Positions 1 through 64,000 of a DNA stretch of 64,000 nucleotides are shown piece by piece (within the stretch, counting starts at the first letter, position 1; the number at the start of each line of letters is the position of its first letter). Origin of the DNA: Dyadobacter fermentans (GTDB taxonomy: Bacteria; Bacteroidota; Bacteroidia; Cytophagales; Spirosomataceae). Under the pieces are notes generated by a model. It had not been told where the DNA came from, made no database searches, and saw only the letters and a program-made list of their open reading frames with translations. The translations under genes and the position numbers were made by a program. The stretch lies in contig NZ_JAHXBN010000018.1 of the NCBI RefSeq assembly GCF_019924045.1, positions 372,001 through 436,000 on the forward strand, given 5' to 3'.

Positions 1-1
1 C

Positions 2-796
2 ATGAACCAGCTATTCGCGCTGAACCGGGTGCAGTGCATCCAGCTCTTCCAGGCCGTGCCCAAGGGCAATGCGAAAGGAACATACTATATCACTTTCCGC
101 TCCGGCAAATACAGCTTGTCCACGCTGGCCACACCGGGATCAGTAAGGATAGGCGGCATTCAAAGGCTGAGGTTGCTGGAAGGAATCCTGCCATGGGTGC
201 AGCAAATGCATTTGTACGAATCAGAAGACCGCGAAACTTGCGCCGCGGTGGCCGACTTTGGTAAAATGCGGTTAATGATGGCCTTTTCACCGGATGCCAC
301 GCGCGGCTTTTCGGGTGAAGGGTCGGCGCTCGAAAGCCTCGCCCAACAAGTTTCCAACGAATGGGTTCATGGCCTGAACTACCTCCTCAAATCCAATGAA
401 ACATTTGACCCCACACTGGTATCCATCGAAAACGATGTCGATTTCGGGACAATGGACAGCCTTGTCGCGCATTTGTCGGCTATGGGCCTGCTCGGCTACG
501 ATGTTTTTGAACGCCATCACTTCTATCGGCGCCTACCCTTCAAAACCGAAAGGATACTCGGCCTGAATCCGCGATTAAAAAATGCACAACAGCTGGTCAG
601 CAATGACGACATTGTCATTCTTGACAACCGCGCTGGCCATGTGGAGGCGCGGGTCAAAGGAACCGGGGTATTCCACACGGTGCTGCTGCACGGCAACGAA
701 GCGAAATGCACCTGCCAATGGTTTACGAGCTACCAGGGAAAAAGAGGGCTTTGCAAACACGTGCTGGCAGTACGAATGGTACTTGATGCGGGGTAA
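2..796 (+). CDS. SWIM zinc-finger protein, possibly 5'-truncated by window edge
   Basis: The C-terminus carries a SWIM-type zinc finger: a CxC pair (CTCQW) followed about 14 residues later by CKH, the CxCx(n)CxH pattern of this family. SWIM fingers bind DNA or partner proteins in bacterial and eukaryotic proteins; the rest of this protein matches nothing I can name. The ATG at base 2 may be internal, because the frame is open to the left edge and SWIM proteins are often longer than 264 residues. It is followed by a short gap and a convergent permease gene. Specific function is unknown. Confidence 0.7.
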   Translation: MNQLFALNRVQCIQLFQAVPKGNAKGTYYITFRSGKYSLSTLATPGSVRIGGIQRLRLLEGILPWVQQMHLYESEDRETCAAVADFGKMRLMMAFSPDATRGFSGEGSALESLAQQVSNEWVHGLNYLLKSNETFDPTLVSIENDVDFGTMDSLVAHLSAMGLLGYDVFERHHFYRRLPFKTERILGLNPRLKNAQQLVSNDDIVILDNRAGHVEARVKGTGVFHTVLLHGNEAKCTCQWFTSYQGKRGLCKHVLAVRMVLDAG

Positions 797-851
797 CCCA
801 CTACTATGTCTGCCGCCTGCCGCCAGGTCTCTTTTCGGGAGGTATTCCGCC

Positions 852-3290
852 CTATTCGCTCCGCAAACTCCGAACCGGGTCCAACATTGCCGCGCGCAGG
901 CTCTGGAAACTCACGGTAGCCAACGCAATGAGGGTCATCAGCGAGCCTGCCGCCGCGAAAAGCCACCAGGAGACCGAGATTTTGAACTCGAAATTCTGCA
1001 ACCATTGGTCCATCAGGTACCAGGCAATGGGCGACGCGACGACGATCGCCAGCACCACGGGTTTCAGGAAATCGCGGGAAAGCAAAGCTACCACGCTGCC
1101 AACCGAAGCGCCAAGCACTTTTCTCACACCTATTTCCTTGGTCCGCTGCTCGGCGGTGAAAGTTGCGAGACCGAACAGGCCCATACTCGCTATCAGTACC
1201 GCCAAAATGGTCGCGGCCTCGATAAGCCGGGCTGTGCGCGTTTCGGACTGGTAGGCCTGCGCCAGGGTTTCGTCCAGAAAGCTGTATTCAAATACCTGAT
1301 CGGGGAATGCTTCCACCCAGGCTTTTTCGATGTCGGCCAATGCGGCCTGAATCGAAGTGGCGCTGGCATTTTCGCTTCGCAGCTTGATGCCCGCCTGATA
1401 AAAGTTGTTGGGAATGACCTGAATAATGGTCGGATCTATTTTCTGATGCAGGGAGTTGACGTGGAAGTCGCGAACAACGCCCACAATCGTCGCAAACTCG
1501 TTCCCATCACCGTAATAGACCCTTTGTCCGATTGCCGCCCGTGGACTGGCGATACCGATCCGCCCAAGGAATACTTCATTCACAATAATCCTGAAATTTC
1601 TGGTCGTGTCGCTGTCTTTCAGCGGCTCGCCGGCCAGCATCCGGATGCCATAGGTATCGAAATAATGTGAGTCGCCCATTTTCATCTGCGTTTTGACCTG
1701 AACCACCTTCGGCCCCTGCCGGTATTCCATTGCCTGCATCCAGTTGCTTTCGGCGGAGGCGCTGTTGAATGAAAAGCTCACATCCTTGATTTGGGCCGAA
1801 CGGATAAGCTGTTCGCGAAGCGTGTGCAGTTTTTCGGGCTTGTTGTCGGGTAAACCGACGGTAATGACGGCCGATTTGTTGAAACCCAGGTCCGCATTGC
1901 GGAAGAAATCCAGCTGCCGGTCTATCAGCATCGCACAGCATATCAGCACGAGCGAAACAGCGAATTGCACCACCACCAACCCTTCCCGCATAGAAAACCA
2001 CTGCCCGGCACGTACTGTCGCGTTGCTCTTCAGTGCCCAGATCGGCGCCATGCCCGACAAGCGTAATGCGGGGTAAATACCTGCCAGCAGGGTAGTCAAT
2101 AGCAGCAGTAAACCTGTAAAAAGCGCTGTTGAACCGGTAAACAGGTCGTCGTCCAATGTCAGTGGGACGGCGAGTGCCGCTGCCAGGACGGGCAATAACA
2201 ATATGCTGAGTACCAAAGCCAAGATGCCCGCAAAAAGTGTAATCAGGCCTGCTTCGGTCAGGAACTGGTATATCAGCGACTTGCGGCTGCTGCCTATTGC
2301 CTTGCGTATGCCTACCTCCTTCACACGCTTGAACGCACGCGCTGTGCTGAGGTTGATGAAATTGAAGCAGGCGATCAACAGAACGAGCGCGCCAATCACC
2401 GAGAGTGTTTTCAGCAAGCCGACATTCGCGGTCCTGCCGCCGAGATTGCCCGTGTAATGGATTTCAGCCAAATGGTTCAGTTTGAAACGCTTGTCGGGAA
2501 GTGCTTCCTTACCCATATATTTCACTACCACCGATTTAAAACGTCCGGTGAGTTGCTCCGGGGCTACACCTCTTTTCAATACCACAAATACCTGAAAATT
2601 ATCATTCCAGCCATTCCATTTGTTTTCCTCAAAACCCGGGTCAATCTGCTTGAAGGTTGCGAACGATACAAGCATGTTGAACGGGAAGCTCGTGGTGACC
2701 GGATAATCCTCGATAACGCCGGTGACGGTCAAGTCCTGTTTATTATCCATCCGGATCGTATTCCCGAGCACATCCACAGTCCCGAAGTACTTTTCAGCGT
2801 ACGTGCGCGTGAGCACGATCGTATTCGGTTGCGACAATGCGCGTGCGGGATTGCCTGCGACCCAGGTATAGTCGAGCGTGCGGAAAAGCGCATTATCCGC
2901 GAATACGACCGATTCCCTGAACGCCGGCCTCCGGAATTTCTTCTCCGGAGAGTTGCAACCGCCGGGCAGCTCTCCGGCAGCCATGGTCTTGCCTCCCCTT
3001 TGCATAAGCGGCACGATGACTTCGGCTTCGGGCAAGTCGGTGCGCAACGCCTGGGCCATACCGGTGTAGGTACCCGGATAGGTATGCCCTTCTTTGATAT
3101 TCTCGGTTTCGACCCTGTAAATCTGTTCGAGGCGCGATTGCGACAAATCGTAACTTGTCTCATGCCGAACCACCAGAAAAATCAGCATCGTACAAGCCAG
3201 CCCTACCGCGAGGCCGGCAACATTAATAAAGGAATAGCCTTTGCTGTTGAAAAAACTCCTGACAGCGATGGTAAAGTGGTTTCTGATCAT
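852..3290 (-). CDS. MacB/FtsX-like ABC transporter permease
   Basis: An 812-residue inner-membrane protein of the large Bacteroidota family of stand-alone ABC permeases. One N-terminal membrane helix (about residues 21-41, after the family-typical start MIRNHFTIAVRSFF) is followed by a periplasmic MacB-like domain, then three helices near residues 290-400 (FtsX domain 1, containing KRVKEVGIRKAIGSSR), a second periplasmic domain, and a C-terminal FtsX domain with the repeated motif RTKEIGVRKVLGAS. I chose the ATG at 3290 over upstream in-frame codons because it gives the canonical N-terminus. No ATPase gene lies next to it, so the partner would act in trans. Substrate unknown; efflux or lipoprotein/peptide handling is inferred from the family. 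Confidence 0.92.
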   Translation of the reverse strand: MIRNHFTIAVRSFFNSKGYSFINVAGLAVGLACTMLIFLVVRHETSYDLSQSRLEQIYRVETENIKEGHTYPGTYTGMAQALRTDLPEAEVIVPLMQRGGKTMAAGELPGGCNSPEKKFRRPAFRESVVFADNALFRTLDYTWVAGNPARALSQPNTIVLTRTYAEKYFGTVDVLGNTIRMDNKQDLTVTGVIEDYPVTTSFPFNMLVSFATFKQIDPGFEENKWNGWNDNFQVFVVLKRGVAPEQLTGRFKSVVVKYMGKEALPDKRFKLNHLAEIHYTGNLGGRTANVGLLKTLSVIGALVLLIACFNFINLSTARAFKRVKEVGIRKAIGSSRKSLIYQFLTEAGLITLFAGILALVLSILLLPVLAAALAVPLTLDDDLFTGSTALFTGLLLLLTTLLAGIYPALRLSGMAPIWALKSNATVRAGQWFSMREGLVVVQFAVSLVLICCAMLIDRQLDFFRNADLGFNKSAVITVGLPDNKPEKLHTLREQLIRSAQIKDVSFSFNSASAESNWMQAMEYRQGPKVVQVKTQMKMGDSHYFDTYGIRMLAGEPLKDSDTTRNFRIIVNEVFLGRIGIASPRAAIGQRVYYGDGNEFATIVGVVRDFHVNSLHQKIDPTIIQVIPNNFYQAGIKLRSENASATSIQAALADIEKAWVEAFPDQVFEYSFLDETLAQAYQSETRTARLIEAATILAVLIASMGLFGLATFTAEQRTKEIGVRKVLGASVGSVVALLSRDFLKPVVLAIVVASPIAWYLMDQWLQNFEFKISVSWWLFAAAGSLMTLIALATVSFQSLRAAMLDPVRSLRSE

Positions 3291-3499
3291 GACCGGGCCG
3301 GAAATTGAAGTTCGCTTCCGATTCCACCAATGCCATGCCAATTTTTGACATTCGGCCAATGAAGGCACCCAGCCTGATTTTCATCAATCCTAGTCAACCT
3401 AAATGTCCGCTTTCGAACGCCGTGCGTGCCAAAACGGACACGCAAAGCACAGCTTGCGCCCGAAGAAATGCCCCCCTTCATCTTTACGACCGTTTAATA

Positions 3500-3527
3500 A
3501 CTAATTCTACAAACAAATCGAATTAGT
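3500..3527. promoter_or_regulatory. Inverted repeat upstream of the NTF2/VioB-like operon
   Basis: Perfect 8-bp inverted repeat ACTAATTC (3500-3507) and GAATTAGT (3520-3527) with a 12-base spacer, inside the 289-bp region between the divergent permease and NTF2-like genes. Size and position fit a dimeric repressor operator about 55 bases upstream of the NTF2-like start. The rest of this intergenic region (3291-3579) shows nothing else I can name. Confidence 0.4.
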
Positions 3528-3579
3528 AAGTAAAAAATAACGCCGCGGTCGCTTCCTCCTCCAAACAACCTTTATCTCC

Positions 3580-3969
3580 ATGAACAAAGACAACGACAGA
3601 CAACAAATTGAAAAACTGCGGTTGATCGTCCAGGAAGCGGAAAACACCGGCAACCTGGAAATGATGACCGCCATCCTCGCCGATGATATCACCGTCATCG
3701 CTCCCGGTTCTCCGGTCATCAACACCAAGGCCGGCGGCGTGGACTTCCTGCGCTCGTGGTTCGATGCATTTTACATTCAGATATCCTACGAATCGCAGAA
3801 TATCGAGATCAGGGAAGATCTTGCCTATGAATGGGCGATTTACCAACAGACGACCACCGACAAGCAAACCGGCGAAAAAGCGTCGGAAACCGGCAGGATG
3901 CTCTGGATTTACAAAAAGTACAATGGAGCATGGTTGCAACATTTTATCATCTGGAACACAGCCGCTTAA
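3580..3969 (+). CDS. NTF2-like / DUF4440-SnoaL-like protein
   Basis: A 129-residue single-domain protein with the NTF2-like cone-fold pattern: an N-terminal helix (QQIEKLRLIVQEAENTGNLEMMTAILADDITVIAPG), a mid-protein helix (DFLRSWFDAFY) and the closing strands RMLWIYKKYNGAWLQHFIIW, typical of DUF4440/SnoaL-like ketosteroid-isomerase relatives. No signal peptide, so cytoplasmic. It sits 32 bases upstream of the VioB-N-like gene and is probably its first operon partner. Such proteins range from isomerases/cyclases to simple binding proteins; the reaction here cannot be read from sequence. Confidence 0.75.
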   Translation: MNKDNDRQQIEKLRLIVQEAENTGNLEMMTAILADDITVIAPGSPVINTKAGGVDFLRSWFDAFYIQISYESQNIEIREDLAYEWAIYQQTTTDKQTGEKASETGRMLWIYKKYNGAWLQHFIIWNTAA

Positions 3970-4001
3970 AGAATCTTATCCTCACAATAAATTAAAACAC
4001 C

Positions 4002-5933
4002 ATGTCTTACCTTCATGCGCCAAGGCTCGTGTTCACGGGCGATTTCCTGTCCGATGTCAGCACGGTCAACAACGACACTGCCCACTACAACAACGCTACC
4101 TTCCAGCCCAATTTCCAGGACCCCGGCAAGGGTGCCACCAATGGCTGGTGGAATCCCGAGGGCGGTGCGGTTTTCGATTTCCAGAACTGTGCGGTCAAGC
4201 AGATTTTCCTGCCCGACGGTACCACGCAGACTTCCCAGTCCGACGACATTATCATTGGCCAGGCCGTGGTAGGCGCCGAGGGGCGTCCGACCGGTAAAAT
4301 GGTGGACCTCGACCCCGATGCCCAGATGTTTTCCGCATTATGGTGCGTGCAGCTCCGCATTTGCACAGCCAATGGCGACCTGCTTTTCAAAGGCGATATT
4401 ACCACCACCTCGTTCCGCGACCTTCAAATGAGGCAGCTCGACGGCGGTAAAAGCAACGGGCAGCCATTAGGCGCCAGCTGGACTTCGGTGATTACCAATA
4501 TCGAATGGGGCGTGCTAGCGGAACAGTCGGCTTTCCTGAAAACACTACGCGCGACCACGCAGAATAACACCCTGGCTATTAACATGAGCCCGTTCGGTTA
4601 TTATTACAGCCACAACGACGGTCGCTTTTCGCTGGGAAGGATCATCGGTTCCATCGGTCCGTATTTCGAAAACGAGCCGCTCACGTTCGCAGCTGCGCGC
4701 AGGCTGTACGGCATTAACTACACGCCGAGCATCCGCGGTACCTTTTTCAGCATCTCGAATTTCCTGGTGGAGCCCGACGCCAAACGGGTAAGTGTCGATT
4801 TCGGGGCGAGCTTTCCCGTGGCCGACTCTATCGGCACGGTCAATTACAAACAGGATCTCCGCCTGGCCGTCAGCAAAATACCACAAGCCGGCGTAGCGAG
4901 TCGTCAGACACCGACTTTCTACATTAATCCTAACGATTTTATCGAAATCGGGGCATTGGATTACCAATCCGATCCCAATTGGCTGAACCAGACCGGCGGG
5001 ATCGTTTCTTTCAATAATCTGCCGGATGCGACCGTGTCGGCATTGGCTGCCAATCAGCTGATCCTGGTATCGCCGTCGACAAGCCAGCCGGGACAGTTTG
5101 CGATCATCGCACGTGAAGCCATCGACGGGCTCGTGGCGCGGGCCGATAATTTCATCCAGCGCCTGGATGACGGTCAGTCGGTGAATATCGATTTCTACGC
5201 CTATCAATGGGGAAACCTGCTTCCGAATACGAGCATCAGTGTAACCCTCGACCCGGCGACCCCTGACACGCCCGTCGGCCCGCAAAACCCCATCTCGGAA
5301 ATTTACGGAAACAATTTCCCGGCAGACGGCCTGACTTTCAACGGTCAGATTTCGACCAATCAGCAGGGCAAAGCGCAAATGCTGCTCACGGGTAATGCCA
5401 TTTACAGTCCGAGGGTTTACATCGACGGCCAGATCTACTTCATTACCTACCAGACGGCGACCGTCGACCAGGCGTTCGGGACGGAACAAATCGTGGTGCA
5501 CCTGCGCGACTATTTCGAGGAAATCGCGAACCCGGTTTGGGGGGACATTTCGGAGATGATGATCCAATACAGTAACCTGTATCCGATCATGAGCAAATAC
5601 GTTGTGAATCTGGCCGATCCTGTGGCACTTGCAGAGAAAAAGAAGATCCTGATTTTCGCATTTTCGCGCGATATCAACGACACGATGCACATGCCGGTGA
5701 CGCGCGACTTGTCTTCTACCAAGCGTAATACCATTCTCAACTGGCTCAACAACCCCCAAATCGCTCCGAAAACCGTGGTAAGGTCCGACGCCAGGGAGGC
5801 GCGGACTGCCAACCCGGCAGCACCCGGCACCGCGCTGACCGACAAACAAACCCGTTACCGGGAAGCTGTGAAAGCGAAAAACGGGTCGTTCCCGGGCTTC
5901 TCCGCCACCAACGACTTGTTTGAAAATCTGTGA
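4002..5933 (+). CDS. VioB N-terminal-half-like protein
   Basis: A 643-residue protein with no signal peptide. Its C-terminal part (about 520-580) contains YSNLYPIMSKYVVNLADP, then a short helix and MHMPVTRDLSSTKRNTILNWL. As I remember the family, this closely follows VioB/RebD, where an equivalent YP-MS-K-LAD stretch and MPSTRELS-K-LKYL stretch close the N-terminal half. The N-terminus (MSYLHAPRLVFTGDFLSDVSTVNND) also resembles the VioB opening, where an FPRIHFRG-like strand is followed by an N-rich segment. In VioB this half is fused to the ferritin-like catalytic half; here the gene stops and the ferritin-like domain is the next gene, 24 bases downstream. Function of this half is poorly known in the family. 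The homology call is from memory and needs alignment. Confidence 0.6.
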   Translation: MSYLHAPRLVFTGDFLSDVSTVNNDTAHYNNATFQPNFQDPGKGATNGWWNPEGGAVFDFQNCAVKQIFLPDGTTQTSQSDDIIIGQAVVGAEGRPTGKMVDLDPDAQMFSALWCVQLRICTANGDLLFKGDITTTSFRDLQMRQLDGGKSNGQPLGASWTSVITNIEWGVLAEQSAFLKTLRATTQNNTLAINMSPFGYYYSHNDGRFSLGRIIGSIGPYFENEPLTFAAARRLYGINYTPSIRGTFFSISNFLVEPDAKRVSVDFGASFPVADSIGTVNYKQDLRLAVSKIPQAGVASRQTPTFYINPNDFIEIGALDYQSDPNWLNQTGGIVSFNNLPDATVSALAANQLILVSPSTSQPGQFAIIAREAIDGLVARADNFIQRLDDGQSVNIDFYAYQWGNLLPNTSISVTLDPATPDTPVGPQNPISEIYGNNFPADGLTFNGQISTNQQGKAQMLLTGNAIYSPRVYIDGQIYFITYQTATVDQAFGTEQIVVHLRDYFEEIANPVWGDISEMMIQYSNLYPIMSKYVVNLADPVALAEKKKILIFAFSRDINDTMHMPVTRDLSSTKRNTILNWLNNPQIAPKTVVRSDAREARTANPAAPGTALTDKQTRYREAVKAKNGSFPGFSATNDLFENL

Positions 5934-5957
5934 TTTACGGTATAAAATTCATTCATC

Positions 5958-7001
5958 ATGCTACAAATAGATTCAAGATATATTGAGAAGGCATTGAGCG
6001 CCAATGCCCTGGAAGAACTCTATCCACTCCTTCAAAATGCCGTCGAACTGGAACATTCCACCATTCCGCCTTACCTCACGGCGATGTTTTCCCTGAACCC
6101 CGGCACCAACCCGGTGCAGCGGCAGGTAATCCATTCGATCGTGATCGAGGAAATGCTGCACATGACCATCGCGGCGAACATCCTGAATGCCCTTGGCGGG
6201 CATCCGGTGATTAGCCATGCCGATTTTGTCCCCGAATACCCCGGCCCATTACCGATGGGCATTGGTAACGGGCTCATTGTGGGGCTGGAAAAATATTCGA
6301 CAGACGTCGTCAAAAATGTTTTTATGGAGATTGAAGAACCAGAAAATCCGCTTGTTTTCAAATCCGTGAGCCTGGCCGCATTGCCGACGTACAGCACGAT
6401 CGGCCAGTTTTATCAGGCCATTCAGCGAAAGATCGACGAACTGGCACCTGATGAATTGCCGGGAGATAAGAGTAAGCAAGTCACTTCGTCGTTCTTCCCT
6501 GCCGACGAGCTCTTCCCGATTTACACGAAACAACACGCGATCGACGCGATCAACATCATCATCGAGCAAGGCGAAGGGACTTCTACCTCCCCGCTCGACC
6601 AGGAAGATGAACTCGCGCATTACTACCGTTTCGAGGAACTTTACAAGGGAAAAAGGCTGGTAAAAGACGATACCGCCCCCAATGGCTACTCGTTCTCCGG
6701 GCCGGCGATCCCGTTCTCCCCCGAAGGTGTCTTCCCATTGTTTCCGAATACGAAAATCAACATGTTACCGGTCGGCAGCGAGGAGTGGAAACGGATGACC
6801 GAGTTCAATACGAGCTACTATTCATTGCTTTCCGGGCTTCACACGACGTTCAACGGCCAGCCCGGAATGCTCGATAATACGGTGGGCGTCATGTACGATC
6901 TCAAACTGACCGCCCAGAAACTGTGTGCCACGCCCTTCCCGAGCAAACCCGGCTACACAATCGGGCCATCGTTCGAATTTATCGTTCCCGCCGGAAGTTA
7001 G
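5958..7001 (+). CDS. Ferritin-like iminophenylpyruvate/indolepyruvate-imine dimer synthase-type protein
   Basis: A 347-residue protein of the ferritin-like family found as the C-terminal half of VioB, RebD and StaD. Visible di-iron-type motifs are VELEHSTIPPYL near residue 31 (first metal Glu), IEEMLHM near residue 59 (ExxxH), and the downstream DELAHYYRFEELY helix with Glu/His ligands. In VioB-type enzymes this domain couples two imino-acid molecules made from L-Trp by a partner oxidase. No VioA/RebO-like amino-acid oxidase is in the window, so the substrate is open. It follows the VioB-N-like gene by 24 bases and probably works as its partner subunit. Cytoplasmic. Confidence 0.75.
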   Translation: MLQIDSRYIEKALSANALEELYPLLQNAVELEHSTIPPYLTAMFSLNPGTNPVQRQVIHSIVIEEMLHMTIAANILNALGGHPVISHADFVPEYPGPLPMGIGNGLIVGLEKYSTDVVKNVFMEIEEPENPLVFKSVSLAALPTYSTIGQFYQAIQRKIDELAPDELPGDKSKQVTSSFFPADELFPIYTKQHAIDAINIIIEQGEGTSTSPLDQEDELAHYYRFEELYKGKRLVKDDTAPNGYSFSGPAIPFSPEGVFPLFPNTKINMLPVGSEEWKRMTEFNTSYYSLLSGLHTTFNGQPGMLDNTVGVMYDLKLTAQKLCATPFPSKPGYTIGPSFEFIVPAGS

Positions 7002-7016
7002 GGAGTTTTAAAATGC

Positions 7017-7049
7017 AGGTCGACGGCGTATTGATACTGTCGTCGACCT
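7017..7049. terminator. Hairpin between convergent genes
   Basis: AGGTCGACG (7017-7025) pairs with CGTCGACCT (7041-7049), with extra imperfect pairing inside. It lies between the stop of the ferritin-like gene and the convergent PhnB-like gene, so it probably ends both transcripts. The T-tract is short. Confidence 0.55.
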
Positions 7050-7059
7050 TTCAAGTGCT

Positions 7060-7983
7060 TTATACTCCCTCGAAAGCGTTTTTCAGAGGTGCAATTTGGA
7101 GCCTTTTCATGGGCAATAGTGCCTGGGTTACCCGATTGACCTGTTCACGGCTGCCATTTACCATCATTTCTTCCAATTCGATGGGTGAAATTTGCCACGA
7201 CACGCCATATTTATCTTTAATCCACCCGCATTGCTCAGCCTCGCGAATAGCAGACATTTTTTGGGTAAAATAATCCAGCTCTTCCTGGTCATCACAGTTC
7301 ACCACCAGTGAAATGCCTTCATTAAAGCTGAATTGGTGCTGATGCGCACTGTCCATGGCTGTGAACCAGGAATCTTCGAGCTTGAAATCGGCGAACATGA
7401 CTGTACCGGGCTTGTCCGGCGCATGGCCTTCGGGATAGCGATGCAGTGAGCCCAGTTTAGATTTCTCGAAAACAGAACAATAGAAATTGATGGCTTCCTC
7501 TGCCTTGCCGCATTGATCCCCCACAAACAAGAGCGAAGTAATGATCGGCGGCCTCGGCTCTCCTTCGGGCTTCGTGAGGATCAGCTGCCACGAAACGCCG
7601 TATTTGTCCTGCACCCAGCCATACCGCTCGCTGAACGGATATTCGCCGATCGGCATTAACGCGCTTCCGCCGTCGGCCAGTTTGTTCCAGACCTCATCGA
7701 TTTTCGCGCGCGCCGATTCTTTCGAACCGCCGAACAGCAACGGATCGAAATTGACCATGAAGGATATGGAAGGATTTGGTTTGAAAATCGGGCCGGCGCT
7801 TATGGCCATGAATTTCTGCCCCCAGAGCTCGAATATAACCATATCGGCATCGCCCGAAGGCGTATCTTCCATCGTTGTGACGCTCATCACCCGGGACTCC
7901 GGAAATACCGATGCGTAAAATTCTGCTGCTTCCGCAGCCTCCTTGTCAAACCATAAATGCGGGACGATTTTCTGCATGACCAT
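7060..7983 (-). CDS. Tandem PhnB-like (VOC superfamily) protein
   Basis: A 307-residue protein made of two copies of the PhnB/3-demethylubiquinone-methyltransferase-like fold of the vicinal-oxygen-chelate superfamily. Copy one spans about residues 3-135 (KIVPHLWFDKEAAEAAEFY ... RYGWVQDKYGVSWQL) and copy two about 148-270 (ITSLLFVGDQCGKAEEAINFY ... QCGWIKDKYGVSWQI); the repeated W-KDKYGVSWQ closes each. The start may be Met1 (7983) or Met3 (7977). Members are mostly uncharacterised; the methyltransferase name is historical and should not be taken as function. Cytoplasmic, monocistronic. Confidence 0.85.
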   Translation of the reverse strand: MVMQKIVPHLWFDKEAAEAAEFYASVFPESRVMSVTTMEDTPSGDADMVIFELWGQKFMAISAGPIFKPNPSISFMVNFDPLLFGGSKESARAKIDEVWNKLADGGSALMPIGEYPFSERYGWVQDKYGVSWQLILTKPEGEPRPPIITSLLFVGDQCGKAEEAINFYCSVFEKSKLGSLHRYPEGHAPDKPGTVMFADFKLEDSWFTAMDSAHQHQFSFNEGISLVVNCDDQEELDYFTQKMSAIREAEQCGWIKDKYGVSWQISPIELEEMMVNGSREQVNRVTQALLPMKRLQIAPLKNAFEGV

Positions 7984-8135
7984 TTGATTTTAGTTGATGA
8001 CTCGAACGGATGCACTGACGGGAGAACCGTAAAGTTAAAGAATTGATCGATTTGAACAGACTTTCATTTTACTTCGACAGCACTTTTCGCTTGTACTAAC
8101 TTGTGCTATGTTTATGCTACATTCAATCCTGAACG

Positions 8136-8537
8136 ATGATCAACTTAACACAACTGCAAAAATGGGCGGTGATAGGCTGCCTGGGGCTTTCTTCCTGCGC
8201 GAGCTACCAGCGCAGCGACCTCTATTTCGGCCGGGACATTCCAGGTGGCGGCACAGTGAGCGAACAACAATGGAAGAATTTCAGCGACAGCGTCATTAGC
8301 AATTACTTTCCCGAAGGCTACACCGAATGGGACGCCAATGGCCGCTGGAAAGATACCGATACCAGGCAGACGATTACCGAACCGACCAAGGTGGTGACAT
8401 TTTTTGGCAAGAAAACCAAGGAAAGAAGCGCCGCCCTCGACAGTATTGCCCAGCGTTATCTTCGCCGGTTCCGGCAGCAAAGCGTGCTCCGGACCGATAT
8501 TAAATCCAAAGTGAAGTTTATCAACAAAGCGCCCTGA
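8136..8537 (+). CDS. DUF3574 lipoprotein
   Basis: A 133-residue protein beginning with a hydrophobic segment and a lipobox-like LGLSSCAS, so probably a lipoprotein. The mature part fits DUF3574: RSDLYFGRDIPGGG near residue 26, then YFPEGYTEWDANGRW and a strand TKVVTFF. DUF3574 proteins are small secreted or lipid-anchored proteins of unknown function. Its own promoter probably lies in the 150 bases upstream, since the gene before it is divergent. Confidence 0.75.
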   Translation: MINLTQLQKWAVIGCLGLSSCASYQRSDLYFGRDIPGGGTVSEQQWKNFSDSVISNYFPEGYTEWDANGRWKDTDTRQTITEPTKVVTFFGKKTKERSAALDSIAQRYLRRFRQQSVLRTDIKSKVKFINKAP

Positions 8538-8703
8538 TCGTACAATCCTGCCAACCGATCATTCAAAATAGTGATAGAAAACCTCGGGCAGCTGCTTTGT
8601 AGCCGGATCGGTCGTTAAAAATCTGAACGCATCCCCCTCGGATCGTTGGCATAATTTTTAACGATATTCACTGTAAGAAATCAACAACTAACTGATAGAT
8701 AGC

Positions 8704-9177
8704 ATGAAAAAGATAATGATCACCGCCGCCATGGTATGCTTCTGCGCAACGACGGCAGCGTTTGCACAAAGTACCAGCAGTTCCACCGACAAATCAAAAA
8801 CAACAAAGGCCACGGGACAGGGTGTAAAAACGCCAACGCCCGAAAACGAGAAAAAAAACTCCGACCAATCCGGTAAGCCCAACCCTACCGACCAGGTGGC
8901 TCAGAAAAGCAGCGAAAACGACGGCAGCAACCGTCCGGGAGGCGCTACTCATGAAAACGCCAACGACGTAGGCCGGTATTCGGACCGCGAAGACAATAAT
9001 TCGATGCTGTTTTCCAAAGAAGCCATTGCGATTCGCCGTAAAAACCTCACCGAGCCGGATATGACGGTAAAAGAAGGCAGCGGTTCCGCACCCAAAAACA
9101 CCAAAAATCACACAGGCACCACCGGGAATTACCGGAATCTGGCGACACAAACCAGCGGCGTGCCGTCGCGGGAATAG
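8704..9177 (+). CDS. Secreted low-complexity protein
   Basis: A 157-residue protein with a clear Sec signal peptide (MKKIMITAAMVCFCATTAAFAQ). The mature chain is rich in Ser, Thr, Lys, Asn, Gly and Pro and has no recognisable domain. It looks intrinsically disordered and very hydrophilic. It is followed by a strong bidirectional hairpin, so it is probably monocistronic. I do not recognise a family. Confidence 0.65.
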   Translation: MKKIMITAAMVCFCATTAAFAQSTSSSTDKSKTTKATGQGVKTPTPENEKKNSDQSGKPNPTDQVAQKSSENDGSNRPGGATHENANDVGRYSDREDNNSMLFSKEAIAIRRKNLTEPDMTVKEGSGSAPKNTKNHTGTTGNYRNLATQTSGVPSRE

Positions 9178-9201
9178 AACCGTGGTTATTGGCAGAATGA
9201 A

Positions 9202-9229
9202 AAGCCCCGGGGAGTATTTTCCGGGGCTT
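9202..9229. terminator. Bidirectional terminator
   Basis: AAGCCCCGG (9202-9210) pairs with CCGGGGCTT (9221-9229), a perfect 9-bp stem with a 10-base loop. It is flanked by A residues on the left and T residues on the right and lies between convergent genes. Confidence 0.85.
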
Positions 9230-9239
9230 ATTTATGAAC

Positions 9240-10091
9240 TCAATTGCTCTGCGGCGTTTTCAATTTATCTAAAATCCTCAAAATCGTCGTGTCCTCCACC
9301 ACATTGGATTCGTTGTCGTGGTTGTGGAATTCTTCCAGTTTTCGTTTGCGCTTCGTATCGCTGATGCCCCGCTCCACCTTTTGCCGGTATTCCTCCAACG
9401 ACCGGCAATAATAGTGGTTCAACTGGATCGTATCCACACTCACATCCGCCAATGCCTCCTCAATAGGTACAAAATGCTCATTTACGCAGGAATACCCCGG
9501 TTTGAATTTGAAACAATGCGATTTGTAAGCCGACTGCACAAAACGTGGCTGGACAATACTTTTAATATGGCGGTTAGGCGGGAAAGAAATCTCCGATCGT
9601 CTGGTAAAGTTTTCCAATTGACTGCCCGCGGGTTTTTCGATATGATTATTCGAACCAAATATCAACCACGACAGCCCAAGACCGCCGTAGTCCTCATATT
9701 TTTCAAGCAATCGGGGCAGGTTGGCACTTTCATTTTTCGGTACGATAAACTCGTCCATATCAATGAAGGCGATCCATCTCGAATTATAACCAAAGTTATC
9801 GAGGCAATGCTGGTACGCTTTCACGTGCATGTTCTGCCCGGGAATACGCGTAACCGTCACCCATTTGCTATAACCAAGTAAGGCAATGGCATCTTTAACA
9901 GGGCTCTTGCTGCCATTATCGTAAATATAGAAATGTTCTACCCCGACTTTCCGGTGATAATCCAGCCATTCGGCCAGATAATCATTTTCGTCTTTTACAA
10001 TGCAGCAAACGGACAAATAATATTGAGGTTCAACAGATTCACCGGTGCGGGAGCCGCGAAACCGGGAAAGCAGATTTTGAATGGAAAACAT
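9240..10091 (-). CDS. Glycosyltransferase family 92-like protein
   Basis: A 283-residue protein of the GT92 (DUF23) type. Hallmarks are VCCIVKDENDYLAEWLDYH near residue 30, GVEHFYIYDNGS, the DxD-type metal/nucleotide site AFIDMDEFIVP, and a later CVNEHFVP. GT92 enzymes typically move galactose or a related sugar onto a glycan. No signal peptide or membrane helix is evident beyond a weak N-terminal hydrophobic stretch. The ATG at 10091 is preferred; an in-frame TTG at 10127 would also be possible and would sit just after the lrp stop. It is co-directional with lrp and may be read from the same transcript. Confidence 0.82.
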   Translation of the reverse strand: MFSIQNLLSRFRGSRTGESVEPQYYLSVCCIVKDENDYLAEWLDYHRKVGVEHFYIYDNGSKSPVKDAIALLGYSKWVTVTRIPGQNMHVKAYQHCLDNFGYNSRWIAFIDMDEFIVPKNESANLPRLLEKYEDYGGLGLSWLIFGSNNHIEKPAGSQLENFTRRSEISFPPNRHIKSIVQPRFVQSAYKSHCFKFKPGYSCVNEHFVPIEEALADVSVDTIQLNHYYCRSLEEYRQKVERGISDTKRKRKLEEFHNHDNESNVVEDTTILRILDKLKTPQSN

Positions 10092-10129
10092 GATGGCTAA
10101 TGAGATTTTGTCGATGACGTGCGCCAAAG

Positions 10130-10600
10130 TTATGGCTTATTGATCGGAATACTCAACCCTGCTTTTACAATATCCAATACGATACTGGTTTTAAAGCTCT
10201 TAACATTATTGTTCCCGAAAAACAATTGTTGGGTCAGCTCTTCATACTCTTTCATGCTGTAAACAACCAGTATAAGGATAAAATCGACGTCGCCCGTCAC
10301 GTAATAGCATTGCTGCACCTGCGGGGCGCTGCTGAAAATCGCCTTGGCTTGTTTGATGATCTCCACTTTCTCCACTTCCATCTTCACCTCCGTAAAAATC
10401 GTGATCGGCCGGCCCAGTTTTTCGGGGTCGAGCACCGAAATGTCCGCCCTGATCACGCCTGTTTCCCGCAGCCGCTTGATACGCCGCTGCACCGCGGGCG
10501 CCGACAGTCCAATCTGCTCTCCGATATCGCGCTGGGGCGTCGTATTATCGGCTTGGAGGATCGCCAGAATGGAAATATCGAATGAGTCGAGTGTAATCAT
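10130..10600 (-). CDS. Lrp/AsnC-family transcriptional regulator
   Basis: A 156-residue protein with the full Lrp/AsnC layout. The N-terminal helix-turn-helix (LDSFDISILAILQADNTTPQRDIGEQIGLS-APAVQRRIKRL) is followed by a RAM ligand-binding domain that includes QQCYYVTGDVDFILILVV. Such proteins bind amino acids and control amino-acid transport or metabolism, often acting on the divergent neighbour. Here the neighbour is an EamA-type exporter, and the shared 107-bp control region holds two palindromes. Start ATG at 10600 gives the normal N-terminus. Confidence 0.93.
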   Translation of the reverse strand: MITLDSFDISILAILQADNTTPQRDIGEQIGLSAPAVQRRIKRLRETGVIRADISVLDPEKLGRPITIFTEVKMEVEKVEIIKQAKAIFSSAPQVQQCYYVTGDVDFILILVVYSMKEYEELTQQLFFGNNNVKSFKTSIVLDIVKAGLSIPINKP

Positions 10601-10625
10601 AAGAATAGTGCAACGAAACAAAATT

Positions 10626-10679
10626 GCAAATTTGCCCTCAAAATCGAGGAAAAATTACGCCTGACCAAAATTAATTTTG
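10626..10679. promoter_or_regulatory. Divergent lrp/eamA control region with two palindromes
   Basis: Two perfect palindromes lie between the divergent starts: GCAAATTTGC (10626-10635) and CAAAATTAATTTTG (10666-10679). The second contains TAATTTTG on both strands, which equals the Bacteroidota -7 consensus TAnnTTTG, so it could serve as a promoter element and as an Lrp site. Lrp autoregulation and control of the exporter is inferred. Confidence 0.5.
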
Positions 10680-10707
10680 CGCAACAATTTAATTCGATCA
10701 AAGTCAA

Positions 10708-11621
10708 ATGCAGAATCAGGCGGGGAAGGGAATCGCTATGGTGCTGATGGCCGCCAGTTTGTGGGGTGTATCAGGCACATTCAGTCAGTTTTTATTTCAA
10801 CAACAACACATCAGCGTCGAGTGGCTGATGTCGGTCCGGATGCTCATTTCCGGGATAGTTCTCGTGGCCATCAGCAAGGCCCAAAAAATGCGGACACATT
10901 CGCGCCCTGGAAAGACAAACGCGACGCGATCCGCCTCCTCTCTTTCGGTATTCTGGGCATGCTAACCGTCCAGTACACCTATTTCGCGGCCATTAAACAT
11001 TCCAATGCGGCCACTGCCACCATATTGCAGTTTACGAGCCCCATTATCATCGCCGTTTACCTGGCGGTTAAGTTCAAAAAGCCATTGCGGCCGCTCAATC
11101 TGGTGGCTATTGCCGTCGCGATGCTGGGCACATTCCTGCTTGTCACACACGGAAAACCGGGCGAGCTGGCCATTTCGGGGACGGCGCTGGCCTGGGGCCT
11201 TGCCTCGGCCGTGAGCCTGGCGATGTATACCATTCAACCGGAATCGCTGCTCAAAAGATACCACGAAACCACCATCATCGGCTGGGGCCTCCTCATCGGC
11301 GGCGTCGGCATTTCGCTCGTGCGCGCCCCCTGGCACACCGACGGCATCTGGGACATGCACACCTACGCCTACACCGCATTCGTAGTCCTTTTCGGCACGC
11401 TCATCCCCTTCTACGCCTACCTCACCGGCGTAAAACTGATCGGCGGCCAGAAAGCGAGCCTCCTCACCTCCGCCGAACCACTCTCCGCCGCGCTGCTGTC
11501 CGTGAGCTGGCTCGGCGTACCCTTCCTCCTGATGGACTACATCGGCGCCGGGCTGATTATCTCGACGGTATTTCTGCTCGCGATGGAGCGGGATGTGGCG
11601 TTGGAGCCACCTGTGGTGTAA
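10708..11621 (+). pseudogene. EamA/DMT-family exporter with a one-base frameshift
   Basis: Two reading frames together encode one complete EamA (drug/metabolite transporter) protein of about 304 residues with ten membrane helices. The first frame gives MQNQAGKGIAMVLMAASLWGV and runs through LISGIVLVAISKAQ; the second continues from NADTFAPWKDKRDAIRLL to the natural end. The switch falls at an A6 tract (10883-10888), where a seventh A would restore the frame. It may be a true inactivating mutation, a phase-variable or slippage-rescued tract, or a sequencing error. As read, the product would be a short truncated peptide. It is divergent from the Lrp regulator, which fits an amino-acid exporter. 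Confidence 0.85.
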
Positions 11622-11647
11622 CATATTGAAGTGAGATATGATAAGCA

Positions 11648-11681
11648 AAAGCCAGGCAATCGGGTTCGATTGCCTGGCTTT
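11648..11681. terminator. Strong bidirectional terminator after eamA
   Basis: A perfect 15-bp stem: AAAGCCAGGCAATCG (11648-11662), loop GGTT, and CGATTGCCTGGCTTT (11667-11681). A and T flanks suit both directions. It probably once served two convergent genes, eamA and the minus-strand gene now left as a remnant. Confidence 0.9.
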
Positions 11682-11708
11682 GTTTGTATTTAGGGAGGTG
11701 TAAGCAAG

Positions 11709-11816
11709 TTACCCCTTCATCACCTCAACCCGCTGGAAGAAAAATACCAGCTCCTTGAATGACGTGAAAATGTCGGCTGCGCGGGGATATAAGGGCAAAA
11801 TTTGCCTATACCCGTA
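11709..11816 (-). pseudogene. C-terminal remnant of a disrupted minus-strand gene
   Basis: On the minus strand an open frame of 35 codons ends at a TAA (11709-11711) and reads YGYRQILPLYPRAADIFTSF, then KELVFFFQRVEVMKG. Codon use (CTG, CAG, GAG, TTC) matches the surrounding genome rather than the AT-rich insert next to it. The frame meets a stop at 11817-11819, close to where the AT-rich segment begins. Position, right beside a bidirectional terminator, fits the 3' end of a gene whose 5' part was replaced or displaced. No family recognised. Confidence 0.4.
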
Positions 11817-14060
11817 CTACTGAATAGCGGATACAAAAGCACCCTGCCAACCGCCTGATAATTACAGATTCCGGTTGGCGATCAATTTTGTTACTCATCT
11901 CTAAAAATCACTATATTGCAACATGGCAGAAGAGCAGCCTTTCTTAGCTTAACATTTTAATAATCAGCCAATTAAAACCCAAATAAACAATTACAAAGTA
12001 TTCAAATATGCAGATAGACATCAAAGGAAAAATAAACGAAAAAAAACTTGCTTTTAGTAACACACTCTTACCGTTGTTCGAGGCAGTCGTAAACTCCATT
12101 CAAGCAATCGAAGAGGAAACATCTACTAAACCTGGCATTGTTAGGATCAACATTGTTCGATCGGAACAAGAAACAATAAACTTTGGAAGGTCAGAGATAC
12201 TTCCTGAAATTTCAGATTTTCATATAGAAGACAACGGAGTTGGCTTCAACGAAAAAAACTTCGAGTCATTTAACTATGCACACTCAACCTACAAGTTTGG
12301 CAAAGGCGGAAAAGGGATCGGTAGGTTCACATGGCTAAGAGCTTTCGGCCGTGCAGAAGTCGAAAGTCATTTTTTTGAAAACCAAAATTGGCACCTCCGC
12401 AAATTTAACTTTGAACCGACTCGATCAGGAATTGAAAAGCACACTATACATATTATTGACGAAGCCCCACAACGTCAGACGATTGTAAAACTTAGGAATT
12501 TGAAAGAAGAATACAGGAAATGGTGCAATAATAACCCAGAAGATATTGCCTTGAAAATTATTGAGCATTGCTTTATCTATTTTATCAACAAACAGTGCCC
12601 CAGGATTATTATTAAAGACCTCGGCAACGAAATAGTTGTCAATGACTTGTTTACAAAATTTACAAACGGACAAGTAAAGACGAAGGAGGTAAAAATCCGA
12701 GATAATGTCTTTAAATTAAACTTAGTTAAACTATATAGCAACAAACTTGACAATAAAATCCATTACTGCGCGAATACCAGGGAAGTACTTGATGACAAAA
12801 TATCTATTGACATTCCTGAGCTCGATGATTTCTTGTACGATGCAGAGGGCAATAAATTCTCAATAGCAATCTATGTAGAAGGGGCATATTTAGACGCCAA
12901 TGTTAACGATGAAAGAACCTCTATTTCATTTTCAAAAGGCGAAATTGATTTTCCGGACCAAACTAGTCAAGAAGAACTTCGAAAGACAATAACAGAAAAA
13001 ATTCACTCAGATTTCTCTGAACAGATCGATCAACTTTCGTTGAAGCGAGTTGAAAAAGTGAGAGAGTTTGTAAACCGTCACCCGAGATACAGACAATTAC
13101 TGAAATATAAACCTAACGAATTAAAGCGGATACCTTCCACTCTCAACGACGAGAAGCTCGAAATCGAACTCTTCAAAGTTCAGCAAGCATTAGAACTCGA
13201 AGTTAAACAAGAAGTTACTGCGGAATTAAAGTTTATCAACAGCGAAGAAGACAGTAATACTTTCAACGAAGACAAACAGGCTCTTTACAGCAAAATCATC
13301 GAAGTAGGAAACTCTAAATTATCTGAATATGTAATACACCCAAAGCTTGTACTGGATTTGTTTCAAAAATTATTGAACGAAAGGGCCACTGAACGAGCAG
13401 TGCACAACTTGATATTTCCACTACAAAGTCTTTCGGATGAGATTGGCTTCGAAGATCACAACCTTTGGATGATCGACGATAAACTTTCATACCACAAATA
13501 TCTCGCGTCAGATAAAAGTTTTAAAAAGATCGACTCCATTAAATCTGATTCTAACGATCGGCCGGACATCATAATATTTAATCATCCCTTTGTTTTTTCG
13601 AACGATAGTAAACCATACGAATCAATTGTCTTAATAGAATTTAAGCGCCCAATGCGAGATGATTATCTTGATGATGAAAATCCAATACAACAAATTAACA
13701 AATATGCCAGAGAAATCATTGACGGCGAAGCAAAAGACAAAAACAATAGAGAATTTGGTTTAAGAAGCAACACACCAATCTACGCTTACATTATCTGCGA
13801 CCTAACAAAAAAACTACAAGCCTACGCGAAAGACGGAGGTTACCGTCTATTACCCGGCGGAGATGGATACTTTGCTTTTAACGATAACTACAATATGTAT
13901 GTCGAAATAATGAGCTTTGATAAAATATTAAAGGATTCCAAGGAACGTAATCGGGTCTTATTTGAAAAGTTGAATATAGGTTAATAATTTAATAGAGTAA
14001 CGTAGTTTTTTTCTCCTGCTAGGACCAAGATATCTTGACCACCTACTACCCCATTAACCA
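11817..14060. other. AT-rich, probably acquired segment
   Basis: From about 11.85 to 14.05 kb the sequence becomes much richer in A and T than both flanks, with codons such as AAA, AAT, ATA and TTA dominating. It carries one large gene (GHKL-nuclease fusion) with a roughly 180-bp AT-rich leader. The first part (to 12007) holds no gene. Neither clear target-site duplication nor terminal inverted repeat nor transposase or integrase could be found, so the means of insertion is unknown. Edges are approximate, judged by eye from composition. Confidence 0.6.
12008..13984 (+). CDS. GHKL ATPase fused to PD-(D/E)xK-type nuclease, candidate defence protein
   Basis: A 658-residue cytoplasmic protein. 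The N-terminus is a GHKL (Hsp90/MutL/MORC-type) ATPase: N-box E25-A-V-V-N29, G1 box D75-N-G-V-G79, and a glycine-rich lid FGKGGKGIGRF (97-107). A Lys/Glu-rich helical middle follows (about 320-450). The C-terminus carries a PD-(D/E)xK-like core: P519-D520-I-I-I-F, then about 24 residues on, I-E544-F-K546-R-P, and the helix NPIQQINKYAREI, which supplies a Q as in many such nucleases. ATP-dependent DNA sensing coupled to cleavage is inferred. The AT-rich composition and its lone position in a disrupted locus suggest transfer and a role in anti-phage defence. I cannot match it with a named system from memory. Confidence 0.75.
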   Translation: MQIDIKGKINEKKLAFSNTLLPLFEAVVNSIQAIEEETSTKPGIVRINIVRSEQETINFGRSEILPEISDFHIEDNGVGFNEKNFESFNYAHSTYKFGKGGKGIGRFTWLRAFGRAEVESHFFENQNWHLRKFNFEPTRSGIEKHTIHIIDEAPQRQTIVKLRNLKEEYRKWCNNNPEDIALKIIEHCFIYFINKQCPRIIIKDLGNEIVVNDLFTKFTNGQVKTKEVKIRDNVFKLNLVKLYSNKLDNKIHYCANTREVLDDKISIDIPELDDFLYDAEGNKFSIAIYVEGAYLDANVNDERTSISFSKGEIDFPDQTSQEELRKTITEKIHSDFSEQIDQLSLKRVEKVREFVNRHPRYRQLLKYKPNELKRIPSTLNDEKLEIELFKVQQALELEVKQEVTAELKFINSEEDSNTFNEDKQALYSKIIEVGNSKLSEYVIHPKLVLDLFQKLLNERATERAVHNLIFPLQSLSDEIGFEDHNLWMIDDKLSYHKYLASDKSFKKIDSIKSDSNDRPDIIIFNHPFVFSNDSKPYESIVLIEFKRPMRDDYLDDENPIQQINKYAREIIDGEAKDKNNREFGLRSNTPIYAYIICDLTKKLQAYAKDGGYRLLPGGDGYFAFNDNYNMYVEIMSFDKILKDSKERNRVLFEKLNIG

Positions 14061-14304
14061 CCTCTTCCCGCAGCTTCGCCGACGTGAAAGCATCGCCCTT
14101 CGGCGTGTGAATCAATCCAAATGGAGTCGTCGGCGCGGTGAATGCCCGGTTTAGATGATGCGCCACGTCGGCATACAGCGACTTGCCCTTGAAACGGTCG
14201 GTTCGCGGGTGGTCCGCCGCGATGTAATGCTGCGCGGAAGTCTGCACGTACAACAGCAACAGCGCCACAAATATCACGAAGTTTTCAGTCGGTGTCTGGT
14301 TCAT
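13981..14304 (-). CDS. Small secreted protein, probably 3'-altered by the adjacent insertion
   Basis: A 107-residue protein with a signal peptide or single N-terminal helix (MNQTPTENFVIFVALLLLYV then QTSAQ). The mature part has no family I recognise. It lies 28 bases after the rhodanese gene on the same strand and is probably its operon partner. The last 25 or so codons (GVVGGQDILVLAGEKNYVTL) are AT-rich and use other codons than the first 80, so the natural C-terminus may have been replaced by insert sequence. Its stop overlaps the stop of the convergent GHKL gene by 3 bases. It may be the 5' part of the gene whose 3' end is seen at 11709-11816. Confidence 0.5.
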   Translation of the reverse strand: MNQTPTENFVIFVALLLLYVQTSAQHYIAADHPRTDRFKGKSLYADVAHHLNRAFTAPTTPFGLIHTPKGDAFTSAKLREEVVNGVVGGQDILVLAGEKNYVTLLNY

Positions 14305-14332
14305 GGATTTTCTGGTGCAAACAATGTCGGGA

Positions 14333-14746
14333 CTACTTTCTGGATGCGCTGGTTTGCAGTTGTTCGGCCGGAAAACCGTCGGCTTTCAACTGCTCAAAAC
14401 CGCCGATGTTGTAATAAGAGTGAAAACCGAGTGTTTTAAGAGTATCGGCCGCCTTCCCGCTACGGTTGCCGGAGCGGCAATAGAGGTATACCGGCCTGTT
14501 TTTATCGAGTTTGGCGATCTGCGCTTTAAAGTCCGGACCGTTGAAATTGATATTTCGGGAGTATTGCAAATGCCCGCCGTCGAACTCCTCGGGCGTACGC
14601 ACATCCACAAGATAAGCCTTTCCGGCCTTGATCTGGGCCAATGCCTGCGGATCGGGTTTAACAATGTTTTGAGGCGCGGGATGTTGCGCCTGCACGGCCG
14701 CTACCGACGCCAAAAAGAGAATAATCAGAAAAGATAGCTTTTTCAT
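14333..14746 (-). CDS. Periplasmic rhodanese-like protein
   Basis: A 137-residue protein with a Sec signal peptide (MKKLSFLIILFLASVAAVQA) and a single rhodanese domain. Key elements are YLVDVRTPEEFDGGHL, the active-site loop YLYCRSGNRSGKAA with the catalytic Cys, and GGFEQLKADGFP at the end. Such single-domain rhodaneses transfer sulfane sulfur or act as redox/cyanide-handling proteins; the exported form is common in Bacteroidota. First gene of a probable two-gene transcript with the small secreted protein downstream. Confidence 0.9.
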   Translation of the reverse strand: MKKLSFLIILFLASVAAVQAQHPAPQNIVKPDPQALAQIKAGKAYLVDVRTPEEFDGGHLQYSRNINFNGPDFKAQIAKLDKNRPVYLYCRSGNRSGKAADTLKTLGFHSYYNIGGFEQLKADGFPAEQLQTSASRK

Positions 14747-14965
14747 GAGATACAGTAATCTATTATTTTTATAGATTTAATATATAAAACTAGGAAATTA
14801 AACTGCCCGTCAACGATTTTCACGCGGGGACGTATTCGAAAATCCGGCATTATACCACCGGGCATTTTTCGACCGGCCTGGTTAAGCGACCGATTGGCAG
14901 TAATCAATGTATAAGTGTACAGCGAACGATATAGAATATACGAGCACTTGTTTACTTCAAAATAC

Positions 14966-15562
14966 CTACAAAGGCCGCTGCTTCCTTACGATGCTGAGCT
15001 TCACGCCCGCCAGCTCCGTCACCACCCGCACACAATGCCCGTGCTCGTAACTGTAAACACTCTCTTTCCCGTTGGGTAGCTCCACGCTGTAACTGCCGTT
15101 GCCCAGCTTCCTGATCCTGCACATCGCCCCGAATTTCTCGGAATATACAGCCTGCACCTGCGTCGGCTCCTGGTAATACAGGCCCGTGATCGTGTGTGCA
15201 ATCGGCGCCGCCACTTCCCATTTGCGGTAACGGTCAGCTTTTTCCGATAAATCGAAGCGATAATGCTGCGAGGCGAGCCGTGTGGTAACCGTCTGCTCGC
15301 GCCGTTTACCATTCACGGTCTGTTCGGTCAGCGAACTGTGGAGGGTGCCCTCCGAAAACTGGTTTTCAGCCACAAAACTGCCGGAATAAAAGGGTACGCT
15401 GAACTCCGCCTCGATCCGCTTGCGCAGCCGTGCGCCGTCGTCCTGCGGCAATACTTTCACCGACCCGATGGTGTGCCCGGCCATCACCACATCGAACGTC
15501 GCGACCTGGGCGTTGCCGGCGAACGACGCCAAAAGCAGTAGTATCAATAGAATTTTCGGCAT
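14966..15562 (-). CDS. Secreted DUF6134-like protein
   Basis: A 198-residue protein with a short signal peptide (MPKILLILLLLASFAGNAQ) followed by a beta-rich domain: VATFDVVMAGHTIGSVKV, several alternating strands, and a closing HGHCVRVVTELAGVKLSIV. The layout fits DUF6134, a periplasmic family related to DUF3108 beta-barrel-like proteins, whose function is unknown. Monocistronic; the region upstream carries unusual repeats. Confidence 0.6.
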   Translation of the reverse strand: MPKILLILLLLASFAGNAQVATFDVVMAGHTIGSVKVLPQDDGARLRKRIEAEFSVPFYSGSFVAENQFSEGTLHSSLTEQTVNGKRREQTVTTRLASQHYRFDLSEKADRYRKWEVAAPIAHTITGLYYQEPTQVQAVYSEKFGAMCRIRKLGNGSYSVELPNGKESVYSYEHGHCVRVVTELAGVKLSIVRKQRPL

Positions 15563-15604
15563 AAGTGGTCAGTTTCGATGATGTATAGCGAACAAATCGC
15601 GTAG

Positions 15605-15672
15605 CGATGTAATATTGGTAGATGTAAATAGATCAGATGACCCGAAAATCCCGTCAGGGATGCAACAGCATA
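15605..15672. repeat. Candidate interspersed intergenic repeat
   Basis: The stretch GATGTAATATTGGTAGATGT ... ATCCCGTCAGGGATGCAACAG looks like a type of dispersed intergenic element I associate with Cytophagales genomes. A partial echo, GACGTATTGGTAATGTAAAA, occurs near 16760. It contains the small palindrome CCCGTCAGGG-like core. Copy number cannot be judged from one window. Confidence 0.35.
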
Positions 15673-15754
15673 GTGCCAAAGCCCTGTTATTACATGCCCA
15701 AAGGGCACTAGCAGAATGCTCCTCTACCTTTATTTGATTTTAAATGACCGAATA

Positions 15755-15882
15755 GTCAAAATGCGGTCAGGTATTGTCATTGATGGTCAGAAATTGTTGT
15801 GCATAATACATGTTTAAAACGAATGTGTACGTTATCAAAGCTAAATCTGACAACACCTGACTATTCCTGACAATACCTGACC
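15755..15882. repeat. Inverted pair of 10-bp-phased GTCAG arrays
   Basis: GTCA occurs at 15755, 15766, 15776 and 15786, and its complement CTGAC at 15847, 15857, 15867 and 15877. Each array repeats at one helical turn (10, once 11, bases), and the arrays face each other across about 55 bases. The core GGTCAGGTATTGTCA (15765-15779) is exactly mirrored by TGACAATACCTGACC (15868-15882). It lies in the 330-bp gap between the hydroxylase stop and the DUF6134 start; no gene lies there. A protein-binding array or remnant of a mobile repeat is possible. Confidence 0.7.
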
Positions 15883-15892
15883 ATTCACCAAT

Positions 15893-16723
15893 TCACTTCG
15901 ACAGCTCGCTCCGTGCATCCTTCGACTTGAACAACGGGTAACCCAATTGCACGTACCACGGCTCTTCCTGGTAGTCTTCGAGCCCGATGTGCTCCGAAAA
16001 CTGTCTGGTGATTTTAGCCGTTCCAAACAGCATATCCCAGATAAAGAACATGTTGCCATAGTTCCCGTTGATCACCCCGATGCCGTCGGCATCGGTAGCG
16101 GCGTGGTGTGCATGGTGCGTCGCAGGGGTGGAAATGGTGCGTTCGAGTACCCACATTACGGGATGCAGCCATTTAATCGCGTAGAGCGGTTTATCCCAGC
16201 GCACGCTCGAATGGGCGGAAATACCGATCAGCGCTTTGAAAAAATAGCCTATCAGGAAAGCCTGGCCGAAGCCGAGGAATATGAGGACCGTCGACACGAT
16301 ACGCGGCGGGAACAGCAGCAGGTACACCCACGAGTTGCGGCCGGTGAGGAATACGCTCATTTCGGGCGCGCTGTGATGCACGCGGTGGCCCTTCCACAGC
16401 CACGTGTAGGTATGCGCGGCACGATGCCACCAGTATTGCGTGAAATCTTCGAGTAATGCGGTAATGAGCACGCCCGCCCACAACGGTACGGTTTCGAATA
16501 CATTATAATAGTCGGCGAAGAAGTAGTTGAGCACGTAGGCCGAAAGCAGGAAACTAAGCGGCCGTGTGATGACGCTCGACAGGAAAAGTCCCGCGAAATT
16601 GATATACCACTCATTTCGTGACCATTTCTCACTTTTATAAAGGCCTGTAAATGCTTCCGCAAAGCTGATCACCGCGAAAAGAATGAGGATTTCGTAATAA
16701 ATATGGCTGTCTGTGAATTTCAT
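15893..16723 (-). CDS. Sterol desaturase/fatty-acid hydroxylase family protein
   Basis: A 276-residue membrane protein with the histidine motifs of the non-haem di-iron hydroxylase/desaturase family: HRAAH, HRVHHS and THHAHH. About four membrane helices lie in the first 180 residues; the His clusters face the cytoplasm in known members. Family enzymes use O2 and two irons to hydroxylate or desaturate lipids, including fatty acids, carotenoids and sterols. Substrate here is unknown. The gene stands alone with a 355-bp upstream gap. Confidence 0.9.
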   Translation of the reverse strand: MKFTDSHIYYEILILFAVISFAEAFTGLYKSEKWSRNEWYINFAGLFLSSVITRPLSFLLSAYVLNYFFADYYNVFETVPLWAGVLITALLEDFTQYWWHRAAHTYTWLWKGHRVHHSAPEMSVFLTGRNSWVYLLLFPPRIVSTVLIFLGFGQAFLIGYFFKALIGISAHSSVRWDKPLYAIKWLHPVMWVLERTISTPATHHAHHAATDADGIGVINGNYGNMFFIWDMLFGTAKITRQFSEHIGLEDYQEEPWYVQLGYPLFKSKDARSELSK

Positions 16724-17078
16724 GTTACATAGGAAGTCTGTGTCGCGCGGGTGGCGGGCGACGTATTGGTAATGTAAAAACAGGGGGGCTTACCGACGGG
16801 CGCCGGCATGCAGAGACTCAGCTAGCAACAACAACAGCCTGCTCCGTGAGAAGCAAATGGTACAGCCGCGGGCGCACCTGTGTAGCGACGGCCGGAAAAA
16901 AGGGCATTATGTGTAGTTTTAATCGAACGCATATGCGATGTCGTTAAGGAATAGACACAGCTTCGGGTGGTTCTCAGCTCGATTGAATGATCAGATTGCA
17001 TGCAAAGTTAATGTAACAGCCTCTTAACTTCCAAGCATTTGCGCAAAAAAGTATTTAAACTCTATGGATTTAATAGAT
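16724..17078. other. Intergenic region, no gene seen
   Basis: 355 bases between the hydroxylase start and the SDR stop. It must hold the hydroxylase promoter. Around 16750-16790 there is a fragment resembling the interspersed repeat near 15605. At 17067-17085 lies a perfect dyad GATTTAATAGATTTAAATC that runs into the SDR stop codon. I see no RNA gene or coding region. Confidence 0.5.
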
Positions 17079-17915
17079 TTAAATCAAAACCGACTCTGTC
17101 AACGCTTCGGAAAACGCCCATAGCTCACGTGCCAGGGCCCGGCTTTTCGCCTTGGCGGAAGATCTCGCCGGCTTGCCGTTGGCGAAGTACTGCCCCGTGA
17201 CGTCGTTCAGCTCCGATGCCGTGGCCACGTGTACAATGCCCGCAGCAGCTTGTTCAGGGGTGCGGAAAAACGGCTTGAAAACCTTCATAAACCATGCGGT
17301 AGCGCCGTTGCCGTCACCGCCGAAACTACTCGAAACCGTTCCGGGATGCACAGCATTGGAAGTGATGCCAAATGGCGCCAGCCGCTCCGAAAGCTCGTTG
17401 GAAAATAGGATATTGGCCAGCTTGGAGCGACCGTAAATCACCAGGTCGTGGTAATGCGGCGGATTGGCCAGCTTGGCCGTCTGGTACCTGAATGCGAAGA
17501 AATGCGCCTCGGATGCCACATGCAAGACTTTCGCGGATTCTGCCGCTTTGAGCAAATCGATCAGGCCGGTGGTGAGCACAAAAGGTCCCACGTGATTGGT
17601 GGCAAAAGTCATTTCGATACCGTCGTCGGTCGTTTCGCGATGCTGAACGATCAACCCGGCATTGTTGATCAGCAAATCGATCTGTGAATAATTGTCCCGG
17701 ATCTCATCCACGGCCCGTTTGACGGACGCAATACGGGAAAGGTCGCATTGGATAAAGCCGGTGTTCACGGAATGACCGATTTCCCGTTGCAACTCATGGG
17801 CCTTTGCCGCATTGCGGGCTACCAATATCAGATCATAGCCCCGTCGTGCGAGTTCGAGGGCGGTAAAGCGGCCGATGCCCGAAGTGGGCCCGGTAATCAG
17901 TGCTGTTTTACGCAT
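17079..17915 (-). CDS. SDR-family oxidoreductase (retinol-dehydrogenase-like)
   Basis: A 278-residue short-chain dehydrogenase. Visible are the cofactor motif TGPTSGIGR, NNAG near residue 88, and the catalytic Ser plus YGRSK (YxxxK). The early Arg residues after the first strand (ARNAAK) suggest NADP(H). The layout is that of WWOX/retinol-dehydrogenase-like SDRs. The ATG at 17915 is preferred over a TTG three codons upstream. Divergent from the Crp-like regulator gene, which might control it. Substrate unknown. Confidence 0.9.
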   Translation of the reverse strand: MRKTALITGPTSGIGRFTALELARRGYDLILVARNAAKAHELQREIGHSVNTGFIQCDLSRIASVKRAVDEIRDNYSQIDLLINNAGLIVQHRETTDDGIEMTFATNHVGPFVLTTGLIDLLKAAESAKVLHVASEAHFFAFRYQTAKLANPPHYHDLVIYGRSKLANILFSNELSERLAPFGITSNAVHPGTVSSSFGGDGNGATAWFMKVFKPFFRTPEQAAAGIVHVATASELNDVTGQYFANGKPARSSAKAKSRALARELWAFSEALTESVLI

Positions 17916-18035
17916 TGAATTCAAAGAAAATGTCGCAGGTAATGCTATCGGAAATAACGGTGGCTCCGGCGCCTAAGGTAAGAAGGGAACCGGAGATATG
18001 CTCCAATCGGGGCCGCTTTTTTCTATCTTTGATAA

Positions 18036-18635
18036 ATGCATACCGAATTCGAACACTACATGGCCTCCCAATCCGGCCTGCCCGCCGGGACGATCAGGCA
18101 GATCAGCAGCTTGGCTACCCTGCGGCGCCTGCACAAAAATGAGGCGTTGCTCACCGCGGGGGAAATATGCCGGCATAAAACATTTATTGGCAGCGGCCTG
18201 CTCCGGACTTACCATATCAAGCCGGACGGCAATGAGCACATTATCCATTTTTCACCCCAGCACACCTGGACACTGGACGTCGAAAGCTACGACAAGCAAG
18301 CCCCGTCGCTGGTGAATATTGAAGCCGTGGAACGTAGTGAAGTGCTGCTTTGGGCCAAGCCTGATTTTGATAAATTGCTGAAAGATATTCCGGAGCTCAA
18401 AATGTTTTCGGAGCGCCTCATTGCCCGTACCATTTACAGTAACCGCAACCGTATCCTGACGATCCTGAGCGGAACGCCGGAAGAACGTTACGCCGATTTT
18501 GTCAATACCCACCCCGATTACCTCGCGCGCCTGCCCCTGCGCATGGTGGCTGCTTACCTCGGCATTTCCCTGAAAACCCTCACACGGATACGCCACGCAC
18601 AGCTGCAACGAGGGGCTCAAAGTATGGTCAAATGA
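18036..18635 (+). CDS. Crp/Fnr-family transcriptional regulator
   Basis: A 199-residue protein with an N-terminal cyclic-nucleotide-binding-type beta-roll (about 25-115; GEICRHKTFIGSGLLRTY) and a C-terminal winged helix with recognition helix LPLRMVAAYLGISLKTLTRIR. The key Arg/Glu residues for cAMP are not evident, as usual for this Bacteroidota subgroup, so the ligand is unclear. It lies between the divergent SDR gene and the co-directional NAD-epimerase-like gene 56 bases downstream, and may regulate either. Confidence 0.9.
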   Translation: MHTEFEHYMASQSGLPAGTIRQISSLATLRRLHKNEALLTAGEICRHKTFIGSGLLRTYHIKPDGNEHIIHFSPQHTWTLDVESYDKQAPSLVNIEAVERSEVLLWAKPDFDKLLKDIPELKMFSERLIARTIYSNRNRILTILSGTPEERYADFVNTHPDYLARLPLRMVAAYLGISLKTLTRIRHAQLQRGAQSMVK

Positions 18636-18691
18636 CCTTGTTTGCCCATTAGCAGGATATCAATTTTGCATCAAACAAAATTGAAACCAAC

Positions 18692-19591
18692 ATGCGTGTA
18701 TTTGTAACAGGGGCCTCAGGATTTGTAGGCTCCGCCATTGTCAAGGAATTGTCAAGAAATGGTCATGAAGTGCTGGGGCTTGTACGCTCTGAAAAATCGG
18801 CCGAGTTACTGGCCGCCGCCGGCGCAACGCCGCTCCAAGGCGATGTGAACGATCCGGAAATATTACGCCGTGGTGTGGCCGAATCGGATGCAGTGATCCA
18901 CACCGCTTTCAACCACGATTTTTCCCAGTTCAAGGCAAACTGCGAGGCCGACCGGAAAGTCATCACGACATTGGGCCAGGCACTGGCAGGATCGGGAAAG
19001 CCACTCGTGGTCACCACGGGAATGGGCCTTTTGCGCTACGACCGGCCCGTGACCGAGGACGATGTGTTGAATGCGAAGTCTGACGAAATCCCGCGCGCGG
19101 CTACCGACGAAGCGGCGAACGCCGTGGCGGCCCAGGGTGTGGATGTGTACCTGGTGCGCCTGCCTCCCAGCGTACATGGCGCGGGCGACCACGGTTTTGT
19201 GCCCATGATCATCGGCATTACCCGTGAAAAAGGCGAATCGGCCTACATTGGGGACGGTGATAACCAATGGCCGGCCGTACACCGGCACGATGCGGCGGTA
19301 TTGTACCGGCTGATCGTAGAGCAGCGACCGGCCTTGAAAGTGCTGCACGCCGTGGCCGAACAGGCCATTCCATTCAGGGAAATCGCCCAGGCGATCGGTA
19401 CCGGCCTGGGACTGCCTGTAGTAAGTAAAACCGGAGATGCAGCAGCGGCCCATTTCACCTGGTTTCAGCACTTTGCAGGCATCGGCTGTGTGGCTTCGAA
19501 CACGAAAACCCGCGAGGCGCTAGGCTGGCAACCAACCGGCCCGGGGCTGTTGGAGGACATCGCGACAGCGGGATACCTCTCAGCATCGTAG
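18692..19591 (+). CDS. Extended-SDR NAD(P)-dependent epimerase/dehydratase-like protein
   Basis: A 299-residue protein starting with the Rossmann motif MRVFVTGASGFVGSAIV (GxxGxxG) and followed by GDVNDPEILRRGVAESDAVIH. It has the extended-SDR shape, but the canonical YxxxK is not obvious, as in atypical NmrA-like or 'SDR family' members; residues such as TTGMGLL and VYLVRLPPSVHG mark the fold. Likely a soluble oxidoreductase or NAD-binding regulator. It probably shares a transcript with the Crp-like gene. Confidence 0.85.
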   Translation: MRVFVTGASGFVGSAIVKELSRNGHEVLGLVRSEKSAELLAAAGATPLQGDVNDPEILRRGVAESDAVIHTAFNHDFSQFKANCEADRKVITTLGQALAGSGKPLVVTTGMGLLRYDRPVTEDDVLNAKSDEIPRAATDEAANAVAAQGVDVYLVRLPPSVHGAGDHGFVPMIIGITREKGESAYIGDGDNQWPAVHRHDAAVLYRLIVEQRPALKVLHAVAEQAIPFREIAQAIGTGLGLPVVSKTGDAAAAHFTWFQHFAGIGCVASNTKTREALGWQPTGPGLLEDIATAGYLSAS

Positions 19592-19713
19592 CACCATCCT
19601 GACACTCTGCAACGGCTTTCGACAAGTTCGTGTGTTACCGCCCCACAGCCTGGCAACCGCAACCGGCTGACAATGGGATGAAATAGATTTTCACTATCGA
19701 ATCATAGAATTAA

Positions 19714-22080
<2,367 letters not shown>

Positions 22081-22105
22081 TTCATTCAAAATTCACCTTG
22101 AACAC

Positions 22106-22134
22106 AGCCGGCCGGGAGCGATTCCCGGTCGGCT
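22106..22134. terminator. Terminator shared by katG and the lipid-type cluster
   Basis: AGCCGGCCGGGA (22106-22117) pairs with TCCCGGTCGGCT (22123-22134) through a 12-bp stem with one G-T pair and a 5-base loop, followed by TTTT. It ends katG and lies just after the stop of the convergent ligase gene. Confidence 0.85.
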
Positions 22135-22136
22135 TT

Positions 22137-23672
22137 TTAATTTCGGCGTGTCAGCAAGCCCCTCAGCTTTTCGTAGTCGATTTTAGAGTTGTGCCGCGGG
22201 TCTCTCGGAATTTTAGGGATAAAAATAACGTCGCCGAATGCCTCCGGTAACGACCTGATCTCCGCCGCAACGGTATCCCGCCGAGTACTATCAGCCAGCT
22301 CGATCACCGCTGTAAGCCGGCTATTCAACAGCATCACCGTGCCCATTTCCACGCCATTGATCACCTGGAAGCGGTTTTCAAACAGGAATGTCGATAGCAG
22401 TCCATTCGGTGTGCGGATCAGCGACGCGCACCTGCCGGTGAGGAACAGGTTGCCATTAATAAAGCCGCTATCGCCGGTGCGGTGCCAGCATTTGTCACCA
22501 ATAAAAATTTTATTGCGTTGCAATGCCTCAGGGTTGTTCAGATAATCCCGTAGCACGTGCTTTCCCGACACGATGATCTCTCCGATCCCGCCCGGCGCAA
22601 CTTCGAGGGCCGAGAGCGCCTCTTCGTGCGGTGCCGTAATGTTTTCGTCGGTAATCGCGATGATTTTTACGGTCGCTGCCGGTTCCACTTTCCCGACATT
22701 CAATCCCCGGACCGTTTCGGAGGCGATCAGCTCGTCGGCGGCGATCATACTCATCGGCTCGGCTTCGGTTGAGCCATACACAATGCCGATGTGCGCCTTG
22801 GGGAATGCCTCGCGGTACGTGCGGGCCTCGGCCGGGAACACGGGTGCACCGCCTGTTAGTATTTTTTGTATGGTATTCAAAAACAAATCATTACCCTTCA
22901 AGTACCGCGACAATTGCTTGACAAAAAACGGCGAAGCGATAATGGAAGTAACGCCTAGCCCGCTGACCTGGCCCGCGATACGCTCCGGTTGCATGGTATC
23001 CGGCTTGCGCGGATTGAAATCGGCGATCACCGATGTGACGCCGGCGCCCAGGTTAATGAGCAGAACAATAGGCAAAACCGGCATACAAATGTCCCCCGGG
23101 CCCGGATCGATAAGCGGTATCAGTGCCTGGAACTGCTCAAAAAGCAGGCCGTGCGTCCTGATAGCCGCTTTCGGTGTGCCCGTGCTGCCGGTCGTGAATG
23201 TAATGAGGGCAATATCGTCCCGCCGGGTTTCGGGATACGACGAGACTGCCCGATCCGCATCGTACTTCAAACCCAGATGCAGCGGAATCGACCTTAACCC
23301 GGGTAGAAGCCGGGCCAGCACCCGTCCCTTGAACGTCCCGATAAATGCGGCGCATTGCGCCAGCCGGCAGCATTCGACGAGCCGTTTCACGCTCACCCAT
23401 TCGTCGAGGAACACCGCCACCGCCCCGATGCGGAACAGCGCCAGCACGGTCCGGTACAGGTCGTCGCTCATGGGCACGAACACGAGCACACGATCGCCCT
23501 TACGGATACCCTTGCGTAGGAAATGTGCGGCGGTCTGTGCTACGGCCGTTTCCAGCGTTCCGAATGAAATGCTGTTTTCATGGTAAATGATCGCCGGTTT
23601 GCCCGGGTTAATGCGCGCAGCCTCGTGAAAAAGATCGACGATATTGAACCGGTCAGGCAAGGTGTTTTCCAT
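22137..23672 (-). CDS. AMP-dependent acyl/aryl ligase (OleC-like), last gene of cluster
   Basis: A 511-residue adenylate-forming enzyme. The P-loop-like motif FTTGSTGTPKA, the A5-type YGSTEAEP, the TGDSG motif with its Asp, and near the C-terminus the conserved Lys (HNSKIDYEKL) are all present, so it should be active. Overall it most resembles OleC-type and long-chain fatty-acid ligases. It would activate a carboxylic acid with ATP for transfer to CoA, a carrier or an amine/hydroxyl. It overlaps the GNAT-like gene by 20 bases and is the 3'-most gene of a seven-gene unit. Confidence 0.88.
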   Translation of the reverse strand: MENTLPDRFNIVDLFHEAARINPGKPAIIYHENSISFGTLETAVAQTAAHFLRKGIRKGDRVLVFVPMSDDLYRTVLALFRIGAVAVFLDEWVSVKRLVECCRLAQCAAFIGTFKGRVLARLLPGLRSIPLHLGLKYDADRAVSSYPETRRDDIALITFTTGSTGTPKAAIRTHGLLFEQFQALIPLIDPGPGDICMPVLPIVLLINLGAGVTSVIADFNPRKPDTMQPERIAGQVSGLGVTSIIASPFFVKQLSRYLKGNDLFLNTIQKILTGGAPVFPAEARTYREAFPKAHIGIVYGSTEAEPMSMIAADELIASETVRGLNVGKVEPAATVKIIAITDENITAPHEEALSALEVAPGGIGEIIVSGKHVLRDYLNNPEALQRNKIFIGDKCWHRTGDSGFINGNLFLTGRCASLIRTPNGLLSTFLFENRFQVINGVEMGTVMLLNSRLTAVIELADSTRRDTVAAEIRSLPEAFGDVIFIPKIPRDPRHNSKIDYEKLRGLLTRRN

Positions 23673-24663
23673 ACAAAACGTAGTTTCTGTAATGGGTACC
23701 CGAGAAATGCGTGGATAATTTCGTGGAAGTGCCCTGCTCGTAGATGAACGAATGAATAGCGCTGGTATAGCCGAGTTCCACTGCTTTGTGGTAAATTAAA
23801 TTGCCGATCACGTGCCCGAGCCCCCTCCATTCCGGAGCCGGATGCCGGGCCAGGGTTTTGACGATCAGCGTTTTGGTTTGGCTATTGTAAAAATCATGAA
23901 TGCAGAAGAAATATCCCACCAGATTACCCGCTTCGTCCTCGGCCAGCAGCGTGAGGTCGGCATTGATATAAGCCTTTGCTTGCAGGTATTTTTTCAAAAA
24001 GGCCTCCCGGCTGATGGGTGTGTAAAGGAAATTAGTCTTGAAAGCCAGCAGGTTAAAATCATAAACGCGGTTCACCTCCGCTTCAAAATCCGATAGATTA
24101 ATCGGCCTGATCGTGACGCCCAGGGCTTTCAACTCCTTCTCCCGCACCAGTATTTCAGGATTATCCAGCTCCATACCACGGTCGATATTGCTGTAATAAT
24201 GCGCAATAGGCTCCAAACCAGCCGCTTTGAATTGCCTGTTATAGTACAAATGATGATGCGGTTCGGTAAAAAAAAGCGGATTAGCGTGATCGGCCAGGAA
24301 GCGGTAACCCTCCCAGGTGCTGCCATTCATGGGGCCGATCAGGCAGGTACCTCCCCAGCTTTTAACCTTGGAAACAATGTGCAGCCATAATGTGGAAGCG
24401 TAGTCATCATGGTCGGCGCATTCGTAATTCCCAACCGAAAACGCATGCCGCCCGGCATATTGCATCAGCGGATTATCATAAATACTCGCCCTCGCAACGA
24501 CACTTTCCCCATCTTTTACCACAAAACACACTTTCAGAAAGTCGGTCGGAATGGTTTCCGGCATTTTAAGCCGAATGCTGTCCGGCGGATAAATGCGTCC
24601 GGGCAGTTCTGTAAACAAATGAAAATCGGGCTGGCCGGGGCCGGTTTCGGTGATCGTGATCAT
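23653..24663 (-). CDS. GNAT-superfamily-like acyltransferase
   Basis: A 336-residue protein that looks like two GNAT-type halves. The N-terminal half (about 1-150) has FVVKDGESVVARASIY and the loop GTCLIGPMNGSTWEGY; the C-terminal half (about 170-336) has LLAEDEAGNLVGYFFCI and a motif-A-like RHPAPEWRGLGHVIGNLIYHKAVELGY. Such double-GNAT proteins transfer acyl or aminoacyl groups. It overlaps the downstream ligase by 20 bases and the upstream kinase-like gene by ATGA, so it probably acts on the same product. Exact reaction unknown. Confidence 0.75.
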   Translation of the reverse strand: MITITETGPGQPDFHLFTELPGRIYPPDSIRLKMPETIPTDFLKVCFVVKDGESVVARASIYDNPLMQYAGRHAFSVGNYECADHDDYASTLWLHIVSKVKSWGGTCLIGPMNGSTWEGYRFLADHANPLFFTEPHHHLYYNRQFKAAGLEPIAHYYSNIDRGMELDNPEILVREKELKALGVTIRPINLSDFEAEVNRVYDFNLLAFKTNFLYTPISREAFLKKYLQAKAYINADLTLLAEDEAGNLVGYFFCIHDFYNSQTKTLIVKTLARHPAPEWRGLGHVIGNLIYHKAVELGYTSAIHSFIYEQGTSTKLSTHFSGTHYRNYVLYGKHLA

Positions 24664-25316
24664 ATCAGACAGAGGGTTGTTACCACAGTTGCAGGAATGG
24701 TAAAGTTATCCATCCCTTTGACACCCAGGGCCTCAGCTAGCGTAGCTGCGGCAGGAACCAACACAAGCAGCAGCATGCCGGAATGCACATCGTTGAATGT
24801 CGAAACAGTAACGGCCGTCACCAGCAATGCACTCGCAAAAAAAGCTAACGAACCTGCCGCCGATTTGCCTCCGCCCATTACCCGATACTTTCCGAATGGA
24901 AAACGTTTCCCGACCAGCGCCGCTACCGGGTCGCAAATCGCGAGGATCAGGATCGGCAGGTAGAAAACGATCAGGCCCCTGTCCGCCATTTGAAATACCC
25001 CAAAAAGCGCGTAAACGATCATGGGAAACAGGATACTCCCGTACGAAAAGCGGTCGATCGCATTGATGGAAGGCAGCCAGCCAAACTTCAAACTGGCCAG
25101 CAGAATCACCAGAAAACTCGCGCAGAGGAACAAAACCTGCCAATGACTGACCAGCACGACAGGGAAAAGCAATGTAAGCAGGCCGGTTCCCATGTGCACG
25201 ATCTTGCGTGTCCATTCAGCTCTGACCTTCCCGAAATGGTATAATAATTCGGCCAGGCCAAAGAGTGCAAGGAAGCAGCAGGCGAGAATAAGCGGGGGAA
25301 TGATGATTTCTTTCAT
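24660..25316 (-). CDS. Phytol/dolichol/diacylglycerol-kinase-like membrane protein
   Basis: A 218-residue integral membrane protein with about seven helices. It carries the family signature RKIVHMGTGL near the second helix and CDPVAALVGKRFPFGKYR plus GGGKSAAGS in the later half, as in VTE5/FOLK phytol kinases, Sec59 dolichol kinase and Dgk1. These enzymes phosphorylate a lipid alcohol, often using CTP. In this cluster the likely substrate is a prenyl alcohol or prenylated glycerol; this is an inference. The ATG at 25316 is 19 bases after the DUF3419 stop, and its own stop overlaps the GNAT start (ATGA). Confidence 0.82.
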   Translation of the reverse strand: MKEIIIPPLILACCFLALFGLAELLYHFGKVRAEWTRKIVHMGTGLLTLLFPVVLVSHWQVLFLCASFLVILLASLKFGWLPSINAIDRFSYGSILFPMIVYALFGVFQMADRGLIVFYLPILILAICDPVAALVGKRFPFGKYRVMGGGKSAAGSLAFFASALLVTAVTVSTFNDVHSGMLLLVLVPAAATLAEALGVKGMDNFTIPATVVTTLCLI

Positions 25317-25335
25317 AGCTATGCAATGCGGCACA

Positions 25336-26433
25336 TTACCGAACAATCTGGTCGACCATAAAACCTTTGTAAAAAAAGCCCTTATCGATGGCTGTCAGGC
25401 GTTCGGACTCGGCGTGTTTGTATTCGACATTTTCGGGTAAAATCTGCGAAATCCGGCGCGGTACCATCAGGTTCCAGTAGGCCAGCCTGCCGTCCTGTTC
25501 CGTACCGGCAACCAGCGCGCGGGCTGTTTCCCGGAACAAACCGGCATCCATATATTCAAAGATATCGGAGAGGTTCATACAATGGAATTTGCCGTAGTGC
25601 GCAATGGCACCCTGCGCGTAGCATTCTTTCAAATGCAGCCGGTCGACGTTGGCACGCACCCGCGGATAATGCTCCTTTTGCAGGTAATGCGGTAAGAGGC
25701 TGTCGAAGCCGCCTGTGAGGGTATACCGCAAAATATAATTGTCCTGCGCAGCCACCGAAGCGAGCTGAACCGCAGCCTTTTCGAATATGAACTTTGAAAC
25801 AGAACCCTGGACCTGCTTCTGAAACTCGGGATCGCGCCCGTATTTCCCCATCACATACCTGCTGAAAAAGATACGGAACAGCAGCCGCCAGCGCCAGGTA
25901 TTCCAATGGTTTTGGTAAAAATTTGCTTGCTCCTCTTCCGTTTTGGGCTTGAAAAGCGCATCCACCAAGCGCCTCGAATGGATCCAGGGCAGTATTTTGC
26001 TACTGAAAAGTTGAAAATACCGTTCGAATTTCCCCTGGTGGATGACGCCGTTGCCAATCAGCGCCAGGTTCGACTCCCAATAGGCGCGGGTGGCGCTGCT
26101 CAGTTGGCTTTTCAAGGCCTGGAAGCATTGTAAACGACTCTCCGACTGCCTGAAACCGAGAAAGCCCAGCGCCTCTTCCCATTCCAGGTTTTGAATGCAG
26201 ACCTTCTTCAATTCGATCAGAAAAAGCTGGGTAGGATTAATATCGACTGCCGCCACCAATTCGGGATCGGTAACGAGGAAGGAAAAGCTGTTATCCCCTG
26301 CGGAACCGATCGAAAGCACCTTGCTACCCGGGACCGGCGAAAGCCCCGCCAGCAGAATATCCGCATCCTCCCAGCAGTTCGCATACCGGATAATATCAAA
26401 ATTGACCCTTTTTGTTAAATCCTCTTTCGTCAT
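25336..26433 (-). CDS. DUF3419/BtaA-like aminocarboxypropyl transferase
   Basis: A 365-residue protein of the DUF3419 family, whose known member BtaA moves the 3-amino-3-carboxypropyl group of SAM onto the hydroxyl of diacylglycerol in betaine-lipid synthesis. Family features seen are the opening NFDIIRYANCWEDADILL, the SAM-site strand VLSIGSAGDNSFSFL, the acidic VDINPTQLFL, and NYILRYTLTGGF later on. No BtaB-like N-methyltransferase is nearby, so a full betaine lipid is not expected from this cluster alone. Start codon overlaps the stop of the dikinase gene (ATGA at 26430-26433). Confidence 0.85.
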   Translation of the reverse strand: MTKEDLTKRVNFDIIRYANCWEDADILLAGLSPVPGSKVLSIGSAGDNSFSFLVTDPELVAAVDINPTQLFLIELKKVCIQNLEWEEALGFLGFRQSESRLQCFQALKSQLSSATRAYWESNLALIGNGVIHQGKFERYFQLFSSKILPWIHSRRLVDALFKPKTEEEQANFYQNHWNTWRWRLLFRIFFSRYVMGKYGRDPEFQKQVQGSVSKFIFEKAAVQLASVAAQDNYILRYTLTGGFDSLLPHYLQKEHYPRVRANVDRLHLKECYAQGAIAHYGKFHCMNLSDIFEYMDAGLFRETARALVAGTEQDGRLAYWNLMVPRRISQILPENVEYKHAESERLTAIDKGFFYKGFMVDQIVR

Positions 26434-28907
26434 CGGGAAATAGTCCTGATTATGCCCGTACTGCCATCCATTTCAATTTCATCACCTGTTTTGAGGCTTT
26501 TCAGCAGGCCGGTTACCCCAACAATGCACGGCTTGCCCATTTCGCGGGAAACGATCGCCGAATGGCTCAGCAGGCTGCCCCGCTCCACGATAATGCCCGA
26601 TGCACCCGGGAAAAGCGTAACCCAGCCGGGATCGGTACTGGTGGTAACGAGGATGTCGCCGTTCAGCGAAGATACTTCCGCAGGATCGGTCACTACCCTC
26701 ACACGCCCTGTTACCCGCCCTGGTGAGCAACCTACGCCCTTCAAATCGCCTTCCGGCATTTCGACCCGGTCGATATTGAAAAAATCGTTACCGTCGTAGG
26801 GTACGCCATAGGTTGCAAACCGCTCCGAAAGCGGGCCCAGCTGCTGATAATGCCGAAATGCTTTCTGCCGCAATGCCACGAGGGCCTTCATGTCCTGCGT
26901 CACCGCCGTGCCTTCGATGTAGCTGAAAATTTCCTCTTTGGTGAGGTAAAAAATATCCCTGGCATTACCCAGCAGACCATCGGCATAAAACCGCTTCCCG
27001 ATGTAGTTAAAAATCTCCCGCACGATCCCGAATGCACGCGTACGCTCGTAGCGCAGGTTCTCGCGGGCGCTGACGAGCTCGCGCGTGTAGCGCAGCGTGA
27101 GCTGCATTTTCCACCGGCCCATGGTTTTGCCTTTCAAATGCCTTGCTATTTCGCGTTCGGCATTTGTACGGATCACTTCTTCCCGATCACCCGAAAACTG
27201 CGAGCCGGTAATGCCCGTTTCCACGTAAGATTTCAGCACTTTAACGAACCGTGCCGGCTCCTGGCCGTAGGAGATTGTTTCGAGCTTCAACTCGCCTACG
27301 CAGCGCTCGCCGAAATCGGCAATGTAACGGTCGATATCGGCCTTCACGCCAGCGAATTCCGGATCGTTGCTGGCGCTCAGCGTTTCGTGGATAGCGTGTT
27401 CGTTTTTTGTCACAAACAAATCCCTTAACGCCGGCAACGCGGCAATGCGTGCGGCGATGGCAATGCTCCGATGCACAGGCTGCACGGAAATAATGTCGTT
27501 GCTCCCGCATAGCAGGTCGTTATGGAGGTTGGGGTTACCGCCGCCGGTAAACGGCTCGCATTGTTTTTGAAGCATCCCGAACCAGATCATCGCAAAAAAG
27601 TCGTTCAGCAATGGGGCTTTCCATTCAAGCAGGAGCTTACGTTCGAAATTTAGGTACAAATGCATGAGCTCGTCAGCGCTCTTCTCCGCGAAGGGGATTG
27701 CCTTGTATTCGGTGATCGTTCCTTCCACTAGCTGCATAAATTCCCGACGTTTCCGCGGCAGCGCCCTGAAACGGAAAAGCATTTGCACGGCCATTTTCGC
27801 AATGCTCCACCACGCCTTCCCTTTCGGCAAACGGTAGGAGTCCGGGATATCGAACGGCTCCTTCACCCCCATCATTTTCTCCATGTACCGGGCATTAATG
27901 CTGTAACCCGGCAGCATGGCCAGCATATGGTACCAGGTTTTGAGGTTATAGTAAACCCGGCCGTTCAAAAAGCCGAGCGTATTCGCGAACACCCTTTCAT
28001 TTTTCTTGATAACCAATTCACTTACACCCAGATAAGCGCTAAAAAGCTTGTAGGCTACTTCATAGGACTTGCTGATAAAAGAGAATGTCAGCGGGGTGGT
28101 TACGCCGGGATAGGATTCAATAATATTACTGTTATCCCAAAGAATATAGTTGCCGGCAGGCCTGAGTTTCAACGTCGTAATGGGCCTGGTTTGAAGCAAA
28201 TAGATCTGATCGTTCCGGACGGCGAACTCGATGTCCTGCGGCTGGCCCAGCGCTTTTTCGAGCGAGTCGAGTATTTGGCCAAGCTCACGAACCTGCCCGT
28301 CGGTAAGCGCCGGGGTTTGTCTTCCATCCGCCGGAACGGATTGTACCGCATCCCCTTCCAACACAAACTCGTCGGCATTGACCTCGCCTGAAACCAGGCG
28401 ATCGCCCAGGCCGGAAACCGCATTGATGACCTTCTGCTGCCGGTTACCTGTGAGTGGATTAGCGCCAAAAGCGACGCCGGCCGCATCCGCATCGACCATT
28501 TCCTGCACAATCACCGCCACACCACCGGCATCCGAAAGCCCGTGATGTTTCCGGTAGGCCTTTACCCGTTCCGAAAACGCGGATTGCCGGACATCCCCTA
28601 TCCGTGCCGCCAATTCATTCGGCGCTACACACAGGTAACTTTCAAACTGTCCCGCAAACGAAAACGCCGCACCATCTTCCGCGGCGGCCGATGAGCGTAC
28701 CGCAAAATGGCGGGTTCCCTGAAAAAAATCCAGCAAACCGGTAATCAGCTCGGATTCGGGAATATCAGCACGCAATGTTTCCCACGGGATCACCACGAAG
28801 TGCGGCACGGGCAAACCGAGTTCCTTCAAACGAAACAGGTTTCCGGCTTTGCCGCCAATGGTGACGCCGGTTGCTTTGTGGGGTTCGGTATCGGAAATGA
28901 AATACAT
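26430..28907 (-). CDS. PEP-synthase/rifampicin-phosphotransferase-like dikinase
   Basis: An 825-residue three-part protein. The N-terminal part (about 1-310) is the PEP/pyruvate-dikinase ATP-grasp domain (GGKAGNLFRLKELGLPVP, HFAVRSSAAAEDG, VIVQEMVDADAAGVAF, DIEFAV-RNDQIYLLQTRP). A long middle domain (about 330-720) is the variable substrate-binding part. The C-terminus is the swivelling phosphohistidine domain with GSLLSHSAIVSREMGKPCIVG, the catalytic His near residue 780. This order is that of rifampicin phosphotransferase rather than true PEP synthase, so it probably phosphorylates a small or lipid alcohol using ATP. The ATG at 28907 is chosen because the family N-terminus follows directly; it overlaps the ubiA-like stop by one base. 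Confidence 0.88.
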   Translation of the reverse strand: MYFISDTEPHKATGVTIGGKAGNLFRLKELGLPVPHFVVIPWETLRADIPESELITGLLDFFQGTRHFAVRSSAAAEDGAAFSFAGQFESYLCVAPNELAARIGDVRQSAFSERVKAYRKHHGLSDAGGVAVIVQEMVDADAAGVAFGANPLTGNRQQKVINAVSGLGDRLVSGEVNADEFVLEGDAVQSVPADGRQTPALTDGQVRELGQILDSLEKALGQPQDIEFAVRNDQIYLLQTRPITTLKLRPAGNYILWDNSNIIESYPGVTTPLTFSFISKSYEVAYKLFSAYLGVSELVIKKNERVFANTLGFLNGRVYYNLKTWYHMLAMLPGYSINARYMEKMMGVKEPFDIPDSYRLPKGKAWWSIAKMAVQMLFRFRALPRKRREFMQLVEGTITEYKAIPFAEKSADELMHLYLNFERKLLLEWKAPLLNDFFAMIWFGMLQKQCEPFTGGGNPNLHNDLLCGSNDIISVQPVHRSIAIAARIAALPALRDLFVTKNEHAIHETLSASNDPEFAGVKADIDRYIADFGERCVGELKLETISYGQEPARFVKVLKSYVETGITGSQFSGDREEVIRTNAEREIARHLKGKTMGRWKMQLTLRYTRELVSARENLRYERTRAFGIVREIFNYIGKRFYADGLLGNARDIFYLTKEEIFSYIEGTAVTQDMKALVALRQKAFRHYQQLGPLSERFATYGVPYDGNDFFNIDRVEMPEGDLKGVGCSPGRVTGRVRVVTDPAEVSSLNGDILVTTSTDPGWVTLFPGASGIIVERGSLLSHSAIVSREMGKPCIVGVTGLLKSLKTGDEIEMDGSTGIIRTISR

Positions 28908-29878
28908 CAATGGAACAGCAATTTTGAAATCATCGGCCCGGCACCCAGTGTAAGATACATCGCGATCGTCCAGAGCGCCGACGCATATTCGACCATTTTT
29001 GAAAGTTTTGCGGTCCCGGCCTTCCAAAACCATATCGCAGGCAGTGCGCAAAGCAGGAACACGATACCCAAAACCGTCAGCACCACATGCCCATAACCAG
29101 CAAATACCGAAGCAGCCAGGCTGAGCAAAAGGGTGACGGTAAGCACCGCAAGCCATAACCCGATAGCCTTCGGAATACCCAGCAAGGAAGTGTAGGTGAC
29201 TACCCCTTCCGACTCCTGTTCCGGGGCGCGGATTTTGCGGCCTACTTCCAGCACAATGCCGTTCATATAGGATACTGCAAAAAAGAAAAAAAGGCCCTCG
29301 GGCGCCTTCACGCCCGCAAGGAGCCAATCGAGCCCGCTAGCGTAAATGTCGATCAGCGGGATGATGAACATATGCGAAGTAACGTACCAGAACTGATGCT
29401 TTTTGAGCCATTCGGCCACAAAAAACTCTTTTCCCATCAGCGACAGATACCCGACTACCGCCGCGTATATCCAAAGCATTTTAGGAAAGAAAATCAGGTT
29501 TACAAGGATTTGCGCGATAGCGACCAGGATGCCCGTCAGCGCCAACTCGCGGAATGTCACTAGCCCGCGGGGAACGGGCAGTTCTTTACGGAACCGGGCG
29601 TCATCTTCCGCGTCTTTGAATTCGTCAAAGATCCTGACCAGCAGAAAAAGGGATATCGTCGTAAATACCCCTACTGCAAATGTTTTTGCATCCACAAACC
29701 CTTCTGCGCCACGGCATATGCGCGAATAGGAAATGGCTGAGAAGCTAAATGCCGCCACGAGCAAGCCGTGCCCCAGCAACGGAAACCGCTCCTTTTGGTA
29801 AATATAAAACCGGCGGAAAAACGGCGCGCTGTTCTCCCCGGCGTGGCTGAATGCATTTCCCTGAACCGGTAGCTTCAT
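28907..29878 (-). CDS. UbiA-family prenyltransferase
   Basis: A 323-residue membrane protein with eight or nine helices. The first Asp-rich motif is RIFDEFKDAEDDARFR (D85, D89, D93), matching the Mg-diphosphate-binding DxxxDxxxD of UbiA enzymes; the second, usually DxxxD, is less plain and seems represented by NGIVLEVGRKIRAPEQE. UbiA proteins join a prenyl diphosphate to an aromatic ring, glycerol derivative or other acceptor. The ATG at 29878 overlaps the HMG-CoA reductase stop by ATGA. It probably uses the isoprenoid whose supply the reductase raises. Confidence 0.85.
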   Translation of the reverse strand: MKLPVQGNAFSHAGENSAPFFRRFYIYQKERFPLLGHGLLVAAFSFSAISYSRICRGAEGFVDAKTFAVGVFTTISLFLLVRIFDEFKDAEDDARFRKELPVPRGLVTFRELALTGILVAIAQILVNLIFFPKMLWIYAAVVGYLSLMGKEFFVAEWLKKHQFWYVTSHMFIIPLIDIYASGLDWLLAGVKAPEGLFFFFAVSYMNGIVLEVGRKIRAPEQESEGVVTYTSLLGIPKAIGLWLAVLTVTLLLSLAASVFAGYGHVVLTVLGIVFLLCALPAIWFWKAGTAKLSKMVEYASALWTIAMYLTLGAGPMISKLLFH

Positions 29879-31152
29879 CTCTTCCGGCCGAATTTCTGGT
29901 GTGCCGCCGTGAACCGGCCCGCCGACAGCGCTGCCGCAATGGATATTTCGCCAGCCAGCACCAACGCGCCGCATATTTCTGCAAACTTCCGGGTCTTGCC
30001 GGCACCGGCGCAGCCGATCAGTTCGAGGCATTCCTTTTGAGTCGGTAGTGCCGTACCACCACCGACGGTCCCGACGATCAGGTTGGGCAGCGTAACCGAC
30101 ACGTACAGGCCATCGTCGGCTGTAAGTTCCATGCGCGTAATACCCACCGAAGCCTCCGAAACGCAGGCCACATCCTGCCCGGTAGCGATAAACAATGCCG
30201 TAAGGCCGTTGGCATAATGCCCCTGCGCGCCGATGGAACCGCTTTGGATCGTGCCGATCGTCGATGACCGCCAGTATTCCGCCATAGCCCCAGGGCTTGT
30301 TTTCAGCACGTCGTGTATGATTTTTTGCGGGAGCGTGATTTCCGCGGTGACTTTCTTGCCCCGCACATTCGCGAATGACTGGGAAGTCGCCTTTTTATCA
30401 CCTGAAAAATTGCTTTCGATAAACCAGAACTGCGGCTGTACCGGGGCATTCTGAATAATATACTGGCAGATAGCATCCGTGCAGATCGTCACCATGTTCT
30501 GCCCGGACGCGTCGCCCGTGTGATATTCGAATGTGAGAATGAGATGGTTGCCTTCAATATTGGATTTCATGTCGATCAGCTTCGCATAGCGGCTGGCCGA
30601 CTCGGTAATGCGGCGGAATTCTTCCAGCTGGCTGATAATCCACACTAAAAAAGTACCCAGATTACCCAGGTTGTCGAACTTGAAAACCGGCGACCGCTGT
30701 ACCCCGTCGATCAGGCATACCGACGTAGCGCCTCCTGCCAGGTAACACGCCCGTGCACCGCGATGGTAGGACGCGAGCAGGCTGCCCTCACTCGTCGCCA
30801 GCGGTATGTAGAAGTCACCTTTCGCCATGGAGCCGAGCACCGACACCGGGCCGATCACGCCTGTGGGCACCATCGACATTCCGATGTAGTTCTCAATGTT
30901 CCCTTCCAGCATTGAAACATCCGAAAACTGCTGCTTCCCGCTCAGGTAGGGGAAATCCTGGTCCGTTTTTTCCAAAAGAAATGCGAGCCGCTTCCTGATT
31001 CCCTCGACCGAAACCGGGATTTCGGAGGGCAAACTTTCCGGCAGGGATTTACTTAACGGCTTATTTTTGATCTCGTCCAGTAGCTGTTCAAGGTCTTGCA
31101 GGGCGCTCATGGCATGAAGCGCTTTTTTCGTGGTTTCGCTGGTTGAAGACAT
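29875..31152 (-). CDS. HMG-CoA reductase, first gene of cluster
   Basis: A 425-residue soluble 3-hydroxy-3-methylglutaryl-CoA reductase, the enzyme that commits HMG-CoA to mevalonate. Motifs seen are ENYIGMSMVPTGVIGP (substrate site), ATSEGSLLASYHRG with the catalytic Glu, DASGQNM (NADPH site), GTVGGGT, and the C-terminal AGRFTAAHQKFGR with the catalytic His. The sequence follows class I enzymes without their membrane anchor. Start ATG at 31152 is preferred over an upstream GTG. No other mevalonate-pathway gene is in the window. It opens a tightly coupled seven-gene unit, so it probably feeds a dedicated product. Confidence 0.93.
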   Translation of the reverse strand: MSSTSETTKKALHAMSALQDLEQLLDEIKNKPLSKSLPESLPSEIPVSVEGIRKRLAFLLEKTDQDFPYLSGKQQFSDVSMLEGNIENYIGMSMVPTGVIGPVSVLGSMAKGDFYIPLATSEGSLLASYHRGARACYLAGGATSVCLIDGVQRSPVFKFDNLGNLGTFLVWIISQLEEFRRITESASRYAKLIDMKSNIEGNHLILTFEYHTGDASGQNMVTICTDAICQYIIQNAPVQPQFWFIESNFSGDKKATSQSFANVRGKKVTAEITLPQKIIHDVLKTSPGAMAEYWRSSTIGTIQSGSIGAQGHYANGLTALFIATGQDVACVSEASVGITRMELTADDGLYVSVTLPNLIVGTVGGGTALPTQKECLELIGCAGAGKTRKFAEICGALVLAGEISIAAALSAGRFTAAHQKFGRKR

Positions 31153-31247
31153 AGGATAGACAAGTAGTTGATAGCAAAGGGCTTGCAGCAATGAGCACAC
31201 CCATTGGCATCCGCTAACATACTAAATTTCATATACCTATCATACCA

Positions 31248-32567
31248 TCACTTAGTAAACAGAAAAGCTTGCCCAGCCTGCGTAATGGTCGCTTCTTTTT
31301 GCTCCGGCCGGAACTCCACAGTGAGTTGCACGGAATCAATTTTAAATACATCCTTTTTGACGGGCGTCAGCAGAAATGTTGGCTGGCCTGTGGGTTGAAA
31401 GAACAGCTTGTTGTCCTTATGGCTGATCGTTACTTTCAACGGGATTTGTTTGCTCTCGTAAACGCCCAGGTACGGCTCGGCCTCCTCCGGGCTAACCTGC
31501 ATGGCGTTAAAATCGGGAATAATGACGGGAACCTTATAGTAAGCGCTCAGCATGGCTATAAGAATGTCGTTCAGCGGATAATCAACCCCATTCGAGAAAA
31601 CAGCGCCGGCCAGGCTATCACCGGGGAAATAAACCATCATGGTCTGGAAGCCGTCCAGGCCACCGGTGTGGCCGTACCCTTTTTTCTGGTAAAATGGTAT
31701 AGGCGCCAGTCCAATACCAAATATGTCGACGATCTTGGTCATTTGGGTCAGACTCTGCTGTGATACCAGTTTACCGGTAAAAAGCGCATTCACGAACGCC
31801 AGCACATCGCCCGGAGTCGAAACGATTGCCCCTGCACCTGCCGGCTGGCTAAGATCGGTTTCCTCCCGCTTTTCCCAGCTTTTTGAAAATGAATAGGAAT
31901 AAGCATCACCGCGAGCCGGGTCGATCTTCCCGCCAAAACTGGTGTTTTTCAAACCAATACGGGCAAGAATCCGCTCTTGGAGGTTCTTTTCATAGGACTT
32001 TTTAGTCACTTCCTCGATGATGTATCCCAGAAGAATATAACCGGTATTGCTGTACTTTGCCTCCGCGTCGGGAATGAAGTCGGGTTTATATTTGTCAAAA
32101 ACGGCCAGCATCTCGGCGCGCGTCCTGGGTTGTGTCTGCTGTTTCCAGTAAGCCTCGTCGTCGGTAAAATTGTGGATGCCGCTCCGGTGGCGCAGCATCA
32201 TTTCGATCGTGATCCGGCCCGCATTCGGGATGCTGGGGAAGTATTTATCCAAATGTGTATCCAACGCAAGCTTTTTCTCTTCTACCAGCTGCATGATCAT
32301 CGTTGCGGTGAAGGTCTTGGTAATGGACCCGATGCGGTAGCGGGTTTGCGGCGTCGCTTTTGCGCTCCGCGCACTATCGACCACCGCATAGCCGATGGCC
32401 CGTTCATACACTTTCTGCCCCTTGTGCATCAGCAGCACGCTCGCCATCGATTTATTGTGCACTGTGAGGGAGTCGAAAAGCCGGTCGAGGTCCGCGGTAT
32501 TGATTTGCTGGGCCGATGCGGAAAACGCGAAAAACAATGCGACGATCGGTATCAGTTTGAGTTTCAT
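31248..32567 (-). CDS. Serine hydrolase of the beta-lactamase/PBP-like family
   Basis: A 439-residue exported protein with signal peptide MKLKLIPIVALFFAFSASAQ. The catalytic domain (about 25-340) has SITK (SxxK), YSNTGY (YxN) and HTGG (in place of KTG), the usual set for class C-type esterases and D-aminopeptidase-like hydrolases. A small beta domain closes the C-terminus. Such proteins are esterases, peptidases or unknowns more often than true beta-lactamases. ATG at 32567 starts the signal peptide. It lies 95 bases upstream of the HMG-CoA reductase start on the same strand, so readthrough into the cluster is possible. Confidence 0.9.
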   Translation of the reverse strand: MKLKLIPIVALFFAFSASAQQINTADLDRLFDSLTVHNKSMASVLLMHKGQKVYERAIGYAVVDSARSAKATPQTRYRIGSITKTFTATMIMQLVEEKKLALDTHLDKYFPSIPNAGRITIEMMLRHRSGIHNFTDDEAYWKQQTQPRTRAEMLAVFDKYKPDFIPDAEAKYSNTGYILLGYIIEEVTKKSYEKNLQERILARIGLKNTSFGGKIDPARGDAYSYSFSKSWEKREETDLSQPAGAGAIVSTPGDVLAFVNALFTGKLVSQQSLTQMTKIVDIFGIGLAPIPFYQKKGYGHTGGLDGFQTMMVYFPGDSLAGAVFSNGVDYPLNDILIAMLSAYYKVPVIIPDFNAMQVSPEEAEPYLGVYESKQIPLKVTISHKDNKLFFQPTGQPTFLLTPVKKDVFKIDSVQLTVEFRPEQKEATITQAGQAFLFTK

Positions 32568-32647
32568 GAGAGGATATGGTCTTTTTTGCAAATAAACCAT
32601 ATGCCCGGAATCTCAGGTAACCGATCGTCACATTTTTGTTAATTACC

Positions 32648-35600
32648 TCAATGCACAATCACAATCTTGTGGCTGCTCTGGGAGCCGTCGGCATAATGAA
32701 TGGTAACCCAATGCACGCCGGAAGTCAGCCTGCCCACATCCACGACCGACTGGTTTTCAGCGGATGCATACAGGCTCACACCCGAAAGCGAATGCAGCTG
32801 AACTTTCGAAAACTGCCTGTTACCGCTCCGGATGTAGAGCTTGTCGGTCACCGGGTTCGGAAACAGCACCACCGGAGAATTTCCCGTCCCCGCGAAATCG
32901 ACAGAAACGATCTGACTGTAAGCAAAAGTCCCGTCCAGGTCGATCATTTTCAGCCGGTAATAAGCCACTCCTGCCAATGGCGAGACGTCGACAGCCTCGT
33001 AACGGTGCCCTCCCTCGCCTATCGCCGGGGCGTTTATGGCCAGCGAAGTCCAGGTGCGGGCATCCGGGCTTCGTTGTATTTCAAAATGGCTTACGTTCTC
33101 CTCCTCGGCTGTGCGCCATTCCAGATGCGTACTGTTTTCAGCAGGCGTAGCCGAAAAGCCTGCAAGCCGCACCGGCAACGGCGTTCCGAACCCAATAAAA
33201 TCTTTGGCGAACCAGAATTCGGAAAAACTTTTCACCGTAAATTCCAGATAGTACCCTTGCGCATACGGTACTTTTCTTACGGCATCTTTAGGATAAAAAG
33301 TCCAGGCGACACTGCCGTCATTGGTGAGGTCACCGTCCTCATTACTACCGGAATACTTGGTTACCGTGAGCTCATAAGCCGATGCCGGTTTGACAATTCC
33401 TTCCTTTCCGGGGGCCGAAATGAGCCTTTCACTTTCTTCGTCCGTAATGTAAAGCCGCACGCCCACGGGCTGGGCAAAGTCGGACTGGGATGCCGAAATC
33501 GTAAAACTTCTGCCCAAGTAGTACAGCTTGTTCTCGACCCGCATTGGCCCGTTGTCCTGGTAAGGCTTCACCGAAACCTGTCCAAGCGACTGTCCGTGCG
33601 GGTTAATAGCCGCCACCAGCGAATTATTCAGTTTGAACGGCACCCATCCGTCTCCCTGTACATTTGCGGATGCTTCAAAGCTGTTCTGCAATGCATTGAA
33701 ATACACCGTTGCCTGCGAATCATAAATATGGACGTCGTCAATCGCGATACCCGCCCGCCCGGCCGATTTGCTCTTGATCACAAAGCGGAAACGGACATAG
33801 CCGCCCGGAAAAGAATTGGGGATCGGCACTGTGGCGACATGCCACCTGATGTAGTCCTGCACGTTCCATACATCCGAACCATCGGGCCGCGCATTGTACC
33901 AGTTGGTACCACCGTTGACGGCTCCCAGGCGCGTCCAGGTATTTCCACTTACATTATATTCCACATACGCGATGTCGCACGCACCACCCGCGCATGCTGC
34001 AAGGTCGATGGACGCACTGAAACTCATCGCAGGCTGGCCCATTCCACTCATCGAAAAGCAGGGCGAATACAAATAGGATATGGTCTCTCCCGAACGGGCA
34101 CCGCCCAGGTTGGTCGTCCATGCGTTGTTTCCGCTCGCAGCCGTCGTTAACTTGCCGGTATTGGGTACACCAAATACCCATAAAGGGCTCGGGTCGGTCA
34201 GATACCAGCCGCCCTGACCATTTTCAAAGTCTTCGAGGTACGGAAAATGGGTAACCACCTGAGCAGCTCTGGCAGTGGTGCCCGCAATATCGTTCCCCGC
34301 GTTCTTGTCGAATGCCTTTTTGGCCCTGACCTTGATATTCCGGTCGCTATCCATAAATAACGTGGAAGAAAAGTTGAACGTAAAAAGCGTGTCGGCACCT
34401 GCCCTCACCACGGGCACATATCCCTGGTAAGCAAACTGGTCGTTGATCAACGCCTCGAAAGGCACCCGGTAGCTATCTTCGGCACCATTGTTTTTGATCA
34501 GCATACTATACTCCTGATACCCGTTGGGGTCGCAGGAAGGAATGGCCCCTGCATTCAACCTCGTGACTTCAATGTCGCTGCTGGTAGTGTATAAACGGAT
34601 ATCGTCGATCGTCGACCCATCCGTTTGTGCGGGATACCTGAAACTCTGCTCCCACCGCACCTGAAAACTGGGGCTGAAATCCTTTCCGTTCCGCTTCAAC
34701 AAATCGCTCACTTCGATCGACATCAGCCAGTAGTTGTTGTTTTTGGTAAAATACGGAACAGCAGTGCTTTCCAATGCTTCAATCCAGGGATCGGTGTCCT
34801 TCGCGCGGATAAACACACGCAATGGCCAGGCCGGCCAGGTAGCAGCGTAGAGCCGGTACCGGAACGACAGCCTGATTTCGTCGCTTTCGGCATGGTAGGC
34901 AGCCAGGTTATAAGTCGCGTCCAGATAAGTGGGGTATTGCGAGTTATTGCCGCTATTCGCGTCCACAGTAAATGCTTTGGAACCCGAATAGGCCAAACCG
35001 GGGTCAACCGAAGTCCGCAATCGTCCCAGATCGCGCTCCTGCGAGAAATCGTAGCGGTCGGTGCCTCCGACGCCCATGGTATTCACATTCACCTCCGCGC
35101 TTTGCAGCGATTCGAGGTCATCCATCCATGGCAGATTGACAGGCGCATTGGCAAGCTGACGGATCGAAACCGATTTCTGATTGTTCGTCGCGACCTGGTC
35201 ACCATCCAGCTTTACGACCACCGTGAGCGGATACGAACCTGCATTGTGCATATCAAGGACGTCGATGAAAGTATAATCCAGGTAACCATTGGCGGGGACA
35301 TCGGAATAGACCGTTTCCCAGTGAACCGCACCACTGCCCACGGAATAACCCACCTGAAATGATTGGATCACGGGTTGGTCGTCGAAATTCCTGAGCCGTA
35401 TTTTCACCGGCTGGGATTCGCCAAGACTGGTGGAAGTGAGCAACCTGCCCGACCCGGAAGGCGAAACGATTGCGTCCACGGCCAGGTCGCCATCTGAAAT
35501 AATACCCTCACACGTTCCCGAATCGGGTTTTCGGCTGATCGCCAAGGCTCTTCGGCCGGGGACTCCGTTCTTACGGGCCCTTACAGAAATATAATAGGTG

Positions 35601-37963
35601 GAATCGCGGGAAAGCCCGCCCAGCACATATTTCAGTTCACTGGTAATAGCGACCGACTGCATTTCTCGCCCCTGTAAGCGCATAACCTCGTAATCGGTGG
35701 CACCGCTTACCGCAGTCCATTGCACAGCCGCGTAACTTTCGCACTGGTTCGTCGATAAGGTAACCACCGGAATGCCCATAATCGCAAACGCCGCGCTTTC
35801 CTTCATTACCCCGGTACTGTTTTGGGTAATGCGGACCTTGGCGGTAGTGGTGAATGCATCCGGCACCGTCCAGGCGAGTTGGTTGGCACCTGCCGGCACA
35901 GCCGTGTTCAGGTTCGTCCATGATGCGCCGTCGTTAAGCGAGTAAGCTACCGAAAATGTACTGCTCGTGTTGCCGTAACTATCCCAATTAATATCGATCA
36001 CATCGCCTTTGGTGAGACGCTCGCCTCCGGCAGGGTACGTCAGGACGACGGAGGGTTCGATGATATCGTAAACAACAAAGTACTCCTGCGGGCCGCTGGG
36101 CACCTTTTTGCCGGTCACATTCACGATGTAGGTCCCGGCCGCGGGCGCTTCGAGAACAATTTGCTCTACATTGTTAACGCTATCCACGCCCGATTCTGCC
36201 GCAGCCGTCGGGTTGGAAGCTCTGGGAAACGACGGTAGTATATCGGCACCGCCCGGGCGGACCACTGTCAGGTCGAGGTCGTTGACCAGCGTTTTGCCGG
36301 TGAGTACCGCGGGGGCCGGGTCATTCCAGTACAGCATGACTTTAACCAATGCCGTGTTCGACGGTACCGATATTTCATAACCATTCTTTCCCTGGTTGGC
36401 CACCGAGCCACTGAAATACTGCCCTTTTTCCAGCATGGAAGCCGATCGAAGCAAGTTCATCATACCAAAGCCATAGGCAAAATCCGGCCCGGGCAAACCT
36501 TTTTCGGTAGCCCCGTTGCACAACAGCGCCTTCATGAGCGCATTCCTGGGATTGTTCCCGCCGTTCAGCTGTCTGTATCGCTGAACCAGTAACGCCAGTC
36601 CCCCGGTGACAGCCGGCGCTGCCATGCTGGTCCCCGAGGCTGCCTTGTAGATATTCCCGGGAAGCGTCGAATAAATGGAAATCCCGGGAGCAACGATCTC
36701 CGGTTTCATGCGTCCGTCCCGGGTAGGCCCACGGCTCGAAATAGCGCTGATAATCCCACCTTCCGTCGCTCCAGTGCTGATCACACTTTTGGAGGAAATA
36801 CTTCCTCCGATTACGTTGCCGAAACCTGCAACAAACCCGTCGCAGGGAGCCACTAAGCCGCTATTGCCGGTTGCAAATACGTGTTGTAAATTGGGCAGTT
36901 CGGATGCCTGGCGATCGAGTATATAAGAGTCGAAAGTATAGGAACCATAGTCGGGGCATACGCTGCCGCCGTAGGAATTATTGGTCACCACCATTCCAAA
37001 ATCCCGAACGAGAGTCGATGCCTGTTTCCAGATTTCCGAATTGCTGCGTTTGATCAGCGATGCTTTCGGTGCATATCCCTTATACTTTTCATTCACGATG
37101 CCCCCACCCGCGGCCGTACCCGCGACGTGTACTCCGTGCCAATAGCTGCTCTCGGGATTATAGCTGATCACTTTCGTGGCCACATCGGTATGCTCCAACA
37201 GGTTCCCGCTATCACCTATCCCGATCACCACTCCCTCGCCCGTAAGCTGCCTCTGGCCGGGCAACAGCGAGGCAAGTACATTCGCTCGTGTCGCAGCTTC
37301 ACTTTTGTCGTTGAGCGGCTCTTCGGCCGGCGGCACCGCTTCTATATACTGTACCCACGGCTGGCCTGCCAATGCGAGTAGTCCGTCAACAGGCACCCTT
37401 GCCTCGACGATCTGGTATTCAAGCAAAGCATCGGAGAGCATCAGTACGCCATAGTTGCCGAGCGCTTGCCGCACACTATCGCCACTCCATGTTCTTACGT
37501 AGCTGATCCTGACATCCACTTTCCCTCCTTCGATGACCGCGTGTGTCGGCGGGTTAGGCGCCAGCAATGCCGGCTGGATCTTTTGTTCGGGCTGCAATTC
37601 GAGCATCGCCCTCACGCCCGCCGCCCGCAACACGTCGCTCCCGGGCTCGCCATGCACGAGGGCCGTGTAGGCATTCTCGGGGATGTAGTCGAGTACGGTA
37701 ATCCCGGCATTCCTTAACCGGTCGACCGCCGCTCCTTCCGGAATACCAAAAAATTGGATTATTACAAATCTGTCATCACTCCCATCCGCAATCCGGGAAG
37801 CACTATCCGGTCGCTTTCGTACAAGTTCCATGACGGGTACCGGTGTGATTGTACCATTTTTGAGGTAAAGGTTGTAGGCCCTATTTTCCTGGGCCATAAC
37901 GTTAGTTAGGTGCTGTACCAGTAGTACTACTACGAGAGCGCAGCGATACTTCAACGAACACAT
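32648..37963 (-). CDS. Secreted subtilisin-like (S8) protease with T9SS C-terminal domain
   Basis: A 1771-residue secreted protein. After a signal peptide comes a propeptide-like region (to about 235), then the S8 catalytic domain with Asp in IGIGDSGN (about 248), His in HGVHVAGTAAGG (about 278) and Ser in GTSMAAPAVTGG (about 444). A jelly-roll domain, a fibronectin-III-like segment (about 740-830), CARDB-like and MAM-like beta domains follow. The last 80 or so residues (VVLFPNPVTDKLYIRS ... GVHWVTIHYADG) are a type A type-IX secretion sorting domain, so the protein is exported across the outer membrane and probably anchored. It probably digests external protein. ATG at 37963 starts the signal peptide. 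Confidence 0.92.
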   Translation of the reverse strand: MCSLKYRCALVVVLLVQHLTNVMAQENRAYNLYLKNGTITPVPVMELVRKRPDSASRIADGSDDRFVIIQFFGIPEGAAVDRLRNAGITVLDYIPENAYTALVHGEPGSDVLRAAGVRAMLELQPEQKIQPALLAPNPPTHAVIEGGKVDVRISYVRTWSGDSVRQALGNYGVLMLSDALLEYQIVEARVPVDGLLALAGQPWVQYIEAVPPAEEPLNDKSEAATRANVLASLLPGQRQLTGEGVVIGIGDSGNLLEHTDVATKVISYNPESSYWHGVHVAGTAAGGGIVNEKYKGYAPKASLIKRSNSEIWKQASTLVRDFGMVVTNNSYGGSVCPDYGSYTFDSYILDRQASELPNLQHVFATGNSGLVAPCDGFVAGFGNVIGGSISSKSVISTGATEGGIISAISSRGPTRDGRMKPEIVAPGISIYSTLPGNIYKAASGTSMAAPAVTGGLALLVQRYRQLNGGNNPRNALMKALLCNGATEKGLPGPDFAYGFGMMNLLRSASMLEKGQYFSGSVANQGKNGYEISVPSNTALVKVMLYWNDPAPAVLTGKTLVNDLDLTVVRPGGADILPSFPRASNPTAAAESGVDSVNNVEQIVLEAPAAGTYIVNVTGKKVPSGPQEYFVVYDIIEPSVVLTYPAGGERLTKGDVIDINWDSYGNTSSTFSVAYSLNDGASWTNLNTAVPAGANQLAWTVPDAFTTTAKVRITQNSTGVMKESAAFAIMGIPVVTLSTNQCESYAAVQWTAVSGATDYEVMRLQGREMQSVAITSELKYVLGGLSRDSTYYISVRARKNGVPGRRALAISRKPDSGTCEGIISDGDLAVDAIVSPSGSGRLLTSTSLGESQPVKIRLRNFDDQPVIQSFQVGYSVGSGAVHWETVYSDVPANGYLDYTFIDVLDMHNAGSYPLTVVVKLDGDQVATNNQKSVSIRQLANAPVNLPWMDDLESLQSAEVNVNTMGVGGTDRYDFSQERDLGRLRTSVDPGLAYSGSKAFTVDANSGNNSQYPTYLDATYNLAAYHAESDEIRLSFRYRLYAATWPAWPLRVFIRAKDTDPWIEALESTAVPYFTKNNNYWLMSIEVSDLLKRNGKDFSPSFQVRWEQSFRYPAQTDGSTIDDIRLYTTSSDIEVTRLNAGAIPSCDPNGYQEYSMLIKNNGAEDSYRVPFEALINDQFAYQGYVPVVRAGADTLFTFNFSSTLFMDSDRNIKVRAKKAFDKNAGNDIAGTTARAAQVVTHFPYLEDFENGQGGWYLTDPSPLWVFGVPNTGKLTTAASGNNAWTTNLGGARSGETISYLYSPCFSMSGMGQPAMSFSASIDLAACAGGACDIAYVEYNVSGNTWTRLGAVNGGTNWYNARPDGSDVWNVQDYIRWHVATVPIPNSFPGGYVRFRFVIKSKSAGRAGIAIDDVHIYDSQATVYFNALQNSFEASANVQGDGWVPFKLNNSLVAAINPHGQSLGQVSVKPYQDNGPMRVENKLYYLGRSFTISASQSDFAQPVGVRLYITDEESERLISAPGKEGIVKPASAYELTVTKYSGSNEDGDLTNDGSVAWTFYPKDAVRKVPYAQGYYLEFTVKSFSEFWFAKDFIGFGTPLPVRLAGFSATPAENSTHLEWRTAEEENVSHFEIQRSPDARTWTSLAINAPAIGEGGHRYEAVDVSPLAGVAYYRLKMIDLDGTFAYSQIVSVDFAGTGNSPVVLFPNPVTDKLYIRSGNRQFSKVQLHSLSGVSLYASAENQSVVDVGRLTSGVHWVTIHYADGSQSSHKIVIVH

Positions 37964-38381
37964 ATAGAGGAGTATTGAATGGGTCAATTTTTATTTCTGC
38001 AACACCGAATGTAACCCTTTTCTCAATATTTCATACCATATGTAACTATTTGTTTTTCAACAGAAAAACTTCAAAAATTCGATGCAAGACACGAAGTATT
38101 TACTATCCCCGAAAAATCAGGGAGATAGCCATCCTACCCGTGCGACCCGGTTCATCGACCGCATCCAGCGAAGGCAAATCCAGTGTCGGCCGGGCCCTTC
38201 CCAAAGGCTTGGCACGGCCAGTATCCGGGCCTGTCGCCAATGCGTTTTTTTTGTTAAAACCTGGGCAGCTTTTCAGGCAGGCGTCGGGGCCATCGCGCTG
38301 AGCGCCCCATTGAAACCACAAATCAAACGTCACTATATCGCTAGTTTGAAATATTTGTTTAATACAATTTTTAATAAAACC
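37964..38381. other. Intergenic region, no gene recognised
   Basis: 418 bases between the protease start and the stop of the esterase-like gene. The ends are AT-rich and should hold the protease promoter; the middle (38110-38320) is an island of higher GC that has open frames in several directions, none resembling a known protein or using codons convincingly. No hairpin with T-tract stands out. Confidence 0.5.
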
Positions 38382-39647
38382 CTATTTAAGATAAAAACTG
38401 CGATTGCCGGATGTTTTCCGGATGTGAAGGACGTAATCGAAATCGTCGGAAAGGGAGCCATCGAAAAACTGATTGTCGGCCAGACCATAAACCAGCAATC
38501 TGTACCGACCTGGCAAGCGCAACCCTTTCTGCGATTGCTTCAAAACGGCCGTGTTGAAAAAGAATACCGGTTGAGCAAGTTTTGAAAAATGGTATTCCCA
38601 AGTGGTACTGTCGCCCGCGAAGACTTTGTTTTTATCCGTAATGTGGCCTACCGAGGGGTCGATTGTCGTGTAAAAACCATAAGAGGTTGTCAGCCCCACG
38701 CATTGATAGGCACCTCCTAATTTCCGCGCCAGAAACGAACCGGTACTTTTGGAAAAGATGTTCGGTGTTCGTTGTAAATGCCCATTGTGCGCCAGCAGCA
38801 CCATCTTTCGACCGGGCTCCATTTCCGCCAGTACGTTTTCGGCCATTAATGAATCCCTTATTTCCGATTGTATGTCCATTGCGTGGGCATGCCGGGAATC
38901 GTTCAGCAGCAGGAATTGCCGGTAGCTGCGAATGCTTTTTCTGACCATTTCATCTGTCTGAGCCTTGCCTGTCAGCTTATCCAGCACCTGATCGCTTAAT
39001 GTTTTCAACTCCGCAAAATCCGCTGCACTGATACTGTGATCATACACCTCATTATTAAGCAATTCATAATAATGCATAAGGCTTTTCAGCGAATCCGAGA
39101 TGTCGCTGGCTACGCCGGAATCCCGCAGGTTTTGCAGCGATTGAAACGGGCTTTGCATGTCAAAACCAAAGAAACGTATGGCCTTCCCACGTGCTTTGCC
39201 TATCCGGCCGACGCTCTCTACCAAATCCACAAACTCAGGACATTCATATCCATACAACCTGAACGAGCGCAAAATCGCTTTTAAATCGCCGCGACCTTCC
39301 CGCAGGTAGTCATTTAACTTATCGACTTCGGCCATGGGCGCTTCCAGCCCGATTTTCGTAAAGGCAGGATCCGCAGCCAGCACCTTGATCAGCAGCAACC
39401 GGGCAGTGAAAAATTCCGAAGTACCATGCGACTGCTCCCCTATCCCCAAAACCTTAAATTCTCCGGGCAGTGCCTTGCTCATCATGCGCACATTACTTTC
39501 GCCTGCAAGATCGAGCGAATCCAGCCTCACCATGTGACCTTTTAATTGATTAACCAGGCCATTGTCCTGGCCATTGACCAGGACCGGAGTACAACAAACG
39601 TACAAGAAGGAAAAAACCGACAAAAAAGAAAGACCGGATAGCTTCAT
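38382..39647 (-). CDS. Erythromycin-esterase-family protein
   Basis: A 421-residue exported protein (signal peptide MKLSGLSFLSVFSFLYVC, with a Cys that could also make it a lipoprotein). The fold is the erythromycin esterase/EreA-like family: GIGEQSHGTSEFF with the catalytic-type His, LEAPMAEVDKLNDYLREG, FGFDMQSP, and AHNGHLQRTP. Most family members outside Ere enzymes have unknown substrates; calling this antibiotic resistance is not justified. Stands alone between the protease and the deacetylase-like gene. Confidence 0.85.
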   Translation of the reverse strand: MKLSGLSFLSVFSFLYVCCTPVLVNGQDNGLVNQLKGHMVRLDSLDLAGESNVRMMSKALPGEFKVLGIGEQSHGTSEFFTARLLLIKVLAADPAFTKIGLEAPMAEVDKLNDYLREGRGDLKAILRSFRLYGYECPEFVDLVESVGRIGKARGKAIRFFGFDMQSPFQSLQNLRDSGVASDISDSLKSLMHYYELLNNEVYDHSISAADFAELKTLSDQVLDKLTGKAQTDEMVRKSIRSYRQFLLLNDSRHAHAMDIQSEIRDSLMAENVLAEMEPGRKMVLLAHNGHLQRTPNIFSKSTGSFLARKLGGAYQCVGLTTSYGFYTTIDPSVGHITDKNKVFAGDSTTWEYHFSKLAQPVFFFNTAVLKQSQKGLRLPGRYRLLVYGLADNQFFDGSLSDDFDYVLHIRKTSGNRSFYLK

Positions 39648-39731
39648 AACGAGCGTGTTAAATTCTGTTATATAATTAACTTTTATATAAAGAATTTATA
39701 ACCGAATGTATACTTCTTCCTTTCTCAAAAA

Positions 39732-40628
39732 TTACAACAACCTCGCTACCCGGTACGTATTCGCATGGGCCTCAATGATCGTTTTGATCTGAGGCGAGTA
39801 GCCTCCGCCCATGCTGCATTGAACCGGTATACCGAGCTGGTGAGCGGTTTGAAAAATAATTTCGTCGCGCTGGCGGCACCCATCGATGGTACAGGATAGC
39901 CTTCCAAGCTTGTCCGTTGCCAGTATATCGACACCGGCCTGGTAGAAGATAAAATCGGGCTTGACGCGCTCAACGAGCTGGGGGAAGATTCCGCGGAGCA
40001 ACGAAAGATAGGCTTCATCTTCCATGCGGTCGGGGAGCTCCACATCGAGATCGCTCTTCTTTTTCCGGAATGGATAGTTATTCTTTGCGTGCATGGAGAA
40101 TGTAAAAACACGCGGCTCGTTGGTAAAAATATCGGCGGTACCGTTACCCTGATGTACATCGAGGTCTGCAATCAGTACTTTAGCTGCCTTTCCATGATCC
40201 ACCAGGTATTGCGCAGCCACGGCCTGATCGTTGATCATGCAAAACCCCTCTCCCGCGTCGCGTAAAGCGTGGTGAGTCCCACCGGCAATATTGAATGCAA
40301 TACCCGTTTCCAATGCCCTGAGCGCACCTTCCACGGTCCCACTGGCAATGCGCAGTTCCCGCTCCACGAGCAAGGGCGTCTGCTCAAATCCGATACGGCG
40401 CGTCTCGGGGCGACTCAGCATTCCAGCCACGAAGCGATCGGCATAGGTGCGGTCGTGCACCGCGTACACGGAAGGCATATCGATAGGTTCGGGCGTAAAA
40501 AAATCAGACTCTTCCGCGATGCCCTCGCGCAGGAGCTGCAAAGGCAGCAACTCATATTTATCCATCGGAAAGCGGTGACCTTCCGGAACAGGATATTTAA
40601 AAACAGGATGAAAGGCAATCGGAAACAT
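39732..40628 (-). CDS. Histone-deacetylase-like amidohydrolase
   Basis: A 298-residue cytoplasmic protein of the HDAC/AcuC/acetylpolyamine-amidohydrolase family. Zinc ligands and active-site residues are in GGTHHA, DLDVHQGNGT (Asp, His), and QAGVDIL (Asp); CSMGGGYSP closes the domain with the glycine loop. Bacterial members remove acyl groups from small amines or protein lysines. The ATG at 40628 gives the family start MFPIAFHPVFKYPVPEGHRFP-like. Located after the susCD terminator, so separately transcribed. Confidence 0.92.
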   Translation of the reverse strand: MFPIAFHPVFKYPVPEGHRFPMDKYELLPLQLLREGIAEESDFFTPEPIDMPSVYAVHDRTYADRFVAGMLSRPETRRIGFEQTPLLVERELRIASGTVEGALRALETGIAFNIAGGTHHALRDAGEGFCMINDQAVAAQYLVDHGKAAKVLIADLDVHQGNGTADIFTNEPRVFTFSMHAKNNYPFRKKKSDLDVELPDRMEDEAYLSLLRGIFPQLVERVKPDFIFYQAGVDILATDKLGRLSCTIDGCRQRDEIIFQTAHQLGIPVQCSMGGGYSPQIKTIIEAHANTYRVARLL

Positions 40629-40659
40629 GCAAATGGACGATACTAAGTCCCAAATTTGC

Positions 40660-40695
40660 AAAAAAGAAAGCGACCCTCCGAAAAGGGCCGCTTTC
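40660..40695 (-). terminator. Terminator of the minus-strand susCD operon
   Basis: Read on the minus strand, GAAAGCGGCCCT (40695-40684) pairs with AGGGTCGCTTTC (40677-40666), one mismatch, and is followed by TTTTTT (40665-40660). It lies after the SusD stop and before the deacetylase-like start. Confidence 0.75.
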
Positions 40696-40854
40696 AAAAA
40701 CGGGTGCTGGATTATTCATTGTCACCGGCAATTACGCCAAACTCCGTGAATTCAGCATAATTAATTCGATAGTATGGGGCAAATAACCCTAGCCTTGGGG
40801 CGAACATCCGGAAACGTGGGATGAAAAAAATTCATCCTATTCCGAAAATTCATT

Positions 40855-42567
40855 CTACCAAGGTTTGCCCGTCCCCTGCACCAGCCATGGCTTCGACCAT
40901 TGGCTGTTTTTCTTGCGCGGACCGGAAAAATTAGTCTCTTCCAGCTTCTCAATCGCGCTGCGGACATTGTCGCCGTTGTTATTCAACTCATTATTGCTGT
41001 AAATGAAACGGAGCGGCAATGCGCGGGAAACCGGCGCCAGGCCCGGCACCAGCGCAGGCAATGCGGTGCGGCGGTAGTCGAACCACGCCTCGGTCGCGGT
41101 TGTCCAGCTGGCGATCCATTTTTGCTCCATAATCTGCGCCAAAGTACCTTTATAGGCCACCGCTTTTACATAGGTATCGTATTGATCGGCCACACCCCAG
41201 GTCTGCAGGGATTGTTTGATCCCATTGTTGTAGTTTGCCTCTGCGCCTCCCGCGGCCCATCCTTTTTGCGCCGCTTCGGCCAGGATGAATGCACTTTCCG
41301 CAGCCGATGCCAGGCGGGCTTTCAGCAAACCACCTTTCGATCCCTGATACGCATAGCTCAGCTGCGACGCATGCTGATTCTGTACCTGCTGACCGGTCGT
41401 CGGGTTTTCGTTGTAGTAGGTCGGGTCGATCATACCGGCCGGGATGCCCACATACTCACCGGTGTTGAGCGGCCCGTTAAACAGGTCCGGACGCACAGGC
41501 TTGTAAGTTATAGGATTAAAGTGGCGTGTAAACTTGTGCCCTGCCGTGATCTCGGCACGCAATTCCTGCTCCGTAAGCGACTTCACGCCGGTCTGGATCA
41601 CACCGTCTTTACGGATAAACTCATCCACACCGGTTTTCAAGGCAGGGTCCGATACCCAGCGCACATGCACCGGCTGGAACCACACTTTCAGTCGAGGGTC
41701 ATTGCTGGCTACCATGGTATTCAGTAAAGTAGCGGCAGGACGTCTTCTGCGCCAGTTCGACTGGCTTACGTCGAATGCCGTGGCGGTAGGCCATGAATCC
41801 CCGGAAGCTGTGCCGATATAGTCCATTACTGCATCGTCGGATGCATCTTTGAGGTAAACACCCGAGCTGTAAATCTGCTCGATACCAGCTTTCGCAACAT
41901 CCGGCAACTTGGCCGACACCCTCATATAGTAACGGAGCAACAGCGAGTTGGCAAACTTCTGCCATTTCAGCTTATCACCATTGTAATACACATCATAACC
42001 CGGCGCATAGGTAGAAACATCGGCAGTAGCGAACAATGCAGAAGCCTGTTTCAGATCCTCGATGACACCTTTGTAAATCACTTCCTGGCTATCGAATGCA
42101 GGCAGCATTTCACCCGCATCGCCTTTGAGCGCGTTGGTGTAGGGCGCATCGCCCCATAAGTCGGCGATGGTCCCGAAAATGAATGCCTTCATCGTGAGTG
42201 CTACGCCCTGGTGGAACGTGAAACCCATTTCGACCGAGCGCTTGTAGAGCAGGTTATTGTTCCGAAGAAAACCGTACCATGCCTTCCACTCATCGTCCTC
42301 CTCGGTCCAGTTATAGTCGTTGAAACCATCTTTCCAGGCATCTTCCTGCGTGTGCTGCACCACACCCGCGATACGACCGTAACCCAGTTTCAGGTATTGC
42401 GTACCCACGCCCGACATGACAGTCGGCATGAGCAAATTCGGATTGGCGGTATTGGGATCCACGCCGTTCGGGTTTTCATTGATTTCCGTCAGGCTTTCCT
42501 TACAGGACGAAGCAACCAGCACGGCCAACACGAAAACGATTTTAGGGATATATTTAAAAATTTTCAT
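40855..42567 (-). CDS. SusD/RagB-family outer-membrane lipoprotein
   Basis: A 570-residue surface lipoprotein; the lipobox is LVASSCKES. The sequence fits the SusD-like group that opens INENPNGVDP and ends in a long helical nutrient-binding core (ADLWGDAPYTNAL, WQKFANSLLLRYYMRVS, SAFILAEAAQKGW). It caps the SusC transporter and captures a ligand, usually a glycan, peptide or related oligomer. It follows SusC by 23 bases and ends with its own terminator. Ligand unknown. Confidence 0.95.
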   Translation of the reverse strand: MKIFKYIPKIVFVLAVLVASSCKESLTEINENPNGVDPNTANPNLLMPTVMSGVGTQYLKLGYGRIAGVVQHTQEDAWKDGFNDYNWTEEDDEWKAWYGFLRNNNLLYKRSVEMGFTFHQGVALTMKAFIFGTIADLWGDAPYTNALKGDAGEMLPAFDSQEVIYKGVIEDLKQASALFATADVSTYAPGYDVYYNGDKLKWQKFANSLLLRYYMRVSAKLPDVAKAGIEQIYSSGVYLKDASDDAVMDYIGTASGDSWPTATAFDVSQSNWRRRRPAATLLNTMVASNDPRLKVWFQPVHVRWVSDPALKTGVDEFIRKDGVIQTGVKSLTEQELRAEITAGHKFTRHFNPITYKPVRPDLFNGPLNTGEYVGIPAGMIDPTYYNENPTTGQQVQNQHASQLSYAYQGSKGGLLKARLASAAESAFILAEAAQKGWAAGGAEANYNNGIKQSLQTWGVADQYDTYVKAVAYKGTLAQIMEQKWIASWTTATEAWFDYRRTALPALVPGLAPVSRALPLRFIYSNNELNNNGDNVRSAIEKLEETNFSGPRKKNSQWSKPWLVQGTGKPW

Positions 42568-42590
42568 CGCTTTGAATTTTCAGGAATGAA

Positions 42591-45500
42591 TCAGAAATCG
42601 AAATTGAGCTTGAAACCGAATGGGATCGTCCATGGCATTACATTCTGGCGCTCGATACCCTGGCGGAAACCGCCTTTGCTCGGATCAGCCCAGAACGCAC
42701 GCTCCGGATCAATGCCAATCTTGGCTGCATTCCAGAGCATAATGTTCCGGGTGTACAGCGAGAAGCTCGCATTGCGGATCGAATTGAAAAGCGTCGGGAG
42801 TTTGTAGGTCAATGTGATCTCACGCAATTTAACGAACGACGCGTCGAAGGTTACTTGTTGGTTGAAACTCCAGGGGTACATGGCAGTGATCGGCATATAT
42901 TTGGTACCGGCGCCGCCGAGCCACTCGTGGTAGTTACCGTCCTTATCTTCCCAAACACCCGGAATGAATGCACCGTCGCCGTCAGCTCCGAAACCACCGG
43001 TAGCGGCCGTGTGCCCTCCTACCCGCGGAAAGTTTCCGTTTTGCGGGATGATGTATTTTTCAGGATCCGATTTCAGCAATGCAACCAGCTGATCCGGCGA
43101 GTAAAGGCTGCCCGGGATCAGATTGTCGATCTGGCGCTGCGATTTCCAGTCGGACTCGCCGTAACGGTAGGTGAACGACATAAATTCACCGCCCTGACGC
43201 CAGTCGAGGCTCAAACCCAGTGAAAAACGCTTGTAAGACAGGTTAACCTGGCCGCCGACCATAAAATCAGGGTTATAGTTACCTACCTTCACATTGTTCT
43301 CGCGGCCTCCGAGCGACTGCCAGTCCATATCACCGCCTTCGCCATCATACGCGATGATCGGCCAGCGGTAATAAGGCGAGTTCGGGTCGGTAACGGTCGC
43401 GAAACCGCGGCTGTAAATATTGCCGATCTGCTCTCCTACGTAAGTGTATGCACCTGCACCGTTTTCACCCCATTGCTCGAAATAAGGGAAATTAGGGGCG
43501 AGTTCTTTCACAGTCACGCGGTTACGGCTGAAATTCGCATTCACATCGAGCGTCCAGCCATTGAGGTTGCTGATAGGCGTACCACCGATACCGATCTCCC
43601 AGCCGCGGCTCACCAATTTACCGGCATTGATGTTCTTAAACTCGTAGCCTGTCGAAGGTGCCATAGGAACAGTGAAAATCTGGTTCGTATTGGCGCGGTC
43701 ATAATAGGTAAGGTCAAAACGCAGGCGGTTGTTGAACATGTTCAGGTCAACGCCCCCTTCGGACGAAGTAGCGATCTCCGGCAGCAATGTCGGGTTGAGC
43801 AGCGTTCCACCCAGGTTGGCGGTAACGAGGTTGCCCCACGCACCGGTCCCGAGGTTGTTATATAGCTGATAAGGATCCGTATCGTTACCCACCTGCGCCC
43901 AGCCTCCACGGAATTTCAGCATGGTAATATAGGATGGCATGTTGAAAGTCGTGCTTGCCAGCCAGCTGAGGGACGCCGAAGGATAGAAATAGGAACGGTT
44001 CGATTCGGGCAAAGTACTCGACCAGTCGTTACGCGCGGTCAAATCGAGGTAAAGCTGGTTTTTGAAACCAAATGAACCCAATGCGTACAAACTATAAATA
44101 GCCTTTTTGTAGCTGTTGTTACCCACGATACGGTTAGCAACAGGAATATTGGAAATATTGTACAAACCAGGCACAGAAAGGTCGCGGCCTCCCAGGTTGG
44201 AACTGTTTCCTTTTTGCCGCATGATGTTACCACCACCCGAAAGGCTGATGTCAAAATCACCTGCTTTGATCGTCTTCGTAACAAGGAAGTCGGCATTACC
44301 TTCATTGCGGCCTACGTTTTCGAGGTAGTATCCTCCTTTGGCCATGCTTTTATAACTCCATGGAATTTTAGTCTCGCGGTCCTCATCGTACATATCATGC
44401 GAGTAGCGTACGAAAGCGGTGAGGCCGGGGGCAATTGTCCAGTCGAGTTTCAGGTTTCCGTACAGGCGGTCGCGCGTGTAGGCGTTGGTGAGGTGTTTGG
44501 CAAGAAAGTAAGGGTTATCCGTTTCACCTGGCGCCACCGTCAGCTGCTCGATCTCCTCGCGGCCCGGCTTCCATACGCCTTTCAGGTCGCGCACATCGTA
44601 GCTTGGCGAGTAATACACCGCCTGCAACGGGTTACCATCCCGCTCCGACGTCTGCGGGCGGCTGTTGGAGTTGGAACGAACGAAATTAATATTGGAACTC
44701 AGTTTCAAATTCTTCGACATATCGAACGTCAATGCCGAGCTCAGCGCATTGCGGTAGAGGTCCGAATTCGGGATCAGGCCGCGGTTGCTCATATTATTGT
44801 ACGAAATCCGGTAGGTAGCCTTGTCGGTGGAACCCGAAACAGTCAGGTTATTAGTAGAAGTGATTCCCGTTTGAAGGAAGTTCTTCATGTTATTCTTATA
44901 CGATTTCAGCTCGGTAGGGATCTGCTTGCCGTCCGCTCCCACCGGCGAGTTCCATTGCACCTCTTTGATGCCTGCATCCAGAGGCAAACCGCCCCAGTAA
45001 GCCGACGATTCGTCCAACTGGAACGGACGCTCGCCATTGGCATATTTGTAATGCAGATCGAGGAAGCGGTAAGGCTTTTCGAACACATTGGAAGTCGAGA
45101 ACGAGACACCCAGGCCTTTACCTTTCTTACCCGACTTGGTAGTAATCAGGATCACCCCGTTACCGGCTCGCGAGCCGTACAATGCCGCGGCGCTCGGGCC
45201 TTTCAGCACCGACATGCTTTCGATGTCGTCGGGGTTAATGTCGGAGATTGCGTTACCATAATCGACTTTGTTGCCGCTTCCTTTGGTATCACTCACGTTC
45301 GCGAGGCTGTTGGCCAGCGGCACGCCATCCACTACGAACAACGGCTGGTTGTTTTTCAAAGAAGCGGCACCGCGGATCACAATGCTGATCGACGAACCGA
45401 CACCGCTGGTCTGGTTAATGGAAACCCCCGAAACACGGCCCGAGAGCGACGTCAGCACGTTTTCGTTGGCCACGTTGGCCACCTCGCGGCCTTCGATCTT

Positions 45501-45941
45501 ACCCACATTATAACCCAGTGAGCGGGTTTCACGCTTGATACCCAACGCCGTTACGACGGCTTCCTGCAAAGTGGCCACGTTTTCGGACAACGTCACATTC
45601 ACCACGCTCTTGCCGCCCACTGTCACTTCGGCGGTATTGAAACCGATATAGGAGAATACCAGCACTGCATTTTTGGAATCCACATCGAGGGAAAAATCGC
45701 CCGATGCATCGGTAGTTGTACCGATCTGGGTGCCCTTCACGAGCACATTCACGCCGGGGATCGGCGAACCGTCGACAGCCGACGTAACTTTTCCCTTGAC
45801 CCTGTCAGCCACAGGAAAGAGTGCATTTTTGCCCGGAACTTCTGCCCGGGCTGCCATATCCGGCACGACAGCCGGAACAGATAGACAGATTGCGGCCAAC
45901 ATACATCGTGCCGCCGTTTTCAGGGTAGCCTTTGGTCTCAT
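42591..45941 (-). CDS. SusC/RagA TonB-linked outer-membrane transporter
   Basis: A 1116-residue TonB-dependent transporter with signal peptide, a carboxypeptidase-regulatory-like N-domain (VKGKVTSAVDGSPIPGVNVLVKGT), the plug (NQPLFVVDGVPLANS, DIESMSVLKGPSAAALYGSRAGNGVILITTK) and a 22-strand barrel ending in a terminal Phe. No STN signalling domain precedes it, so it is not expected to signal to a FecR/FecI pair. It forms the import pore with the SusD protein downstream. Its gene is 51 bases after a small FecR-like fragment. Confidence 0.96.
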   Translation of the reverse strand: MRPKATLKTAARCMLAAICLSVPAVVPDMAARAEVPGKNALFPVADRVKGKVTSAVDGSPIPGVNVLVKGTQIGTTTDASGDFSLDVDSKNAVLVFSYIGFNTAEVTVGGKSVVNVTLSENVATLQEAVVTALGIKRETRSLGYNVGKIEGREVANVANENVLTSLSGRVSGVSINQTSGVGSSISIVIRGAASLKNNQPLFVVDGVPLANSLANVSDTKGSGNKVDYGNAISDINPDDIESMSVLKGPSAAALYGSRAGNGVILITTKSGKKGKGLGVSFSTSNVFEKPYRFLDLHYKYANGERPFQLDESSAYWGGLPLDAGIKEVQWNSPVGADGKQIPTELKSYKNNMKNFLQTGITSTNNLTVSGSTDKATYRISYNNMSNRGLIPNSDLYRNALSSALTFDMSKNLKLSSNINFVRSNSNSRPQTSERDGNPLQAVYYSPSYDVRDLKGVWKPGREEIEQLTVAPGETDNPYFLAKHLTNAYTRDRLYGNLKLDWTIAPGLTAFVRYSHDMYDEDRETKIPWSYKSMAKGGYYLENVGRNEGNADFLVTKTIKAGDFDISLSGGGNIMRQKGNSSNLGGRDLSVPGLYNISNIPVANRIVGNNSYKKAIYSLYALGSFGFKNQLYLDLTARNDWSSTLPESNRSYFYPSASLSWLASTTFNMPSYITMLKFRGGWAQVGNDTDPYQLYNNLGTGAWGNLVTANLGGTLLNPTLLPEIATSSEGGVDLNMFNNRLRFDLTYYDRANTNQIFTVPMAPSTGYEFKNINAGKLVSRGWEIGIGGTPISNLNGWTLDVNANFSRNRVTVKELAPNFPYFEQWGENGAGAYTYVGEQIGNIYSRGFATVTDPNSPYYRWPIIAYDGEGGDMDWQSLGGRENNVKVGNYNPDFMVGGQVNLSYKRFSLGLSLDWRQGGEFMSFTYRYGESDWKSQRQIDNLIPGSLYSPDQLVALLKSDPEKYIIPQNGNFPRVGGHTAATGGFGADGDGAFIPGVWEDKDGNYHEWLGGAGTKYMPITAMYPWSFNQQVTFDASFVKLREITLTYKLPTLFNSIRNASFSLYTRNIMLWNAAKIGIDPERAFWADPSKGGFRQGIERQNVMPWTIPFGFKLNFDF

Positions 45942-45992
45942 AGTATTAGTATTAGGCGAGTAGGTAATAAATACGGTTCTTCTATACCACTT

Positions 45993-46184
45993 CTAGTCAG
46001 GCAGGTTGCGCCGTTTGTCCGACTCCTCAGCAAGCAATCGATTGAAGTACGTTTCCAGCGCATCCGAATAGGCCTGCTGCACAGCCTCATCGTGTGTGCC
46101 GGCGAGCAATTCAGACAGTTCTTCCGCCGAAAGACGGTTGCTGATCAGCTTTTCAATCAATATTTGAGCCCTTGAAACTGACAT
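45993..46184 (-). CDS. Small FecR N-terminal-like protein
   Basis: A 63-residue soluble helical peptide starting MSVSRAQILIEKLISNRLSA, then EELSELLAGTHDEAVQQAY. The pattern resembles the cytoplasmic sigma-binding helices that open FecR-type anti-sigma factors, but the membrane helix and periplasmic FecR domain are absent and no sigma-factor gene is near. It may be a remnant of a FecI-FecR unit that once controlled this SusCD pair, or a small regulator in its own right. Similarity is judged by eye. Confidence 0.45.
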   Translation of the reverse strand: MSVSRAQILIEKLISNRLSAEELSELLAGTHDEAVQQAYSDALETYFNRLLAEESDKRRNLPD

Positions 46185-46628
46185 CCTGTATGACTGTCGC
46201 GGTATGTAGAGGATACTTTACCACTGCCGTAACGGACTACTATGCAGATTATCTTTCGTATTAAATAAATGTTACCCGGCTGACGAAAACCCGTATTTCC
46301 AAGGGAATGAAGACGTTCCGGAACAAATTCCCGCCCGCGGATACAGCATATCTCGCCGGAAACCCCTTAACTAAGAACAATCCAATTTTTACCTTTCTAA
46401 TATTTTAATCTATTATTCCGATAGATATTAAGCGTTTTAATTCATTTTTAATACATTTACAAAATATTTAATAATATAAACTTTACAATAACTTCATTTT
46501 AGCGTATTTGACGGAATTTAATTTCTCAAAACTCCGTTTACAGAAAATCAATTTTAATATTAGTTAGCCAAAAACAGGAGAAAATTTCAAAACAACAAAA
46601 TCAACGAATCCTCACCAAAATACAATTC
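46185..46628. other. AT-rich divergent control region between two susCD operons
   Basis: 444 bases without a gene. The right 250 bases are very AT-rich and should hold the promoter and long leader of the plus-strand susCD pair; the left part holds that of the minus-strand unit. I could not fix a -33/-7 pair with confidence. No hairpin large enough for a riboswitch is evident. Confidence 0.5.
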
Positions 46629-49600
46629 ATGAAAACGAGATTTATCTACTTCATCCTGGTGACTTTATTGGCGACCGGGCTCGCGCATGCGCAGCAGCGA
46701 ACCATCACCGGTACTGTCACCGACGCCAATGATGCCAGCGGCCTGCCCGGGGCGTCCGTTACCATAAAAGGAACGTCGACAGGTACATTGACCGACGCCA
46801 ACGGTGGTTTCAGCCTCGATGTCAACGGCGAATCGCCCGTGCTGGTCATTTCATTTATCGGCTACGTTACCCAGGAATTACCGGTGGGTACCAGCGACAA
46901 AATCGCTATCGCCCTGAAACAGGATGCCAAAATCCTGAACGAGGTGGTGGTGACTGCATTAGGCATTTCGCGTGAGAAGCGCGCGCTGGGCTATGCCGTG
47001 CAGGAAGTGAAAGGTGAGGCATTGCAAACGCGCCCTACCAATGCCCTGAGCGCATTATCCGGAAAAGTGGCCGGCTTGCAGGTGGTTACCTCCGGTGGTA
47101 ACATGGGCGGCTCGTCGCGCGTGTTGCTCCGCGGGATCAACTCCATTTCGGGTAACAACCAGCCATTGTATGTGATCGACGGCACGCCGATCGACAATGC
47201 GGACCTCAACAGCGCAGCGACCAGCGCGGGAAGCGGCGGCAAGGACGTCGGTAACATGATCCAGGACCTGAACCCCGACGACATCGAGAATATCTCCGTA
47301 CTGAAAGGACCATCCGCAGCGGCACTTTATGGTACCCGCGCCGCAAACGGTGTGATTTTGATTACCACCAAAAAAGGCAAGGAAAACAGCAAGGTAAATA
47401 TCACACTAAACACAGGCGTGGAGTTTGAGAATATCGTGCGCCTGCCGAAACGCCAGCAGTTGTACGGCGGTGGTTTTTCAAGCACTTTCCAAAAAGCAAC
47501 CATCAATGGTACGGAGTATAACATCGCCGAATATGCGGTGGACGAAAGCTGGGGCCCGAAACTGGACGGCACGCCGGTATTGCATTGGTACAACCTCGAT
47601 CCCGAAAACACGGCCGAATACCTGAAACCACAGCCGTGGGCCTACCCCAAAAACGACGTGCATACCTTCTTCGAAACCGGCGTTTCGAACACCAACAGTC
47701 TTGCCGTGAGCGGCGGTAATGCCAACTCGACCTACCGCATTTCATTTACTAATAAAAATGTGAAAGGTACTGTTCCGAATTCATCCCTGAAACGTAACTC
47801 GATCAACTTCTCAGGCTCTACGACGGCGGGCAAATTCAAGTTTTACAATAACTTCAATTATATCAAAAACCAGTCGACCGGAAGGCCGTGGACGGGTGCT
47901 ACCAACCGGAATATCATCCTCGAAGCATTCCAGTGGGGACAGGTACAGGTGGATTACGAGAAGCTGAAAAACTACAAACGCGCCGACGGCAGCCAAATCC
48001 TCTGGAACCGCTCGGGCTACCAGGATACTCCGGCGGGCGAAGCCGCGAAGTTTATCGATAACCCGTACTGGTCGGCATACCAAAGCTACCTGGAAGAAAA
48101 CCGCGACCGTTTCTACGGCAACGTGGGCGTCGTGTACGACGTGAACAGCTGGCTCAAACTGAGCGGAAAAGTGAATGCGGATGTGTACCAATACCAATAC
48201 CAGGACCGCATTGCCGTGTATTCGCGGACGCAGTCGCAGTACCAGGAGTACAACAACAATTTCAGCGAGTTCAACTACGAATTGCTCGCTTCGGCGACCA
48301 AGAGCTGGGGAGACATTTCGTTGAATGTGAATGCGGGTGGCAACATCATGAGCCAGCGCCGCCGCATCAGCGACGCCGTTACGCAAGGCGGACTGATCAT
48401 TCCTGAATATTATAACCTGAAAAATGCGAGCTCGGTACTGGTGAACTCGAATGCCTATCGCAAGCAAATCAGCTCCATTTTCGGTAGCTTCTCATTGGGC
48501 TGGAAGAGCCTTCTCTTCCTCGACGGAACGTTGCGCAACGACTGGTCTTCAACCCTGCCATTGAACCGCAACTCATTCGCATACCCGTCGCTCACCACAA
48601 GTTTGATACTCAGCGAACTGAACGGCGTGAAGGATATTAGCTGGCTGGATTTTGCCAAAGTACGCCTCGGCTGGGCACAGGTAGGTAACGACACGGATCC
48701 TTACCAGCTGCAACGCGCCTACGAGGCGAGCCAGTCGTTCGACGGCCTGCCATCTTACAAACTCCCGGCACAGCTGAACAACCAGTTCCTGAAACCGGAG
48801 ATTACCAGTTCATGGGAAGCCGGCTTGAACATTCAGGCTTTGAAAAACCGCGTCGGCCTCGACATTACCTATTATGACAATGTGAGCCGCAACCAGATCA
48901 TCAACATTCCCGTGTCGTCGGCATTTGGCTATGATTCGAAGGTGATCAATGCCGGTAAGATCAATAACAAGGGTATTGAAATCACATTGACCGGTACGCC
49001 GGTACGCTCGAATGGTTTCGAATGGAATTCGAGCCTCAACTGGTCGAGAAACCGCAATAAGGTGATTGCGCTGGCTCCGGGCATCAACACGTTCCAACTT
49101 GCTAACAGCCTGGTGACGCTCGTAGCGCGGGAGGGCCAGCCGTACGGACAAATCCTCGGCAACGACTTCGTGTACGCGGCCGATGGCCAGAAGGTGATCA
49201 AAGCGGATGGCACCTACGAGCGCGCACAGCAGCTTACCCCTCTGGGAAGTGTGTTACCGAAATACCTTTTCGGTTTCCAGAACAGCTTCACATACAAAAA
49301 CTTCAACCTCGGCTTCCTTGTCGACGGACGCGTGGGCGGCAAGTTCTTCTCTCAAACCTACAAAGTGGCGATGTACGCCGGCGTGCTGGACAAAACCGCC
49401 GCCAACAACGTGCGCGAAACCGGCGTAGTGCTCGACGGGGTGAAAGGGACCGTTACCTACAATGCCGACGGAACTTACCAGGTGACCAACACGACGCAGA
49501 ACGACACCCGCATTACCGCGCAGGCGTGGTCACGCGGGGAGTACAGCGGCCCTACCCCGCAGACGATCTTCGATGCGACATTCGTGAAGCTTCGCGAGAT

Positions 49601-49808
49601 CACATTCGGGTACAACCTGGCGCTGAACAGCAAGGCTGTAAAACAGGTTTACTTCGGAGTTTACGGTCGTAACCTGGCCAACATTTACACCGCCAGCAAG
49701 TACATCGACCCCGAGTTCACCAATGGCGGCGGCAATATCCAGGGCCTCGAAGGCGGCAATATTCCGATACCCGCAACCTATGGTCTGAATGTAAATGTGA
49801 AGTTCTAA
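46629..49808 (+). CDS. SusC/RagA TonB-linked outer-membrane transporter
   Basis: A 1059-residue TonB-dependent transporter with signal peptide ([22 protein letters not shown]), N-domain ([24 protein letters not shown]), plug ([45 protein letters not shown]) and full barrel ending NVNVKF. No STN domain. It is the divergent counterpart of the SusC at 42591-45941, sharing the general family pattern but clearly a separate lineage. Pairs with the SusD 19 bases downstream to import an unknown ligand. Confidence 0.96.
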   Translation: [1059 protein letters not shown]

Positions 49809-49827
49809 CCACCTCAAACTGAAAATC

Positions 49828-51375
49828 ATGCAAAAGTTCATATATCAAAAAGGCATTCTGACCCTCGGCATCGGCGCATTGCTCGCCAGCTGCTCCGATA
49901 GCCATTTCGAGGACATCAATAAGGACCCGAACCGTCCCACCGCTGTGACGACGACCACCATTTTGCTCTCGGCCGAAAAGCAGGTGATCGACAACATCCG
50001 CAACGAGAACAGCTCCCTGCGCGGCTCACAGCTTTTTGCGCAGTATTACAGCCAGAATATTTACAGTGATCAGTCGCGGTATGACATTCCACGCTCGTAT
50101 TCGGATACTTATTGGAGCAATGCATACAAGGCATTGAATAACCTTAACGAGATCATCAAACTGAATACCGATCCTGCGACCAAAAGCATCGCAACCGCCG
50201 GAACAGCAGGAACCAATGCGAACCAGATCGCGATCGCGCGCATTCTGAAAGCTTACGCGTTCCAGAACCTGACGGATGTGTTTGGTAACATCCCTTACCA
50301 GTCATACGGCAGCCAGGATCCCGAGTTCCAGGCCTTGCAGCAGGAACCCGAAAACCTGAGCCCGGCCTACGCGAGCCAGCAGAAGATTTACCTCGACATC
50401 CTGAACGAGTTGAAAGCCGCCGGCGACACGCTGGCGAAATACAAAACCGCGACGACGTTCGGCACCTACGATGTGATCTACAAAGGCAAAAACGAGCTTT
50501 GGGCCAAGTTTGCGAATTCCCTGCGCCTGCGTATCGCGACGCGCATCCGTAAGCAGCAGCCTGCCGAGTCGAAAACGCATTTCGACGATGCGCTGGCAAA
50601 AGGCGTTTTCACTTCGAATGCGGATAATGCCGTGTTCAAATACCAGTCGCTCGCCCCGAACGAAGCGCCGCTTTACCGCGCCACGGTGACTGCAAACCGT
50701 AAGGACTTCGCCGTCTCGCATGTGATCGTTAATGTACTGAAAGGCGACCTGGGAACCGTAAAAGTGCAAGACCCGCGCCTGGCGGTGTACGCTTCCAAAA
50801 ATGCAGCCGGTAATTATGTAGGCCAGCCATACGGGCTTCCTGTGGCCGCAGCGGGGCTGCTTACCGCCACCGATGTGAGCCTTCCGGGCGCAGTTGTCAA
50901 TGCGGCCAATTACGGAGAAGTTTTGCAGGAATATGCCGAAGTCGCATTCCTGATTTCGGAATACAAAAACTGGGATCAGCAGGAGTACATCAATGGCGTG
51001 ACCGCTTCCCTGCAAAAATGGGGCATTGCACAGGCTGATATCACTACTTACCTCGCCGCGCTGCCGAAAGCTGACAAGGCCAACGTGTTAAACCAGAAAT
51101 ACCTGGCGCTTTACACACAAGGCGACGAGGCATGGGCCGAAATCCGCCGCACCGGCTACCCTACCTTCCTCGTGAAGCCCGGCGATATCGTTTGGAGTCG
51201 CACTGTGGATGGCAAAACGACCGATTATAAGTTCCAGCCGCTGTTCGGCGAGGGCGTACCGCAGCGCTTGTATTACCCACCGAAAGAACAGAGTGTGAAC
51301 CTGGCCAATTACCAGAATGCGGTGAAGGCACAAGGCAATGATGATATCACCACTGCTTTGTGGTGGAATAAGTAA
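49828..51375 (+). CDS. SusD/RagB-family outer-membrane lipoprotein
   Basis: A 515-residue surface lipoprotein with lipobox LLASCSDS and the group-typical FEDINKDPNRPT after it. Core motifs include LTDVFGNIPYQSYG and ELWAKFANSLRLRIATRI. It is the binding partner of the SusC encoded just upstream. A strong terminator follows, so this is a two-gene operon. No sugar-degrading gene is fused to the unit, and the ligand is not predictable. Confidence 0.95.
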   Translation: MQKFIYQKGILTLGIGALLASCSDSHFEDINKDPNRPTAVTTTTILLSAEKQVIDNIRNENSSLRGSQLFAQYYSQNIYSDQSRYDIPRSYSDTYWSNAYKALNNLNEIIKLNTDPATKSIATAGTAGTNANQIAIARILKAYAFQNLTDVFGNIPYQSYGSQDPEFQALQQEPENLSPAYASQQKIYLDILNELKAAGDTLAKYKTATTFGTYDVIYKGKNELWAKFANSLRLRIATRIRKQQPAESKTHFDDALAKGVFTSNADNAVFKYQSLAPNEAPLYRATVTANRKDFAVSHVIVNVLKGDLGTVKVQDPRLAVYASKNAAGNYVGQPYGLPVAAAGLLTATDVSLPGAVVNAANYGEVLQEYAEVAFLISEYKNWDQQEYINGVTASLQKWGIAQADITTYLAALPKADKANVLNQKYLALYTQGDEAWAEIRRTGYPTFLVKPGDIVWSRTVDGKTTDYKFQPLFGEGVPQRLYYPPKEQSVNLANYQNAVKAQGNDDITTALWWNK

Positions 51376-51395
51376 GAAGTACTAACAGTAAAGAG

Positions 51396-51421
51396 AGCTG
51401 CTCATCTAACGGTGAGCAGCT
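51396..51421 (+). terminator. Terminator of the plus-strand susCD operon
   Basis: AGCTGCTCA (51396-51404) pairs with TGAGCAGCT (51413-51421), an 8-base loop between, followed by TTTTT. Confidence 0.9.
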
Positions 51422-51587
51422 TTTTTATTGTCGGATACAACATCCGGGTTGTCCAGCCCGCCGGCTGATTTGTCCGGTTCGGCCAGGTTCCCGTTCCTGC
51501 CCGACCGAAGTGCAGCTAGTTTTGAATCATCCAAACGGGGAAATCGCCTGGCGGACATTCAACCATCGATCTTAAACATTTCAAAAA

Positions 51588-52625
51588 ATGGAAATCAGCA
51601 ATAAATACAGCCGTCGTAACTTCCTGGGCCTCGCCGCTCTTACTTTTGCCGCCACACAACTACTGCCTTCAAAAGCATTGGCCAATACAAAAACCAATCC
51701 GCAACCGGGCAGCGGGACCTATGCATTTGGAGAAATCAAACAGATAGAAGCGGGTGTGCTGAACGTCGGCTACGCTGAAACCGGCCCGGCTAACGGGCAG
51801 CCGGTAATATTGCTGCACGGCTGGCCATACGACATCCACAGCTATGCCGAAACCGCCGAATTGCTCGCCAATGCAGGTTACCGGGTGATCGTACCGCACT
51901 TAAGAGGACATGGAACCACCCGTTTCCTCTCCGAAAAGACTTTTCGGAACGGGCAGCAGGCGGCCGTTGCATTGGACATTATCGCACTCATGGACGCGCT
52001 TAAAATCAAACAGGCTATCCTCGGCGGTTTCGACTGGGGCGCGCGCACGGCAAACATTATCGCGGCGCTCTGGCCGGAACGCGTGAAAGGGATGGTGTCT
52101 GTGAATGGCTACCTGATCAACAACCTCGAAAGAAATCAGCAACCGCTATCGCCCGCTGCCGAATGGGGATGGTGGTACCAATACTATTTCGCGACCGATC
52201 GCGGCCAGAAAGGGTACACGGCCAACTGGTACGACTTCAACAAACTGATCTGGAAAAATGTATCACCCAAATGGGCCTTCGACCAGGCCACCTACGACCG
52301 TTCGGCAGGATCATTCAAAAACCCCGACTACGCGGCCATCGTGATCCACAACTACCGCTGGCGGTTGAGCATCGAGCCGGGCGAGAAGCAATACGACGAA
52401 ATCGAGCGAAAACTCGCGGCCGGACCGGTCATTTCAGTTCCGACGGTAACACTCGACGGCGATTCGGACGGTGTAGTTCCTGCCGGTGACGGCTCGGCAT
52501 TTGCCCGCAAGGCTACCGGCAAGCATGTGCACCACGTGGTGAAAGGCGCGGGGCACAACCTGCCCCAGGAAGCGCCCCAGGCATTTGCAGACGCTGTCAT
52601 CGAGGCCGATCGTTTAGCGAATTGA
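51588..52625 (+). CDS. Tat-exported alpha/beta hydrolase with Asp nucleophile
   Basis: A 345-residue hydrolase. The N-terminus has a twin-arginine signal (YSRRNFLGLAALTFAAT), so it is folded before export. The alpha/beta-hydrolase core shows the oxyanion-hole motif HGWP, the nucleophile elbow GGFDWGART with Asp rather than Ser, an acidic residue in DGDSDGVVP, and the catalytic His in GAGHNLPQE. An Asp nucleophile is typical of epoxide hydrolases and haloalkane dehalogenases. Preferred substrate unknown. Its stop is 6 bases from the stop of the convergent GH28 gene. Confidence 0.9.
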   Translation: MEISNKYSRRNFLGLAALTFAATQLLPSKALANTKTNPQPGSGTYAFGEIKQIEAGVLNVGYAETGPANGQPVILLHGWPYDIHSYAETAELLANAGYRVIVPHLRGHGTTRFLSEKTFRNGQQAAVALDIIALMDALKIKQAILGGFDWGARTANIIAALWPERVKGMVSVNGYLINNLERNQQPLSPAAEWGWWYQYYFATDRGQKGYTANWYDFNKLIWKNVSPKWAFDQATYDRSAGSFKNPDYAAIVIHNYRWRLSIEPGEKQYDEIERKLAAGPVISVPTVTLDGDSDGVVPAGDGSAFARKATGKHVHHVVKGAGHNLPQEAPQAFADAVIEADRLAN

Positions 52626-52631
52626 GCTGAC

Positions 52632-54215
52632 TTAATCCAGCCCCTCCGGCTTATCCGGTACACATTCCGTGAACCGGATATTTTTGGAGTTTTCGCCCTG
52701 GACGTCCATTACCAGCTTTCTCCCGGGAATGTTGAAATACACTTTTTCAAAAAGCACGTCCCGAACGTCGAGCGCACGCATGAGGGTATCCGTAACAGTA
52801 ATCGAAGCTGCCCGGATCGTGATATGTTCTGCGTCACTCGCCTTGAATGCCGTTTTGGCATTCACATAGGCGTTTTCGATTAAGAGGTTCGCCGCGGGCG
52901 ATTCCGGGATGCCGGTGATATCAATAAAAGTCCTTGCCTTTTCGACGACTATGAACCGCGCTGTAATATTGCGGTATGCGGGCGTAAGTTTATCCACGGG
53001 CCGGGCAGGAAGGCGGTCGGCAAGCTCTCCAACATATTGCCGGCTGCCCAGCATATCGAACTTCACCGCGTCGCCGCGCAGGATCATACGTATGCGCTCG
53101 TATGTGAGGTTATCGCCGCCACCTGCACGCGAACGGCGCGTTTTGAATCGCAGGCCCGTATCGGTATCATCAAAAACGCAGTCGTAGACGTAGACATTGC
53201 GGATCATCCCGGCCGTTTCGCTCCCGCACGTAATGCCCCCGTGCCCCTCACGTGCGAGGCAATAGCGGATCACCACATTCTCCGTCGGCTTGTTCACCCG
53301 GATACCGTCATCGCCACGCCCGGCTTTGATCGTGAAGCAATCGTCGCCGCAGCTGAGCGTGCAATATTCGATGAGCACATTCCGTGATGACTCGATATCG
53401 ATCCCATCACCGCGCGGGATGCCTACCGAACGCACGGTAATGCCCCGGATAATCACATGATCACAATACACCGGCACCACGTTCCAGAATGGCGTGTTTT
53501 CGAGCGTAATGCCTTCTATATAGACTTTTTTACAGTTAATAGGCGATATAAACATCGGCGGAAATATGAAGCCGCCGTCTTTCCCTTCATACACGCGCTC
53601 ATGCACCGGCTTGTCGGCCGGCACCACTTTTTCGATCACATTCACATTCATATACTGCTTCCGGACCGGCCCATCGGGTGGCCCCACAAGCTTACCTTTC
53701 CCGGTCACCGCGATATTCTCCTGGCCGTTGGCATAAATCAACGCTCCTAGCGACATCAGTTCCACACCTTCGTTCCTTGTAAACACCGCCGGGAGGTAAT
53801 CCTCAATTTCTGCACTAAAATGCAGCTCCGCGCCTTCGCTAATGTGCAGGTTTACATTACTTTTCAAACTAATGCGGCCGGTTTTCCAAATGCCACGGGG
53901 AATGATCACCGTTCCGCCTTTCTTCCTGCTCACCTCATCGATCGCCGACTGGATCACCTTCGTAACCATTGTTCCCTCGCGGGCGCCTTTGTCGGCGATA
54001 TTGATGGTTAATGCAGGAAAGGCAGGTATTGTAAAAACCGGCATCGGGAACGGCGCTTTCACCGGTGCTATCGTGGCCGGTAACCTGCCCGCGCCGACGT
54101 CCGCTGCCTTGGGAACGGGCTTCGCAAGGCTATCCGTGCTATTTTGCCCATTTACGACTCCCCAGCATACCGAGGTAACCAATACCAAAATCCAGAATTT
54201 TAAATACTTCATCAT
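52632..54215 (-). CDS. Glycoside hydrolase family 28 (polygalacturonase-like)
   Basis: A 527-residue exported enzyme with a signal peptide and a right-handed beta-helix. The GH28 active-site motifs are present: GDGIDIESSRN (in place of NTDGID), SCGDDCFTIKAG with the paired Asp, GHGGITCGSE with the His, and RFKTRRSRGG-like for the RIK motif (RFKTRRSRAGG). GH28 enzymes cut galacturonan or rhamnogalacturonan linkages in pectin. It may supply oligomers to one of the SusCD pairs to its left, but there is no direct evidence. First Met at 54215; a second Met follows directly. Confidence 0.92.
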   Translation of the reverse strand: MMKYLKFWILVLVTSVCWGVVNGQNSTDSLAKPVPKAADVGAGRLPATIAPVKAPFPMPVFTIPAFPALTINIADKGAREGTMVTKVIQSAIDEVSRKKGGTVIIPRGIWKTGRISLKSNVNLHISEGAELHFSAEIEDYLPAVFTRNEGVELMSLGALIYANGQENIAVTGKGKLVGPPDGPVRKQYMNVNVIEKVVPADKPVHERVYEGKDGGFIFPPMFISPINCKKVYIEGITLENTPFWNVVPVYCDHVIIRGITVRSVGIPRGDGIDIESSRNVLIEYCTLSCGDDCFTIKAGRGDDGIRVNKPTENVVIRYCLAREGHGGITCGSETAGMIRNVYVYDCVFDDTDTGLRFKTRRSRAGGGDNLTYERIRMILRGDAVKFDMLGSRQYVGELADRLPARPVDKLTPAYRNITARFIVVEKARTFIDITGIPESPAANLLIENAYVNAKTAFKASDAEHITIRAASITVTDTLMRALDVRDVLFEKVYFNIPGRKLVMDVQGENSKNIRFTECVPDKPEGLD

Positions 54216-54292
54216 ATCTACGTACCAATGCCAAAATCTTCACCCGGAAGACGAGGGTCGGCCGTAACTACTCTTCATGAAGGGAGCCATTT

Positions 54293-54634
54293 TTATGAAG
54301 ATAAAAATTGGAGACGCCTACGGTTTCTATCCAATCGACTAACTCTCCCAACATGCAACTTCCGGTATTCAGCCGGGCTTTGCGAAATGTGCTTTTTGAA
54401 ATAATTGCTAAAATGAGGTGCTTCAAGAAAGCCTAACCGGATGGCTATTTCCTTGATGGTCAGGGCAGGATTTTGCAACATGCCCCTGGCTTCGGCAACG
54501 GTTTTATCGGCGATCCACGCACTGACGGATTGGCCGGGCTTACTGCGAATTACGCTCTATAAATAGTTGACATGCAGAAATTGCAGGTCCGCGTAGTCCT
54601 GCACGCGCAAAGGGATAACCAGGTTGTGTACCAT
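54293..54634 (-). pseudogene. Degraded AraC-family regulator
   Basis: The minus strand encodes the two helix-turn-helix units of an AraC-type regulator: ADLQFLHVNYL, then an in-frame TAG, then SVIRSKPGQSVSAWIADKTV and LQNPALTIKEIAIRLGF followed by EAPHFSNYFKKHISQSPAEYRK. The TAG falls in the first HTH (54562-54564), where family members have Asn or Ser. The N-terminal sensory domain is missing altogether. What remains from a downstream Met (54481) would give only the second HTH. It is a decayed regulator, possibly once of the GH28 gene next to it. Confidence 0.8.
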
Positions 54635-54804
54635 GAGTCAGAAGTGACGAAAACCGCTCAATAAGTTGAAGCTTTGATAACAGGCCTTCCGGCTAGAAAT
54701 GTTTGTACAACACATAGAATTTATTATAAATCTAAGCTATTATTGCATCCTTGAATCCCACTCCACTTTGTCATTTAATGACGGCACTTTCTGTTGACCC
54801 GGCT

Positions 54805-57800
54805 ATGAAACTTGCGAAGATTATAACCCTTCTCATCTCCCTCATGGCCGCGCTGCCCGCTGGGGGACAAGATATCGCCGATTTCACCACTCAGCATTAC
54901 ACCAGCGACAACGGCCTGCCGCAAAACAGTGTGATGCAGCTCAGAAAAGACAAAAACGGTTTCGTATGGATGACCACTCAGGGCGGTCTGGTACGGTTCG
55001 ACGGGACGCACTTTGCAACTTACAACCTCAACAACACACCTCAACTAACCACCAACCGCATTATTGAACTGGGACTTACGGGCGATAGCTCCGTTTATTT
55101 CAAGGACACGGGTTTTAAAGTCATTTCCTTTGATGAAAACAACCAGCCTTATGTGCTGAACCAGCGCCTCCGGAACCGGGCGGTGGTTTTGCGATCGCAG
55201 AAAAACCAGTTTGACGTCATCCAAAACCTGAGACCGGCGGACCGCCGAGCCCTCGGATCTCTATTCGGCACTTTTGCGACCGACTCGAAATATTATCAGA
55301 TCGGTCGCCTCGGCGACGGGTTTCTGAGCATCGGCGAGGGCCATTTATTCTACCTAAGTCAAAAGAAGGTGGTTTTTAGAAAAATATTCGATCATCCCGC
55401 ACTCTTTTTCGACAAGGCAGGTCTCCTGAATAACCGTATGTATATTGTCGAGCCGAATGGGCGTATTCTTTGTATCGATTCCACCGGACAAGAGTACACA
55501 GTACTTCCCAGAATAATCGGCGGCGGCATTGCAGAATTTGGCCAGGATGCGCACTTGTACCAACAAGGCAACCGCCTTTTCTTGCGTAACATTAATACCT
55601 TTTATGAACTGATTGCGGAATCGCCTGCGGCAGGCGATCCTGCGACAGGCGGCCCTGCGACAGGCGGCCCTGCGGCAGGCGATCCTGCGGCAGGCGATCC
55701 TGCGGCAGGCAACAGGGAACTTCTATGCAAGCCTGTTCTGAAAACAGGGGATATCGGTAGTATTGCATGCTATCTCAACATCCCGGAGTCCGGTATTCAC
55801 GTAGTGGGCACGCTTACCAACGGCGTATACATTTTTAAAAAGAAACAGTTTCAAACTGTGCGCATTCCGGGGACGAGCAACAATTTTTACAGCCAGCATT
55901 TGTACAAAAACACTGGCCTCCTCACCGATCATGGGGCAATCCTACCCACGGGCATCATCACGGGCGCCCCCTTTCCGCTGTATTCAAGGACCGGTATCCT
56001 GGTCGACAGAGAAGGTAATGTATGGATGAACAGAGTGCCCAAATATCTGGAACAACGCAGTCCCGATCTGAAATGGATCCGCAACGTTTTTATAGAAAGC
56101 TCTTTTGGGAAATTCGCACAGACCGCCGACGGAAGTATATGGGTTAATCTGTCGGCCGGAAAACTGGGAAAAATCGTTGGAGATTCGGTCCGTTGGCTCA
56201 ATTTAGCCAAGAAAGTGCAGACCTTTCAGCCTATAAACAATACCGAATTCTGGACTTCCGACGGCAAAGGTTTGTTTCTGACGAATGTAGAAAACGGTAC
56301 CTCCCGGGAGATCCCCGAAATGGCAGGCCGGGAAGTCAGAGCCTATTACCTGGATAAAAGGCAAACACTCTGGGCCGGAACTTATGGCCAGGGTTTCTAC
56401 GCCGTCCGCAATGGCAAAGCCACCACTCTCCCGCTCGACCGCAACGGCCACCTGCTGGCGGTCCACACCTTCCTGGAAGATAAAAAGGGTTTTATGTGGA
56501 TGACCACCAACCACGGGCTTTTCAAATGTAAAATCCAGGATCTGTACGACTACCTCGACGGCAAAGCCAGTAGCGTATTTTACTATTATTATGACAAAAG
56601 TAACGGCTTCACCAACAACGAGTTCAATGGCGGCTGCGACCCCTCTTCTGTGGCGTTCCCCGATGGAAAATTCTCGTTTCCGTCCATGGAGGGGCTGGTG
56701 CAGGTGTATCCGGACAGCATCGTCGACATTCTGCCCAATGCACGGATATTGATCGATAAGTTTGTTGTCGACGGCAAGCAACAGCCGTTCAGTACGGCCC
56801 TGAGGCTGCCCCCTTCTTTTAATCGCATTGAGGTCACGCTCGCCTCCCCTTACTTCGGGCTGCCCGAGAATCAATATCTGGAATATAATATCAAGGGACT
56901 CGACGACGAATGGTACCCGCTGAACAGCAACCTGACCATCACGCTCAACCGCCTGAGTTACGGCAATTACGTCCTGCAAGTGCGTAAAAAGGCAGGTTTT
57001 GGGCGCAATAATGTGAATGTGCTCGTGAAGAATTTGACGGTGGACCCATTCTGGTACCAAACCTGGTACAGCATGTTGTTCGCTCTTTGCCTGCTGGCGT
57101 TTTCCTTTTATGTGGTAGTAAAGCTACGCTACCATTATCTGACCCAACGAAAAAAACAGCTGGAAGCCCAGGTTCGCGAACGCACCCGCCAGCTCGAATA
57201 TAGTAACCGGCTGAAAGAGAAGATTACCCTGCTCCTCGCCCACGACTTGCAATCGCCGCTGCATTTTCTGAACCTGCTGTCGGATCACGTGACGGCGGCG
57301 CTGGAAAAAGAGCATTTCGAAGACGTGAAGAACGGAACTGCGGAGATCAAAAAGGCAGCCACGAATCTCCATGCTTTTGTGAAGGAGATCAATCTCTGGA
57401 CTAAATCGCAGCAGGAAGATTTCTTCCTCAGCATGCGCCCGTTCCTGTTCGATGGCCTGGCCGATGAGCTGAGATCGTTTTTCAAAGAAATGCTTTTATT
57501 GAAAAACAATACCCTGGAATTCGTTAATACGGGCGGCTGGGAGCTTTTTACGAACCGTGAGATCCTGAAAGCCGTAATCCGCAACCTGATCGACAATTCC
57601 AACAAATACACAACCGGCGGGCATATCAGGGTCGAACTGGACAGGCTCGATGAAAAACACCTGAGGCTTTCAGTTTCGGACAACGGGCGGGGTATGTCTC
57701 CGGCCGACCTGAGCAAAATTAACCGGCGCATCGAAAATGTGCTCACGACAGCGGGGATCGAACAAAGCGGCCGTCTCGGCTATCAGATCATCATCGATTT

Positions 57801-57948
57801 CGTGGCGCGCCTAGCATGCAAGCTGGAAGTAAACAGCATTGTCGGGCAGGGAACAACTGTCACGATTTCCGGCCTTTTACCAGGCCAAGCTAACACAACA
57901 GACGCTATTTTGGAGGATATTGCTCCGACTGATTTCACTACGTTATGA
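54805..57948 (+). CDS. Two-component-propeller sensor histidine kinase
   Basis: A 1047-residue sensor. After a signal peptide (MKLAKIITLLISLMAALPAG) come periplasmic beta-propeller repeats (YTSDNGLPQNSV, GFVWMTTQGGLVRFDG and others), a Y_Y_Y domain (about 640-740; YLEYNIKGLDDEWYPL), one membrane helix (about 755-775), a coiled coil, a HisKA-type helix with AHDLQSPLHFL (phospho-acceptor His) and an HATPase domain (NLIDNSNKYT, SDNGRGM, GRLGYQI). Unlike the fused hybrid regulators common in Bacteroidota polysaccharide loci, it lacks receiver and AraC domains; the response regulator is the next gene, overlapping by ATGA. A Pro-Ala-Gly repeat interrupts the propeller near residues 274-303. Start ATG at 54805 begins the signal peptide. 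Confidence 0.93.
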   Translation: MKLAKIITLLISLMAALPAGGQDIADFTTQHYTSDNGLPQNSVMQLRKDKNGFVWMTTQGGLVRFDGTHFATYNLNNTPQLTTNRIIELGLTGDSSVYFKDTGFKVISFDENNQPYVLNQRLRNRAVVLRSQKNQFDVIQNLRPADRRALGSLFGTFATDSKYYQIGRLGDGFLSIGEGHLFYLSQKKVVFRKIFDHPALFFDKAGLLNNRMYIVEPNGRILCIDSTGQEYTVLPRIIGGGIAEFGQDAHLYQQGNRLFLRNINTFYELIAESPAAGDPATGGPATGGPAAGDPAAGDPAAGNRELLCKPVLKTGDIGSIACYLNIPESGIHVVGTLTNGVYIFKKKQFQTVRIPGTSNNFYSQHLYKNTGLLTDHGAILPTGIITGAPFPLYSRTGILVDREGNVWMNRVPKYLEQRSPDLKWIRNVFIESSFGKFAQTADGSIWVNLSAGKLGKIVGDSVRWLNLAKKVQTFQPINNTEFWTSDGKGLFLTNVENGTSREIPEMAGREVRAYYLDKRQTLWAGTYGQGFYAVRNGKATTLPLDRNGHLLAVHTFLEDKKGFMWMTTNHGLFKCKIQDLYDYLDGKASSVFYYYYDKSNGFTNNEFNGGCDPSSVAFPDGKFSFPSMEGLVQVYPDSIVDILPNARILIDKFVVDGKQQPFSTALRLPPSFNRIEVTLASPYFGLPENQYLEYNIKGLDDEWYPLNSNLTITLNRLSYGNYVLQVRKKAGFGRNNVNVLVKNLTVDPFWYQTWYSMLFALCLLAFSFYVVVKLRYHYLTQRKKQLEAQVRERTRQLEYSNRLKEKITLLLAHDLQSPLHFLNLLSDHVTAALEKEHFEDVKNGTAEIKKAATNLHAFVKEINLWTKSQQEDFFLSMRPFLFDGLADELRSFFKEMLLLKNNTLEFVNTGGWELFTNREILKAVIRNLIDNSNKYTTGGHIRVELDRLDEKHLRLSVSDNGRGMSPADLSKINRRIENVLTTAGIEQSGRLGYQIIIDFVARLACKLEVNSIVGQGTTVTISGLLPGQANTTDAILEDIAPTDFTTL
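55624..55713 (+). repeat. Six 15-bp in-frame tandem repeats in the sensor gene
   Basis: Six units of CCTGCGGCAGGCGAT and close variants encode PAAGD/PATGG pentapeptides. The junctions hold the palindrome GCCTGCGGCAGGC. As unit length is a multiple of three, changes in copy number leave the frame intact and would only alter a linker in the periplasmic propeller. Confidence 0.95.
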
Positions 57949-58574
57949 AAAAGATATTGATTGCCGACGACCATTCGCTGGTTCGTTACGGGCTTAAAGT
58001 TGCACTCACCAACCACTTCGCCGACGCGGAGATCGACGAAAGCTGGGACGGCCAGTCGATGATGGCCCGGCTTAAAGTCAACACCTACGACCTTGTGCTG
58101 CTCGATCTGAACATGCCCGACACCGATATCAGCACGATCCTGCATTGGATCAGAAATTTTCATCCCGACACGCGAGTCCTGATCGTTTCCATGAACAACG
58201 AAGTGGTTTTTGGCAAAAGGGCCCTGCAAATGGGCGCACACGGCTATATCGAGAAAGATGCTTCGCCCGAAGAACTGATCAAGGCTGTGGATGTTGTCAC
58301 CGCGGGAAAGAAATACATGAGCGCCGATCTGGCCGACGCCATCGTCAACGACACACTGAACCGCAAGACATCGAACCCGTTCGACGAACTGACGCCCCGG
58401 GAATTTCAGGTAGCGATCTACATCATTCAGGATTACACCATTACGCAAATCAGCGAGCTGATGCAGCTTCAATACACCTCCGTGAGCACATTCCGGCGGC
58501 GCATTTTCGAAAAGCTGAATATCGCCGACCGAAAAGCGCTGGTACAACTGGCCGAGGCTTACAAACTTAATTGA
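57945..58574 (+). CDS. NarL/LuxR-type response regulator
   Basis: A 209-residue response regulator with an N-terminal receiver (acidic pair in ILIADDHS, phospho-Asp in VLLDLNMP, Thr/Ser switch in VLIVSMNN, Lys in GYIEKDAS) and a C-terminal LuxR-type helix-turn-helix (LTPREFQVAIYIIQDYTITQ and a recognition helix with STFRRRIFEKLNI). Overlaps the sensor kinase by ATGA, so the two form a translationally coupled pair. Its 3' end overlaps the convergent HxlR gene by 8 bases. Targets unknown. Confidence 0.95.
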   Translation: MKKILIADDHSLVRYGLKVALTNHFADAEIDESWDGQSMMARLKVNTYDLVLLDLNMPDTDISTILHWIRNFHPDTRVLIVSMNNEVVFGKRALQMGAHGYIEKDASPEELIKAVDVVTAGKKYMSADLADAIVNDTLNRKTSNPFDELTPREFQVAIYIIQDYTITQISELMQLQYTSVSTFRRRIFEKLNIADRKALVQLAEAYKLN

Positions 58575-58923
58575 CCAGCTTCCGGTGCTTTCCGCCCCAT
58601 TCGCTGAGCTGCTGGAAAATCGGACCGAATGCCGCTGCCATTTCGGTGAGCTCATACTCCACGCGAGGAGGCACCTCCGCATAAACCGTCCGCTTGACCA
58701 ACCCGTCCTGTTCGAGCGCACGCAATTGCAGCGTTAGCATTCGCTCGGTGATATAGGGAAATTCCTTTTTCAGTTCTCCAAACCGCATCTTCCCCTTTTC
58801 CAGTTTACTGATAATCAAAATCTTCCACCTACCTCCGATCTTGTTGACGGCATAGGTAAGGTCGCATTCCACAATGTATTTCTCATTGCTGGTATAGGTC
58901 GAATTCTGTTTTCTGGCACCCAT
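58567..58923 (-). CDS. HxlR-family transcriptional regulator
   Basis: A 118-residue winged-helix protein of the HxlR/MarR-like type: CDLTYAVNKIGGRWKILII, FGELKKEFPYITERMLTLQL, and the wing RTVYAEVPPRVEYELTE are family hallmarks. HxlR proteins often sense electrophiles, quinones or aldehydes and repress the divergent oxidoreductase. Here the divergent gene 104 bases away is an SDR, which fits. Its stop overlaps the response-regulator gene. Confidence 0.93.
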   Translation of the reverse strand: MGARKQNSTYTSNEKYIVECDLTYAVNKIGGRWKILIISKLEKGKMRFGELKKEFPYITERMLTLQLRALEQDGLVKRTVYAEVPPRVEYELTEMAAAFGPIFQQLSEWGGKHRKLVN

Positions 58924-58980
58924 TACTTACACTTTTGTTAGTACCCCACAATTGGTTGTATAGCATCCAAATTTAGATGC
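58924..58980. promoter_or_regulatory. HxlR/SDR divergent control region
   Basis: Two dyads lie between the divergent starts: an imperfect ACTTAC-N7-TTAGTA (about 58925-58943), similar to HxlR operators, and the near-perfect palindrome GCATCCAAATTTAGATGC (58963-58980; one unpaired position per arm). Either could be the HxlR site. Confidence 0.4.
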
Positions 58981-59027
58981 TTCCGGCTAGGTTTGCAACC
59001 AGTTTTTAACGCATTCGAAATACAGTC

Positions 59028-59780
59028 ATGGATTTGCATTTAAAAGGAAAAACGGCTCTGGTAACAGGGGCCAGCCAGGGAATCGGCCGGGCCATTGTAA
59101 GGGAACTGGCCAGAGAAGGTGTGAGCGTATTTGCCACCGCACGGAATGAAGAGCTCCTGAACAACCTCAGGGAGGAAGTAGCCGCAGAGACGGGCATTGT
59201 ACCGGTTGTCTTTATGCAGGATTTTACAGCTTCGGATGGTCCGCAGCGCATTGCGCAAGCTGCTTTGGCCGCATTGGGAGAAGTGGATATCCTCATCAAC
59301 AACGCCGGACAAAGCCGTCCGGTAGGTTTCACCGGCCCCGAACAGCCGTGGTATGATTCGATGGCACTGGATTTCGACCGGCCCCGCCAGCTCACACAGG
59401 AGCTGCTTCCCCATATGATCGGGCGGCGGCAAGGTGCTATTCTGAACCTGACGAGCACCTATGAGCTACGAAGTATCAATGTATCGGCCGTAGCCAAGGC
59501 CAGTATGGCGGTATGGTCGAAGCAACTGGCGGCACAGGTGGGGCAGTACAATATCCGGGTCAATACACTGCAACCCGGGCTGATAGACACCGCCAACATC
59601 CGCCCCTATTTTTCCGACGACGAGCGTAAAACATTTGCTGAAACGAAAATCCCGCTGGGTGATTTCGGCCGTCCGCAGGATATGGCCGATATGGCGGTAT
59701 TTCTCGTTTCTTCACGTGCGCGTTATGTCACCGGCGCGGCGGTAGTCGTCGACGGTGGCATGCGGCATTATCCGTTTTGA
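59028..59780 (+). CDS. SDR-family oxidoreductase
   Basis: A 250-residue classical short-chain dehydrogenase: TGASQGIGR (cofactor loop), an Arg in ATARNEE pointing to NADP(H), NNAGQS, catalytic Ser in LNLTSTYE, and GAAVVVDGGM at the end. In place of the normal YxxxK the sequence reads VSAVAKASM, so the usual Tyr is replaced by Val while the Lys stays; that would impair the standard mechanism and is worth noting. Divergent from the HxlR gene, which probably controls it. Confidence 0.88.
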   Translation: MDLHLKGKTALVTGASQGIGRAIVRELAREGVSVFATARNEELLNNLREEVAAETGIVPVVFMQDFTASDGPQRIAQAALAALGEVDILINNAGQSRPVGFTGPEQPWYDSMALDFDRPRQLTQELLPHMIGRRQGAILNLTSTYELRSINVSAVAKASMAVWSKQLAAQVGQYNIRVNTLQPGLIDTANIRPYFSDDERKTFAETKIPLGDFGRPQDMADMAVFLVSSRARYVTGAAVVVDGGMRHYPF

Positions 59781-59843
59781 ATCAGCCGTCGAAACGGAAC
59801 GAGAAGCAGCCGGAAAGTGATTTTCGGGAAGTAATGTTTTGAA

Positions 59844-59874
59844 AAAAGGCGCCAGCATAAAGCTGGCGCCTTTT
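59844..59874. terminator. Bidirectional terminator
   Basis: AAAAGGCGCCAGC (59844-59856) pairs with GCTGGCGCCTTTT (59862-59874), a perfect 13-bp stem with a 5-base loop, between the SDR gene and the convergent SRPBCC gene. Confidence 0.92.
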
Positions 59875-59913
59875 CTATGGCAAGCAAATTAAGCTGTTGA
59901 CTCATGCTAATTT

Positions 59914-60402
59914 TCACTCCGCAGCAACAATCGTCTTCTCGTTCTCGGTCTGAGGTTTGCCGGTGGCATTGGGCTTGCCGGTGCCGGTGGTGATGAGGTT
60001 ATAAAGGCTGTCTTTGATGTAAAAGCTCCATGCGTCGCGGCAGATGTTGAAGCATTCGAACTCCGGGACGAGTCCCTGGTGGGTCATACGCAGCTGCGTC
60101 TGGTTGCCTGCGCGGGTAATCTCGAAAACCACCTGCGTGCCAGTCCATTCCTTTTCATCTTCGGTGAATTTGAAATAGTTGTCCAAAATTTGCCATACTA
60201 CCTTTTGGGCGGGAATGACTTCTATCAGGCGGGCATGGCAGCGGTGCACATCTTCATAATGGTATCGGAATTCATCGTTCAGGGCTGCTGTATTTCCTTC
60301 AATTTCTTCGGACCACCAACCGCGAACATTGGTCACTGCTTCGAAAACCGCTTCCGGTGTCTGATCCACGACGATCGTCGCGCTGAAATCTTGTGCTGAC
60401 AT
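59914..60402 (-). CDS. SRPBCC/AHSA1-like protein
   Basis: A 162-residue protein of the SRPBCC (START-like) fold: DQTPEAVFEAVTNVRGWWSE at the start, VWQILDNYFKF and TQVVFEITRAGNQTQLRMTH in the middle, and DAWSFYIKDSLYNLITTG closing helix, typical of AHSA1 domain proteins. These bind hydrophobic ligands or act as co-chaperone-like proteins. Cytoplasmic; its role is unknown. The short C-terminal tail (about 145-162) is hydrophilic. Confidence 0.85.
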   Translation of the reverse strand: MSAQDFSATIVVDQTPEAVFEAVTNVRGWWSEEIEGNTAALNDEFRYHYEDVHRCHARLIEVIPAQKVVWQILDNYFKFTEDEKEWTGTQVVFEITRAGNQTQLRMTHQGLVPEFECFNICRDAWSFYIKDSLYNLITTGTGKPNATGKPQTENEKTIVAAE

Positions 60403-60520
60403 AATCTGATGTTTTTAAGTGTTGATTGCTGATTTTCACTGAACCACACAAATTTATAGCCCCTATTTTCATTCAAGACGGTGTAAAACGGACATTATCA
60501 CGGGGGAATCCGGACAGAAA

Positions 60521-61138
60521 TCAGTGCTTTGCCACCGTTCTGATACAGCGGACAGAGGCACCCTCGCGCTTTTCCATACCGTCCTGGCAATGCAATGCTT
60601 TACCTCCGGCGCCGAAATTGAAATTCCAGGCCGTCAGCGCATCGATTTCCGTGCTTGTCCAGTAGAATCCATGCGCATTCAGCCGGGCATATTTTCCTCC
60701 CGCCAGTTCACGATTCCCTCCCAGCGTAGCATTGAAACCCGATTCACCCCCGGTTTGCAGCGCTTTGTAGGCCGTTTTGCCCCCATCTTTTGACTTATTG
60801 CTGGCCCCACCGTAATGATCGGACAAAACTTCCCAATCCGTGCGCGAGGGCAAGCGCCATCCATTGCCTAGCATCCCGCAGGCCTCCGCCGCCGAGGCAT
60901 AAGTATACAAACGTCCATAGATTTTACAATTGGCGGGGTCGTCCGCAGAGCACCAGGAGCTATCCACCCGAACATTCAAATCCTGCGTCATCCACTCGTT
61001 GCCGTCGGGCATAAGCTTTACAGAATACGTATTTCCGTCGGCATCGGATATTGTTCCGCGCGTCTGGCTTTTCGCAGCGTTGCTCATCCATTGAATGCAA
61101 ATGTTCAGAAGGATCAGGGTCAAAAGTTTGTTTGGCAT
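60521..61138 (-). CDS. FISUMP-domain secreted protein
   Basis: A 205-residue exported protein of the Fibrobacter-succinogenes major paralogous domain type. Family marks are DADGNTYSVKLMPDGNEWMTQDLNV, GRLYTYASAAEACGMLGNGWRLPSRTDWEVL-type core, GFYWTSTEID and the closing EGASVRCIRTV. The fold is C-type-lectin-related (formylglycine-generating-enzyme-like). Surface binding roles are assumed for the family but not shown. Signal peptide at the N-terminus. Single gene. Confidence 0.9.
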   Translation of the reverse strand: MPNKLLTLILLNICIQWMSNAAKSQTRGTISDADGNTYSVKLMPDGNEWMTQDLNVRVDSSWCSADDPANCKIYGRLYTYASAAEACGMLGNGWRLPSRTDWEVLSDHYGGASNKSKDGGKTAYKALQTGGESGFNATLGGNRELAGGKYARLNAHGFYWTSTEIDALTAWNFNFGAGGKALHCQDGMEKREGASVRCIRTVAKH

Positions 61139-61287
61139 GACGCAGTACGTTTTAGAGTCTTCCTAAATTTAACGAATATCAGGAGCAAACCCTTCCGTAA
61201 GGTCCAGTTTACCGCCGGTACGAATATTGTAGCTAAGATTAGATAATATATTAATTTACAACATATTATCATCATAACCTCAAAACT

Positions 61288-61437
61288 ATGGCTGGCGCAC
61301 TGATCATTTCCCTGTTCATTCTGACCTGGTACTGCGTGAAAGCATGGCGGGAAAACCCGCAACGCCCGAATTGGAACAAGGCGCTCGTTACCGCTATCTT
61401 TTGGCCGTTATCATTACTTGTTAAGCGCTATCGCTAA
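61288..61437 (+). CDS. 49-residue membrane peptide
   Basis: An ATG at 61288 opens a 49-codon frame: MAGALIISLFILTWYCVKAW, then RENPQRPNWNKALVTAIFWP and LSLLVKRYR. It has one sure N-terminal membrane helix, a short polar loop, a second hydrophobic stretch and a cationic tail, so perhaps two helices with both ends in the cytoplasm. Codon use matches nearby genes. It ends 7 bases from the stop of the convergent GNAT gene. Resembles small conserved membrane proteins; no family recognised. Confidence 0.55.
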   Translation: MAGALIISLFILTWYCVKAWRENPQRPNWNKALVTAIFWPLSLLVKRYR

Positions 61438-61444
61438 GCATCCT

Positions 61445-61918
61445 TCAAAGTACCTTTTCCATGTAGATGGCATCGGCGTGCGGGTTGGCGTAATAGGCCG
61501 GTATGACCTCAAATCCAAACGACTCGTACAATCTGCGAGCACCCGTCATGCCCGCGAGCGTATCGAGCCGGAGCTTTTCATACCCCAAATCCTTCGCGAT
61601 CGCAACGGACCGTTCCAGCAACGATTTTCCCAACTTATGCCCGCGAAAATCGGGTTGGACATACATCCGTTTCAACTCGGCGATCCCGGCACCTTTGCTT
61701 CGCACACCCGCGCAACCCACCGCACGCTCACCTGCATACGCGAGCACCAGCCCGCCCGAGGGTAGCCCATATTGCTCCCGTACCGTATCGAGCTCTTCCT
61801 CGAACCGCTGGAAAGCGAGGTCAATCGGCAATGACGCGGCGTATTCACGGAACAACTTCTTCCCATCTTCGAAATGTGCGTCGCTCCCGGCGATAATCAA
61901 TTTAATCGGTTCATTCAT
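61445..61918 (-). CDS. GNAT-family N-acetyltransferase
   Basis: A 157-residue acetyltransferase with the acetyl-CoA motif A VQPDFRGHKLGKSLLERSVAIA (R-x-x-x-x-G), preceded by ELKRMYV and followed by LRLDTLAGMTGARRLYESFGF. Close to the PhnO/PaiA-like group acting on small amines, but the substrate is unknown. The ATG at 61918 gives a normal start (MNEPIKLIIAGS). Cytoplasmic, single gene. Confidence 0.92.
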   Translation of the reverse strand: MNEPIKLIIAGSDAHFEDGKKLFREYAASLPIDLAFQRFEEELDTVREQYGLPSGGLVLAYAGERAVGCAGVRSKGAGIAELKRMYVQPDFRGHKLGKSLLERSVAIAKDLGYEKLRLDTLAGMTGARRLYESFGFEVIPAYYANPHADAIYMEKVL

Positions 61919-62008
61919 AACAAAAATGTGACTGCATTTCCGGCAAAGCTCACAAAATATGATCAATATGAACAGATACAGATCCGGGATTATTATTGGG
62001 AACAGCCC

Positions 62009-62842
62009 CTACCCGATCCTCGGCAGCCACATGCCCGCTATCGCCCCAAAAATGCCGACGGCCATCAACGCGGTCACAATCAATATCAGCAGCGCAATGG
62101 CCGTTATCGCTCCATGTTTCTTCGTTTTTTGGGCGTAAAAATACAATTCGAGCATTCCAAGCGACACCGGCAAAGCATAAACGAATACTGCAAGCGCGGT
62201 GAGAAAAGGCCCGCTGAATGTCCGCGTATCAAAGCCTGCCGGGCCACCGTTCAGCACCAGCCAGCACATCAGCCCGATCCTGAAAAACCATACGCCACTT
62301 ACCACCATAAATAGTCGCAATCCCCATTTACGGTGCTGATCAAACCGCCTCGTGCGTGCGCAACGCCATGCGAGCCAGGCAAAAAGAACAATGTAGACCG
62401 TCTGAATGCTGATGCTCACATGCTGCACAAGATCGCCGACCGCACCGCGCGTCCATACCATCGCCAAACCGCCGGTGGCGACGATGATGGCCGTGGTAAC
62501 GTAAAGGCGCCCCAGCCAGCGGTGAAACAACGGCGCCCTTCGTCGGACGAATGGCAGCAACTGCAACGGCCCGCCGAATACCAACACCGCCGCCAGCAAA
62601 ACATGCACGCCCACAACGAGGTTACCCGCCCAATCGTCTTTTACATAGCCATGAGGCAACACTTCATTCCATTTTGCCAGGTCGCCGGAGGCCGTGCTTT
62701 TGCCATAGAAAGCGATAATGTAGCCTCCGAACGCCCATTGGCCAATGGTGGTGACCACAAACCAAGTTGTGACGGCCATACTCAGCAGTTTTTGAGCACG
62801 ATAATGAACATGAATGGAAGGAATAGAAACTGGTTCGGTCAT
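62009..62842 (-). CDS. DUF2306 membrane protein
   Basis: A 277-residue membrane protein with seven or so helices. HVLLAAVLVFGGPLQLLPFVRRRAPLFHRWLGRLYV and RRFDQHRKWGLRLFMV hold the conserved His/Arg residues of DUF2306, a family with possible haem- or redox-linked roles judged by its spaced histidines. Function not established. It is directly downstream of, and co-directional with, the Crp-like gene (85 bases), which may regulate it. Confidence 0.82.
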   Translation of the reverse strand: MTEPVSIPSIHVHYRAQKLLSMAVTTWFVVTTIGQWAFGGYIIAFYGKSTASGDLAKWNEVLPHGYVKDDWAGNLVVGVHVLLAAVLVFGGPLQLLPFVRRRAPLFHRWLGRLYVTTAIIVATGGLAMVWTRGAVGDLVQHVSISIQTVYIVLFAWLAWRCARTRRFDQHRKWGLRLFMVVSGVWFFRIGLMCWLVLNGGPAGFDTRTFSGPFLTALAVFVYALPVSLGMLELYFYAQKTKKHGAITAIALLILIVTALMAVGIFGAIAGMWLPRIG

Positions 62843-62927
62843 GATGTCGGAGCTTTAAGTTTTGGCTAAACTTAAAGCCGGTCATGCCCTGCGGCGTTAG
62901 ACAAATGTCCAATGCGGATAAACGGTT

Positions 62928-63530
62928 CTATTTTGGTGTGGAAGTATCGGTCGATCCGTCGTTCCGCAACCGGCTGAGGTGCCGCTGGGTAATGCCCAGG
63001 TAGGAAGCGATGTATTTGAGGGGCACATGCCGGATAACATTAGGATTCGCTTTGACGAACTTCGCATAACGCGCCTCTGCCGTCAGATTAGCCATGTCGT
63101 TGATCCGGTCCTTATCTTTCTGCAAATGTTCCTGCAAAATGCGGATCGTATAGTCCTTCTGCGTAAAGCTGCGCGCCGCCGTCACATCGACATCATCCCG
63201 GCTGATCCGCAACAGTTCACAATCTGTAACGCAATGCAGGTTCTCTTCCGAAACCGTCCGGTTCATGAAATGGAAGTAGGATGTAAAAAACCGCGGGCTG
63301 TCGTTCAAGTCAGTGGTAATCTCATTACCATCTGCATCCCAATGAAAATTCCGCATAAACCCGGACACGATAAAATTATGATAACCAGGCACTTCACCCG
63401 CTTTCTCTATCACAGTATCCTTCGGTACCCACACCGGATGAAACGACTTGCGTATCGACTGCTGGTCAGCCTCGGGCAATGCAATCATGCGGGAAATGTA
63501 TTCGAAAAGCGTTGTGTAGTAATGTTGCAT
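62928..63530 (-). CDS. Crp/Fnr-family transcriptional regulator
   Basis: A 200-residue protein with an N-terminal cyclic-nucleotide-type beta-roll (about 20-115) and a C-terminal winged helix with recognition helix VPLKYIASYLGITQRHLSRLR. It is of the same Bacteroidota subgroup as the regulator at 18036-18635, with a longer conserved end. Ligand unknown. Upstream lies the RhuM-like gene, 22 bases away; downstream DUF2306. Confidence 0.92.
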   Translation of the reverse strand: MQHYYTTLFEYISRMIALPEADQQSIRKSFHPVWVPKDTVIEKAGEVPGYHNFIVSGFMRNFHWDADGNEITTDLNDSPRFFTSYFHFMNRTVSEENLHCVTDCELLRISRDDVDVTAARSFTQKDYTIRILQEHLQKDKDRINDMANLTAEARYAKFVKANPNVIRHVPLKYIASYLGITQRHLSRLRNDGSTDTSTPK

Positions 63531-63552
63531 GGCTTTTTGAGTTTCGGAAACG

Positions 63553-64000
63553 CTACGTCAACTTCCACTTTTTCAGCTCCCTATCAAAGTCGCTTTCAAA
63601 ATTTTTGTCCTGCTCCACGCGAAATTTTTCGAATTGCTCTTCCGCAAGGCGCATAGCCACTTCGTGACTGACTTTACCCGCGTCTTTCAGTATCTCGTAC
63701 TCATTAAACTGCAAAAACGCGTCTAATTTACCTGCCCAGTCAACCATTTTCATCGGAATCTGTCTGGCGGCTTGATTCTCGGCATAATCCAGGTACATCG
63801 AAACGATACGTTCCAATTCCTTTATCTCCTTTTCAATAAGATAGTTCTTGGCTATTCCAATATCCACTCTCTGTATCTTACCATGAGGAGCATTTTTGAA
63901 AGTTTGCAAACCCATATTGGGCTTTTCTGCATTTGCCCGTTCGGCAATAATAGCCGCCGCTGTTTTTCCGGAGATGGCGTAATGCAGCTTATTCTGAACG
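63553..64000 (-). CDS. RhuM-family protein, 5' end beyond the window
   Basis: The frame is open to the right edge; 148 codons are visible. The sequence YAISGKTAAAIIAERANAEK, PNMGLQTFKNAPHGKI, then IGIAKNYLIEKEIKELERIV and the DYAENQAARQIPMKMVDWAGKLD segment match the conserved C-terminal half of the RhuM (virulence RhuM family) proteins, often found in mobile islands and next to restriction systems. Function unknown, a role in genomic-island or defence contexts is suspected for relatives. The first Met inside the window (63915) is internal. Confidence 0.85.
   Translation of the reverse strand, partial: VQNKLHYAISGKTAAAIIAERANAEKPNMGLQTFKNAPHGKIQRVDIGIAKNYLIEKEIKELERIVSMYLDYAENQAARQIPMKMVDWAGKLDAFLQFNEYEILKDAGKVSHEVAMRLAEEQFEKFRVEQDKNFESDFDRELKKWKLT

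Follow-up and report, generated by a model that had tools for sequence, protein, structure and literature searches.

The seven genes between positions 31152 and 22137 on the minus strand of the DNA analysed here, a 64,000-nucleotide stretch from Dyadobacter fermentans (the window), can tentatively be read as one operon for an undescribed, isoprenoid-linked, amino-acid-derived, ceramide-like phospholipid, a reading to which we give somewhat less than an even chance. That this would amount to a new sphingolipid-like phospholipid class, with a backbone of isoprenoid and SAM aminocarboxypropyl and with HMG-CoA reductase (HMGR) recruited to make the head-group alcohol, is a wider claim that we regard as doubtful. 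Searches of the open-licence PMC literature for the operon, for its genes and for its lipid listed no paper that describes the operon, in line with an earlier note on this DNA, which knew of no described pathway with such a combination.

Gene order and conservation of the operon

A frame-by-frame check located the seven genes (Table 1), all with an ATG start and a single terminal stop. The junctions in gene order were −4, −1, −4, +19, −4 and −20 bases; five of the six were thus overlaps (4, 1, 4, 4 and 20 bases) and the remaining one was a gap of 19 bases. The gene set, strand, overlaps and gap given in the earlier note were exact. Pfam was run on the seven proteins, three of which had slightly extended starts.

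Table 1. Genes of the operon in the window, in order of transcription
Feature	Position	Strand	Length and assignment
HMGR-like protein, class I, altered substrate pocket	29875..31152	-	425 aa; PF00368 (HMG-CoA_red)
UbiA-superfamily membrane prenyltransferase	28907..29878	-	323 aa
PEP-synthase/rifampicin-phosphotransferase-like dikinase	26430..28907	-	825 aa; PPDK_N + PEP-utilizers
DUF3419 (BtaA family) protein	25336..26433	-	365 aa; PF11899
Phytol/dolichol-kinase-like membrane protein	24660..25316	-	218 aa; assignment via relatives
Tandem GNAT acyltransferase	23653..24663	-	336 aa; assignment via relatives and fold
AMP-forming acyl ligase, fatty-acid-CoA-ligase/OleC-like	22137..23672	-	511 aa; AMP-binding

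All seven genes were present in the same order and on one strand in 57 of 80 fetched Bacteroidota loci. Among these full-order loci, 27 had no gap above 400 bases and 30 had inserted genes or wider gaps, and best-segment identity to the window ranged over 51–98% for the HMGR, 44–90% for the dikinase and 26–86% for the GNAT protein. Because the order recurs in 57 of the 80 loci, the gene set goes beyond chance. Gene clustering over the 80 loci limited the recurrence of genes flanking the operon, on either side, to loci titled Dyadobacter. The earlier note had treated the seven genes as one functional unit and had proposed a search of Bacteroidota for their order, with restriction to close strains counting against the idea; the order was kept far outside close strains.

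The HMGR gene adjoined the UbiA gene in most loci, and six loci with upstream sequence available had no adjoining HMGR. Other genera of the family carried a second arrangement, which we call type B, with homologues of UbiA, dikinase, DUF3419, GNAT and ligase together with an APH-type kinase. An HMGR of any kind was found in none of five type B cluster genomes; either the reduction in type B is carried out by another enzyme or it is unneeded before the kinase.

The HMGR-like protein is altered in its substrate pocket

HMG-CoA reductase is the target of cholesterol drugs, and its Glu559, Lys691, Asp767 and His866 have catalytic roles. The window protein matched PF00368 with 379.7 bits, over the Pfam cut-off, and was the only HMGR found in the Dyadobacter genome of the window. 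Like the class I HMGR of the mevalonate pathway, the cluster HMGRs retained the four catalytic residues (64 of 64, the window and 63 loci) as well as the NADP-motif asparagine. They were unlike it in the pocket: in all 64 proteins Ser684 was replaced by Glu, Lys735 by Ser, Thr or Ala, and Met657 by Gln, so that neither Ser684 nor Lys735 was left in any of them, whereas the PDB chains 1dq8 and 6hr7 have both. According to PMC9500038, a salt bridge joins Lys735 to the carboxylate of HMG, and Ser684 belongs to the conserved residues that make polar contacts; the pocket residue list follows PMC3875450. The cluster HMGR probably reduces an acyl thioester other than HMG-CoA.

A further difference from the mevalonate-pathway enzyme is the genomic setting. 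IspH, an enzyme of the MEP pathway, was present in 48 of 48 Dyadobacter genomes searched. The search of these genomes for the mevalonate pathway covered HMG-CoA synthase and mevalonate-diphosphate decarboxylase (MDD); both enzymes were found in 0 of 48, while the positive controls gave matches. In 50 source genomes searched from among the 80, MDD was present in 14, and exactly the same 14 had a separate class II type HMGR. The EESSVV motif, which we take to mark class II type HMGRs, was seen in all 14 separate proteins; the class II call comes from NCBIfam for the four proteins tested (TIGR00532 over cut-off in each) and from the shared EESSVV for the other ten. Two metagenome-assembled genomes (MAGs), G223 and G224, had no class I type HMGR at all.

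These results bear on two roles in which the HMGR would make mevalonate. According to the first, put forward in the earlier note, it raises the isoprenoid supply, and the remaining genes serve to prenylate an acceptor, phosphorylate it and decorate it. The adjacency of HMGR and UbiA fits this, as do the 3 of 80 loci in which a polyprenyl-synthetase-family gene lies downstream, but the check that the note itself had proposed, for the rest of the mevalonate pathway, came out negative in Dyadobacter. Given the MEP enzyme throughout that genus, the altered pocket and the separate class II HMGRs alongside MDD, we reject a supply role for the cluster HMGR, and the reading as a whole is hardly credible. 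According to the second, mevalonate is a building block, activated by the AMP ligase and passed by the GNAT protein as mevalonyl to an amine, much as the SidI/SidF pair of fungal siderophores performs mevalonyl activation and transfer to an amine. Ligase, GNAT and HMGR do share one operon, and HMG-CoA could derive from leucine breakdown. However, every cluster protein has lost the lysine contact to the HMG carboxylate and has Glu in place of Ser684, and in type B the ligase and GNAT are retained although none of the five genomes has an HMGR, which together leave this role quite improbable.

The DUF3419, GNAT and ligase proteins and a proposed backbone from SAM

In the synthesis of the betaine lipid DGTS by BtaA and BtaB, BtaA moves the 3-amino-3-carboxypropyl group from SAM. 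The window DUF3419 protein scored 220.4 bits with PF11899 against a cut-off of 28.2, and the SxxSxGDN loop of its family was invariant (29 of 29); a PDB sequence search with the family gave chance matches only. BtaA itself matches Pfam DUF3419, as PMC6642084 records, and this shared membership supports the BtaA-type transfer suggested in the earlier note. We propose that the cluster protein is a SAM-using 3-amino-3-carboxypropyl transferase, expected to move the same group as BtaA. The operon is unlike the BtaA/BtaB system in having no methyltransferase besides the DUF3419 protein (the partner N-methyltransferase BtaB was not among the seven genes), in having an acyltransferase, an AMP ligase, a reductase and a kinase, and in that its acceptor need not be diacylglycerol.

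The GNAT protein of the window had no Pfam match itself, and Acetyltransf_1 was detected in 17 of 32 of its relatives. Its AlphaFold model (pLDDT 94.5) gave as best Foldseek match the tandem GNAT 7q3a (E 9.6e-13, TM 0.60 over the chain), with two GNAT folds in one chain; a PDB sequence search with the family returned chance matches only. The AMP ligase matched AMP-binding with 151 bits, over the Pfam cut-off, and NCBIfam PRK09274 with 333 bits, below cut-off. Identity with OleC, the olefin beta-lactone synthetase, was rejected on the NCBIfam scores (195.5 bits against 900 and 159.3 against 850).

The UbiA protein and the dikinase

The UbiA protein of the window scored 30.8 bits with Pfam UbiA, just below the cut-off of 34.2, and PF01040 was present in most of its listed close relatives; its NCBIfam match to PRK13592 (85 bits) was far below cut-off. 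The acid motif of the family was invariant as DExKDxxxD (27 of 27), the motif sought being NDxxDxxxD. The presence of a UbiA gene in the operon and the downstream polyprenyl-synthetase-family genes support the isoprenoid link made in the earlier note.

When the UbiA family profile was compared with the PDB, the top match was a DGGGP synthase, though a weak one (E 0.01). This match is consistent with an archaeal-type route in which geranylgeranylglyceryl phosphate would receive its second geranylgeranyl chain from UbiA and the glycerol ether so formed would be decorated by BtaA-like chemistry, and the GGGP synthase family (PcrB) was found in 48 of 48 Dyadobacter genomes. This family does not track the operon, however, since it also occurred in 36 Dyadobacter genomes without a DUF3419 match. 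The archaeal phospholipid route (GGGPS, DGGGPS, CarS and CDP-alcohol transferase) has been proposed for FCB bacteria too, in PMC7852524. The operon resembles it in its UbiA-type transferase, in CTP-dependent lipid enzymes and in a CarS-like gene beside an HMGR-kinase fusion (see below), but that route has no place for DUF3419, ligase, HMGR or dikinase and so leaves the ligase and the reductase unexplained; we consider it improbable here.

The dikinase matched PPDK_N (176 bits) and PEP-utilizers (84 bits), both over cut-off, and its best NCBIfam model was PRK06241.2-2 (723 bits, below the cut-off of 883). It shares its domain plan with the Rph, PigC and RedH dikinases, with NCBIfam matches of about 279–297 bits. 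Identity with any of them was rejected, the scores lying far below every model cut-off (282.6 of 999 for Rph, 279.1 of 1300 for PigC and 296.5 of 1350 for RedH), and the partner genes are other ones.

A proposed kinase step and CDP-lipid genes suggest a phospholipid

The kinase-like protein of the window had no Pfam match itself. CTP_transf_1 was found at E ≤ 0.01 in 7 of 30 of its relatives (best E 6e-5), and the two scores inspected were both under the cut-off of 24. The fold was nearest to CDP-DAG synthetase; a profile comparison of the family with CdsA neighbours was weak (probability 16%), and a PDB sequence search yielded no relative. All 30 kinase-like sequences carried the RKxxH clamp, a motif of prenol kinases according to PMC10849223. 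We propose that this protein is a CTP-dependent lipid-alcohol kinase.

In three genomes, all MAGs, the HMGR-like protein was fused to an APH/EcKL-type kinase, and all three were without the phytol-kinase-like gene. A search of 18 genomes, hand-picked from the 80 with odd loci first, found this gene in 14 of 14 genomes other than the three with fusions and G225; weak matches in G225 and G227 (E 1e-6 to 1e-8, frames of about 540–550 aa) were counted as absent. G225 lacked the kinase gene, yet no HMGR-kinase fusion was found in it. The fused kinase may stand in for the phytol-kinase-like gene in the three genomes. Two of the three kinase parts were close (53% identical). Neither the fusion nor its kinase half was found in 395 further Bacteroidota genomes, a set that included no known matching genome. 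Two of the three fusions were followed by a CDP-alcohol transferase gene and a CarS-like gene, only one of the two CarS-like genes reaching the Pfam cut-off; the third (L188) had no CDP-lipid genes beside it within 2.4 kb. In the 80 loci, a CDP-alcohol transferase gene and a CTP_transf_1 (CDP-lipid synthase) gene were each present in 16, called by Pfam on two representatives each, and the CDP genes were missing from the other 64. Since CDP-lipid genes join 16 of the 80 loci and two of the fusions lie beside a CDP-alcohol transferase gene, the cluster product is suggested to be a phospholipid.

The RKxxH clamp would also suit a prenol kinase that supplies UbiA by recycling geranylgeraniol, with an aromatic or quinone-like product instead of a membrane lipid. 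Aromatics are common UbiA substrates according to PMC9235831. A P450-family gene lay downstream in 2 of 80 loci and an SRPBCC-type gene was present in 15 of 80 (Pfam on one representative each), in keeping with such a product. Against it stand the CDP-lipid genes, the HMGR-fused kinase that may replace the kinase-like gene, and the APH-type kinase of type B, a kinase type that acts on small alcohols. We judge this reading unlikely.

Proposed pathway and known systems

We infer the product and the step order of the ceramide-like phospholipid pathway as follows. UbiA, together with the dikinase, would prenylate a small acceptor and ready it, the DUF3419 protein would add the 3-amino-3-carboxypropyl group of SAM to the prenylated acceptor, the tandem GNAT would acylate the amine and the AMP ligase would convert the carboxyl to a thioester. 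The HMGR-like enzyme would then use two NADPH to take the thioester down to a primary alcohol, performing the usual HMGR reaction on a substrate new to the family, and the phytol-kinase-like protein would phosphorylate this alcohol. Lastly, a head group would be added by CdsA/CarS-type and CDP-alcohol transferases, which some species encode within or next to the operon and which are presumably housekeeping enzymes in others. The last three steps draw on comparative support and the first four on family chemistry, the order of these four being a guess. Weighing against the pathway are the type B genomes without an HMGR, the six loci with no adjoining HMGR, G223 and G224 with no class I type, G225 with neither kinase gene nor fusion, the confinement of the fusion to three MAGs, the L188 fusion with no CDP-lipid genes nearby, and the 64 loci that have no CDP genes. 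The earlier note suggested looking for a prenylated product with a C4H7NO2 addition; this signature should be broadened, since the shift would be missed if the carboxyl is reduced and phosphorylated.

Bacterial sphingolipid and ceramide-phosphate synthesis uses Spt and bCerS. The end product proposed here would be similar to ceramide phosphate, a phosphorylated amino alcohol with an amide-linked acyl chain, but the operon is without serine palmitoyltransferase, and its amino alcohol would come from the C4 unit of SAM and a reduced carboxyl. If the proposal holds, it would add a fourth route to two-chain phospholipids beside those from glycerol-3-phosphate, glycerol-1-phosphate and serine-derived bases, turn the HMGR family to a second reaction, and place an unseen, sphingolipid-like class of membrane phospholipid in widespread, partly culturable bacteria across several Bacteroidota orders. 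HMG-CoA-reductase genes exist in Bacteroidota genomes without the mevalonate pathway, and such HMGRs can now be linked to a set of partner genes, to a signature in their residues (Glu684 and absence of Lys735) and to a type of substrate that can be tested.

A match to the known UbiA-297 system was rejected, UbiA-297 belonging to the ebo cluster (PMC9235831). As described there, ebo is likewise a widespread, conserved Bacteroidota operon around a little-known UbiA, but its genes are EboA–E; the two were set apart by this gene content.

Conservation of the seven-gene cluster

All seven frames of the cluster were intact in a frame check, and successive junctions measured -4, -1, -4, +19, -4 and -20 bases. 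In this 8.0-Mb genome (window at G000:C72:372001-436000) a beta-lactamase-family gene on the same strand lies 95 bases upstream, and downstream stands a catalase-peroxidase gene, as judged by eye. A contig scan of genomes gave 399 relatives of the dikinase, the best 80 of which were taken as loci. Because clustering of these loci's genes showed that both flanking genes recur in Dyadobacter loci only, the predicted operon was taken as exactly the seven genes. The closest named relatives were from Dyadobacter (D. jiangsuensis dikinase, 90% identity), the window genome's own records possibly being omitted from the scan.

Among the best 80 of the 399 relatives, tblastn detected all seven genes in window order on one strand in 57 loci, 27 of them without a gap exceeding 400 bases; in the other 30, additional genes or larger gaps intervene (in one of these, L049, the ligase lay 6.9 kb off, at a contig end). 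The remaining 23 comprised 13 attributable to contig ends, 9 real departures and L082, which fell in neither group. The adjacent HMG-CoA reductase (HMGR) was missing in L046, L066, L097, L106, L107 and L109, the phytol-kinase-like gene was missing in L052, L106, L107 and L109, and L068 and L094 held a dikinase without other cluster genes. Judged by their record titles, the loci covered Cytophagales, Sphingobacteriaceae, Chitinophagales, Flavobacteriales, Saprospiraceae and unplaced Bacteroidetes. The gene arrangement described in the earlier note was confirmed, and more strongly than claimed; the search across Bacteroidota that it suggested found the order kept well beyond close strains.

The gene for DUF3419, the Pfam family that BtaA matches according to PMC6642084, was patchy in the window's family, with relatives at E <= 1e-10 in 25 of 222 genomes (ten of the 25 holding a distant kind, 22-30% identity); among the 25 were 12 of the 48 Dyadobacter genomes, the window genome included. 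A further DUF3419 gene of the window genome, a distant one, lies about 300 kb ahead of the window as the middle gene of a tight three-gene set similar to sets in L028 and L029. In one single-contig Dyadobacter genome, DUF3419 matched as two overlapping pieces; the gene is possibly frameshifted, with the rest of the cluster present.

Coordinates of the features discussed
Feature	Locus	Position (strand)
Seven-gene cluster	window	31152-22137 (-)
Beta-lactamase-family gene	window	31248-32564 (-)
Downstream gene	window	19720-22080 (opposite to cluster)
Erythromycin-esterase-family gene	window	38382-39647 (-)
Histone-deacetylase-family gene	window	39732-40697 (-)
Second DUF3419 gene	L031	G000:C72:74319-74864
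DUF3419 in two pieces	L016/L027	G093:C1:7079905-7080994
HMGR-like, 513-518 aa	L191	5376-6929
HMGR-like, 513-518 aa	L192	1310-2851
HMGR-like, 513-518 aa	L193	3131-4669
HMGR-like, 513-518 aa	L194	4637-6181
HMGR-like, 513-518 aa	L195	11511-13061
HMGR-kinase fusion	L187	7237-9390
HMGR-kinase fusion	L190	3-1844
HMGR-kinase fusion	L188	20-2380
Second dikinase-like gene	L187 (G226)	1227-3865
Type B cluster	L204	2162-10441
Type B cluster	L205	6765-14968
Type B cluster	L206	5257-13531
Type B cluster	L207	

The cluster reductase

The cluster HMGR is a class I relative, scoring 328 bits with TIGR00533, under the cut-off of 442. For the pocket, the window sequence and those of the 63 loci whose HMGR frame was of sufficient length were aligned to PDB chains 1dq8 (human) and 6hr7, with numbering anchored on Glu559; the human letters agreed with the papers at all named pocket positions. 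PMC3875450 gives the pocket positions and, for NADP, the motif DAMGMN; position 657 is the second Met of this motif. Glu559, Lys691, Asp767, His866, Arg590, Lys692, Asn658 and Asn755 were kept in 64/64 cluster HMGRs, and Ser684 was replaced by Glu, Met657 by Gln and Lys735 by Ser (50), Thr (8) or Ala (6) in the same 64. Since the catalytic residues are kept and these three positions changed, catalysis looks intact whereas HMG recognition looks altered.

The cluster HMGR looks unlike a reductase of the mevalonate pathway. Neither the C-terminal domain of mevalonate-diphosphate decarboxylase (MDD) nor that of HMG-CoA synthase was found in any of 48 Dyadobacter genomes, and the MEP-pathway enzyme IspH was present in all 48; control genomes matched in each search. 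Among 50 of the 80 loci's source genomes, 48 had HMGR domains and 14 had MDD. Exactly these 14 held an additional HMGR (frame 440-472 aa) with a common EESSVV motif; in four genomes no more than 2 kb separates it from MDD. All four of the 14 that were scanned passed the class II model TIGR00532. The proposal that the cluster HMGR raises isoprenoid supply is contradicted by these absences, by the changed pocket and by the separate class II-type enzyme that accompanies MDD.

Glu684 and Gln657 also occur in two further Bacteroidota classes: a 513-518 aa form located away from the operon, with an extra N-terminal part (the two residues being seen in those members that were aligned), and a form from three MAGs in which HMGR and an APH/EcKL-type kinase make one protein, with frames reaching 744 and 791 aa. 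A tree of 33 sequences, including 24 of the 64 cluster ones, split cluster, 513-518 aa and kinase-fused HMGRs with support of 100/99, 100/99 and 100/100. Close to the fusion of G226, two overlapping frames make up a second dikinase-like gene (PPDK_N).

A diverged cluster and the proposed route

Four genomes of other genera of the family carry a diverged cluster, type B, consisting of UbiA, dikinase, GNAT, AMP ligase, DUF3419 and an APH/EcKL kinase; in a fifth (G111) only the ligase and DUF3419 were observed, adjoining at L022. In L204, UbiA, dikinase, GNAT, ligase and DUF3419 shared 24-33% identity with their window counterparts (E 8e-11 to 3e-139). The L204 kinase, standing in place of the phytol-kinase type, was homologous to the HMGR-fused kinase (25-28%, E 4e-25 to 5e-32). 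No HMGR was found in the five type B genomes, one of which (G159) is 71% complete. This comparison thus gives a constant core of UbiA, dikinase, DUF3419, GNAT, ligase and a kinase. The kinase type is swapped between forms and HMGR belongs to the window's form; retention of a kinase counts for a kinase step in the route, and the lack of HMGR in type B genomes counts against its being required everywhere. A large membrane protein, MMPL/RND-like by eye, adjoins the cluster in L204-L206.

UbiA proteins transfer prenyl groups, DUF3419 proteins transfer aminocarboxypropyl from SAM, GNATs acylate amines and AMP ligases form acyl thioesters. HMGR chemistry turns a thioester into an alcohol, which kinase chemistry can phosphorylate, and phospholipids are built by CdsA/CarS and CDP-alcohol transferases. 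The genes, their order and linkage, the pocket change and the pathway absence are observed; the substrates, the step order and the dikinase's place are inferred, the last only tentatively. An amino-acid-like lipid carboxyl would be activated to a thioester, reduced to the alcohol by the HMGR-like enzyme and phosphorylated by the kinase; a head group would then be added, giving a ceramide-phosphate analogue. The earlier reading holds for a coupled lipid-type cluster and, as far as the evidence reaches, fails for the role of HMGR. To a specialist, an HMGR with such a remodelled pocket inside a conserved operon would be surprising.

Elsewhere in the window, an erythromycin-esterase-family gene passed its Pfam cut-off and scored far under the cut-offs of the named Ere models; a histone-deacetylase-family gene lies near it.
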